Source: an uncultured Granulosicoccaceae bacterium
GTDB lineage: Bacteria; Pseudomonadota; Gammaproteobacteria; Granulosicoccales; Granulosicoccaceae
DNA length: 43,049 nucleotides
Assembly: GCA_938035525.1 (NCBI GenBank)
Contig: CALHOI010000010.1
Span: 1-43,049, forward strand
Direction: 5' to 3'
The notes beneath the pieces are model-generated. The model had not been told where the DNA came from. It did not search any database and saw only the letters and a program-made list of their open reading frames with translations. This document shows, piece after piece, positions 1 to 43,049 of this stretch. Position numbers and translations under genes: made by a program. The stretch's first letter is position 1, and every line of letters starts with the position of its first letter.

Positions 1-959
1 CGTTAATTGCGGTGCATCGAGAAAACGATCCAAACGGTGATGGTTTAAAGATCGCTAAAGCACTTGCTGCTGGTACCGGTGGTCACCGTGCTGGTGTGCT
101 GGAATCTTCTCCGATTGCTGAAGTAAAGTCTGACTTGATGGGCGAACAAACCATCTTGTGTGGTGTGCTGCAAACAGGCTCCTTGCTTTGCTACAACAAA
201 ATGATCGAAGAGGGCGTGGATGCGCCTTATGCAGCAAAGCTGGTTCAAAATGGCTGGGAAGTGGTTACCGAAGCGCTGAAACACGGTGGTATCACCACCA
301 TGATGGACAGGTTGTCTAATCCTGGAAAAATCCGCGCGTTTGAGTTGTCAGAGCAAATGAAAGACATCTTGCGACCGTTGTTTCAAAAGCATCAAGACGA
401 CATCATGTCTGGCCACTTCTCAAGCACGATGATGGCGGACTGGGCTAACGATGATGTTAATTTGCTGAAATGGCGTGCCGAAACAGCCGAAACGGCATTT
501 GAAAAGCAAGCCATCAGCACCGATGAAATCAGTGAACAGGAATACTTTGATCACGGTATTTTAATGGTGGCAATGATTCGTGCTGGTGTAGAGCTCGCGT
601 TTGAGACCATGGTTGATGCAGGCATCATTGCAGATTCGGCTTATTACGAGTCGTTGCACGAGACGCCACTGATTGCCAACCTGATTGCACGACGCAAGTT
701 ATACGAAATGAATGTTGTGATTTCAGATACGGCCGAATACGGTTGTTATTTGTTTGACCAGGCGGCGCGGCCATTACTGGAAAAAGAATTTATGCCGGGT
801 ATTAAAGCCGATGTTATTGGTAAAGGTTTGCAAGTCAACGACATGAGTGTTGATAACAGTCAGTTGGTACAAATTAATGACGCTATACGTAACCACCCAA
901 TTGAGCAAGTGGGTTCAACCTTGCGTGGGCATATGACGGGTATGAAGGCGATTGTGTGA
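1..959 (+). CDS. ilvC: Ketol-acid reductoisomerase, class II, 3' part
   Basis: This enzyme converts acetolactate or acetohydroxybutyrate to the dihydroxy acid using NADPH and Mg2+, in valine, leucine and isoleucine synthesis in the cytoplasm. The reading frame is open to the left edge: before the GTG at 12 it reads LIA-V-H, which matches the interior of E. coli IlvC, so the N-terminal Rossmann part lies outside the window. About 318 C-terminal residues remain. They align by eye along their full length with the long (about 490-residue) enterobacterial form, including [44 protein letters not shown] and [12 protein letters not shown]. The duplicated knotted C-terminal domain expected of class II is therefore present. 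A strong hairpin terminator follows. Family assignment is very secure. Confidence 0.97.
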
Positions 960-1028
960 CGCCAATTACGCTCGCGCATAATAACTTGTGGCACAAGCTC
1001 GATAATGTGGCGACAAGCTGGTACTATC

Positions 1029-1070
1029 AAAGAACCCTTTTAAAGAAATTTAAAAGGGTTCTTTGCTTTT
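1029..1070 (+). terminator. Rho-independent terminator after ilvC
   Basis: A perfect 16-bp inverted repeat occupies 1029-1044 and 1049-1064 and is closed by a GAAA tetraloop. GCTTTTT follows on the plus strand. It lies 70 bp after the ilvC stop and 71 bp beyond the stop of the convergent giant gene. The A-rich base of the stem supplies a short U run on the minus strand too, so it may serve both genes. Confidence 0.9.
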
Positions 1071-1134
1071 TAGACCCTGACTTGAGCACAACATCCGTTA
1101 TGCAGGTCCTTGTGTGCACTACAGACCAATAAAC

Positions 1135-4100
1135 TTACTGTTGCTTTAATACGGTCAATTCCACGCGACGGTTTAATCGCCGACCATTCTCTGTAGCATT
1201 GCTCGCGATTGGTCGAGACTCACCGTAGGCTCTGACCTTAAAACGGTGTTTTGCCACGCCTCTTTGCAATAAGTACTTTGCGACCGACAATGCGCGCTGT
1301 TTTGATAGTGCGGCATTGGATTCAACACTGCCAACATCATCGGTATGCGCAGCCAATTCAAAGCTGAGTGTCGGATGCAATTGCAGCGTGTTTGTCACCG
1401 CATTGAGGCTGGCTTGTGCTGATGCTGTTAATTGCGCAGATTTGCTCGGAAAATTAACGCCCTCAATAACGCCTGCCAGTAGTGCGCAACCCAGAGAATT
1501 TATAGCAGCGCCTTGCCTGGTTCCCGGGCATCTGTCTGCTGCATCCAATACGCCGTCATTGTCGGCATCGGCAGGCTTGGCAATCACCACAGCAGGTACT
1601 GGCTTAGGTACTGGCATGGGGGCAGGTGCCGCGACTGGAGCAGGCTCTACTTTTTTAACTATTTGCGGCAAAGGTTCTCGTTCAGATTTTTTACCCAAAC
1701 GATAAATTAAGCCCAGCTGTAAATAGTTGACGTCTTTTTCATAGGCATAGAATTCGGCCCTTACGCCTAAGCCCTTGCGGCTTGAATATTCCACACCTGC
1801 ACCGGCCAGTAATGCAGCTTTGTGATCCTGAATCAGATTAACGTCACCCTCTGTGGTGTTGTTCATTAAGCCATAACCGACACGGCCATAAGCAGACAAG
1901 CCGTTACGCACAACGTTGTGCCGGTTTTTACCAAGATAAAATAGTGCGCTTGCACCGAAGTTTTGATAACCAATGCTGCCACCGGTTGAGAGTTCGGCAT
2001 TACCCAATGAGGCGCCGTGCAATTCCAGAGAGCTCCATTTGTTGATATCCATACCTAAATTAATTTGCGCACCCATGGCACGAGACTCTGTTACTGATGC
2101 AGTATCAGAGTTACGTGGAACCGGGTTTAATGCGCTGGAACCGATACCAATGCCGGCGTACACATGACGTCCAAGACGATCGTGCTGGGATTGCGTTTGC
2201 GGTTCTGCTGAATCGACGTAGTTATTGTTGCTGGCACATGCGCTTAAACCAAGCACACTGGCCAATAGCAACAACACCGACTTTTTAGACCTAGCCGGTT
2301 GACGAACTTGTATGCGAGCTTGTTGGCGAACAAACAAAGCAAACAGTGCTGTTAGCAGCAGGGCCAACAGACCCGTATCCGATTTTGCTTTACCGCTCAG
2401 GTCGATGCTACAGCCGCTACCGGCAATACCGGTATGCCATTCAAGCTCACTACCTGCAATAGCCTGACTGATATCTGGCACACCATCACCATCAGTATCG
2501 GGTAGGTTTGCTCCCAGCGGTATGGTCTGGTTGGCCGCTGAATTTATTTGCACAAAGCCATCGCCATTATTATCCGGGTCGGCAGAATCGATAATGCCAT
2601 CCGCATCACTATCAATAGCATTGGCAACAAAGTCGGCATCGGCAGTATCGTCAATGCCATCACCATCAGCGTCACTGCCGCCAGTCATGTCTGCGTCTAC
2701 CACGTCTGGTATACCATCGCTGTCAGAGTCCACAAAAGCATCGATAATACCGTCGCCATTAAGGTCGGTACCGCCGGCTTCTTCCAGGTCTGATTTGCCA
2801 TCGTTATCTCTGTCGAGGTCTAAGCGATCGGCCTGACCATCGTTGTCGGTATCGACTTCGAGTTGTGGAGCAACAGCGACCGAATCGTCGATACCGTCTT
2901 GATCATTGTCGATAAAATTATCGACTCGACCATCAAAATCGGTATCTGCGTCTGTGCCTAACGTTTCAAATAAATCTGACAAGCCATCGTTATCACTGTC
3001 TAAATCCTGATAGTCGGGCACGCCATCATTGTCAAAGTCATCGATATTCAATGGTGTGATGGTGACAAGATCATCCAATCCGTCGTTGTTGGCATCGGTA
3101 AATTCATCGATGATGCCGTTACCATCAGTATCGTTGCCATGCGCTTCGGTTGAATCAGTGATGCCGTCATTATCACTATCACGATCAAGGTAGTCGGGCA
3201 GGCCATCACTATCTGTGTCTATTGGCGTGTTGGCATCATCGCCGATTTCGATTGTGTCCGGGATGCCATCGTTGTCATCATCCAGATCGATTTGGTCGGG
3301 CACACCGTCACCGTCTGTATCTACCACGAAGTCAATTGTTTCTTCCGGTTCCGTAGGTGTTATTGGTTCAACTGGAACACCAGGCTCCGTCGGATTGACA
3401 GGAGTGATTGTATTAATTTGTGTATCAATATAATCTGGAATACCATCCTGATCAGAGTCAACCGGGTTGTTAGCATTATCGCCGGCTTCCTCGCTATCGG
3501 TTTGGCCATCGTTGTCTGCGTCAGTATCAATAAAGTTTGCAACACCATCCCCATCGCTGTCTATTGCACCTTCAATGCTGTCAGGAATACTGTCGTTATC
3601 GGCATCGGTATCGATGTAGTCGGCAACGCCATCAGCATCGCTATCGATGTTAGTCTCGACCGCATCGGTTATACCGTCGCCGTCAGAATCCACGTCCAGA
3701 TAATCAGGTTGTGCGTCACCGTCAGTATCAATTGGTAGCGAGCTGGTTGTATCACCAGAGTTACCGGCTTCTTCGGCATCACTGATGCCGTCAGCGTCAC
3801 TGTCTGTGTCTAAGTAATTAGGTGTACCATCGCCATCAACATCACCTGTACCTTCGATGGCATCGTCAATACCGTCGCCATCACTATCGGTATCAAAGGC
3901 GTTGCTGATGCCATCCCCATCGGTATCGGCATCAGTTTCACTGTCGTTGGGAATACCATCGCCGTCTATGTCGGCATCCAGGCTGTCGCTAATACCGTCG
4001 TTGTCAGTGTCGGGCTCAACGGGCGGAACAACGATAACCGGGTCAGTAATAGTGGTGTCGGGGTCCAGCGCATCGATGACACCATCGCCATCGGTATCGA

Positions 4101-7100
4101 CTGTGCCTTCGTCACTGTCACTCACCGCATCGCCGTCTGAATCTGTGTCCAGAAAGTCGGGTATTCCATCATTATCGGTGTCTATTGGTGTATCAGGATC
4201 AGCACCGGCCTCCAGAGAATCGTCAATACCATCGGCATCGCTGTCGGTGTCCAGGAAGTCGGGCACGCCATCAGCGTCACTGTCGGTAGGTTGTGTTGGG
4301 TTGGTACCGACTTCAACATTGTCAGGAATACCGTCTCCGTCACTGTCTAAATCGAGGTAGTTGGGTATACCATCCGCATTCTGGTCGCTGGTGCCTTCAT
4401 TGATATCCAGGTTACCGTCACCGTCAGCATCAGTATCAAGAAAGTTCGGTATACCGTCTGCATCGGTGTCAGTGGTGGTTTCAAGTGCATCGCCAATGCC
4501 GTCACCATCGCTATCGGTGTCAATAAAGTCAGGTGTACCGTCACCATCGGTATCGATGTCTTGTTCAACGTTATCAGGGATGCCGTCGCCATCGCTGTCG
4601 GGGTCTAGAACATTCGGTATACCATCGGCATCATTGTCATCGTTGCCGCCATTGGCTTCAATGATATCGTTAATACCATCAGCGTCGCTGTCTTCGTCAA
4701 GGTAGTCGGGAATAGCATCGCCATCGGTATCCAGCGGTACGTTCGGGTTGTCGCCAGCTTCTAATGAGTCGAGCAGGCCATCGCCATCACTGTCGGCATC
4801 CAGAAAGTTGGGTATGCCATCGCCTTCCGGGTCGATAGAACCTTCGACCGAATCGTCAATGCCATCGTTATCACTGTCAAGGTCCAGGTAGTTTGGTATG
4901 TTGTCACCGTCGGCGTCATCGGTGGTTTCACCGATGTTAGGTATACCATCACCGTCTATGTCGTTGTCTAAAAAGTTGGGTATGCCATCGTTGTCAGCGT
5001 CTCCGTTGCCGGCATCGGTGTCATTGATTCCATCGTTGTTGGAATCAACATCGAGCAAGTCAGCAATGCCATCGCCATCACTGTCCACAATACCTTCTAA
5101 TGTGTCGTCAAGGCCGTCGCCATCGGAGTCGGTATCGATGTAATCGGCAAGCCCGTCACCGTCTGTGTCAACCGGGTTGGCGGCGTCTGCACCCACTTCA
5201 ACAGCATCGTTTATACCGTCGCCGTCACTGTCCAGATCTTGATAATCGGGAATACCGTCAGCGTCCGTGTCTGTGGTGTTCGGAGCATTAGGTGCTTCTT
5301 CGCTGTCTGCAATGCCATCACCGTCCGCATCTGGATCAAGATAGTTTGGCAGGCTATCGCTGTCGATATCCAGCACACCTTCATCGCTGTCGTTAATACC
5401 GTCGCCATCTGAGTCGGTATCCTGATAGTTTGGAACACCATCATTGTCGGTATCGCTTGTGGTTTCGGCAGCATCGCCAATGCCGTCGTTATCTGAATCG
5501 GTTTCCAGGTAGTCAGCTACGCCGTCGCCGTCTGTGTCTGCAGTGCCTTCAGCACCATCGCCGATGTTGTCACCGTCTGAGTCCTGATCAATGTAGTTCG
5601 GCAGACCGTCGGCGTCTGGGTCGTTTGTGCCTTCAGCAGCATCACTGATGCCGTCGTTGTCTGAATCGGTTTCAAGGTAGTTGGCAATACCATCAGCATC
5701 GGTATCAACAAGACCCTCTGTTGCGTCTGGTATGCCATCGCCATCTGAATCCGCATCGAGATAGTTGGGGATGGTGTCGCCGTCGGTATCGCCTGTGCCT
5801 TCAATCAGGTCATCAATACCATCGTTGTCGGAATCGGTATCCAGATAATCGATGATGCCATCGCCATCAGTATCCAGTGGATTGGCGCTGTCAGTGCCTA
5901 CTTCGATAGCGTCGTTGATGTTGTCGCCATCACTGTCAAGATCCTGGAAGTTGGCAATGCCATCGGAATCGGTATCGACAGTGCCTTCAATAATGTCATC
6001 GATGCCGTCGCCATCACTGTCGGTGTCTTGAAAGTTGGCGATGCCATCAGCGTCAGTATCGATAGTGCCTTCAATGGCATCATTGATATTATCGCCGTCA
6101 GAATCTGTATCAATGTAGTTTGGCAGACCATCTGCATCAATGTCGACGGTGCCTTCAGCGCCGTCGCCAATGCCATCATCATCTGAATCCAGATCGATGT
6201 AGTTGGCAAGGCCATCAGCATCGGTGTCTACAATACCTTCGGCCGTATCGCTTATGCCGTCGTTATCAGAATCGGTTTCTAGGTAGTTGGCAATACCATC
6301 TGTGTCAGTATCAACCACACCTTCTGTTGCGTCAAGAATACCATCGTCATCTGAATCGGTATCGATGTAATTAGCGGTGCCGTCGGCATCGGTATCGATG
6401 GCGCTTTCGATGCTGTCGTCAATGCCATCGTTATCAGAGTCGGTATCCAGATAATTTGCTTGCCCGTCAGCATCGGTGTCGATTACACCTTCGTCGATAT
6501 CGAGAATACCGTCGCCGTCTGAATCTGTATCCAAATAGTCAGGGATAGTGTCAGAATCTGTGTCCCCGGTACCTTCGATAACATCATCAATGCCATCGTT
6601 GTCTGAATCGGGGTCTTGAAAATCCAGTAAACCATCGTTGTCTGTGTCTGTCGGGTTTGCGCCGCCAATGGCACCTTCTGTTGCGTCATCGATGCCGTCA
6701 TCATCGCTGTCGAGGTCAAGATAGTCTGGCGTGCCGTCAGCATCGGTATCGGTATTGGTTTCGAACGCATCGGTAATACCATCATCGTCACTGTCGGTGT
6801 CGATGTAGTTGGCAGAACCATCGGTATCGGTATCAGTAGTACCTTCTATGGCGTCGGCTATTCCGTCTGCATCAGAATCGGTATCGGTGTAGTTGGCAAA
6901 CCCGTCGCCATCGGTATCGACAACGCCTTCTATTGCGTCATCAATACCATCGGCATCTGAATCTGTGTCCAGTGAATTGATAATGCCGTCGCCATCGGTA
7001 TCAACTGCGCCTTCAATAGCATCGCTTATACCGTCGTTGTCATCGTCAGGATCATAAAGATCAGCTATGCCGTCAGCATCGGTGTCAATCAGTACCGTGT

Positions 7101-8883
7101 TTGTGGCCGTGCGAAAGTGCGACGTAAGATCGGCACCAATTAAATCGATGTAGGTGACTGTTATTGTATCGCCGCCAGTTGATGAAAGTATGCCATCTTC
7201 ATCAGTGCTTGCATTGGCTGTTGTGGCCAGGTTGCCGGTAAACACGTTTGTGTCAACACCGGTTTCAGTGAGTACCACTGTTTCGATTTCACCGCTTGTA
7301 TCATTGACCACCGTGACGGTTGTAGTTTCTATAACGGCAGAATCGGTGTTTAGATCTTGATCGCTAACCTCTATATTCAGTTGATTGCCGGGAAGGCTCT
7401 CAGCGTTTACAGTAACCGTGCCGTCAAAGTTTTCAAAGACACCTTCTCCGTCTACCACAGCAGCGGGTGAGTAGGTAATAGTGCTTAAACCGTAAACGTA
7501 GGTATCGATGTATCGCTCGTTACCAAAGCCTGATCCTGTAAAATTACCCCAGGTGTGTTTGCCTTCCGGGGTATTGGACAATGCACCGTCGGGTGTATTA
7601 CTGGTACCTCCTGCACCCAGTAGAGTGATGTCGTCCCAATACACGCGCGCAGGAACGACGGTGCCATCCGGGTTAGCCAGATTAATCGTTAAACCTGATT
7701 CTGTACCACCACTGGTTTCTACGTCGTTGGCTATAAAGTGGTATTCACCCATGTGCATTTCTACTTGAGCGAAGTAAACACCCAATGGAGGTGCGTTGCC
7801 CGCAGCATCGTTTCCATCCCACAAAACCTGGTTGAAACCAGTAACAGCTTCACCCAGCAGTTGCCGGTCACCAGCGTTGCCATAGACTCCATCTTGATTT
7901 AAATCAATCAATATTGAGTAGGTGCCGGGTACGTCACTGGTAAATTCGAAAAAACCCGAATCCTGCACACCAACGGTTGCGCCTGGTGAAATACCGTAGT
8001 CTTCGCCGTCACTATCGACAAAACGAATATCAGTTAGTGTTGGTGCTGTAGTGGGACGCGGATCAGAAATAGCCGGATAGGAAAGATACAAAGGATGCTG
8101 GTAGTCAACAGCGTTACCTATACGCTCAGTACTGTAGCTTGAGTTCGGTGCTCTAACGCCAATAGAGTTTGCCACCAGATTGTATCCGAAACCGGCAAAG
8201 TTATTTAAATCTAGCTGCCACACATAGTTGGTGCTGGGTCGACCGCCTGGTATCAGTGCATAAAAGTTCGCATCGGTAGCATCTGCCTCATCAAAGCTGC
8301 CTGCGTTAACACCGAAGGTATAGCCCCAGAAACGGCCCGAGCTGGCAGTAGGGTCTGGGTTGGTTGTGGTATCGGGTGTAATGCTAAAGTCGTAGCGTAA
8401 AAATTTACTGTCTGTAAATCCGATGTGGCTGGTGTTTTGTAAGACCATTCTGTAAGCGCCGGTCTCTGTTGCTACATGGCGCATCGGGTTGGTCAGTGGC
8501 GCATCCATAGGGTCAGCACAATCAACATTACTACCACTGAGGGTTTGCGTGTCAATTGGTGTGGTGTTGTTTGAGGGTGCGTAGAATTCAACGCTGATTG
8601 CATCGGTGTTGGTCGATCCGCACAAGGACACGTTAATGACTTCACCGACTGCTAATACATCGATATAAACGGATGCAGAAGTATCGTCGCTGGCGTAGCC
8701 TTGTGCCAGTGCCGCTTCGTGGTCCAGCAGATTCTGACCCAATCCCATTTGCGCTACGCCTTCGGCGTGTATGTTTGCGCTTATTGCCATCAGCAGAGCT
8801 GTGGTCAATGTGTTGATTTTAAATCGACTGAGACCAATGTTTGAGTGGGCAGTGGTTGCTCTGAGCGCTTTTCTGACCTTCAT
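1135..8883 (-). CDS. Giant thrombospondin type 3 repeat / OmpA-family surface protein
   Basis: This encodes a 2582-residue exported protein. Residues 1-40 form a long signal peptide (basic start, hydrophobic core, probable cut after ANIHA). Residues 41-599 hold beta-rich extracellular modules, including a FlgD-like Ig stretch near 300-390 (DLNQDGVYGNAGDRQ, VLWDGNDAAGN). Residues 600-2140 are about 52 acidic DxDxDG repeats. Around 2155-2198 comes SGCSIDLSG, a hydrophobic stretch (2171-2185) and four spaced arginines, like a C-terminal sorting signal. A lipobox LSAC with Cys2216 follows at once. Next are an OmpA-type barrel (about 2225-2400), a Pro/Ala-rich linker, one more Ca repeat and an OmpA peptidoglycan-binding domain (2475-2582, with HTDDVGS and NRRVELTVL). 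A role in adhesion or envelope attachment is inferred. The reading frame is unbroken, but the middle looks like two genes joined. Confidence 0.9.
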   Translation of the reverse strand: MKVRKALRATTAHSNIGLSRFKINTLTTALLMAISANIHAEGVAQMGLGQNLLDHEAALAQGYASDDTSASVYIDVLAVGEVINVSLCGSTNTDAISVEFYAPSNNTTPIDTQTLSGSNVDCADPMDAPLTNPMRHVATETGAYRMVLQNTSHIGFTDSKFLRYDFSITPDTTTNPDPTASSGRFWGYTFGVNAGSFDEADATDANFYALIPGGRPSTNYVWQLDLNNFAGFGYNLVANSIGVRAPNSSYSTERIGNAVDYQHPLYLSYPAISDPRPTTAPTLTDIRFVDSDGEDYGISPGATVGVQDSGFFEFTSDVPGTYSILIDLNQDGVYGNAGDRQLLGEAVTGFNQVLWDGNDAAGNAPPLGVYFAQVEMHMGEYHFIANDVETSGGTESGLTINLANPDGTVVPARVYWDDITLLGAGGTSNTPDGALSNTPEGKHTWGNFTGSGFGNERYIDTYVYGLSTITYSPAAVVDGEGVFENFDGTVTVNAESLPGNQLNIEVSDQDLNTDSAVIETTTVTVVNDTSGEIETVVLTETGVDTNVFTGNLATTANASTDEDGILSSTGGDTITVTYIDLIGADLTSHFRTATNTVLIDTDADGIADLYDPDDDNDGISDAIEGAVDTDGDGIINSLDTDSDADGIDDAIEGVVDTDGDGFANYTDTDSDADGIADAIEGTTDTDTDGSANYIDTDSDDDGITDAFETNTDTDADGTPDYLDLDSDDDGIDDATEGAIGGANPTDTDNDGLLDFQDPDSDNDGIDDVIEGTGDTDSDTIPDYLDTDSDGDGILDIDEGVIDTDADGQANYLDTDSDNDGIDDSIESAIDTDADGTANYIDTDSDDDGILDATEGVVDTDTDGIANYLETDSDNDGISDTAEGIVDTDADGLANYIDLDSDDDGIGDGAEGTVDIDADGLPNYIDTDSDGDNINDAIEGTIDTDADGIANFQDTDSDGDGIDDIIEGTVDTDSDGIANFQDLDSDGDNINDAIEVGTDSANPLDTDGDGIIDYLDTDSDNDGIDDLIEGTGDTDGDTIPNYLDADSDGDGIPDATEGLVDTDADGIANYLETDSDNDGISDAAEGTNDPDADGLPNYIDQDSDGDNIGDGAEGTADTDGDGVADYLETDSDNDGIGDAAETTSDTDNDGVPNYQDTDSDGDGINDSDEGVLDIDSDSLPNYLDPDADGDGIADSEEAPNAPNTTDTDADGIPDYQDLDSDGDGINDAVEVGADAANPVDTDGDGLADYIDTDSDGDGLDDTLEGIVDSDGDGIADLLDVDSNNDGINDTDAGNGDADNDGIPNFLDNDIDGDGIPNIGETTDDADGDNIPNYLDLDSDNDGIDDSVEGSIDPEGDGIPNFLDADSDGDGLLDSLEAGDNPNVPLDTDGDAIPDYLDEDSDADGINDIIEANGGNDDNDADGIPNVLDPDSDGDGIPDNVEQDIDTDGDGTPDFIDTDSDGDGIGDALETTTDTDADGIPNFLDTDADGDGNLDINEGTSDQNADGIPNYLDLDSDGDGIPDNVEVGTNPTQPTDSDADGVPDFLDTDSDADGIDDSLEAGADPDTPIDTDNDGIPDFLDTDSDGDAVSDSDEGTVDTDGDGVIDALDPDTTITDPVIVVPPVEPDTDNDGISDSLDADIDGDGIPNDSETDADTDGDGISNAFDTDSDGDGIDDAIEGTGDVDGDGTPNYLDTDSDADGISDAEEAGNSGDTTSSLPIDTDGDAQPDYLDVDSDGDGITDAVETNIDSDADGVADYIDTDADNDSIPDSIEGAIDSDGDGVANFIDTDADNDGQTDSEEAGDNANNPVDSDQDGIPDYIDTQINTITPVNPTEPGVPVEPITPTEPEETIDFVVDTDGDGVPDQIDLDDDNDGIPDTIEIGDDANTPIDTDSDGLPDYLDRDSDNDGITDSTEAHGNDTDGNGIIDEFTDANNDGLDDLVTITPLNIDDFDNDGVPDYQDLDSDNDGLSDLFETLGTDADTDFDGRVDNFIDNDQDGIDDSVAVAPQLEVDTDNDGQADRLDLDRDNDGKSDLEEAGGTDLNGDGIIDAFVDSDSDGIPDVVDADMTGGSDADGDGIDDTADADFVANAIDSDADGIIDSADPDNNGDGFVQINSAANQTIPLGANLPDTDGDGVPDISQAIAGSELEWHTGIAGSGCSIDLSGKAKSDTGLLALLLTALFALFVRQQARIQVRQPARSKKSVLLLLASVLGLSACASNNNYVDSAEPQTQSQHDRLGRHVYAGIGIGSSALNPVPRNSDTASVTESRAMGAQINLGMDINKWSSLELHGASLGNAELSTGGSIGYQNFGASALFYLGKNRHNVVRNGLSAYGRVGYGLMNNTTEGDVNLIQDHKAALLAGAGVEYSSRKGLGVRAEFYAYEKDVNYLQLGLIYRLGKKSEREPLPQIVKKVEPAPVAAPAPMPVPKPVPAVVIAKPADADNDGVLDAADRCPGTRQGAAINSLGCALLAGVIEGVNFPSKSAQLTASAQASLNAVTNTLQLHPTLSFELAAHTDDVGSVESNAALSKQRALSVAKYLLQRGVAKHRFKVRAYGESRPIASNATENGRRLNRRVELTVLKQQ
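2464..7086 (-). repeat. About 52 tandem 28-residue Ca-binding (TSP3-like) repeats
   Basis: I count about 52 units across residues 600-2140 of the giant protein. The basic unit is 28 residues (84 bp) of the form DTDxDGxxNYxDTDSDxDGIxDAxEGxx, so each holds two Asp-rich calcium loops. Some units are 31-34 residues, extended by short inserts such as VGTDSANPL or GGANPT. The first 34 units are the most regular. The later ones vary in spacing and are interrupted by two Pro/Val/Thr-rich linkers. DNA identity between units is modest, which suggests an old array rather than recent amplification. Confidence 0.9.
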
Positions 8884-9048
8884 GTTCGCTTATCTATTCC
8901 TTATTCGTCCGTAGTGGACGGGATACGTCGGTGATACTGGCGAACAGGCAGCAACAACGTGACCAAATAGGTTATTTCATAAGCAACAGGGTTTGGGCGG
9001 TGTGAGAGTTTGGGGGTTAGTTCTCACATTTTAGGGGTAGGTATACGG

Positions 9049-9093
9049 TGTGGTCGGTTTTGAAAATAGTGGGGTATCCCAAAACCGACCACA
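9049..9093. promoter_or_regulatory. 14-bp inverted repeat between two minus-strand genes
   Basis: Arms TGTGGTCGGTTTTG (9049-9062) and CAAAACCGACCACA (9080-9093) are perfectly complementary around a 17-nt loop. The element sits 18 bp after the stop of the 9112-9747 gene and upstream of the giant surface-protein gene. No U-run follows on either strand, so it could be a weak terminator, an mRNA-stabilising hairpin or an operator. I cannot tell which. Confidence 0.55.
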
Positions 9094-9111
9094 ATCTGGT
9101 GGTATCGGGCC

Positions 9112-9747
9112 TTAGCGTTCCATGGCGTCGTCGAGCTCAGCGATCGGAAAATCGCGCATAAATTCAACCAAAGCGTCTGAGTTAAGTTGCGTGGACTCCA
9201 CTGTCAAAGAACCGCCACTCTTTAGCTGTATATTCAGAGAGCCCTGGCCGGCAGTCTCGGAAACGATAACCGTGCGTTTTTGAATGCGAATTTTTTTGCC
9301 ACTGTTTATGCCCATGCCACCTGCGCTTTCCATGGCACCAAACAGCTTGCCCAGTTCGCCCAGGGCACCTAGAGCACCTGCGCCATTAGCATTGGTTGTG
9401 GTTAGCGCTACGTCTATGGTCCGGCTATCTTGCGTGTACGAACGCTTGATGACGTTTAATCCCAATGCATTTTCATTGTCGATTTCGCCGCCGGTATAAC
9501 CGTTGAGTTCATCAGGAAAAAGTGAAAGCTTGATTTCTTCGCGCAGTTGCGTCAGGCCGGTTAAGCACCAGGTAGCTTCTTCAATAGCGCCTTCAAGATC
9601 GTCTTCTTCTTTTATTAAAGTCGCAGCGTCGATACAAGCCTGTGCAGCATCATCAACCGGATCAGCATTAACGCCGCTTTGAGCTGCGGCTAGTATCAGT
9701 CCGAAAGAACATGGAACGACTAATTTCCTTTTCAATGAAAAATTCAT
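9112..9747 (-). CDS. Exported protein of unknown function, 211 aa
   Basis: I do not recognise a family. The first 28 residues form a clear Sec signal peptide (KRK, then a hydrophobic core, probable cut after GVNA before DPVDD). The mature part begins with an acidic, Ala-rich helical stretch carrying two cysteines about 23 residues apart (AACIDAA and TWCLTG). A Gly/Ala-rich segment follows (NANGAGALGALGELGK, then GGMGINSGKK), then a beta-like C-terminus. An AAGGA ribosome site lies 8 nt before the ATG. The gene follows the DMGDH-like gene by only 46 bp on the same strand and precedes the giant repeat protein, so co-transcription with the former is likely. A periplasmic location is inferred. 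Confidence 0.8.
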   Translation of the reverse strand: MNFSLKRKLVVPCSFGLILAAAQSGVNADPVDDAAQACIDAATLIKEEDDLEGAIEEATWCLTGLTQLREEIKLSLFPDELNGYTGGEIDNENALGLNVIKRSYTQDSRTIDVALTTTNANGAGALGALGELGKLFGAMESAGGMGINSGKKIRIQKRTVIVSETAGQGSLNIQLKSGGSLTVESTQLNSDALVEFMRDFPIAELDDAMER

Positions 9748-9793
9748 AATTTATATCCTTAGTAAGATGCAACATCAGGCGGAGACGTCGCTA

Positions 9794-12361
9794 TCATGAT
9801 TTCGGTTTTAAATTTTGTGGGTCATACAATGGCTTGTAGCCAACCGATTCGAGCTTTAATTTGTACTGCTCGCCAAAGTACTCCATGAGAAACTCTCGAC
9901 CCTCATGACAGTGTTCGAATGGCAGGTAACCCAACGCAATGTTTTTACCGATGGTTGGTCCGTACACCATACTAGTGGTATATGAACGCCGACCCAGGGA
10001 ATCAATCAGTGCCTCTCCGGTGTCAATATCCATTATAGGGCTATGGCCAACGGGGTAACGGGCAATTCCGGCCGAATCAATGTTATTGACCATGGTAAAC
10101 GTGCACAAATAGGCACTTTGGTGGTCTTTTTCTTTGAAGGCTAAATGTGCGGCCTTACCGTGAAAGTCGGCAGCTTTGACTTTAGGACGAGCCAAATCGG
10201 CTTCAAATAAATTGTAGTTGGTGAGTAAATCGGCGTTTTGTAAACGCAGGCTTTTTTCCAGGCGCCGACTGTTGGCGTAGGTTTCAATACCAATTGGCGT
10301 AACGCCCTCGTTGGCCAATGCGTCCCACACGCTCAGGCCATCATCATAGTTGAAATGTAACTCCCAACCTTGCTCGCCCACATAGGAAATTCTGAAAGCC
10401 GCAACGCTAACACCATTTATAGTGATGGTTTTTACAGCCACAAACGGAAAGTTTTTATCGCTGAGTTCTTCTGGTTTATCCACAACTTTTTCGAGCGTGG
10501 TGCGGGCATTAGGGCCCCACAAACCCAAACACGCATAGTCGGTGGTTTTATCGGTAATTTCTACGTTGCTTAAACCGCGCGATTCTTTCATGCGTTTTAA
10601 CCAGACATAGTCTCTGGCCCCTGAATCACCGCCATCCATTACTCGATAATGGTTATCGCTGAGCCGTACTATGGTCAGATCGGCGCGAACACCGCCATTG
10701 TGATCGAGAAAGTGGGTATAAACACCTTTACCGATGGGGGTATCTGCACCCACTTTAGCAACGCAAACGTATTCCATTAGTTGCTCGGCATCAGGTCCTT
10801 CAATGTCGATGATGGCAAAGTGAGACAAGTTAACCATGCCAACGTCTTCTGAGAGTTGCAGGTGCTCGGCATTGGATACACGCCAGAAATGACGGTTATC
10901 CCATTCGTGTTCGCGCACTGGCACTTGGTCTGAAAATTTTTCAAGTAAGTGCTCATTGCTTGCATAACCGTGCGCGCGTTCCCAACCGGCTGCTTCCATA
11001 AAATAGCCGCCCAGCGCTTTTTCTCTCTCGTAAAACGGACTACGTCTTAATCCACGACCGGCTGTGTAAGGTTCTCGGTCGTGTACGGCGGGGTTATAAA
11101 TTTTAAACGCAGTTTCGTAGCACCGGTCGTGTATGTACTGTTCTTCTTGCTGGAAAGGATAGTAGCGGGCTACATCAATCGAGCTGTGATCAAGTTCTGT
11201 GTGTCCGTCGGTCATCCAGTCGGCTATAACCTTACCGGTGCCTGGACCGTCTTTTACCCAAACCGAAACGGCATACCACAGTCCTCGTACATTGGCTGAT
11301 TCCCCAATGGATGGACCGCCATCGGCAGTGACTTGCAATAAACCGTTGAATGAACGCTTTTCATCAAAACCCAGCTCACCCAGGATAGGGGTTAGCTCCA
11401 TTGCGCGCTCCAGCGGCTCCATGATCTGGTCCATTTCAAGATCGCGTTGCGAAGGCGAGAGACGTGCTTGCTCTTTTTCCAGCAGGTCTCGTGGGTGACA
11501 CATACGCGGTTCTTGTTCTTCGTAATATCCCCACTCAATCATGCCGCCCTCGGGTGTGGTTGGATCGCCTGTGTCACGCAGGTAGGCCGAGTTACCCTGG
11601 TCGCGCAGTAATGGGTAGCCGATATCTTTGCCAGTGCCCTCAAACTCTTTAAATGGACCAAACCACAACAGCGGATGATCAACCGGCATGACCGGCAGGT
11701 CTTCTCCTGCCATCTCCGCGATTAAACGTCCCCATAGTCCAGCACAAACAACGGCGTATTCGCACTCAATAGTGCCGCGCGTGGTTTCAACCGCTTTGAT
11801 GCGACCGTTCTCAATTTTAAGATCTGTGGCTGACGTATTGGCGAACGTGGTTAGTTTGCCGGTTTTTTCGGCGTTTTCAACGAGCTCACCAGCGGCAACT
11901 TGGGAGCGAGGTGCAACCAGACCGGCATCAGGATCCCAAAGCGCTCCCTGAATCATGTCTTCTTCGAGCAATGGCATTTTTTCTTTTGCTTCGGCAGCGC
12001 TGATCATGCATGCGTTGGTGCCGAAGGCTTTTCCTGAGGCGACTTTTCGTTGCAGCTCTGCCATGCGATCATCGTCACCCACTCGGGCCACTTCAAGCCC
12101 GCCCACTTTTTCATAGCGACCCATTTTTTCGTAGAAGTCGATGCTGTACATGGTGGTGTAGCAGGTCATGTGATCGTGGGCGGTTGCGTAACAAAAGTCT
12201 GACGCGTGCGCAGTTGAGCCAATATCGGTAGGAATGGCTGATTTATCAATGCCGACAATGTCGTCCCATCCTCTTTCAATGAGATGATGTGCCACGCAGG
12301 CGCCGACGATGCCACCTTGTCCAATGATGACGACTTTTGCTTTTTTGGGGAATACGGCCAT
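9794..12361 (-). CDS. Dimethylglycine/sarcosine dehydrogenase-like FAD-GcvT flavoprotein
   Basis: This is an oxidative N-demethylase of the DMGDH/SarDH class, about 855 residues. Proteins of this class oxidise N-methyl groups on FAD and pass the C1 unit to tetrahydrofolate in a GcvT-like domain. From the ATG at 12361, residues 8-400 form the DAO/FAD domain, with VVIIGQGGIVG at the start. GSTAHA places a His at about 52, where this family attaches FAD covalently; the usual Trp before it is Ala here. A middle FAO-type domain follows, then the aminomethyltransferase fold (ANSRRLEKSLR, YVGEQGWELH). The frame also allows a TTG start at 12415; neither start has a good ribosome site and I prefer the ATG. 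The exact substrate (dimethylglycine, sarcosine or another N-methyl amine) cannot be read from sequence. Confidence 0.85.
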   Translation of the reverse strand: MAVFPKKAKVVIIGQGGIVGACVAHHLIERGWDDIVGIDKSAIPTDIGSTAHASDFCYATAHDHMTCYTTMYSIDFYEKMGRYEKVGGLEVARVGDDDRMAELQRKVASGKAFGTNACMISAAEAKEKMPLLEEDMIQGALWDPDAGLVAPRSQVAAGELVENAEKTGKLTTFANTSATDLKIENGRIKAVETTRGTIECEYAVVCAGLWGRLIAEMAGEDLPVMPVDHPLLWFGPFKEFEGTGKDIGYPLLRDQGNSAYLRDTGDPTTPEGGMIEWGYYEEQEPRMCHPRDLLEKEQARLSPSQRDLEMDQIMEPLERAMELTPILGELGFDEKRSFNGLLQVTADGGPSIGESANVRGLWYAVSVWVKDGPGTGKVIADWMTDGHTELDHSSIDVARYYPFQQEEQYIHDRCYETAFKIYNPAVHDREPYTAGRGLRRSPFYEREKALGGYFMEAAGWERAHGYASNEHLLEKFSDQVPVREHEWDNRHFWRVSNAEHLQLSEDVGMVNLSHFAIIDIEGPDAEQLMEYVCVAKVGADTPIGKGVYTHFLDHNGGVRADLTIVRLSDNHYRVMDGGDSGARDYVWLKRMKESRGLSNVEITDKTTDYACLGLWGPNARTTLEKVVDKPEELSDKNFPFVAVKTITINGVSVAAFRISYVGEQGWELHFNYDDGLSVWDALANEGVTPIGIETYANSRRLEKSLRLQNADLLTNYNLFEADLARPKVKAADFHGKAAHLAFKEKDHQSAYLCTFTMVNNIDSAGIARYPVGHSPIMDIDTGEALIDSLGRRSYTTSMVYGPTIGKNIALGYLPFEHCHEGREFLMEYFGEQYKLKLESVGYKPLYDPQNLKPKS

Positions 12362-12634
12362 AGGTTCTGATTGCTCGATATTCAGCGCTGAGGCTGGACG
12401 GATATTTAGTGCCAACTATTTTGCTTAATTTTAACCCTGATCGCACCTGCAATGGGCAGCTACAGGGCCGGGTTCTGTACGTATTCGTCGCATATGGCCT
12501 AAAAATAGCACCTTGTAGTAGCCAGAATTATGAACACTACATGCAGTTACATATCGTGTTCTGCTGCTGGTGCTAGACTCAGATACATATCAAATTTAAC
12601 GCAGTTATTCTCAATGGAATTGAAGCAGGACATC

Positions 12635-13597
12635 ATGCAAAGAAACCAATTGGCTCGGCGCGTATTATTCAGCGGTCTGGGCATACTGGTCAGTGGTCTC
12701 GTTTACTATTTGGTATTCCGCGATCAGCTACCGTGGCCAATTGAATTTCTGCCGTTAGAGTGGGCAAGAATTCACTCCCTGAGCGATCCAAGCATGGGCG
12801 CTTACCCAAGCTTTGCGTTCACTTTTAGCCTGGGCCTGATTTCGATTGGTTTGTTTTGGTCGAATCGTGCATTCTCTTCAGTGGCCATAATTGCAGTTTT
12901 TACGATAGGTCTTGGTCATGAGGTACTTGCCAGCACATTTGCCGTTGCCGATGTGTTAGCTGGATTATTCGGAACCGTCTTGGCAACACTGGTTTTATAC
13001 AAAGTGCATGATTCAAGTTTGACAGTTGTCCGTGCATCGCGAAAACGATTAGAGCAGCTCAAGTTTATTGCGTTGATGCTGGTCAGCGCATCGTTTGCCA
13101 CCGGCACATCTGCGTACGACCCCGTTTACAATGATGGTTGCATCCAGTTTGATGAAAACGGTACTTGTATTGAGCGCGAAATATCCGCATCGCCTGTGTA
13201 TATGCCGTACGAGGTACTCAGGTCATCGGTAAAAATGAGTGAGCCCAGAGAGTTCGAATCAGTAAGCAGAATTTATCTGTATCAGAATTATTTGTTTGCC
13301 AACGAGCGTAATGCTGGCATTCATGTTATTGACAATACCATCCCCACGTCTCCTGTATCTATTGCTTTTATAGAAATACCAGGCAACACAGAACTCAGTA
13401 TCAGAGACGACAATCTATACGCCGATAGCTATATCGATTTGGTTACGCTGGATGTCAGCAATATTAACAACATCAGTGAAATAGCCAGAGAAGAAACCAT
13501 ATTCCCTTACAACTCGCGACAAAATATACCCAACAATGTTCGGCTGGTGGGTGATATTGAGAGCAGTCGCGGTGTTGTTGTCGGTTACCAGCGTTAG
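12635..13597 (+). CDS. Membrane protein with VanZ-like N-terminus and LVIVD-type repeats
   Basis: I start this at the ATG at 12635, which has AGGA four bases upstream; in-frame starts at 12530 and 12614 lack one. The roughly 320-residue product has four predicted membrane segments. The fourth region (HEVLA then ADVLAGLFGTVLATLVLY) resembles the ending of VanZ-like proteins. After a basic stretch (RASRKRLEQLK), a fifth hydrophobic segment ending FATGTSAYDP looks like an embedded signal peptide. The remaining 150 or so residues carry beta-propeller-like LVIVD repeats (YLFANERNAGIHVIDN, NLYADSYIDLVTLDVSN). Only about two repeats are present, too few for a whole propeller. The next gene follows after 15 bp and supplies more repeats. 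Function is unknown; an outward-facing sensor or scaffold is inferred. Confidence 0.78.
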   Translation: MQRNQLARRVLFSGLGILVSGLVYYLVFRDQLPWPIEFLPLEWARIHSLSDPSMGAYPSFAFTFSLGLISIGLFWSNRAFSSVAIIAVFTIGLGHEVLASTFAVADVLAGLFGTVLATLVLYKVHDSSLTVVRASRKRLEQLKFIALMLVSASFATGTSAYDPVYNDGCIQFDENGTCIEREISASPVYMPYEVLRSSVKMSEPREFESVSRIYLYQNYLFANERNAGIHVIDNTIPTSPVSIAFIEIPGNTELSIRDDNLYADSYIDLVTLDVSNINNISEIAREETIFPYNSRQNIPNNVRLVGDIESSRGVVVGYQR

Positions 13598-13612
13598 ATC
13601 ACGGAGAAGATA

Positions 13613-14425
13613 ATGAGCATTAAAAAAACACTGGCAACAACATTGAGCTTAGGCGCACTGTTACTCAGTGCTTGCGAGGGCAGTAGCTCTTCCGGCTCTG
13701 ACGGTGGCTCAGGCCCAATCGGTACAGGTATTGGCGGTTCAACTGCCAGAATGATCATTGTTGATGACTTTTTGTACGCTATTGCTGGAGACAAAATTCA
13801 GTTATTTAACATTGAAAACCCGGATGCTCCTAACCCCTGGGTCAGGGTGTCTCTGGATTGGGATATCCAAACCTTATTTGCTTACAAACAGTATTTGCTG
13901 GTTGGGGCCGCAGATGGCGTACGTATTATGGATAATTCTGATCCTGCAAGTCCGTCGCTGATCACTAACTTCACGCACGCTCGCGCAATCGACCCAGTTG
14001 TTGCCGCTAACGATTACGCCTATGTGACACTCAAAAGCGACCCTGATGGTTTTGGAACAATTCAAGACCAGTTAAACGTCATTAATATTGCCGATATTGC
14101 CAATCCGCAATTGGTAAAGGAAGAGCCCATGCAGAGCCCCGAGGGGCTTGCCACCATAGATAACCGTTTGTTTGTCTGTGATGGCCGGGCAGGATTAAAG
14201 CAGTTTAATCTGGACGAACCGTGGAATCCGCAACTTGCCGATGTAATACCCGATGTTGACTGCAATGATGTGATTGCTTTTAACGGCAGACTCTATGTGA
14301 TTACAGATACCACCTTAGAGCAATACGATTACAGTGTTTCACCACCTGCGTTGCTAAGTATTATTCAAACACCAAGCATGTCGGCTGATGCACTGAGCCA
14401 TATGCTCGATTCGCAACCCATGTAA
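13613..14425 (+). CDS. Lipoprotein with LVIVD beta-propeller repeats
   Basis: The 270-residue product starts with a lipoprotein signal peptide ending in the lipobox LLSAC, with the lipidated Cys near residue 21, followed by a Ser/Gly-rich tether. The rest is built of repeats of the LVIVD kind: FLYAIAGDKIQLFNIENPDAP, LLVGAADGVRIMDNSDPASP, LNVINIADIANPQLV and RLFVCDGRAGLKQFNLDEP. A ribosome site (CACGGAGAAG) lies close upstream. It lies 15 bp after the VanZ/LVIVD gene, so the two are probably one operon and may form one envelope complex. The repeat family is widespread with no defined activity, so I assign no function. The downstream neighbour is convergent. Confidence 0.85.
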   Translation: MSIKKTLATTLSLGALLLSACEGSSSSGSDGGSGPIGTGIGGSTARMIIVDDFLYAIAGDKIQLFNIENPDAPNPWVRVSLDWDIQTLFAYKQYLLVGAADGVRIMDNSDPASPSLITNFTHARAIDPVVAANDYAYVTLKSDPDGFGTIQDQLNVINIADIANPQLVKEEPMQSPEGLATIDNRLFVCDGRAGLKQFNLDEPWNPQLADVIPDVDCNDVIAFNGRLYVITDTTLEQYDYSVSPPALLSIIQTPSMSADALSHMLDSQPM

Positions 14426-14490
14426 TGGCAGCTGTTGCGATTCATCGTAGCACTGGTTTATCGCAGTACTGGTTTAATCTGTCGCAGAGC

Positions 14491-15276
14491 TTAGCTGAGT
14501 CGGCCATAAAATGTTTGTCTGGCCGATTCAGACAACGATACGCCGGGTTCGGTGTTGTACGCCAGCACAACCAGCATACGTGTTGTATTACCGATGGTGG
14601 GTGTAACCCGGTGCATAGAATTTCTGCCACGAAAAAGCACTAAGTCTCCTGGGTGCATGTCCAGCTGGCTGACGTCAACTTGCTTGTTGAGCACTTGTTC
14701 GACTAGCTCGTAATTCATATTGTTATTGTCTGCGTCTCTGGCGTCTTTAACAAATTCAAATATGCCACCGTCATCCGGTTTCTCGATTAGCAGTGTTATC
14801 GCAAAGCTGGAGTTGTCAAAATGCCAGCCAAGCTCCTGTCCGTGACTGGCGTAATGCAAGTTAATAGATGAGAGGTTGTCCGCGTATTCATAAAGTGCAT
14901 TTTCGTTTAGCACGGCACACAGAAACGATTTGAGCGCGTTGTCTTTATACAGAGAATGCAGTAACGATTCTGATGGAATCTGGTCGGTCGTTATACAGCC
15001 CTTAGAGGATGTGACCGCTCGGTTTCTGGGGTGTTGGTCATCAAATTGATTATCATTCGGTGCAAGGTAGACATTGTGTGTGCTTGATGTGTAGTAAGCC
15101 TTGTCCTTGTTGTTGATGCCGTCAGTTTTTATTGATTGCAGTGCATCGCGGCTTAAAAAATTCTTCAGCACCAAAACCCCTGTTGTGTCGAGGGCGTGTT
15201 TGCTCTGTGCAGCAAAGTCAGGATCGCTTATGGGGTTCTGTGTTTCGTTGATAATGGTGTTTACGGGGTTGCTCAT
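14491..15276 (-). CDS. Fe(II)/2-oxoglutarate oxygenase, BesD/HalB-like, HxD type
   Basis: This is a predicted non-haem iron enzyme that couples 2-oxoglutarate decarboxylation to oxidation of a small substrate. In a 261-residue product from the ATG at 15276, the iron ligands read H152-F-D154 (GWHFDNSSF) and H222 (NSMHRVTPT), with R233 (NTTRMLVVLAY) to hold 2-oxoglutarate. The context WHFDNSSFAITLLIEKPDDG and GGIFEFVKDAR recalls the amino-acid halogenase group around BesD. Because the carboxylate ligand is kept, hydroxylation is expected instead of chlorination. In-frame ATG 15342 and TTG 15351 are possible earlier starts but overlap the ABC ATPase gene. It lies 52 bp after that ATPase on the same strand and is probably the last gene of the peptide-importer operon. 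Confidence 0.8.
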   Translation of the reverse strand: MSNPVNTIINETQNPISDPDFAAQSKHALDTTGVLVLKNFLSRDALQSIKTDGINNKDKAYYTSSTHNVYLAPNDNQFDDQHPRNRAVTSSKGCITTDQIPSESLLHSLYKDNALKSFLCAVLNENALYEYADNLSSINLHYASHGQELGWHFDNSSFAITLLIEKPDDGGIFEFVKDARDADNNNMNYELVEQVLNKQVDVSQLDMHPGDLVLFRGRNSMHRVTPTIGNTTRMLVVLAYNTEPGVSLSESARQTFYGRLS

Positions 15277-15328
15277 TTTATGGGTGTTAAATATGGGTAC
15301 TAAAAAAGCCAAGCGATGAATTATAGCG

Positions 15329-17164
15329 CTAGGATAAACCATCGAATTCAAGATGGCACTCTATTATGTGTCCCAAAGCGCCTACTCGTCGAGGTGGGTC
15401 AAGTTCGGCGCATGTGCCCTCAATGGCCATTGGGCAGCGTGTATGAAACGGGCAGCCTTTTTCGGTTAGCTTGACGTCACCCTGTACAGCGCTTTGCGCC
15501 TCACGAGATTCAGATGACTCTTCCAGCCAACCCACCCGGGTTTCTGGTACCGACGAAATAAGCAAACGTGTATAAGGATGGTAGGGCGGAGACAAAACTC
15601 GATCAGTTGGTCCTTGCTCGGCTACCCGGCCGGCATACAGTACGACTATTTCATCGGCAAAAGAGGCAACGGTGGATAAATCGTGACTGATAAAAATAAA
15701 TGACACGCCAAGTTCTCTGCGTAGTCGTTTTAGCAGTTCAATAACATTCGCACCGACAATGGTATCAAGCGCCGAAGTTACCTCGTCGCACAAAACAACT
15801 TCCGGATTCGCGGCCAGTGCTCTTGCCAGGCTGACTCTTTGCTTTTGGCCGCCTGATAGCTCGTGTGGATATCGATCAGCGAACTGCACAGGCAATTCAA
15901 CCAGCTCCAGTAACTCATCGACGCGTTTTCTAACATCTTTACCGCTCGCCAGATCATAGAACTGCACTGGTCTGCCAATAATGTCTTTAATGCGTTGCCG
16001 TGGGTTAAGTGCAGTATCAGCCATTTGATAAACGAACTGGACTTTTCTTAGTTGGTCTGTTGTGCGTTCGCGTACTGAGGGTGGTAACGGTTCCCCATCG
16101 AGTAAAATATCACCTTGAGCCGGTGGAAGCAGCCCCGCCATGACTCTTGCCAGGGTTGACTTCCCGCAGCCCGATTCACCAATGACGCCAACGGTTTTAC
16201 CGCGCTCGATCGCAACGTTAATGTCTCTTAGTACTTGTACTGCGGCTTTGCCGTTACGGACTTTTCCATACCCGGCATCCACTTGCTTAACTTCCAGTGC
16301 TGGTGATGTGCGTAAATGTTTGTCAGAGCTTTGTTCGCCTTGACCTGGTTCTGGTAAGGGTTTGATTGCATCCATGAGTCTTTTTGTATAAGGATGCTGC
16401 GGTGAATTTATAATAGTTTCAGTTGGTCCAGCTTCTTTTACTTCGCCGTTGTACAACACCACTATGTGATCGGCGATTTGTGCCACTACAGCCAAATCAT
16501 GTGTTACGTATATCGCTGCCGCTTCCTCAACTTTAATAACATGCTTGAATGCCTTAAGCACTTCAATTTGAGTGGTTACATCCAGAGCGGTTGTTGGCTC
16601 GTCTAAAACCAATAGGTCGGGGTCACCACACAATGCCATGGCTGCCATTAATCGCTGCAGTTGACCACCGGACACTTGGTGCGGATAACGAGAGCCAATG
16701 TTTTCAGGGTCAGGTAACTCTAGTGCTTTATATAAAGCCAGCGCTTTTTCGTCGGCTTGCTGCTGTGTTTTTGAGCCGTGTAACACAGCGGCTTCAGTGA
16801 CTTGTTCGTTAATGAGTATGGAAGGGTTAAAGGTCGCAGCAGCGCTTTGCGCAAGGTAAGCCACTTTTTCTCCACGCAGCGGCCGAAGTTCGTTGACGGA
16901 CATTTTTGTCACGTCGTGTCCTAACAGTTTTGCTTGCCCGCCAGCAAAAATCAACCCGGGTTTACAGTAACCTAAGGCCGATAGCGAAATGGTGGTTTTT
17001 CCGGACCCTGATTCGCCAATCAGCGCGACAACTTCTCCGCGCCTTACTTTAAAATTAACACCTTTGACTATGGGAAGCTCGCTTTTATCGTCTCTTAGTG
17101 CGTTGATACTAAGATCGATAGCTTCAAAAACGATATCGTCGTTTTGATTGCTTTTATCTGACAC
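15329..17164 (-). CDS. Peptide ABC transporter, fused double ATP-binding protein (DppD-DppF type)
   Basis: This 611-residue cytoplasmic protein powers dipeptide/oligopeptide-type import. It carries two complete ATPase cassettes. The first has Walker A GESGSGKTT near residue 53, signature VSGGQLQRL and Walker B LLVLDEPTT. The second has GESGCGKST near 330, LSGGQKQRV and VVLCDEVTSALD. Both have the switch His (VTHDL, ISHDL). The Cys-containing oligopeptide tail (CPFHTRCPMA) is present at the C-terminus after the second cassette. This layout equals DppD plus DppF in one chain, as in GsiA or YejF. It follows the DppC-like gene by 3 bp. The substrate cannot be fixed from the ATPase. Confidence 0.95.
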   Translation of the reverse strand: MSDKSNQNDDIVFEAIDLSINALRDDKSELPIVKGVNFKVRRGEVVALIGESGSGKTTISLSALGYCKPGLIFAGGQAKLLGHDVTKMSVNELRPLRGEKVAYLAQSAAATFNPSILINEQVTEAAVLHGSKTQQQADEKALALYKALELPDPENIGSRYPHQVSGGQLQRLMAAMALCGDPDLLVLDEPTTALDVTTQIEVLKAFKHVIKVEEAAAIYVTHDLAVVAQIADHIVVLYNGEVKEAGPTETIINSPQHPYTKRLMDAIKPLPEPGQGEQSSDKHLRTSPALEVKQVDAGYGKVRNGKAAVQVLRDINVAIERGKTVGVIGESGCGKSTLARVMAGLLPPAQGDILLDGEPLPPSVRERTTDQLRKVQFVYQMADTALNPRQRIKDIIGRPVQFYDLASGKDVRKRVDELLELVELPVQFADRYPHELSGGQKQRVSLARALAANPEVVLCDEVTSALDTIVGANVIELLKRLRRELGVSFIFISHDLSTVASFADEIVVLYAGRVAEQGPTDRVLSPPYHPYTRLLISSVPETRVGWLEESSESREAQSAVQGDVKLTEKGCPFHTRCPMAIEGTCAELDPPRRVGALGHIIECHLEFDGLS

Positions 17165-17167
17165 GTG

Positions 17168-18085
17168 CTAAAGCCTGTTTGATAGCCGGCCACCGCTGTG
17201 TGCAGAGACATCGTCTACGATTAAGTTGATGGCAACCGTTAGCGTTGCAATGGAAAGAGCAGGCGCTATGACGCTAAACACAGACTCGCCGTATTGCAGA
17301 GCGCCGAGGTTTTCGCGCACCATGGAACCCCAGTCAGCTTGAGGGGGTTGCACGCCAAGCCCCAAAAAACTCAGGCTGGAAATAAATAAAATGACGTATA
17401 TTAACCGCAAGCCGAAATCCGTTATCAGTGGCATTCTTGCGTTAGGCCAGATTTCCTTTGTGATTATCCACCATCGACCTTCACCGCGAGCTTGAGCCGC
17501 TTCAACGTAGTCGGATACTTTTATCTCCATACCCAACGCTCTTGATAACCTGAATATCACACTCGAATAAATCAGGCCGGCGGTGACTATTAAAACCGGT
17601 ATGGACGAACCCACTGCGGCAACCACCACAAGTCCAAGCATGATGCTGGGTAAACTAAGCAAGGCATCGTTTATCCTGCTGATCACCATGTCAACTTTTG
17701 GCGATGAGACGGCGGCACCAATACCTAAAACCACACCGACAAAATACGCCAGCACGGTTGCCAGGAATGAAATACCCATGGTGCGCCCAGCACCATACAT
17801 GATGCGTGAAAGTACATCGCGGTCCGAGTCGTCTGTACCGAGCCAGGCACCAGGTTGTGGTTTTTGAAACTCACTGTATGCATCGGGAAATGGCAAATCG
17901 TTTTCACCGTAAGGGGCAACGAACGGTCCCAGCAATGCAATCAATACCCAAAAGGCAACAACAATAACGCCCAGCCATCCGGTAAAGGAGAATTTGAACT
18001 TGCCACTGGGGGCGCTGTCTGGCAGCTCATCAAAGCTGACTCCAGCATCATAGGGCGCAACGTAATGCTCAGTTTGTTCGCTCAT
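17168..18085 (-). CDS. Peptide ABC transporter permease, DppC type
   Basis: This 305-residue inner-membrane permease is the second of the pair in the peptide importer. It has an N-terminal membrane anchor (about residues 33-54), the extracytoplasmic stretch typical of DppC (PQPGAWLGTDDSDRDVLSR) and the BPD_transp_1 region with five more segments. The cytoplasmic coupling loop reads YVEAAQARGEGRWWIITKE, followed by FLGLGVQPPQADWG, a hallmark of this subfamily. The start overlaps the stop of the preceding permease by 4 bp (ATGA), showing translational coupling. The length is normal for the family. Confidence 0.95.
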   Translation of the reverse strand: MSEQTEHYVAPYDAGVSFDELPDSAPSGKFKFSFTGWLGVIVVAFWVLIALLGPFVAPYGENDLPFPDAYSEFQKPQPGAWLGTDDSDRDVLSRIMYGAGRTMGISFLATVLAYFVGVVLGIGAAVSSPKVDMVISRINDALLSLPSIMLGLVVVAAVGSSIPVLIVTAGLIYSSVIFRLSRALGMEIKVSDYVEAAQARGEGRWWIITKEIWPNARMPLITDFGLRLIYVILFISSLSFLGLGVQPPQADWGSMVRENLGALQYGESVFSVIAPALSIATLTVAINLIVDDVSAHSGGRLSNRL

Positions 18086-19032
18086 TTCGGGTGCCTCAAT
18101 CGCGGATTGGACGCGAAGGCTGCGATATCTGCAATGAGCATCAGAATGACATAGGTTAAGCAGAACAGCATACCTAAGCCTTGTATCAGTACAAAGTCGC
18201 GTGTTTGAACGCCTTGCACAATAAGAGTCGCTAAGCCTGGATAGCCAAAATAAACTTCAACGACGATCACGCCGGTAACAAGGTATGCCAGATTCAGTGC
18301 AACAACGTTGACAATGGGTCCCAGCGCGTTGAGCAGTGCATGCCTGAAAATAATGCGCTTTCTGGGCACGCCTTTTAAAATGGCCATTTCAACATAAGGT
18401 GAGCTCATGACGTTTAGCACTGCGGCTCGGCTCATGCGAATTAATTGAGATGCAATAACAAAACACAAAGTTGTAATGGGTAAGGCAAAGTGTTTAATCA
18501 ATTCGAAAAAACCTTTACCTTCGATGCTGCCAACCACCACCGCGTTTCCCATACCAAGCCAGAACACAAACAGTAGTACCAGCAACGTGGCGGTAAAGAA
18601 TTCGGGGGCGGCCACCAGAGACACAGAAATAAAGGTCAGCACACGATCATAAATGCTGCCTGGAAACATGGCGCCCAGAATGCCCAGCATCAACGATATA
18701 GGCACACCAATAAGAGCGGTTAATCCGCTCACAATTAACGTGTATTTATAACGATCACTGATAAGGTCAGTAATGGGCACGTCAGCGGCCAGTGACACGC
18801 CAAGATCGCCTGAAACGAAATTCTTAAGCCAGGTCCAGTACTGCACAATCATGGGCTGATCTAAACCCAGGCGCTCGCGCATTGCGGCAATGTTTTCCGC
18901 GGTAGCCGCTTGCCCTAAGCGAATTTGCGCCGCGTCGCCCGGCAGAACTTTTGTGCCGAAAAAAATAATGATCGACACAGCCAGCACCGTTAGTAGGCCA
19001 ACGGCCAGGCGTTTTACAATGAGTGGGAACAT
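18082..19032 (-). CDS. Peptide ABC transporter permease, DppB type
   Basis: This 316-residue inner-membrane permease has the DppB layout. It opens with a first membrane segment (RLAVGLLTVLAVSIIIFF) and the conserved early part LPGDAAQIRLGQAAT and LGLDQPMIVQYWTWLK. The remaining membrane segments follow, with a coupling loop containing VEMAILKGVPRKRIIFRHA. It pairs with the DppC-like protein, whose gene overlaps its stop. The 76-bp gap to the binding-protein gene upstream holds a hairpin terminator, so it is probably made in smaller amounts than the binding protein. No convincing ribosome site is visible before the ATG. Confidence 0.95.
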   Translation of the reverse strand: MFPLIVKRLAVGLLTVLAVSIIIFFGTKVLPGDAAQIRLGQAATAENIAAMRERLGLDQPMIVQYWTWLKNFVSGDLGVSLAADVPITDLISDRYKYTLIVSGLTALIGVPISLMLGILGAMFPGSIYDRVLTFISVSLVAAPEFFTATLLVLLFVFWLGMGNAVVVGSIEGKGFFELIKHFALPITTLCFVIASQLIRMSRAAVLNVMSSPYVEMAILKGVPRKRIIFRHALLNALGPIVNVVALNLAYLVTGVIVVEVYFGYPGLATLIVQGVQTRDFVLIQGLGMLFCLTYVILMLIADIAAFASNPRLRHPK

Positions 19033-19056
19033 AAAAGCTGTTGGTGTAGAGACAGG

Positions 19057-19088
19057 AAAAACCCGCCACTATTAATCAGTGGCGGGTT
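19057..19088 (-). terminator. Intercistronic terminator between binding-protein and permease genes
   Basis: Arms AACCCGCCACT (19060-19070) and AGTGGCGGGTT (19078-19088) form a perfect 11-bp stem with a 7-nt loop. On the minus strand a run of five T follows directly. It lies 20 bp after the binding-protein stop and before the permease start, the usual place for a partial terminator that gives excess binding protein. Confidence 0.85.
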
Positions 19089-19108
19089 GTTTGTATTAGC
19101 TAATGGAT

Positions 19109-20737
19109 TTAGCTGTCACGCCATAAGGTGACTGGCGCTTCGGCGCCACCGAAGTTATTGAGCGGAACGGTTGTTCTACCTTGTACATGGCTTGCTGCCG
19201 CATCCACATAGTTTCTGTGGATAGGAATAGACATACCATTTTCCTCGTGAATCATGGTTTGCAGATCGCAGTACGCTTGCTTGCGTTTGTCCGGGTCGGT
19301 GATGCCGCGAGAACTAACCAATAGCTGGTCGAAGTTATCGTTTTTCCAGCGAGTTTCGTTCCAGGCTGCATCGCCTTTGAACGCTAAGGTCATCATAATG
19401 TTAGCGGTTGGACGCATGTTCCACGCAGCAACGCAAATTGGCTCTTTAAGCCACACCGAACCCCAATAGCCATCAGTGGTGACTTTTTTCACGTCGAAGT
19501 TCATGCCAATTTTCTTGCCTTCTCGTTGCATGAATAACACTTGATCAACAGCACCTGGTGCCACTTCGGCGGCAACCACGGGAATGGCGGTAGACCCAAT
19601 ACCAGACTTTTCAAAATGGAATTTGGCCATATCCGGGTCAAGCTCGCGTTGCGGAATGTCTGGGCAATGATCAAAGTAGGCCGGTGCAATTGGGTGGTCG
19701 TTGCCCAGTGATGCCTGGCCTTTATAAACACCTTTAACAAGCCGTTGTCTGTCCATGAGCATTTGCATGGCTTTGTGCAAATGAACATTGCTTGAGCTAT
19801 CGACGTCAAAACGCGGCGTTACATTGATGTACGCGCCAGATTCCAGTGCCCAGATTTCTTTACCTTCGGCGGCCTCTACCTGACCGATTGCTTTGGGCGG
19901 TAAATTCACCATGGCATCGATATCGCCTGCCAGAAAAGCGTTTAGTCGTGCAACCGGATCACCAATACCATAGTGTTCCAGTTCGTCTAGATAGCCACCT
20001 TCTCCATAGTAGTTCTCAAAGCGTGTACCAACGGCACGAACACCGGGTTTGAATTCCTTGATTTTGTATGGACCTGTACCAACAGGGTTGGTGAAGTCTG
20101 TTGTGCCGTCTTGAAGAATTTTAAAATGAAATGTACCCAGTGCTATGGGTAAATCGGCGTTTGGTGAAGACAAGATAGCTTTGACTTCGTGGCTGTTAAC
20201 CTTCTCCCATTTCTCAATCATGGAAACCAGCGATGAGGCTTTGGAGATGGAGTCTGCACCCAAATGACGATTCATGGTGAAAAGCACATCGTCGGCGGTT
20301 AGTTCTTTGCCGTCGTGGAATTCAACACCTTTACGAATTTTGAAAGTCCACTCTGTGGCGGTATCATTGGAGAGCACTTCTTCTGCAAGTTCTGGTTCGT
20401 AACCCAGCTCTGGTGTTAGGCGTGTTAGCGAGCCATAGAACATACGGCCTCGAAAGTAGTCGGCGGCAGAGGTGAACAAGGCGGGGTCTAGCGTGTCGTT
20501 TGGACCGTGCTGATCGGCTGCCATGATCAGCTTGCCACCGGTTTTCGGGGTTGCTGCAACCGCATCACTCATGTTGCCAAACAAGATACCCGCAGAGCTT
20601 GCTGATGCACCTGCGGCCATCATCCAGCCCATAAACTCACGCCGATTAATACCACGCTTCACCATCTTGAGCATTTCACGCTGCTCAGACTGGCTCAGAT
20701 TAGCCATGGTTGGGTCGTTTCGTTTTATACCTGACAT
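19109..20737 (-). CDS. Peptide-type ABC transporter substrate-binding protein, Tat-exported (SBP_bac_5)
   Basis: This 542-residue periplasmic binding protein of the DppA/OppA family feeds the permeases downstream. A twin-arginine signal is visible: RREFMGWMMAAG, with the arginine pair at residues 32-33, and a probable cut after AVAA. It is preceded by an unusually long polar N-region. The mature part has the family marks GGKLIMAADQHGPNDTLDPA, ADDVLFTMNRHLG, GTGPYKIKEFKPG and VARLNAFLAGDIDAM. AGGAG lies a few bases before the ATG. Tat export is common among SBP_bac_5 proteins and does not prove a cofactor. The family binds peptides but also glutathione, opines and other amines, so the ligand is open. 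Genes for an MttB homologue (divergent) and a 2OG oxygenase (same operon) hint at an unusual amino-acid-like ligand. Confidence 0.93.
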   Translation of the reverse strand: MSGIKRNDPTMANLSQSEQREMLKMVKRGINRREFMGWMMAAGASASSAGILFGNMSDAVAATPKTGGKLIMAADQHGPNDTLDPALFTSAADYFRGRMFYGSLTRLTPELGYEPELAEEVLSNDTATEWTFKIRKGVEFHDGKELTADDVLFTMNRHLGADSISKASSLVSMIEKWEKVNSHEVKAILSSPNADLPIALGTFHFKILQDGTTDFTNPVGTGPYKIKEFKPGVRAVGTRFENYYGEGGYLDELEHYGIGDPVARLNAFLAGDIDAMVNLPPKAIGQVEAAEGKEIWALESGAYINVTPRFDVDSSSNVHLHKAMQMLMDRQRLVKGVYKGQASLGNDHPIAPAYFDHCPDIPQRELDPDMAKFHFEKSGIGSTAIPVVAAEVAPGAVDQVLFMQREGKKIGMNFDVKKVTTDGYWGSVWLKEPICVAAWNMRPTANIMMTLAFKGDAAWNETRWKNDNFDQLLVSSRGITDPDKRKQAYCDLQTMIHEENGMSIPIHRNYVDAAASHVQGRTTVPLNNFGGAEAPVTLWRDS

Positions 20738-21113
20738 ACCTTCTCCTGATGTTTTAAGAATCGTCGAGATGGGTTTCGTCCTAAACCTGAGTTTTGATGT
20801 TGTATTGGTGTTAAGACTTGTTCTTTGTATTGCTCGACTGGTTAATAGTGACTTACTGGTGGTTACTTGTTAAATGACTTACTAATGGTGCGCTGGGTAT
20901 CGGATTGAGCTTGTGCGCATCATTCACTGCATAAATGCTAGCACAGAACAGTTACGACGCGAAGCCAAATTGCAGGTGTTGGCTTCTGTAAGTTGTTGAT
21001 AATATATATTATTTTGCCCATCTCAAGAGTAATAGTATCTAATAAACCCATTAGTGGTTACGATGCAGATGATTCGCCCAGCATCAATCCACAGTCCCAT
21101 GACAGGTATCTAA
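20738..21113. promoter_or_regulatory. Divergent promoter region between peptide importer and mttB-like gene
   Basis: This 376-bp non-coding stretch separates two divergent genes. It contains a direct repeat TGACTTACT at 20849-20857 and 20875-20883 (26 bp apart). An 8-bp inverted repeat follows, GAAGCCAA (20961-20968) / TTGGCTTC (20979-20986), with a 10-bp spacer. An AT-rich block at about 20998-21015 (GATAATATATATTATT) could hold a -10 element for the plus-strand gene. These are candidate regulator sites. No known operator is recognised and no long ORF here is convincing. Confidence 0.5.
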
Positions 21114-22700
21114 ATGGTCGATAACGCGCCAAACAGAGCTCAACATTCAGGTGCTGTCAGTAAGAAACGTCGCCGTAAACGCAGCGTCCCTGCTATCAGA
21201 AGTATTGCTCAGCTCGAGCCCACCCAGTTACGCAGTCCGTTTCAACCATTAGACCCGTTAAGCGCTGAGCAGCTTGACGAGATTCATGAAGCTTCCATGC
21301 AGCTGCTGGAAGAGCAAGGTATAGAAGTGATGGGCGAGCTTGCTTTGCAAAAGTTCATTGATGCTGGAGCGGACGTATCAAAAACCGGCATTGTGCGAAT
21401 GGACAGAGACTTGGTTATGCAAACCATTGCCACAGCACCAGCCACATTTGATTTGACGCCGCGCAATGAAAAAAATGTGATTGCCTGTGGTGGAAACGCC
21501 ATTAATTTTGGGTTGGTTTCTGGTCCGCCAAACGTGCACGATTGCATTCAAGGTCGGCGCGCTGGCAATTTTAAGGATTACCAAACCCTGATAAAGCTCG
21601 GACAACATTTTAATGTGATTCGGTTTTTCGGTAATCAGGCATTAGCACCCACCGACTTACCTGTTAATACACGTCATCTTGATACAACCTGTTCAAATCT
21701 TTTGCTGGCAGACAAAGCCATGTTGGCCACGGGTATTGGCGGTGGACGAGCCAGAGACGCTGTAGAACTTAATGCCATTGCAAAAGGCATGACGCTTGAG
21801 CAGATACAACACATCCCTTCGGTTATGACTAACATCAATGTTAATTCTCCCAGAAAGCTTGATGACTCCATGGCATACGGCGCCATGCAAATGGCCATGC
21901 TGGGACAGCCCACCGTGGTTACACCATTTACGTTAATGGGTGCGATGACACCGGCGACCATGGCAGCAGCCTTGGTACAACAAAATGCTGAGGCTTTATT
22001 AGGTATTTCGCTAGTGCAGTTAACCCGTCCAGGTGTGCCGGTTGTTTATGGTGCGTTTACCTCCAATGTGGACATGCGTTCTGGTGCGCCGGCTTTTGGC
22101 ACGCCAGAAAACGCGTTAGCGAACATTGCCAGTGGACAACTCGCGCGGCGATATAACTTGCCCTATCGCACCAGCGCATGCAATGCGGCCAATACCACAG
22201 ACAGCCAGTCAACCTGGGAAACCCAGATGTCGTTGTGGAGTGCAGTCATGGGACATGGCAACCTGATATACCACGCGGCAGGCTGGCTCGAAGGCGGATT
22301 AGTGGCCTCGTTTGAAAAGTTGGTACAAGATTGCGAAATGCTTCAACACATGTCGGCGATGCTGCAACCAATAAAAATCAACGCAGCAGAAATCGGATTG
22401 GATGCCATGCAGGAGGTTGGGCCGGGTGGGCACTTTTTTGGGTGTGAGCACACCATGCAGCGTTTTAAAACTGCCTTTTACGAGCCCATGCTAAGTGATT
22501 GGCAAAATCAGGAAAACTGGCAATTAAGCGGTGCAAAAGACGCCACTGCCAGAGCGACAGACGTATGGCAAAAAGCACTTGATGAGTATCAAGAGCCACC
22601 ACTGGATGAGGGCATCAAAGAAGCCCTGAAGGCATTCGTTGCAAAACGCAAAGAAGCCATGGGCAAAGAAGAGCCGGAGCTACTGCCTTTGCCGTTGTAA
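21114..22700 (+). CDS. Trimethylamine methyltransferase family protein (MttB-like, non-pyrrolysine)
   Basis: This 528-residue cytoplasmic protein belongs to the MttB superfamily, whose studied members move a methyl group from a quaternary or tertiary amine to a corrinoid protein. Family marks include LSAEQLDEIHEASMQLLEE, VMTNINVNSPRKLDDSM, GAMTPATMAAALVQQNAE, VVYGAFTSNVDMRSGAPAFG and HAAGWLEGGLVASFEKL. The frame runs through without an in-frame amber codon, so this is a pyrrolysine-free member like MtgB, MtpB or MtcB. A basic N-terminal leader (KKRRRKRS) precedes the barrel. No corrinoid protein or corrinoid:THF methyltransferase gene is in the window. It is divergent from the peptide-type importer, with which it may share regulation. 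The substrate is unknown; a betaine-like compound is inferred. Confidence 0.92.
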   Translation: MVDNAPNRAQHSGAVSKKRRRKRSVPAIRSIAQLEPTQLRSPFQPLDPLSAEQLDEIHEASMQLLEEQGIEVMGELALQKFIDAGADVSKTGIVRMDRDLVMQTIATAPATFDLTPRNEKNVIACGGNAINFGLVSGPPNVHDCIQGRRAGNFKDYQTLIKLGQHFNVIRFFGNQALAPTDLPVNTRHLDTTCSNLLLADKAMLATGIGGGRARDAVELNAIAKGMTLEQIQHIPSVMTNINVNSPRKLDDSMAYGAMQMAMLGQPTVVTPFTLMGAMTPATMAAALVQQNAEALLGISLVQLTRPGVPVVYGAFTSNVDMRSGAPAFGTPENALANIASGQLARRYNLPYRTSACNAANTTDSQSTWETQMSLWSAVMGHGNLIYHAAGWLEGGLVASFEKLVQDCEMLQHMSAMLQPIKINAAEIGLDAMQEVGPGGHFFGCEHTMQRFKTAFYEPMLSDWQNQENWQLSGAKDATARATDVWQKALDEYQEPPLDEGIKEALKAFVAKRKEAMGKEEPELLPLPL

Positions 22701-22739
22701 TTTCCTCGTCCTTCCTAGCCTGGGCGTGGCGCCAGCAGC

Positions 22740-23123
22740 TTATGCTGCTTGACGCTCACCACCAGTGTTAGATGGACGTGTAGGAGGCAAATCATTGTCA
22801 ATACCTTCGCGACCATTAACCACAGCGTATGTGATCATGCCTCGATTAATGCCAAGATCGTGCAGTTCTCTGTCGCTGTATGTGCTGAGTTCACGCACGG
22901 CTTTGATCTGCTCAATCTGGCTGGGCGCCTGAGTTGCCTGTCTGGTAACCGAGCCATCCCAAGGCCAGTTTTTAACACCGCCAACTAGTTCGTGTCGGCA
23001 AACACCGATATCTTCCAGTGTTTTTTCATCTTGCGCACGTAGAATGTTCAGTGCTTCGACGCGACCGCGGTGAGTCATGTATTTTTCGAAAGAAGTGCCA
23101 AGTGCAGCTAATTGTTTAAACAT
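22740..23123 (-). CDS. Tandem DUF1127 protein
   Basis: This 127-residue basic cytoplasmic protein contains two DUF1127-like units. The first is around residues 18-55 (ALNILRAQDEKTLEDIGVCRHEL) and the second around 72-100 (VRELSTYSDRELHDLGINRGMI). DUF1127 proteins are usually single and 40-90 residues long; some small ones act in RNA turnover and in phosphate or carbon/nitrogen control in alphaproteobacteria. Here the duplication and a Pro-rich tail make a longer form. AAGGA lies 7 nt before the ATG. It stands between the mttB-like gene (convergent) and a LysR gene (divergent). No specific function can be assigned. Confidence 0.85.
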   Translation of the reverse strand: MFKQLAALGTSFEKYMTHRGRVEALNILRAQDEKTLEDIGVCRHELVGGVKNWPWDGSVTRQATQAPSQIEQIKAVRELSTYSDRELHDLGINRGMITYAVVNGREGIDNDLPPTRPSNTGGERQAA

Positions 23124-23275
23124 TTTTTAATCCTTATAAAGTAAAGTTATGCCTAGCCAGTTCAGAATATCTACCCTCTGTGTCGGCCTTTGAGTAGTAA
23201 GATAAAGGCTATATGGCCGTGCTACAAACGATAGTTTTTTATACCCCGTATTAGAAATTCTATAGGCAACCCAAG

Positions 23276-24214
23276 ATGGCTGGTCACGTCCCATTTAATG
23301 CGCTACACGCCTACGTTGTAGCCGCTCGACAAGGCAGTTTCAGCAAGGCTGCCGACGAGCTCCACGTCACCCCAGCGGCGGTGAGTCAGCAAATACGAAC
23401 CCTGGAGGATCTGCTGGGAGTGCAGTTGTTTCACCGTTTGCACCGGGGATTAACGCTCACTGAGGCAGGTGAAGCAGGGTTGGTCAAAATGCAGGAAGGG
23501 TTTCAAAGTCTTAATGATGCCGTGCAGCAAATCAAGGGTGGCGAAGAGAAGCACGAACTCAGTATCTGGACATCGCCATCGTTTGCGTCCAAGTGGTTGA
23601 TGCCCAGAATGTATCGCTTTAGAGAAGCGCACCCCGACATTGATTTGCGGATTTCAGGCAGTGCCAGCCTGATCGACTCAGACACCACAGCACCCTCACT
23701 CAGTGCCGACACCCTCAAAGAACACAATATTGATATCGCGATTCGATTTGGCAGCGGTAATTACCCCGGCTGCGTTGTTGATCGCATCATGGAAGTGGAT
23801 GCCATTACGCTGTGCAGTCCTGCCTTGTTGGAAAGCAGTGATAAACCATTAAAGGAACCGGCTGATCTGCAACATCACACCCTGTTGCATGATGACAGCC
23901 CCTACGAAGGCAGGCCGCAGTGGAAGAGTTGGTTTAAAAACGCCGGATTGGATGATGTTGTGTGCCACAGTAATTTATATTTCAACAGCGTGTTGCTGGC
24001 ACTGTCAGCGGCGATCGAGGGGCAGGGCGTTGTACTGACATTAGACAAACTGTCGCAAAACGATATCGAAAAGGGTCATCTTGTTCGTTTGTTTGATTTA
24101 CCGATGGAGGTTGATCACGGCTATCACTTGGTCAGTCTGGAAGGGGCGCAGTCTGATGCTGCTGTTTCGGCCTTTAAGCAATGGGTAAAGACCGAAACAG
24201 CAACCAATAGTTGA
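23276..24214 (+). CDS. LysR-family transcriptional regulator, GcvA-like
   Basis: This 312-residue DNA-binding regulator has an N-terminal winged helix-turn-helix (FNALHAYVVAARQGSFSKAA, then VTPAAVSQQIRTLEDLLG) at about residues 6-65. A periplasmic-binding-protein-like effector domain follows, with the GcvA-group features LSIWTSPSFASKWLMPRM, IDIAIRFGSGNYPG and VVDRIMEVDAITLCSP. LysR regulators of this kind (GcdR) often control glutaryl-CoA dehydrogenase, and such a gene lies immediately downstream in convergent orientation, stop codon against stop codon. The divergent upstream neighbour is the DUF1127 gene. Either could be a target. The inducer is not evident. Confidence 0.92.
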   Translation: MAGHVPFNALHAYVVAARQGSFSKAADELHVTPAAVSQQIRTLEDLLGVQLFHRLHRGLTLTEAGEAGLVKMQEGFQSLNDAVQQIKGGEEKHELSIWTSPSFASKWLMPRMYRFREAHPDIDLRISGSASLIDSDTTAPSLSADTLKEHNIDIAIRFGSGNYPGCVVDRIMEVDAITLCSPALLESSDKPLKEPADLQHHTLLHDDSPYEGRPQWKSWFKNAGLDDVVCHSNLYFNSVLLALSAAIEGQGVVLTLDKLSQNDIEKGHLVRLFDLPMEVDHGYHLVSLEGAQSDAAVSAFKQWVKTETATNS

Positions 24215-25429
24215 TTAAAAGAACGCTTGTAACCCGGTTTGCGCTCGACCCAGAATCAACGCATGAATATCATGAGTGCCTTCATAGGTATTAACAGCTT
24301 CCAGGTTCATGACGTGGCGAATCACGCCGTATTCGTCCGATACACCGTTACCGCCGTGCATGTCTCGTGAGACACGCGCAATATCTAATGCTTTACCACA
24401 GTTGTTACGTTTCATTAGCGAGATGAGTTCAGCTGGTGCTTTGTGCTCATCAAACAAACGACCCAACCGTAAACACCCTTGCAAACCCAACGCAATTTCA
24501 GTTTGCATATCAGCCAGTTTTTTTTGTATCAGCTGGTTTTGCGCCAGGGGGCGGCCAAACTGTTTGCGATCGAGCGTGTAACTTCTGGCAGCATGCCAGC
24601 AAAATTCGGCGGCTCCCATACTGCCCCAGGCAATACCGTAGCGTGCTCTATTCAAGCAACCAAAAGGACCGGCAAGGCCACTGACATTGGGTAATAGGTG
24701 CTCCTCTGACACAACCACTTCGTCCATGTGAATCATGCCGGTAACCGATGCACGTAAACTGAATTTGCCGTCTATTTTTGGCGCGCTTAAGCCCTTCATG
24801 CCTTTTTCTAAAACAAAGCCTCTGATTTTTCCATCGTGCGCGTCTGACTTTGCCCACACAACAAACACATCAGCAATGGGCGAATTGGTTATCCAGTTTT
24901 TAGCGCCCGAAATGGAGTAGCCACCGTCAACGGCTTTTGCGCGTGTCAGCATACTGCCCGGGTCGGAGCCGTGGTCAGGTTCGGTTAGGCCAAAACAACC
25001 AACCCATTCGCCACTGGCCAGCTTGGGTAAATACTTTTCGCGTTGTGTCTCGTTGCCGTAGGCAAATATTGGGTGCATAACCAGGCTGGACTGAACCGAC
25101 ATGGCGGAGCGGTATCCACTATCAACACGTTCGACCTCGCGGGCAATCAGCCCGTAAGACACGTAGTTGGCGTCAACGCCGCCATATTGCTCAGGAATAG
25201 TAGCGCCTAGTAAGCCCAGTTCGCCCATTTCACTCATGATGTCTCTGTCAAAAGTTTCGTTGCGATTGGCCATCGTGACTCTAGACATCAGCGAATCCTG
25301 ACAATAGCTGCGAGCCGTATCACGAACCATGCGTTCTTCCTCGCTGAGTTGGTCTTCCAGCAGAAACGCATCTTCCCACGTTAATTGTGGTGGTTTTTCG
25401 CGTGCTGTCTCAGGGGTGTTTTTCGCCAT
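24215..25429 (-). CDS. gcdH: Glutaryl-CoA dehydrogenase
   Basis: This 404-residue FAD enzyme oxidises and decarboxylates glutaryl-CoA to crotonyl-CoA in lysine, hydroxylysine, tryptophan and 5-aminovalerate breakdown. It has the acyl-CoA dehydrogenase fold throughout. Markers of the glutaryl group are [68 protein letters not shown] and [17 protein letters not shown]. The catalytic Glu is E383 in [20 protein letters not shown]. The usual partner CoA-transferase gene is not adjacent here. The flanking LysR gene ends exactly where this one ends. The only ribosome signal before the ATG is a weak GAG. Confidence 0.95.
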
Positions 25430-25533
25430 TTCTCGGGTCCGTTTTCGGGTTCGACTAAAGCCAGGTTGAATAGTACTATAAAGCCAGTTTTGGCACGCTC
25501 ATGTGTCGCACCTTGGAAACCGGGAGATAAAAA

Positions 25534-26592
25534 ATGAAAGCAATAAAAGGCCCAGCGCTGTTTCTGGCTCAATTTGCAGGTGATGAAGCACCGTTTAATT
25601 CTTGGGATAGCATCACTAAGTGGGCAGCCGACTGTGGTTACGCTGGTGTGCAAGTACCCAGCTGGGATGGGCGACTGATCGACCTGGATAAGGCTGCGTC
25701 ATCAAAAGACTATTGCGACGAGTTTTTAGGGGTCGCCAAGAACAATGGCGTGGAAGTCACCGAGCTGTCAACGCATTTACAAGGTCAGTTAGTGGCGGTT
25801 CATCCGGCGTACGATGTATCGTTTGACGGGTTTGCAGCGCCCGAGGTGCAAGGCGACCCTAAAGCCCGACAGCAGTGGGCAGTGGAGCAGGTGATTAACG
25901 CCATCAAGGCTTCAAACAATATGGGTATTGGTGCCATGGCGTCTTTTTCGGGTGCGTTGGCATGGCCGTATGTTTATCCATGGCCCCAGCGTCCGGCCGG
26001 GCTGGTTGAGTCGGCTTTTGATGAGTTGGCCAGACGCTGGAAACCTATCCTGGATGTTGCAGACGAAAATGGCGTTGATGTGTGTTACGAAATTCACCCT
26101 GGTGAAGACTTGCACGACGGCATTACGTTTGAGATGTTTTTGGAGCGAGTCAACAATCACCCTCGATGCAATATGCTGTACGACCCTTCTCACTATGTGT
26201 TGCAAGTGCTCGACTATTTAGAAAACATCGATATTTACCACGAACGTATAAAGATGTTCCATGTTAAAGATGCCGAATTCAATTCAACCGGCAGGCAAGG
26301 TGTTTACTCAGGCTATCAAAGCTGGGTCGATCGTGCCGGGCGTTTTCGCAGCCTTGGTGATGGCCAGGTGGACTTCAAAGGCATTTTTTCAAAACTATCG
26401 GCTTATGACTTTGACGGCTGGGCGGTGGTTGAGTGGGAGTGTTGCTTAAAGCATCCCGAAGACGGGGCACGCGAAGGTGCGCAGTTTGTGCGCGACCATA
26501 TTATTCGCGTAACCGAGAAAGCCTTTGACGATTTCGCCGACGGTGGAACCGATGAAGCTGCAAACAGACGCATGCTGGGTATAGACAGCTAG
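25534..26592 (+). CDS. Sugar phosphate isomerase/epimerase (xylose-isomerase-like TIM barrel)
   Basis: This 352-residue cytoplasmic protein belongs to the AP_endonuc_2/xylose-isomerase-like barrel family. Likely metal ligands are the Glu in CYEIHPGEDLHDG, the Asp and His in MLYDPSHYVLQ, the His in IKMFHVKDAEF and the Glu in WAVVEWECC. The strong ribosome site GGGAG (25522-25526) lies 7 bases before the ATG. Members of this group act on sugars, inositol derivatives or keto-sugars, and several sit in inositol or polyol catabolic clusters. It is divergent from gcdH and stands apart from the sugar-type importer further right, so the substrate is not indicated. Confidence 0.88.
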   Translation: MKAIKGPALFLAQFAGDEAPFNSWDSITKWAADCGYAGVQVPSWDGRLIDLDKAASSKDYCDEFLGVAKNNGVEVTELSTHLQGQLVAVHPAYDVSFDGFAAPEVQGDPKARQQWAVEQVINAIKASNNMGIGAMASFSGALAWPYVYPWPQRPAGLVESAFDELARRWKPILDVADENGVDVCYEIHPGEDLHDGITFEMFLERVNNHPRCNMLYDPSHYVLQVLDYLENIDIYHERIKMFHVKDAEFNSTGRQGVYSGYQSWVDRAGRFRSLGDGQVDFKGIFSKLSAYDFDGWAVVEWECCLKHPEDGAREGAQFVRDHIIRVTEKAFDDFADGGTDEAANRRMLGIDS

Positions 26593-26647
26593 TCCGTCTT
26601 ATTGCAATGTAACTTTTTATTAGCGTGGTCCATCGCTCACAGGGGGA

Positions 26648-27100
26648 TCACGCTTCTGGTTTTATAAACAAACGAATTCCTTTTATAGAAACCACGGTTG
26701 CACTGTCACCCGCGTTTAATGTTGCTGTTTCGCCTTCGGCTAATTCGGCCTGCCAGTCACTGCCTGACCAACTCACCATACCGGGATTGGATGGCCCAAC
26801 CGTTTGCATGACTTCGACACGTTGACCAACCGCATTGTTATCTTCCATTCCCGAAGGTTGTCGTTGCCAACGCCTGATAGGCGCATATAACAGTGCGGTA
26901 ATCGCAACCGAGGAAAGTAGAAACACGGCAGTGGCAGCGGTGTAGGTCACATCGCCAGATAACCATGCGTAGCCAGCAGTGACTAATGCACCCAGGCCAA
27001 TAAAAAACAGCCAGAAAATGCTGAACTGAAACACCAGCATTTCTGCCGCAACCAAGGCAACACCAAGAATAAGAAACAACCAGAACGGGTTCAAGCTCAT
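26648..27100 (-). CDS. NfeD-like membrane protein (short form)
   Basis: This 150-residue inner-membrane protein has two or three closely spaced hydrophobic segments in residues 5-70 (WLFLILGVALVAAEMLVF, FWLFFIGLGALVTAGYAWL, and a third near VFLLSSVAITALLY). A C-terminal OB-fold domain follows (VGQRVEVMQTV, SWSGSDWQAELAEGE, ATVVSIKGIRLFIKP). Short NfeD proteins usually accompany SPFH/stomatin proteins and are thought to form microdomain complexes with them. That is the case here, because its start overlaps the stop of the SPFH gene upstream by 4 bp. A protease domain, as in long NfeD, is absent. Confidence 0.92.
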   Translation of the reverse strand: MSLNPFWLFLILGVALVAAEMLVFQFSIFWLFFIGLGALVTAGYAWLSGDVTYTAATAVFLLSSVAITALLYAPIRRWQRQPSGMEDNNAVGQRVEVMQTVGPSNPGMVSWSGSDWQAELAEGETATLNAGDSATVVSIKGIRLFIKPEA

Positions 27101-28437
27101 GATGGCGTACCACCTTGCCCTGGTGAATTATTGACTGCTGGTCTGTTGCCGGTCGATGAACTGGAGGCAGCTCCTACGGTGTTTTTTAAACCATCGAACG
27201 CGGTAAACGCTTTTGCAACCATACTGGCCACATCACTACCATCGCCCGGTAGTAATGCAATGGTACCCTCGCGAGCTAACTTATCGAACGCCGCCACGTA
27301 CTGTTCTGCCAGTTGCTGGGCCACGGCAGATGAGCCACCTTCTTCATTGATGGCGTGTGATATCGTCCTGATAGCTTCGGCACGCGCAGTGGCTTCAATG
27401 GTCAGTGATTCAGCGTTACCCTGAGCGCGCAATATTTGCGCTTCACGATCACCCTGCGCCTGATTAATTTCAGCCTGGCGATAACCTTCCGAGGTTGTTA
27501 CAGCCACACGTCTTTGACGTTCCGCACCCATTTGCTTTTCCATTTCTTCAAGGATAGAAGCAGGTGGTGTGATGTCTTTAACCTCGTAGCGCAGCACTTT
27601 TGTTCCCCAGGCTTCTGAAGCTTCATCGATTGCTCTGGTGACTTGGGCGTTGATGTTCTCACGAGATTCAAACGTATCATCAAGCGAGAGCTTACCGATT
27701 TCTGCACGCATACTGGTTTGGGCGAGTTGCGTGATAGCAAATTGCAGGTTTTCTACGCCATAAGAGGCTGCCCGGGCATCCATTATTTTTAGATACAGCA
27801 CACCATCAATACCCAGCACCACGTTGTCGCGGGTGATTGCATGTTGTGATGCAACATCGATGGCATATTCTTTGAGTGAATGCTTGTACGCAACCCGTTC
27901 AATGATGGGGATGGTGATGTGAAATCCAGCAAGCAACGTTCGATCGTACTTACCCAAGCGTTCAACAACGTACGCTTCATTCTGCGGCACAATGCGAACG
28001 AATGATCGTAAAAATAGGAATAGCAGTATAACCGCGCCTATCAGTAGCGCAAATCCCATCGACTCAAACATATTAAAACCTCCTAAGAATTCTTTTAATT
28101 GACTAATAATGGGCAAATCATTAATCGGCAAATCGTTATTTAGGCCAGTATCGCTTAACAAATCCCCTGAAAATATTCTGTTGATAAAACCGGGCCAAAT
28201 GGTATCCAGGATGCCCCAGCCAATGAATGCGGTAACAAGATAGAAAAACAAAGAAGGGCGTTTGGGTTTTTCACGCACTAATTCAACGTCGTTGTCGTTT
28301 TTATTGTCTGAGAACGGGTTGGGCGCAGGCGCATTTCGGCGTTCACGCTTGGTTGAATTATCGATCTTGTTTGAGCCTTGCTTTAACAGGCGTTTTAACA
28401 CCTCTTCAAGATCTGGCGGCCCACCCTGATTTGCCAT
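27097..28437 (-). CDS. SPFH/Band 7 membrane protein, QmcA-like core with HflK-like N-terminus
   Basis: This 446-residue membrane-anchored protein has a QmcA/stomatin core (FVRIVPQNEAYVVERLGKYD, ITRDNVVLGIDGVLYLKI, LSLDDTFESRENINAQV, DEASEAWGTKVLRYEVKDI). A long coiled-coil follows (EMEKQMGAERQRRVAVTTSE, RQAEINQAQGDREAQILRAQ, then SLTIEATARAEA) and a Ser/Gly-rich tail. Unusually, residues 3-19 read NQGGPPDLEEVLKRLLK, like the Pro/Gly-rich leader of HflK. A charged linker, one membrane segment (about 62-82), a 50-residue loop and a second membrane segment (about 130-150) precede the core. It is followed by an overlapping NfeD gene, as usual for QmcA. It probably scaffolds membrane microdomains; a link to FtsH, as for HflK, is speculative. 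Confidence 0.92.
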   Translation of the reverse strand: MANQGGPPDLEEVLKRLLKQGSNKIDNSTKRERRNAPAPNPFSDNKNDNDVELVREKPKRPSLFFYLVTAFIGWGILDTIWPGFINRIFSGDLLSDTGLNNDLPINDLPIISQLKEFLGGFNMFESMGFALLIGAVILLFLFLRSFVRIVPQNEAYVVERLGKYDRTLLAGFHITIPIIERVAYKHSLKEYAIDVASQHAITRDNVVLGIDGVLYLKIMDARAASYGVENLQFAITQLAQTSMRAEIGKLSLDDTFESRENINAQVTRAIDEASEAWGTKVLRYEVKDITPPASILEEMEKQMGAERQRRVAVTTSEGYRQAEINQAQGDREAQILRAQGNAESLTIEATARAEAIRTISHAINEEGGSSAVAQQLAEQYVAAFDKLAREGTIALLPGDGSDVASMVAKAFTAFDGLKNTVGAASSSSTGNRPAVNNSPGQGGTPS

Positions 28438-28578
28438 GGATTATTGTCTCGATCAATGATGGATTATCGTCGGGCCAGGGAGATTCACCCAGCTTGACAC
28501 TAATATGGGGATAGTATCTCATTAATCAATAGCTTACGTAGTTTTTTAGATGCTCTGCGTGGGTTTAACCGTTGACCA

Positions 28579-28592
28579 TGCTCTCGAGAGCA
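28579..28592. promoter_or_regulatory. 14-bp perfect palindrome in a divergent intergenic region
   Basis: TGCTCTCGAGAGCA is its own reverse complement. It lies in the 227-bp gap between the divergent SPFH gene (start 28437) and methyltransferase gene (start 28665), 73 bp before the latter. With no loop it fits a dimeric repressor site better than a terminator. I do not know the regulator. Confidence 0.4.
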
Positions 28593-28664
28593 GTATAGAA
28601 CGTCCGTCGCTATAAATGCGGCGTCACGGTATGCTAACCACATCATTGAAGGTAGGTAGCTTGC

Positions 28665-29288
28665 GTGTCTGACAAAGAGCGAATTAATGCCACTGTCAAT
28701 AAATTGGTCAGTGCGAATGATCCCCAAGAAGTAAAGCTTGCTTATAAACAATGGGCGAGTGATTACAACAGTGACCTTAAGTCTTTTGGCTATGTTGCAC
28801 CTCAAGTTGGGGTTAATCTCTTTGTTCAAAAGGTGCTAAACAAACAATCTTTGATTCACGACGCCGGTTGCGGAACAGGTTTAGTTGGGGAATTACTAAA
28901 ACAGCACGGCTACAACAATGCACATGGCTCTGATTTTTCTGACGACATGCTTGAAAAAGCCGAAGCCACCGGTTGTTATCGAAAATTAATGAACCTTGAT
29001 TTCGGAGCGCCATTGTCGTTGCCTGACAATGGGTATGATGCGGCCATTTCTATAGGGGTATACACAAAGCGTTTCAAACAGCATTTTATCAGTGAGATGA
29101 TCAGAACTGTTCGCCCTTTGGGCTATGTTGTGTTCAGTTGCAGAGAGCAGTACTACAGCGAAGTGATTACATTAGTAACGGAACATTTGAAAGATAAATC
29201 CGTGAGTAGTGCATCCACTTTATACGATGATTATATGAGTGCTCAGGATGCTTCGGCGTTTTATATTGCACTGCAAAAATCTGCCTAA
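28665..29288 (+). CDS. Class I SAM-dependent methyltransferase, METTL27-like
   Basis: This 207-residue cytoplasmic enzyme starts at a GTG with an AGG-type ribosome site 8 bases upstream. The SAM-binding motif I is DAGCGTG at residues 66-72. YKQWASDYNSDLKSFGY near residue 27 and HGSDFSDDMLEKAE after motif I match the Williams-Beuren region 27/METTL27-like group. Post-motif SLPDNGYDAAISIGVYT and LGYVVFSCRE complete the Rossmann fold. The substrate of this group is unknown. The gene is convergent with NAD synthetase and divergent from the SPFH operon, so context does not help. Confidence 0.88.
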   Translation: MSDKERINATVNKLVSANDPQEVKLAYKQWASDYNSDLKSFGYVAPQVGVNLFVQKVLNKQSLIHDAGCGTGLVGELLKQHGYNNAHGSDFSDDMLEKAEATGCYRKLMNLDFGAPLSLPDNGYDAAISIGVYTKRFKQHFISEMIRTVRPLGYVVFSCREQYYSEVITLVTEHLKDKSVSSASTLYDDYMSAQDASAFYIALQKSA

Positions 29289-29330
29289 GCGCGCACTATT
29301 TTCGGTGCCAACATTGAGTATTTGGCTCTG

Positions 29331-31379
29331 CTAATCAATCGAATCCAGCCAAGCCGAAGCCGATGCATCGCTGGGCATCCGCCAGTCGCCTCTTGGAGAT
29401 AGGCTTAGTGAACCTACTTTAGGCCCGTTAGGTACATCATCGCGTTTGTACTGTTGCGAAAAGGCACGTTTAATATTCACTTTAAGCCACTTTTTTATTT
29501 CTTCTGGCGCGTATTCCTTAGACCAGCCTTCAGCTTGATTAGCCAGAAACAACACTTTTTTGGGGCTGAACCCGTAGCGCGCAAGATTAAACATGAAAAA
29601 GTCATGTAGCTCGTACGGCCCAACGGTGTCTTCAGTGCTCTGGGCTTGTTGAGTGCTGTCGCTAACGGGCAGTAATTCGGGTGAAATCTCAGTGTTGGCA
29701 ATAGAATTAAGCGTATCTTGCACTGCGCCATCAAATTGATTTTGCGCAACATACTCAACTAAAAATCGGACCAGGGTTTTTGGCACCGAGCAGTTAACGT
29801 TGTACATGCTTTGGTGATCAGCGTTATAAGTACACCAACCTAACCACAACTCAGACATATCGCCCGTACCTAACACAAAGCCCATGTTCATCAGGAGTTC
29901 AGTTCGACGTCTGGCCTGAACGTTTTCAAACACCAAGTCTTGTCTGTCAGCTTCGGGTACAGCGCTGACCAAGGCCATAAAGTCATCGATACTTAAATTT
30001 TTGTTTTCTGCAGCCATAAGATCAATCACGCCAAACGGCTTGTAGCCGGTTGCTCTGGCAAGATCATAAAATTCTTGTAAAGCGGCGGCGCGAATATCGA
30101 TCTCACTAACTTGCACGTCAAGATGCTGCATAAGATCATGGGCGTTGTTTAGCGTGTGGCTGGTTGTACCGAAACCAGGCATAGTTACGCCTCGAATATT
30201 GCGTCTGGGTATATCCAGCAAGTCGCAGGTTTTTGTTGCCACCAACAATGCCAGGGTAGAATCCAGACCGCCCGAGATGCCAATGACCATCTTTGGGTCG
30301 TCGCCCATGCATTCCAGTCGTTTTGCAAGTGCAGCCGTCTGGATTCCAAACACTTCGGTGCAACGGTCGGCGAGGGTGTCTGCGTTATTAGGTACAAATG
30401 GCATTGCGTTAACCGGATTGATCAGGTCAGAGTTATTGCTTGCCAGTGCAAACTCGATACGACGGTATTGGCGACCATCTAGATACCGCTCACCGTCAAT
30501 GAATGTGGTTGTGGCTCGTCGTTCGGTTTGCAACATTTCTATATCAACGTCACACGTTACCGAGTAGGAGTCGCGTTTTGTTGATTGTGTGTCTCCAACC
30601 CGACTCGATTCCACTAACAGGTGACCACCTTGTGCAATCATTGCGTGACCACCGTACACAAGATCAGCTGTGCTCTCTGTCGGTCCGCAGCTGGAGTAGG
30701 CGTAGGCTGCTATGCATCGGCCTGACTGGCCGGTGACTAAGTCGCGACGATAACCTGCTTTGCCAATAGTTTCCGGTGACGCTGATATGTTGCACAACAG
30801 GTTGGCGCCAGCGATAGCTGCCATGCTTGAAGGGGGTATTGGCATCCAGATGGCTTCGCAAATTTCAGCATACACAACCAAGTCGGGTTGGCCATGCTCG
30901 CCACTGTTAGTGAACAACAGTTGCGTCCCAAAAGGTACGTTATTGTCTGCAATGCGGACAGTATCTGCGGTGAATTCATCTCCTGATGCGAAGTAACGTG
31001 CTTCATAAAACTCGTTGTAATTGGGTACAAATTGTTTTGGGGTCGCGCCGATGATTTGACCATTGTTGATCAGCACAGAGCAATTGTACAAAGCTGATCC
31101 TGATCGCAGTGGTGCTCCAACTACTATAAGCTGCTGCTTATTGGGTGCGTCAGTCGCCAGGCGTTGTAATTGTGTTTCGGTTTCGTCGAGCAGAGCTTGC
31201 TGATGAAAAAGCTGACCGCAGCAATAAGACGAGATTGATAGTTCTGGAAATACAACCACGTCAGAGTCGGGGAGTCCGCCAAGCATGCTCAATATTTCAC
31301 TGGTGTTGGCGGCAGGATCGGCAACGCTTACTCTGGGGACAGCTGTGGTGACTCGAACAAGTCCAAATTCTTTATTCAT
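29331..31379 (-). CDS. nadE: Glutamine-dependent NAD+ synthetase
   Basis: This 682-residue cytoplasmic enzyme makes NAD+ from deamido-NAD with ATP and glutamine, the last step of NAD synthesis. The N-terminal nitrilase-type glutaminase has the expected triad: E46 (VVFPELS), K115 (ATPKQFVPNYNEFYEARYF) and C174 (AEICEAIW). The C-terminal synthetase has the ATP-binding loop SGGLDS at 369-374, plus RGVTMPGFGTT and LGTGDMSELWLGWCTYNADH. Length and layout match the long, Mycobacterium-type two-domain form. The gene is monocistronic and convergent with the methyltransferase gene. Confidence 0.96.
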   Translation of the reverse strand: MNKEFGLVRVTTAVPRVSVADPAANTSEILSMLGGLPDSDVVVFPELSISSYCCGQLFHQQALLDETETQLQRLATDAPNKQQLIVVGAPLRSGSALYNCSVLINNGQIIGATPKQFVPNYNEFYEARYFASGDEFTADTVRIADNNVPFGTQLLFTNSGEHGQPDLVVYAEICEAIWMPIPPSSMAAIAGANLLCNISASPETIGKAGYRRDLVTGQSGRCIAAYAYSSCGPTESTADLVYGGHAMIAQGGHLLVESSRVGDTQSTKRDSYSVTCDVDIEMLQTERRATTTFIDGERYLDGRQYRRIEFALASNNSDLINPVNAMPFVPNNADTLADRCTEVFGIQTAALAKRLECMGDDPKMVIGISGGLDSTLALLVATKTCDLLDIPRRNIRGVTMPGFGTTSHTLNNAHDLMQHLDVQVSEIDIRAAALQEFYDLARATGYKPFGVIDLMAAENKNLSIDDFMALVSAVPEADRQDLVFENVQARRRTELLMNMGFVLGTGDMSELWLGWCTYNADHQSMYNVNCSVPKTLVRFLVEYVAQNQFDGAVQDTLNSIANTEISPELLPVSDSTQQAQSTEDTVGPYELHDFFMFNLARYGFSPKKVLFLANQAEGWSKEYAPEEIKKWLKVNIKRAFSQQYKRDDVPNGPKVGSLSLSPRGDWRMPSDASASAWLDSID

Positions 31380-31683
31380 GACACGTTTTAGTCTCAGTGC
31401 TTCTCAACGCATTTTACCTGACCCGACTTTGTACTGTGTGCATTGCTGTTAAGCGCTAAAGTGCAAAGTCTGCTTGGGCGATTGTGCAGGCATTTATATG
31501 CGATTTATCGGCCACTTGGGGTCTTATTGTAGGGAAGATGGGTGCTAAATCGGCGCAGTTGCGGCTCGGATACGGCATTGCAGAGGAAATTCGCGCAATA
31601 CCGGTTGAAAACAGGAGGGTTGAAAAGCCTGGCGCTTTTCAACCCATCCCGTACTACTTTATCTCATAACTAAAGAAGTGGAC
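31380..31683. other. Non-coding gap between nadE and the glycerol importer
   Basis: This 304-bp stretch should hold the nadE promoter on its left side and the 3' untranslated region of the glpV-like gene on its right. The terminator at 31617-31645 is the only clear structure. A 61-codon plus-strand frame runs across it but has no ribosome site and overlaps the terminator, so I do not call it a gene. Confidence 0.6.
31613..31645 (-). terminator. Terminator of the glycerol-importer operon
   Basis: A perfect 12-bp stem, GGGTTGAAAAGC (31617-31628) / GCTTTTCAACCC (31634-31645), encloses a 5-nt loop 38 bp after the last gene's stop on the minus strand. The bases after it on that strand read TCCTGTTTTC, a modest U-tract. 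Confidence 0.75.
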
Positions 31684-33399
31684 TTATTGGGCCCAACTTT
31701 TAATTAACTCATCGTAGCTGATCGTCTCGGGTTCAGGCTTTTCATTGGCCAGTTTGGCTTTCGGGGCACCCGGCTGGCTTAGCCAGTATTCAGGATCTTT
31801 TTCCTCGTTAAGCTTAGGGCCAATGTCTCCCTGAACGCCAGCTCGCTCAAGGCGGGCCAGGACTTTCTCTTGTGCTTCACACAGCGCATCCATGGCTTCT
31901 TGAGGTGACTTTGCACCTGAGGAAGCATCGCCAATGTTCTGCCACCACAATTGCGCCAGCTTGGGATAGTCAGGTACATTCGTACCGGTAGGAGACCATT
32001 GTACTCGGGCCGGTGAGCGATAGAATTCAATGAGTCCACCGAGCTTAGGTGCGCGTTCAGTGAAGCTGGCATCCTGGATGGTGCTTTCACGAATAAACGT
32101 TAAGCCTGTATGAGCTTTTTTCAGATCAACCGTTTTTGATACCACAAACTGCGCGTACAACCATGCGGCTTTTGCGCGATCAACCGGTGTCGACTTCATC
32201 AGTGTCCAGGAACCGGCATCTTGATAACCCAGCTTCTGACCTTCTTCCCAATACGCACCATGTGGACTTGGTGCCATTCGCCATTTTGGATTGCCATCCC
32301 CATCAACAACAGGTAAGCCTTCTGCCACCATGTCGGCGGTAAAAGCGGTGTACCAGAACATTTGTTGCGCTATGGCACCTTGTGCCGGTACCGGACCTGC
32401 CTCACCAAACACCATACCGGCTGCTTCAGGTGGTGCGTATTTCTTCAGCCAATCAATGTACTTGGTGATGGAGTAAACCGCCGCCGGACCGTTTGTGTCT
32501 CCACCTCTGGCAACACAAGAACCCACTGGTTGGCTATTTTCATTGACACGGATACCCCATTCATCAACGGGTAAGCCATTCGGTTCACCTTTGTCGCCAT
32601 TACCGGCCATGGATAACCATGCGTCGGTGAAGCGCCAGCCTAATGAGGGGTCTTTTTTGCCGTAATCCATGTGACCATAAACGGCCTGGCCATCGATTTC
32701 ACGCCCAGTAAAGAATTCGGCGATGTCTTCATAGGCAGACCAGTTAACCGGAACACCCAAATCGTAGCCATACTTCTCTTTAAAGTCGGCTTTGTTTTTT
32801 TCATCGGAGAACCAGTCGTAACGGAACCAATAGAGGTTGGCGAATTGCTGGTCTGGCAGTTGATACAGTTTGCCATCAGGACCGGTTGTAAATTCTGTGC
32901 CGATGAAATCGTCGATATCTAAAGTCGGCAAAGTAACATCAGCACCTTCACCCGCCATCCAGTCGGTCAGGTTTCGTGCTTGTTGATACCGCCAGTGTGT
33001 TCCGATTAAATCGGAGTCATTGATATACGCATCGTAGATATTTTCACCTGACTGCATTTGGGTTTGCAGTTTCTCAACTACATCGCCTTCGCCGATAAGA
33101 TCATGTGCGACGTTGATTCCGGTTATTGCCGTAAACGCCGGTGCAAGTACACTGGATTCGTAGCTGTGCGTCGTAATGGTTTCTGATACCACTTTGATAT
33201 CCATGCCAGCAAAAGGTTTGGCGGCATCGATGAACCATTGCATCTCAGCTTTTTGTTCATCAGCGCTTAATACCGACAGTCCGGCAATTTCATCTGCGAG
33301 AAATTTCTCAGCGGCAGCTATATCAGCTTGCGCAAATTGTGTACCACTTAAAAATAGTGCCACTGCGAATGCAGTTTTCGTTTTTCTATAACGTTGCAT
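31684..33399 (-). CDS. glpV: Glycerol-type ABC transporter substrate-binding protein
   Basis: This 571-residue periplasmic binding protein of the extracellular solute-binding family 1 is the last gene of the glpSTPQUV-like operon. The signal peptide spans residues 1-25 (YRKTKTAFAVALFLSG, cut after FAQA). Distinctive stretches of the GlpV group are EMQWFIDAAKPFAGMDIKVV, SETITTHSYESSVLAPAF, RNLTDWMAGEGADVTLP, YWFRYDWFSDE and MAPSPHGAYWEEGQK. It is longer than typical sugar-binding proteins, as expected for this group. The start has AGGAG close upstream. Gene order with a small DUF2160 protein, two permeases and two ATPases is the main evidence for glycerol. A related polyol remains possible. 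Confidence 0.9.
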   Translation of the reverse strand: MQRYRKTKTAFAVALFLSGTQFAQADIAAAEKFLADEIAGLSVLSADEQKAEMQWFIDAAKPFAGMDIKVVSETITTHSYESSVLAPAFTAITGINVAHDLIGEGDVVEKLQTQMQSGENIYDAYINDSDLIGTHWRYQQARNLTDWMAGEGADVTLPTLDIDDFIGTEFTTGPDGKLYQLPDQQFANLYWFRYDWFSDEKNKADFKEKYGYDLGVPVNWSAYEDIAEFFTGREIDGQAVYGHMDYGKKDPSLGWRFTDAWLSMAGNGDKGEPNGLPVDEWGIRVNENSQPVGSCVARGGDTNGPAAVYSITKYIDWLKKYAPPEAAGMVFGEAGPVPAQGAIAQQMFWYTAFTADMVAEGLPVVDGDGNPKWRMAPSPHGAYWEEGQKLGYQDAGSWTLMKSTPVDRAKAAWLYAQFVVSKTVDLKKAHTGLTFIRESTIQDASFTERAPKLGGLIEFYRSPARVQWSPTGTNVPDYPKLAQLWWQNIGDASSGAKSPQEAMDALCEAQEKVLARLERAGVQGDIGPKLNEEKDPEYWLSQPGAPKAKLANEKPEPETISYDELIKSWAQ

Positions 33400-33439
33400 T
33401 TGTTGCTCCTGTGGTTTTTATGCTTTATATAAAAGGGTG

Positions 33440-33721
33440 TTAAACAAACCGAAATACCAGTAGTGCATAGCAAACGGATACACCCATAGCCCACCATAAA
33501 TTAAGATCGCTAAAACCCAGCCACGCAAGATGGATAAATGCGCTTCCGAGCAAGGATAAAAACAAGCGATCGCCTCTGGTGGTTTCGAACCTTAAAACAC
33601 CGTATCTCACACCACCACCTGGACTCAGCAGCTCCCAAATGGTCATTAAAATCAATAACGATAATATGGTGATAAAAAAAATGGCTGTCGGTGTTGTCCA
33701 TGCCATCCAAGATAAATTCAT
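33440..33721 (-). CDS. glpU: Small DUF2160 membrane protein of the glycerol ABC importer
   Basis: This 93-residue membrane protein has three hydrophobic segments (ATPTAIFFITILSLLILMTI-like at about 9-29, FLSLLGSAFIHLAWLGF at about 53-70 and LWWAMGVSVCYALLVFRF at the end). A conserved middle, WELLSPGGGVRYGVLRFETT, also matches the GlpU protein of rhizobial glpSTPQUV operons. Its exact role there is not known. It lies between the second permease (11-bp gap) and the binding protein, the usual position. AAGGTAG is found shortly before the ATG. Confidence 0.9.
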   Translation of the reverse strand: MNLSWMAWTTPTAIFFITILSLLILMTIWELLSPGGGVRYGVLRFETTRGDRLFLSLLGSAFIHLAWLGFSDLNLWWAMGVSVCYALLVFRFV

Positions 33722-33732
33722 GATTTCTACCT

Positions 33733-34554
33733 TTAGACTCGCCCGAGGGCAAATCCCTTAGCAATATAATTTCTAACAAAATAAATAACGAGTGCCCCCG
33801 GAATAATGGTTAGCACTCCCGCGGCTGCGAGCAACCCCCAATCAACGCCAGCAGCGCCCACTGTGCGTGTCATGATTGCCGATATGGGTTTTGCATCTGT
33901 CACAGTCAGTGTTCTGGCTATAAGCAGTTCAACCCACGAGAACATGAAACAAAAGAAAGCCGCTACACCGATGCCCGAGGCAATTAAGGGCATAAATATT
34001 TTCACAAAAAAGCGAGGAAACGAATACCCATCGATATAAGCTGTTTCGTCGATTTCGCGCGGCACACCCGACATAAAACCTTCCAGAATCCATACAGCAA
34101 GCGGTACGTTAAACAGGCAATGCGCAAGCGCGACAGCAATATGAGTATCGATAAGGCCAAACGCGGAATACAACTGGAAGTAAGGCAGGGCGAATACCGC
34201 CGCTGGTGCCATGCGATTGGTTAACAGCCAGAAAAACATCTGTCCGTCGCCAAGGAATCGGTAGCGACTAAAGGCGTATGCCGCCGGCAAAGCAACAGCA
34301 ACCGAAATGACCGTGTTCAGCACAACATAAATAATGGAATTAATGTAGCCGTTGTACCAGGATGGATCGCTAAAAATAGCAATATAGTTTTGCAAGGTTG
34401 GGTTGCTGGGCCACAGCGTAAACGTTGATATGATTTCCGTATTGGTTTTAAAACTCATGTTGATCAACCAATATATTGGCAGCAACAAAAATACAATGTA
34501 GGCTGTGGGTACAATCCACCCGGTCAAGCTTTTTTGTTTGTTACCCGTGCTCAT
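33733..34554 (-). CDS. glpQ: Glycerol-type ABC transporter permease, MalG type
   Basis: This 273-residue inner-membrane permease of the carbohydrate-uptake type has about six membrane segments. It contains INMSFKTNTEIISTFTLWP near the first periplasmic loop and WLLTNRMAPAAVFALPYFQ, LPAAYAFSRYRF and GFMSGVPREIDETAYIDGYS (the coupling EAA-like loop). The tail FVRNYIAKGFALGRV is typical of MalG-type partners. Its ATG overlaps the stop of the preceding permease (ATGA). The name follows the rhizobial glpSTPQUV scheme and should not be confused with glycerophosphodiesterase GlpQ. Confidence 0.92.
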   Translation of the reverse strand: MSTGNKQKSLTGWIVPTAYIVFLLLPIYWLINMSFKTNTEIISTFTLWPSNPTLQNYIAIFSDPSWYNGYINSIIYVVLNTVISVAVALPAAYAFSRYRFLGDGQMFFWLLTNRMAPAAVFALPYFQLYSAFGLIDTHIAVALAHCLFNVPLAVWILEGFMSGVPREIDETAYIDGYSFPRFFVKIFMPLIASGIGVAAFFCFMFSWVELLIARTLTVTDAKPISAIMTRTVGAAGVDWGLLAAAGVLTIIPGALVIYFVRNYIAKGFALGRV

Positions 34555-35444
34555 GAGTCGTGCCCTGACTCTGTTTTGTTATTGTCGGCACCGTAGTGCG
34601 TCATTACCGTAAAAAATACCCAAGACAACAGCAATATGATCAGGAAATAAATAATGGACATAGCCGCCGCTGGCCCAAGATCAAATTGCCCTATTGCGGT
34701 TTTGACAAGGTCTATGGATAAAAATGTGGTGGAATTTCCGGGACCACCGCCAGTTAGGACAAACGGCTCGGTGTATATCATGAAGCTATCCATAAATCGT
34801 AATAACACAGCAATCAATAACACCCGATGTAACTTGGGAAGTTGTATGTATCTGAAAACCTTCCATTTGGATGCACCATCGATTCGCGCGGCCTGATAGT
34901 AAGCTTCCGGTATTGAAACCAGACCTGCATAGCAAAGCAACACAACCAGACTGGTCCAGTGCCAAACATCCATCAATATGATTGTTGCCCAGGCATCAAA
35001 CCAGTTAGTGGCATAGTTGTAGTTAACACCTAAGCCCACTAAGGTATTGCCAAGCAACCCAATATCAGCGCGGCCAAAAATTTGCCAGATAGTGCCAACC
35101 ACATTCCATGGTATGAGCAGTGGCAGTGCCATCAGAATGAGGCAAACGGGTACCCAAAACCCTTTTCTGGGCATGGACAGGGCCACAACAATACCCAGCG
35201 GTATTTCTATAAGCAAAATAATAAAAGAGAAAATCAGATTACGAACCAATGCGCTGTGAAATCGTTCTGAGTGCAGAATTTCCTTAAACCATTCGGTGCC
35301 AGCCCAAAAGAACTGATTATTCCCAAACGTATCCTGAACCGAATAGTTGACGACGGTCATCAGTGGAATAATGGCGCTGATGGCAACCAGAAAAAAAACG
35401 GGTAACACGAAAAACCAGGCCTTATTGTTTACCGGTTTATCCAT
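34551..35444 (-). CDS. glpP: Glycerol-type ABC transporter permease, MalF type
   Basis: This 297-residue inner-membrane permease begins at the ATG at 35444, just 1 bp after the ATPase stop. A longer frame from a TTG at 35504 would overlap that ATPase gene and only encodes a hydrophilic extension, so I reject it. It has MalF-type features: VNYSVQDTFGNNQFFWAGTE, RNLIFSFIILLIEIPLGIV, MALPLLIPWNVVGTIWQIF and the coupling loop YYQAARIDGASKWKVFRYI, then FMIYTEPFVLTGGGPGNST. It couples to the second permease by a 4-bp overlap. Confidence 0.92.
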   Translation of the reverse strand: MDKPVNNKAWFFVLPVFFLVAISAIIPLMTVVNYSVQDTFGNNQFFWAGTEWFKEILHSERFHSALVRNLIFSFIILLIEIPLGIVVALSMPRKGFWVPVCLILMALPLLIPWNVVGTIWQIFGRADIGLLGNTLVGLGVNYNYATNWFDAWATIILMDVWHWTSLVVLLCYAGLVSIPEAYYQAARIDGASKWKVFRYIQLPKLHRVLLIAVLLRFMDSFMIYTEPFVLTGGGPGNSTTFLSIDLVKTAIGQFDLGPAAAMSIIYFLIILLLSWVFFTVMTHYGADNNKTESGHDS

Positions 35445-35445
35445 A

Positions 35446-36531
35446 CTAAAATGAGCCCTCAACAAGGTGAGCGTCGTTGTATATGCAGATTCTATCGACG
35501 TCAAATTCCACGAACGCTTCTAGCGGGATATTCGCATCTTCTGCCACGAGCGCATTAATAGACACACCATTTATCTCGCCTCTAACAATCTTGCTGCGCC
35601 CAATATCTTCAACGGCAACTATCGAGAGGGGTATGGCTGATGTTAAGTTTTGCGCTTTATCGACTATTCGAACAAATTCGGGACGAACGCCCAGCTCGAT
35701 TTTGCCATCCAGGTTGCTGTAGCTTTTATTTAAGTGAATTTGATGATCACCCAATCTTGCCAAATTGCCGGAGACATCAACGGGTAATATGTTCATACCA
35801 GGAGAGCCGATAAAATAGCCGACAAACGTGTGTGCGGGCTGTTCAAACAATTCCTCTGGAGTGCCAATTTGTACAACTTCACCGTCGTACATAACCACCA
35901 CTTTATCGGCAAAAGTCAACGCCTCGGTTTGGTCGTGTGTCACGTATATCATGGTGTTACCAAACTGCTTGTGAAGCTCTTTTAGTTTGGTTCGAAGTTG
36001 CCACTTCATGTGCGGGTCTATGACGGTAAGTGGCTCATCAAACAAAATAGCGTTTACGTCATAGCGAACCAGGCCACGTCCCAATGATATTTTTTGTTTC
36101 TCGTCGGCGCTCAAACCCCTTGCTCGCCGTTTGGCTTTTTCCTGTAAGCCCAGTGTCATCAACATGTCGCTAACCCGTTTGTCGATCTCGGATTTCTGGA
36201 CGCCTCGGTTAGCTAGCGGGAATGCCAGGTTTTGCTCAACTGTCATGGTGTCGTAGATAACCGGGAACTGAAAAACCTGTGCGATGTTTCTTTGTTCAGT
36301 ACTTAACCCGGTAACATCTGTTTTATCGAACAGGATTTCCCCAGTTGATGGGCTGAGCAAGCCTGAAATCAGATTCAACAAAGTCGTTTTTCCGCACCCT
36401 GATGGCCCCAGCAACGCATAAGCACCGCCATCTTGCCAATCGTAGTCAATTTGCTTTAGGGCAAAATCGGACTGCTCTTTAGGGTTTGGGTAGTACGAGT
36501 GCGCCAGGTTGTTGAGTGATATCTGTGCCAT
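35446..36531 (-). CDS. glpT: Glycerol-type ABC transporter ATPase with degenerate signature
   Basis: This 361-residue cytoplasmic ATPase has Walker A GPSGCGKTT, a Q-loop in IAQVFQFPVIYDTM, Walker B AILFDEPLTVIDP and the switch in VTHDQTEAL, followed by a TOBE-type domain. The signature is not LSGGQ: it reads LSADEKQKISLGRGLVR, and the D-loop is TVID. To my knowledge this altered motif is a family trait of GlpT in glpSTPQUV importers, implying one weakened ATP site in a heterodimer with GlpS. It lies 2 bp after the GlpS gene. The gene is not the glycerol-3-phosphate antiporter of the same name in E. coli. Confidence 0.9.
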   Translation of the reverse strand: MAQISLNNLAHSYYPNPKEQSDFALKQIDYDWQDGGAYALLGPSGCGKTTLLNLISGLLSPSTGEILFDKTDVTGLSTEQRNIAQVFQFPVIYDTMTVEQNLAFPLANRGVQKSEIDKRVSDMLMTLGLQEKAKRRARGLSADEKQKISLGRGLVRYDVNAILFDEPLTVIDPHMKWQLRTKLKELHKQFGNTMIYVTHDQTEALTFADKVVVMYDGEVVQIGTPEELFEQPAHTFVGYFIGSPGMNILPVDVSGNLARLGDHQIHLNKSYSNLDGKIELGVRPEFVRIVDKAQNLTSAIPLSIVAVEDIGRSKIVRGEINGVSINALVAEDANIPLEAFVEFDVDRICIYNDAHLVEGSF

Positions 36532-36533
36532 AG

Positions 36534-37646
36534 CTAGTGTGCTTCACTCTGCTGATGGTCGGCGACTGATTGGGCGGGCGCCGGATTATCTGGTGCTTGA
36601 ACGAGTGTTTGATTTTCATCAAACAAGTAGTATTTTTGTGGGTTTAAATACAAGTCAATTTGTTCGCCAGACTCCATTCGATGGATACCATGTGCCAATA
36701 CGACCCACTGATTATTGTTGGTATGAACGTGTATGAATGTCTCTGAGCCGGTAATTTCACTGGTACCCACCGTGGCTCGAATTCGCATACTGTAGGCGTC
36801 TGTGCGCTGCAAAGACACATGGTGGGGACGTAAGGCAACTGTGTATTGACCGTTTGAGATGTTGTTGCTAACTGTACCAAGCCGGTCTTCGCCATAGTGC
36901 AATGCACCATCGACATTATTAACCTGTGCCGTATTGAGTGGCGGATCAGCGAAGGTTTGCGCAGTGGTTAGGTCGCCTGGATTATTGTAGATGTTAATGG
37001 TTTTATCGAATTGAGTTATGCGACCCTGAGATAAGGTTGCCGTGTTTCCACCGAGCAGCAAAGCCTCCTGTGGCTCAGTTGTGGCGTAAACAAATATAGC
37101 GCCCGACTCAGCAAATATTCGAGGTAGCTCGACGCGTAACTCCTCTCTCAATTTGTAATCCAGGTTGGCCAGCGGTTCGTCGAGCAAAACCAATTCGGCT
37201 CCCTTGACAAGAGCCCGTGCAATAGCCGTGCGCTGTTGTTGTCCACCAGATAAGTTTAAGGGAGTTCGGTCCAGGTAGTCCGTCAGTTTTAATAGTTCAG
37301 CTGCCTCCCGTACCTTAGTGTCCAGCGTTTTCTTATCAACGCCAGCCAGTCGCATGGGTGATGCTATGTTGTCGTAAACACTGAACGCCGGGTAGTTAAT
37401 AAACTGTTGGTAAACCATAGCAACGTTGCGTTTGCTGACTTTTTTGCCGACAACATTTACACCGCTAACGCGGATTTCGCCGGTTGTGGGTTTGTCCAAC
37501 CCAGCCATCAGCCTCATGAGTGATGTCTTTCCTGCCAGAGTAGGGCCTAGTAGTACATTTAAAGAGCCGGACTCGAGCGTCATACTCACGTTATCGATGT
37601 GAAGCTGCGAGCCAACGCGTTTTGAAACGTTTATAAGTTCAAGCAT
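36534..37646 (-). CDS. glpS: Glycerol-type ABC transporter ATPase
   Basis: This 370-residue cytoplasmic ATPase is the first gene of the operon. Its Walker A is the unusual GPTLAGKTS; the signature [20 protein letters not shown] is normal, and Walker B is VLLDEPLANLD. The switch His is replaced: where others have THD/THDQ, it reads YATTEPQEALLLGG, so the partner GlpT may supply it (VTHDQTEAL). A C-terminal TOBE-like region follows (VALRPHHVSLQR, HVHTNNNQWVVLAHGIHRM). AGGG lies 6 nt before the ATG. The combination of a normal signature here and an altered one in GlpT is consistent with an asymmetric pair. Confidence 0.9.
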   Translation of the reverse strand: MLELINVSKRVGSQLHIDNVSMTLESGSLNVLLGPTLAGKTSLMRLMAGLDKPTTGEIRVSGVNVVGKKVSKRNVAMVYQQFINYPAFSVYDNIASPMRLAGVDKKTLDTKVREAAELLKLTDYLDRTPLNLSGGQQQRTAIARALVKGAELVLLDEPLANLDYKLREELRVELPRIFAESGAIFVYATTEPQEALLLGGNTATLSQGRITQFDKTINIYNNPGDLTTAQTFADPPLNTAQVNNVDGALHYGEDRLGTVSNNISNGQYTVALRPHHVSLQRTDAYSMRIRATVGTSEITGSETFIHVHTNNNQWVVLAHGIHRMESGEQIDLYLNPQKYYLFDENQTLVQAPDNPAPAQSVADHQQSEAH

Positions 37647-37726
37647 AGAAAGCCCTATGAAGGCTTAAACATGGGTTGATCATTAATAGATATTTATAGT
37701 TATGTGTATGACTACTAATCAGTGAG

Positions 37727-37755
37727 AGACTAAACACAGGTTTAAATTTTGTCAA
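37727..37755 (-). promoter_or_regulatory. Candidate sigma-70 promoter for the glycerol importer
   Basis: On the minus strand a perfect -35 TTGACA (37755-37750) is followed after exactly 17 bp by TAGTCT (37732-37727), which keeps the important first, second and last positions of a -10 element. Transcription would start about 70 bp before the glpS-like ATG. No operator was recognised nearby. Confidence 0.4.
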
Positions 37756-38166
37756 AGTAAATAATTTGCATTCGCGAATTTAGGTATACAAGGATAACGT
37801 TGTGTTAAGAAACCATGTACGCACGAAACGGCTTAGGTTTCAGAGGATTGCCTGAAGGTATTATCCGATTTTATTCGCGGCCATTGTGAACAATGCTCAC
37901 CGTTGGTTCGAAAGGTGAGACATTTTGTATTGGATGTCTTTTTTCTCGACAAAATTGTCATCCTTATAAGATTCATTGTGAGTTTAGACAGAGATAAAAG
38001 GAGTAACACACTTTAGATCTTATCTGTGGATTCAACAATCAACGCAAAGTTCATGGATTGTCTTGCACGCATTTACCCATTCGGTTAGCGTGTAGTTACT
38101 CTTCTGAGCGCCGCGCATCGAACAACAGCGTGGGTGTTCAGCAGTTACCTGTCGAATTACACACTT

Positions 38167-38171
38167 GGAGG
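38167..38171 (+). promoter_or_regulatory. Ribosome binding site that fixes a TTG start
   Basis: GGAGG at 38167-38171 lies 7 nt before TTG at 38179, the codon that immediately precedes a textbook signal peptide. There is no ATG in frame nearby. Confidence 0.85.
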
Positions 38172-38178
38172 AACCACA

Positions 38179-39021
38179 TTGAAACTACAAAAACTCGTCG
38201 TCGCAGGATTTGTTGCGGCCACATTTGGCAGCCTGTCGTCAGTTGCTCATGCAGCTTGCACTAATGACACCTGGAATAAAGTCATGTCACGCGGCAAGAT
38301 CGTTGTTGGCGTAAAAGCAGACTACAAACCCTGGGGTTATCGAAGTACTGACGGCAGCATCATAGGCATGGAGATCGATATTGCCCAGGCGGCTGCAGAC
38401 GCCATGGGTGTTGAGCTTGAAACAGTGGCCGTGCAGTCATCTAATAGAATGCAGTTTTTAGAGCAAGGTAAAATCGACATGATGATTGCGACGATGTCCG
38501 ATCGACCGGACCGTCGGGAAATTGTCGGTATCACGCAGCCTAACTACTATACGTCTGGCACTAATATCATGGCGCCGAAGGCCCTGGGTTTCAAAGATTG
38601 GGATGAACTTTCAGGTAAGCCTGTCTGTGGTAAACAGGGTGCGTTTTACAACGAAGTGGTAACCGAGCGTTATGGCGTCGAGATTGTTGCGTTCACCGGA
38701 AATGCGGAAGCCAAACAGGCCTTACGTGACAAAAAATGTGTTGCCTGGGTATACGATGACTCATCAATAGGATCCGATTTGTCCTCGGGTGAATTTGATG
38801 ACTTCGAAATGCCATTGTCATCAGAAGACGATAATCCATGGGCACTGGCGGTACCGCTTGCAGAAAAAGACTGTGTTTTTGGTCACTTCATGTCAGGATT
38901 AACGTTTAACATGCACCAAAGTGGCCAGCTAATTGAGCTGGAGAAAAAATGGGGTATCAAGCCAACGTCTTACCTGCAAGATAAAAATGCAGCGTATGCC
39001 GACTGGCTCGCTGGCAAATAA
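38179..39021 (+). CDS. Polar amino-acid ABC transporter substrate-binding protein (SBP_bac_3)
   Basis: This 280-residue periplasmic binding protein starts at TTG 38179. The signal peptide (KLQKLVVAGFVAATFGSLSS, cut after VAHA) begins directly at that codon. Family features are GKIVVGVKADYKPWGY, GMEIDIAQAAADAMGVELE, VQSSNRMQFLEQGKIDMMIA and MSDRPDRREIV. Two cysteines (GKPVCGKQGA and DKKCVAWVYDD) could form a disulphide. It heads a four-gene importer operon and is separated from the permeases by a strong terminator-like hairpin. Which amino acid it binds cannot be read from sequence. Confidence 0.93.
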   Translation: MKLQKLVVAGFVAATFGSLSSVAHAACTNDTWNKVMSRGKIVVGVKADYKPWGYRSTDGSIIGMEIDIAQAAADAMGVELETVAVQSSNRMQFLEQGKIDMMIATMSDRPDRREIVGITQPNYYTSGTNIMAPKALGFKDWDELSGKPVCGKQGAFYNEVVTERYGVEIVAFTGNAEAKQALRDKKCVAWVYDDSSIGSDLSSGEFDDFEMPLSSEDDNPWALAVPLAEKDCVFGHFMSGLTFNMHQSGQLIELEKKWGIKPTSYLQDKNAAYADWLAGK

Positions 39022-39026
39022 CCAAA

Positions 39027-39100
39027 GGATTCTAATTTGAATCCGGTTTTTTGATTTTGCTGAACTTTATCAAGGGGCGTATATTCGCCCCTTGTTTTTT
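39027..39100 (+). terminator. Two intercistronic hairpins after the amino-acid binding protein
   Basis: A 6-bp stem GGATTC (39027-39032) / GAATCC (39039-39044) is followed by GGTTTTTT. A stronger 9-bp stem CAAGGGGCG (39071-39079) / CGCCCCTTG (39086-39094) with a 6-nt loop is followed by six T. Both lie between the binding-protein stop and the permease start, so most transcripts should end here and some read through. Confidence 0.88.
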
Positions 39101-39117
39101 GATAGAGAAACAACTGA

Positions 39118-39876
39118 ATGCTTGAAGCGTTTATGGAGTTTTTCCGGCAGTTGGCTGACGATTACCCGCGCTGGAATTTTATTTTCTTTCATGAGCCCAG
39201 GCAGTGGGCAAGAATAGTCAAAGGGCTGCAATACACGCTGTGGCTATCAATAGCGTGCGTATTATTGTCGGTCATTATCGGCGTAGTAGGCGCATGGATG
39301 CAAAACTCGCCATCCAAATGGGTGCGCGGCATTGTACAAGGCTACATTCAGTTTTTTCGAAATACACCACCGTTCGTGCAACTGCTGTTTTTCTACTTTG
39401 CGCTGGGGCAGTTTACCCCGGCTGTAACAGGCCCTGATGGATGGACGGAAATCCCCATCATATCGAATGTCGGTTGGGCAATCATTTCCTTATCTATGTT
39501 TGCTGGCGCCTTTAACGTTGAAATATTCCGCTCAGGTATAGAAGCTGTCCCGGAGTCAACACAAGAAGCAGCCGATGCGCTCGGGTTTACACGACTGCAA
39601 ACCTACAAAGATGTTGTCTTGCCATTAGCGTTTAGAGTGTCGTTGCCAGCACTCAACAATAATTTAGTGAATCTGGTGAAAACCACCACACAAGCTATTG
39701 GCATAGCAGTGCCTGAGTTATTGTATCAATGCGTGAGTATCTGGAACGACTACCCCAGTGCGTTATATCCAACCATGCTGTTGTTATTTGTATCGTTCAT
39801 TATCCTTGTTGGCGTGCTGGTTTACGGTATGCATCGATGGGAGCATAAAATGCGCATCCCCGGGTACGGAGGGTAA
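39118..39876 (+). CDS. Amino-acid ABC transporter permease, first subunit (HisQ/GltJ type)
   Basis: This 252-residue inner-membrane permease of the polar amino-acid family has the opening membrane segment LQYTLWLSIACVLLSVIIGV, the family mark IQFFRNTPPFVQLLFFYFALG and the coupling loop STQEAADALGFTRLQTYKDV. The tail NLVKTTTQAIGIAVPELLY and a last membrane segment follow. The extra periplasmic loop (FTPAVTGPDGWTEIPIIS) sets it apart from the shortest members. It is followed after 2 bp by the second permease. Only a weak GAGA precedes its ATG. Confidence 0.94.
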   Translation: MLEAFMEFFRQLADDYPRWNFIFFHEPRQWARIVKGLQYTLWLSIACVLLSVIIGVVGAWMQNSPSKWVRGIVQGYIQFFRNTPPFVQLLFFYFALGQFTPAVTGPDGWTEIPIISNVGWAIISLSMFAGAFNVEIFRSGIEAVPESTQEAADALGFTRLQTYKDVVLPLAFRVSLPALNNNLVNLVKTTTQAIGIAVPELLYQCVSIWNDYPSALYPTMLLLFVSFIILVGVLVYGMHRWEHKMRIPGYGG

Positions 39877-39878
39877 GC

Positions 39879-40790
39879 ATGAAAAGCCAGTCTAAACGTC
39901 GCACAAACATTCCGGGCGTACAGTCCGCACCGAGCACTGATTTACCGGTTCTCAAACCATTTACGGCAAGAGCTTCCGGCGAACCAGATGATCTGCTGTT
40001 TTCGCGATGGCTGGCATCAACCCCAAATTGGGCTTGGTTAGTGTTGATAGTACTCATTGTTGCATGGCCAGGTGTTACCGCCGCTGCCACCAATTACACC
40101 ATGACGCAGGCTTTTCAAGCTTTGTGGCGTTGGATTCCGTTTATCGTTAAAGACGGATTTTTTTACAACGTGGTTATATCTTTTTTTGCCATGTTAATTG
40201 GCACGCTGGTGGGCGTCGTGTTGGGTTTAATGCAGATTTCCCCATCGGGCTTTATACGCATGCCCGCAAAGGTAATCACTCAGGTGTTCCGTAATTCACC
40301 GTGGCTGGTGCTGTTATTTATCGTTTTGTTGGCCTTGCCTTTTGAAATACAAATTGGTGACAAGATTATTCGAATTCCGGATTGGATGAAAGCCGTGTTC
40401 GGTTTGTGCCTGCCAATCATGGCCAACATTGCTGAGGTTGTGCGTGGTGCTATTAACTCTGTGCCCAGCGGTCAGTGGGAAGCTGCAGAATCATTAGCAT
40501 ACACACGCCAACAAACTCTTTGGCAGGTGATATTGCCACAGTGCTTTAAGCGCATGATTCCACCTTGGATGAACTGGTACGCCATACTTACCATGGCAAC
40601 GCCTCTTTGTTCTTTGTTAGGCGTCGAGGAATTAATTACACTGAGCCGCCAAGCAATAGAAGCGGAGAACAACCGGCCTGAATTACTGGTGCCTTTCTAT
40701 GGATTTGCATTGTTGATATTTTTTGCTTATTGCTACCCCATAGCTCGGGCTACCATCGCGTTAGAAAGACGCTTTGCCGTTAAATTATAG
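39879..40790 (+). CDS. Amino-acid ABC transporter permease, second subunit (HisM/GltK type)
   Basis: This 303-residue inner-membrane permease begins with about 60 hydrophilic residues ([17 protein letters not shown] and onwards), longer than usual, then a membrane segment ([20 protein letters not shown]). The family domain follows: [40 protein letters not shown], the coupling loop [20 protein letters not shown] and [19 protein letters not shown]. It lies 2 bp after its partner permease and 8 bp before the ATPase gene. The long N-terminus may be cytoplasmic and has no assigned role. Confidence 0.93.
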
Positions 40791-40798
40791 GTGAATCA

Positions 40799-41554
40799 AT
40801 GAATCAATCTGCCTGGACAGACGATCAACCCATTGTGTCGATTAAAGATGTGCACAAGTCTTTTGGCGACCTTGAAGTGCTAAAGGGTATTTCAATGGAT
40901 GTCATGAAAGGCGAGGTTGTTTGTATTATCGGGCCCTCCGGTTCTGGCAAATCCACTCTTATACGCTGCATTAATGCGCTCAATGACATACAGAGCGGAT
41001 CAATTGAAGTGGAGGGTATTGAAGTCAACGATAAACAATTGAACAAGCTCGAACTACGCAAAAAAGTGGGCATGGTATTTCAGCAATACAATTTGTTTCC
41101 TCATAAAACCGCTATAGAAAACGTGATGATGGCGCCTTTAAAAGTGTTAAAGCAATCTCCAGCAGAAGTTGAAGAAATTGCCCGAAATTTAATAAAAAAG
41201 GTTCGACTAGAAGGAAAAGAGAACAGCTATCCGGGAGAACTCTCTGGTGGACAGCAGCAACGAGTTGCAATAGCGCGCTCACTGGCCATGAACCCAGACG
41301 TTATGTTGTTCGACGAGGTCACAGCAGCGCTTGACCCTGAGACGGTCAAAGAGGTGCTGGTCACCATTAAAGACCTGGCGGAAGAAGGCATGACTTGTAT
41401 GTTGGTCACGCACGAAATGGGATTTGCCAAAGAAATTGCCGATCACATTTATTTTACGGATCGCGGCGTTATTGTAGAGCATGGTCCACCTGCGACCTTT
41501 TTTGATAGTGCCAAGGATGAGCGTACTAAAGAATTTTTAAGTCAGATTCTTTGA
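40799..41554 (+). CDS. Amino-acid ABC transporter ATPase (GlnQ/HisP type)
   Basis: This 251-residue cytoplasmic ATPase has Walker [17 protein letters not shown]-loop [20 protein letters not shown], signature [20 protein letters not shown], Walker [15 protein letters not shown] and switch [10 protein letters not shown]. All residues needed for ATP hydrolysis are present. It is the last gene of the importer operon. The next gene is convergent, and no terminator hairpin is visible in the 85-bp gap. Confidence 0.96.
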
Positions 41555-41639
41555 TGAAATATTACGTAGCCAGCTTTTATATAGGTCAATGTTGAAATGA
41601 CAACGATTATGAAAGAGATTTAAGCTATCGCATGACGCT

Positions 41640-42659
41640 TTAATTTGAACCTGACACTTTCTGATCACCTAAAAGATCATGTTGCATCGGTTCTAATCGT
41701 GATTTTTGTAAATACATCGCCTCGTCTGCGTTCACAATTGCATCTGGTAGTTTACGTGCGCTGCGACAACATGCAAAACCGATTGATACAGAAACGCCTC
41801 GTTGTAACAGCTCATGCGACATACTACGAGCGACTGCTTGAGCTGCTTCATCATCACAATCAAACAATAATCCAAAGAATTCGTCGCCGCCTGTTCTTGC
41901 AATAAACGGCATTTCAACGGTAAGAGATGCACCGTCTTCAATTTTAAAATAACGTTGTAGCGTGGTTGCTACCGTTCTTATCGCATTATCACCCGCTGCA
42001 TGTCCCTTCGTATCGTTAAGTGCTTTGAGTCCATCAACATCGATAACAAATACCGTGACACACTCGTGGAATCCGAAACCGTTTCCAATGACGGATGCTA
42101 TTGCAGCCTCCCACCCATTGCGGTTAAGCAAACAGGTCATGGCATCCTGGTATGCTTGATCGGTTAAATATTCAATGGTGTATATATCTTCCAGACTTCG
42201 CAAATAGCTTTCGTTGGCATGCTCTATCTGAGCTTTACAGAATTCCAGCAGTGGTCTGCGGCTCAACAGGTCGCTGTTTTGCTGATCATTAGCTTGTAGA
42301 TCGAAGGAGACCCCGCACAGTAGGCATTTTTGGGAACTTCCGGCAACAACAATGGGTATGGCCACTATTGCCACAGGATTAGAGTCGCAAAAAACACTGT
42401 GTTGCGAGTAAGCGCTCTGGGATGCATCAGGCACGATATAATTACAACGCCCTGTGTGTATAAGTCGTGAGATAGTTTCCAGTGACGTATTTGATTTACC
42501 CTCAACCACACCAGGCAAGCTGCCAGCAATAAAATCTACTACGCCATGTTCTTCACTGTAGTTATAAATGACGCAACCACTTAGTGACAGTTCTGATCGC
42601 AGAAATTCCAACACTTGTCGACAAGCGATGTTGTGTGGGGTCGACACGCGATCGTTCAT
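41640..42659 (-). CDS. Diguanylate cyclase with GAF-like N-terminal domain
   Basis: This 339-residue protein makes cyclic di-GMP. The ATG at 42659 has GAGGAG 6 nt upstream; the longer frame from a TTG at 42677 runs through that ribosome site and is rejected. Residues 10-150 resemble a GAF sensor domain (LEFLRSELSLSGCVIYNYSE, PVAIVAIPIVVAGSS, CLLCGVSF) with several cysteines. After a short helical linker the GGDEF domain begins (DAMTCLLNRNGWEAAI, VFVIDVDGLKALNDTKGH). The active site GGDEF is intact at 257-261. No RxxD inhibitory site stands before it. No membrane segment is seen, so it is probably soluble. Confidence 0.9.
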   Translation of the reverse strand: MNDRVSTPHNIACRQVLEFLRSELSLSGCVIYNYSEEHGVVDFIAGSLPGVVEGKSNTSLETISRLIHTGRCNYIVPDASQSAYSQHSVFCDSNPVAIVAIPIVVAGSSQKCLLCGVSFDLQANDQQNSDLLSRRPLLEFCKAQIEHANESYLRSLEDIYTIEYLTDQAYQDAMTCLLNRNGWEAAIASVIGNGFGFHECVTVFVIDVDGLKALNDTKGHAAGDNAIRTVATTLQRYFKIEDGASLTVEMPFIARTGGDEFFGLLFDCDDEAAQAVARSMSHELLQRGVSVSIGFACCRSARKLPDAIVNADEAMYLQKSRLEPMQHDLLGDQKVSGSN

Positions 42660-42940
42660 TTTAAACTCCTCAATCAAATAAAGCGTTATTGCGATATTTG
42701 AGAAAAATCAGGTTATTCAATGAATCGGCATAAGGTATGGATACGGTATGCTACACCTAACACACACACAAAATATACCGTAATTATGTTAAGTGCATCG
42801 TATAATATTTCTAAGCATTACCCATTCGAGTTAAGCCTTCCCAGCGGATACATTGAAGTCGGAAGTGTAAAGCAGAACAGAGTGCACCCTGGCTGCGCTT
42901 ACATATTCATGGCTTGAGCAGCTATGGTGCCGAATTTTAT

Positions 42941-43049
42941 TTAGAATCTAATACCTAATCCCAAACCGAACGTGAGCGGTTGATAATTAATATCACTGAC
43001 GTGTCCAGCAGAATTTTCACTGGTTAGATCTAATCCTGATTGAGAAGAA
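42941..43049 (-). CDS. Outer-membrane beta-barrel protein, C-terminal fragment
   Basis: A minus-strand frame enters from the right edge and stops at 42941-42943. The visible 35 residues alternate as in a beta-barrel and end NYQPLTFGLGLGIRF, with the terminal Phe that the BAM assembly machinery recognises. The frame is too short to fix the family; OmpW-like or porin-like proteins are both possible. The 281 bp between it and the diguanylate cyclase gene shows no convincing gene. Confidence 0.65.
   Translation of the reverse strand, partial: SSQSGLDLTSENSAGHVSDINYQPLTFGLGLGIRF

Follow-up and report, generated by a model that had tools for sequence, protein, structure and literature searches.

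The window, by which we mean the whole 43,049-nucleotide stretch of DNA analysed here, comes from the genome of an uncultured Granulosicoccaceae bacterium, a draft in 114 contigs that is 88% complete. Its minus strand carries a single frame in which a large repeat protein is followed by an outer-membrane barrel with an OmpA domain. The parts of this frame, with the basis of each assignment in brackets, are as follows.

1135..8883, minus strand: whole fused open reading frame, 2582 aa (ORF translation)
8764..8883, minus strand: predicted N-terminal signal peptide, residues 1-40, ending in NIHA (translation; putative cleavage site)
2464..7086, minus strand: thrombospondin type 3 (TSP3) repeat region, about residues 600-2140 (Pfam TSP_3, 12 stretches; edges set by eye)
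2326..2421, minus strand: internal JDVT-CTERM-like sorting signal, residues 2155-2186 (NF033191 and tail HMM)
2410..2412, minus strand: Cys2158, predicted MrtJ lipidation and cleavage site (conservation in joint alignments)
2329..2373, minus strand: first membrane segment, residues 2171-2185 (hydrophobicity; helix in the AlphaFold2 model)
2281..2328, minus strand: positively charged loop, residues 2186-2201, predicted to be cytoplasmic, whose core 2191-2201 is not conserved (sequence; comparison with P0002)
2239..2280, minus strand: second membrane segment, an internal lipoprotein signal, residues 2202-2215, with lipobox LSAC (sequence)
2236..2238, minus strand: Cys2216, predicted lipidated N terminus of a second product (sequence; residues 2208-2219 identical in 12/12 positions with P0002)
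1696..2163, minus strand: eight-stranded outer-membrane barrel, residues 2241-2396 (AlphaFold2 strands, Foldseek, Pfam)
1168..1452, minus strand: OmpA peptidoglycan-binding domain (PF00691, Foldseek)

At the joint between the two halves, G2155-S-G-C2158 is followed by the hydrophobic segment 2171-2185, the Arg-containing loop 2186-2201, SVLLLLASVLGLSAC with Cys2216, the barrel and the OmpA domain; written out, the joint reads GSGC2158-SIDLSGKAKSDTG-LLALLLTALFALFV-RQQARIQVRQPARSKK-SVLLLLASVLGLSA-C2216. The initial annotation had placed a sorting-type signal and then a lipoprotein signal in one frame here, and that arrangement is confirmed in the 2582-codon frame. Pfam assigned OMP_b-brl / OmpA_membrane, plus OmpA, to the barrel half. 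An AlphaFold2 model of residues 2103-2582 (11-row alignment, mean pLDDT 66.6) showed eight barrel strands and, at low confidence, two helices at the joint. The Foldseek matches listed included OmpA barrels (for example 1bxw) and OmpA-type C-terminal domains, the joint itself being too poor to read. For the model's alignment (A3) we took 11 of the 16 proteins P0001-P0016, with residues 2103-2582 of the window protein, and set aside P0008, P0009, P0011, P0015 and P0016, which are the proteins without the Cys.

We searched 57 genomes from the window's own genus, family and class for the barrel-OmpA region. Matches were found in 55 of them, often many per genome, and among those listed some lay in frames near 400 aa and others in frames of 1300-5500 aa. 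Altogether 78 loci were gathered, 76 with a barrel match (L003 and L008 were dropped for want of one). The frame was open for more than 200 aa upstream in 36 of the 76 and open to the contig start in L051. Two of these 37 loci were left out of the tree and tables: L073, which has the full hairpin and brings the fused count to 36/37, and L069, a standalone protein with a long N-terminal part. The initial annotation had proposed comparing fused and split relatives, and the 74 labelled loci make that comparison possible: 35 are fused (the window included), 14 have a separate tagged repeat gene just upstream and 25 have neither. In-frame stops in L014, L022 and L048 are ordinary gene ends.

In a tree of 75 barrel-OmpA rows (the 74 labelled loci and the database protein P0002), the contrast of fused with all other states cost 12 changes, of which starred branches force at least 9, and the three states together cost 16; these counts cannot distinguish gains from losses, and the tree includes three long end branches. 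To judge from the tree, fused and split forms alternate among relatives. Because P0002 is fused, the hairpin is common to 35 loci and 14 split counterparts exist, the window fusion is, on this comparison, no local accident. Two fused paralogues, L001 (G000:C11) and L024 (G029:C192), come from different genera of the family and have a near-identical joint and very short branches; this likeness, which sets them apart from most pairs, possibly reflects transfer or contamination. Some fused copies have a long acidic, Asp-rich or Ala-rich linker between signal peptide and barrel, namely L073 (G018), L174 (G347), L175 (G307) and L130 (G044).

The first signal resembles the sorting tags that end separate genes. 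The NCBIfam model NF033191 (JDVT-CTERM) matched residues 2155-2186 with 24-25 bits (E 1.3e-5 to 2.5e-5), under its curated cut-off of 27 bits, and was the sole NCBIfam model at the joint at E<=0.01. A Cys motif, a membrane helix and an Arg-rich end are present, as in JDVT-CTERM tags; the signal does not stand at the extreme C terminus, since about 396 residues come after it, and it lacks the DP that is the relatives' consensus ahead of the helix. With Cys2158 present, the joint does not have the Gly-rich motif without Cys of the GlyGly-CTERM type. We also built a hidden Markov model from 13 gene-terminal tails, omitting the tail of L002, which has no Cys tag and belongs to another repeat type. 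This tail HMM gave the window joint 30.0 bits, or 24.3 bits when run on the whole protein, against a best score of 7.0 bits on 700 shuffled joints, so the window joint is more than a chance likeness.

Across the fused relatives, the tail HMM matched 32 of the 35 internal joints at iE<1e-3, and the three that failed (L075-L077) lack the Cys and instead have a Gly-rich motif like that of GlyGly-CTERM tags. NF033191 itself, at E<=0.01, recognized 26/35 internal joints and 13/14 terminal tails. A Cys stands at the position of Cys2158 in at least 90% of the 35 fused joints (alignment A1) and in every one of the 11 Cys-type proteins selected for A3; the Cys is missing in 5 of the 15 database relatives of the window protein, the same five that A3 omits. 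At the sequence level, the internal signal equals the gene-terminal sorting signal.

The second half of the protein opens with a hydrophobic signal ending in a lipobox Cys (LSAC-A, the next residue not being Asp), which lies not at a protein N terminus but internally, at residues 2202-2215. Every one of the 35 fused joints has a loop with a net charge of at least +3 and a second segment ending in a lipobox (22) or an AxA site (13), under a rule that was fixed after the joints had been seen, was widened once (a first, slightly different version gave 34/35) and was applied to homologues, which are not independent. The same rule was passed by 53 of 182 control internal segments (lipobox 5, AxA only 48), numbers that are indicative, as the control frames include some possible non-genes. 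In the first segments of the same 35 proteins, a lipobox occurred in 0/35 and an AxA site in 11/35. AxA alone is common by chance (48/182 controls), and the lipobox contrast is, as an indication, the sturdier part of the evidence for the second signal. The lipobox call of L048 is doubtful: the motif lies inside the segment, with AxA sites after it. Among fused joints outside the family, 12/14 passed the rule, and L127 (VSA-E) and L147 (GQA-D) failed it.

The nearest relative separates what is kept at the joint from what is not. P0002, a fused protein of 2320 aa, is the sister of the window protein in the tree (support 100/100) and 83% identical to it over barrel and OmpA domain. The sorting motif (residues 2147-2172) is identical in 23/26 positions and the lipobox stretch (2208-2219) in 12/12; by contrast, the loop core 2191-2201 agrees in 1/11 positions, with about 16-20 residues inserted around it, and the 13 residues after the lipobox stretch agree in 4/13. 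Both predicted cut sites are kept and the piece between them drifts, which is the pattern expected of a loop that would be discarded. The same comparison bears on an earlier proposal that two point changes had joined two adjacent genes here. The codons on which it rested, AGG at 2290-2292 and CAA at 2299-2301, are present, but their one-base distance from ATG and TAA carries little information. We rejected this origin, since fusion is widespread and P0002 and many other relatives are fused with different loops, the one in P0002 being longer.

Both proteases that could act on such tags are encoded in the window genome, as a search for C-terminal sorting proteases suggested in the initial annotation showed: MrtJ, the JDVT-CTERM protease (104.9 bits, cut-off 75), and rhombosortase (152.6 bits, cut-off 84), the latter adjoined by GspG, GspH and GspL over cut-off. 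The mrtJ gene of this genome overlaps another barrel-OmpA gene. At L081 (G000:C20, 1468-3067 and 1-1200), mrtJ shares nucleotides with the 3' end of a barrel-OmpA gene, and 3' of mrtJ on the same strand lies a frame of >2300 aa with an LEPRVLYSA motif at its start. MrtJ was over cut-off in 32 of 36 family genomes, the other four being 74-88% complete. Cys-type fused joints without MrtJ occur in two of these four, G016 (88% complete; L012/L052) and G020 (76% complete; L044/L047), which speaks against the reading developed below, although incomplete assembly may be the cause.

The linkage of the two genes is wider than this genome. We fetched 30 loci of the 36 MrtJ places over cut-off, and in 26/30 a barrel-OmpA-type match lay upstream of MrtJ on the same strand, its end at most 110 nt from the MrtJ match in 23/26. 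The loci without an upstream barrel were in two genomes outside the family, at L104 (contig edge) and at L115. Outside the family, 11 genomes had MrtJ over cut-off: in five, a tagged repeat gene is followed by a barrel-OmpA gene and then by mrtJ; G213 has mrtJ preceded by a barrel gene starting at the contig edge; and in the other five (G297, G136, G110, G087 and G224) no barrel gene was found in the stretch round MrtJ. In a second genome set, each of the four MrtJ places over cut-off directly follows a barrel match that shares its contig and strand, and this match is in turn preceded by a tagged gene. Because of this linkage, the barrel-OmpA proteins look like part of the MrtJ sorting system.

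We then compared tag type with protease content. In a first draw of 274 genomes of the class, the family was present at E<=1e-15 in 31, of which 28 lie outside the window's own family. Of these 28, 25 were used (14 fused, 11 split), G095 and G229 being left out for lack of a tag at the best locus and G305 for lack of a locus; the tag type of a genome was taken as that of its best-scoring barrel locus. MrtJ was over cut-off in 9/9 Cys-type genomes versus 2/16 no-Cys genomes (G087 and G224; Fisher p 2.7e-5, uncorrected for relatedness), and for fused joints alone in 3/3 versus 1/11 (p 0.011). G110 and G237, from one genus, differ in tag type and MrtJ alike. Rhombosortase was over cut-off in 24 of the 25 genomes, the exception, G136, having a Cys-type tag. 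A second draw of 369 genomes, 36 of which had the family at E<=1e-20, added eight outside the family, with MrtJ in 4/4 Cys-type and 0/4 no-Cys genomes; genera already present in the first set account for seven of the eight, which makes this closer to a repeat than to an independent test. Over both draws (33 outside-family genomes), MrtJ accompanied 13/13 Cys-type and 2/20 no-Cys tags. One internal place can thus, by these tag assignments, hold tags fitting two unrelated proteases, and therefore a cutting site fits better than a plain hairpin. G347 and G307 have a Cys-type operon, yet no-Cys fused copies too.

Taken as a polyprotein, the product of the window frame is likely, at roughly three in four, to be processed at both signals, yielding a pair of partner proteins at the surface. 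Cleavage by MrtJ at Cys2158 and by signal peptidase II at Cys2216 is the likeliest mechanism. The N-terminal signal peptide would export the repeat part until helix 1 halts, its Arg-rich end left on the cytoplasmic side; the loop would reverse the chain, and helix 2, serving as a signal peptide, would set export going again. MrtJ would then cut at Cys2158 and leave a surface-anchored repeat protein, processing of Cys2216 by Lgt and signal peptidase II would free the barrel-OmpA lipoprotein for the outer membrane, and the hairpin would be discarded after both cuts. The products may form a 1:1 TraA/TraB-like pair, an outward-facing repeat adhesin and a barrel that anchors the adhesin to the outer membrane and peptidoglycan. 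Two proteins had been offered before as one outcome, and they are the likeliest predicted products. Split and fused states are both common among relatives. The suggestion that the repeat protein is released appears less likely than surface anchoring, by analogy with MYXO-CTERM and MrtX.

Several other readings start from the same frame. Left uncut, the fusion would be a single envelope-spanning protein whose retained hairpin tethers its two halves to the inner membrane, a reading in agreement with the continuous frame and with a hairpin predicted as two helices. We consider this unlikely: a lipobox or AxA site ends the second segment of all 35 joints and a Cys occupies the place of Cys2158 in 90% or more, the loop drifts freely in the closest pair, MrtJ tracks the Cys, split relatives make two proteins, and an outer-membrane barrel lipoprotein would presumably be stuck at the inner membrane. 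A single cut, with one of the two signals, sorting tag or internal signal peptide, persisting as a dead relic, would account for the slightly low JDVT-CTERM score and the absent DP of the window joint, yet in the comparison with P0002 no part of the joint is better kept than these two motifs, and this reading is quite improbable.

The lipoprotein could instead be made besides the fused chain from an internal translation start, as the initial annotation had allowed, and GTG/TTG codons do stand at the beginning of the window's second segment. No Shine-Dalgarno (SD)-like core lies ahead of these codons, however, and across the 35 fused joints any ATG, GTG or TTG between the two segments is absent in seven and a start codon with an SD-like core ahead occurs in only two; internal initiation therefore does not hold as a general way and is very improbable for the window. 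Finally, a draft assembly as fragmented and incomplete as this one might contain an error, in assembly or sequencing, that joins two genes, but the fusion recurs at the homologous position in P0002 and in dozens of other genomes. As an explanation for the family, such an error is already refuted, and for the window we regard its chance as negligible.

If the double cut takes place, the fused frame is a natural means of producing a surface adhesin and its anchor 1:1, barrel-OmpA proteins are partners of MrtJ substrates, and MrtJ gains a substrate that is easy to assay and that sets free a second protein when cut. We more tentatively, and at slightly less than even odds, extend this to a general two-cut device of gammaproteobacteria, composed of sorting tag, basic turn and signal peptide, that would deliver an adhesin and its OmpA partner in equal amounts, with a first signal interchangeable between MrtJ and rhombosortase, and that would amount to a TraA/TraB-like contact system outside myxobacteria. 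TraA/TraB-type pairs are thereby suggested to reach far beyond that group.

Part of this design has a precedent. In Myxococcus xanthus, MXAN_5598 has an internal MYXO-CTERM followed by an outer-membrane barrel and OmpA, and its authors propose a fusion of two genes with a processed N-terminal part (Guo, Haft and Wall, mBio 2025, PMC11980579). According to the same source, MrtX cuts TraA at the Cys-type MYXO-CTERM, the Cys is needed and the cut also occurs in E. coli (PMC11980579). MXAN_5598, compared here by its published description alone, is like the window protein in its large adhesin-like N-terminal part, internal Cys-type tag, barrel and OmpA domain; it is unlike it as a single case with MYXO-CTERM/MrtX in another phylum, and, as far as that description goes, no internal signal peptide is described. 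By contrast, the system found here has JDVT-CTERM-type or no-Cys tags, dozens of cases, split counterparts and a signal of signal peptidase I or II type at every tabulated joint. The kind is already known from this one proposed case.

Myxobacterial outer-membrane exchange offers the second comparison. TraB consists of a barrel, a TSP3 linker and OmpA, and TraA and TraB are described as forming 1:1 complexes (PMC12045341, PMC6372800, PMC3325183). The window's second half has the same domain order (its linker was read from the translation), and, going by these accounts, both systems comprise a tagged repeat protein and a putative or known barrel-TSP3-OmpA partner. They report TraA and TraB as coming from overlapping but separate genes, whereas the window has one fused frame, and TraA, unlike the window protein, has a PA14-like domain and Cys-rich repeats. 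The TraB model scored 75.8 bits on the window against a cut-off of 700, its match covering only the C-terminal part with the OmpA domain. JDVT-CTERM/MrtJ two-gene systems have been reported in beta- and gammaproteobacteria (Haft 2024, via PMC11980579). As summarized there, they share the tag model and protease equivalog with the window; the window tag, unlike theirs, is internal, and our split operons put barrel-OmpA between tag gene and mrtJ.

GlyGly-CTERM/rhombosortase systems resemble the relatives L076, L077, L130 and L139, which have a Gly-rich no-Cys tag at the same joint, and differ from the window, whose own joint is of the Cys type; the NCBIfam GlyGly-CTERM model recognized 2/25 outside-family joints and tails at E<=0.01. 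Sorting signals away from the C terminus are not confined to this family: Abdul Halim reportedly described, in 2017, an internal tripartite signal cut by archaeosortase ArtA. That case is like the window in its non-terminal signal; it is archaeal and not known to be followed by an outer-membrane lipoprotein. The Bradyrhizobium cytochrome b-c1 precursor (fbcH) is, like the window protein, a bacterial polyprotein with an internal signal peptide, and signal peptidase cuts it at that internal signal sequence, in one cut; it is not known to have a sorting-type signal. To our knowledge, bacterial polyproteins with two different membrane-level processing signals have hardly been described. We found no earlier account of the double-signal design in the literature listings searched on internal-signal polyproteins, TSP3-OmpA-CTERM, Granulosicoccus OmpA or rhombosortase-OmpA fusions. 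As far as those listings go, the internal signal peptide, the scale, the alternation of fused and split forms, the linkage of barrel-OmpA to MrtJ and the co-variation of tag and protease are new.

The genes beside the polyprotein, without visible link to it, perhaps form a methylamine-related cluster. They comprise, at 9797-12415, 15332-20737 and 21114-22697 of the window, a GcvT/sarcosine-oxidase-like protein, a dipeptide/nickel-type ABC transporter and an MttB-like methyltransferase, the last of which scored 290.8 bits, below the cut-off of 525, in an uninterrupted frame.
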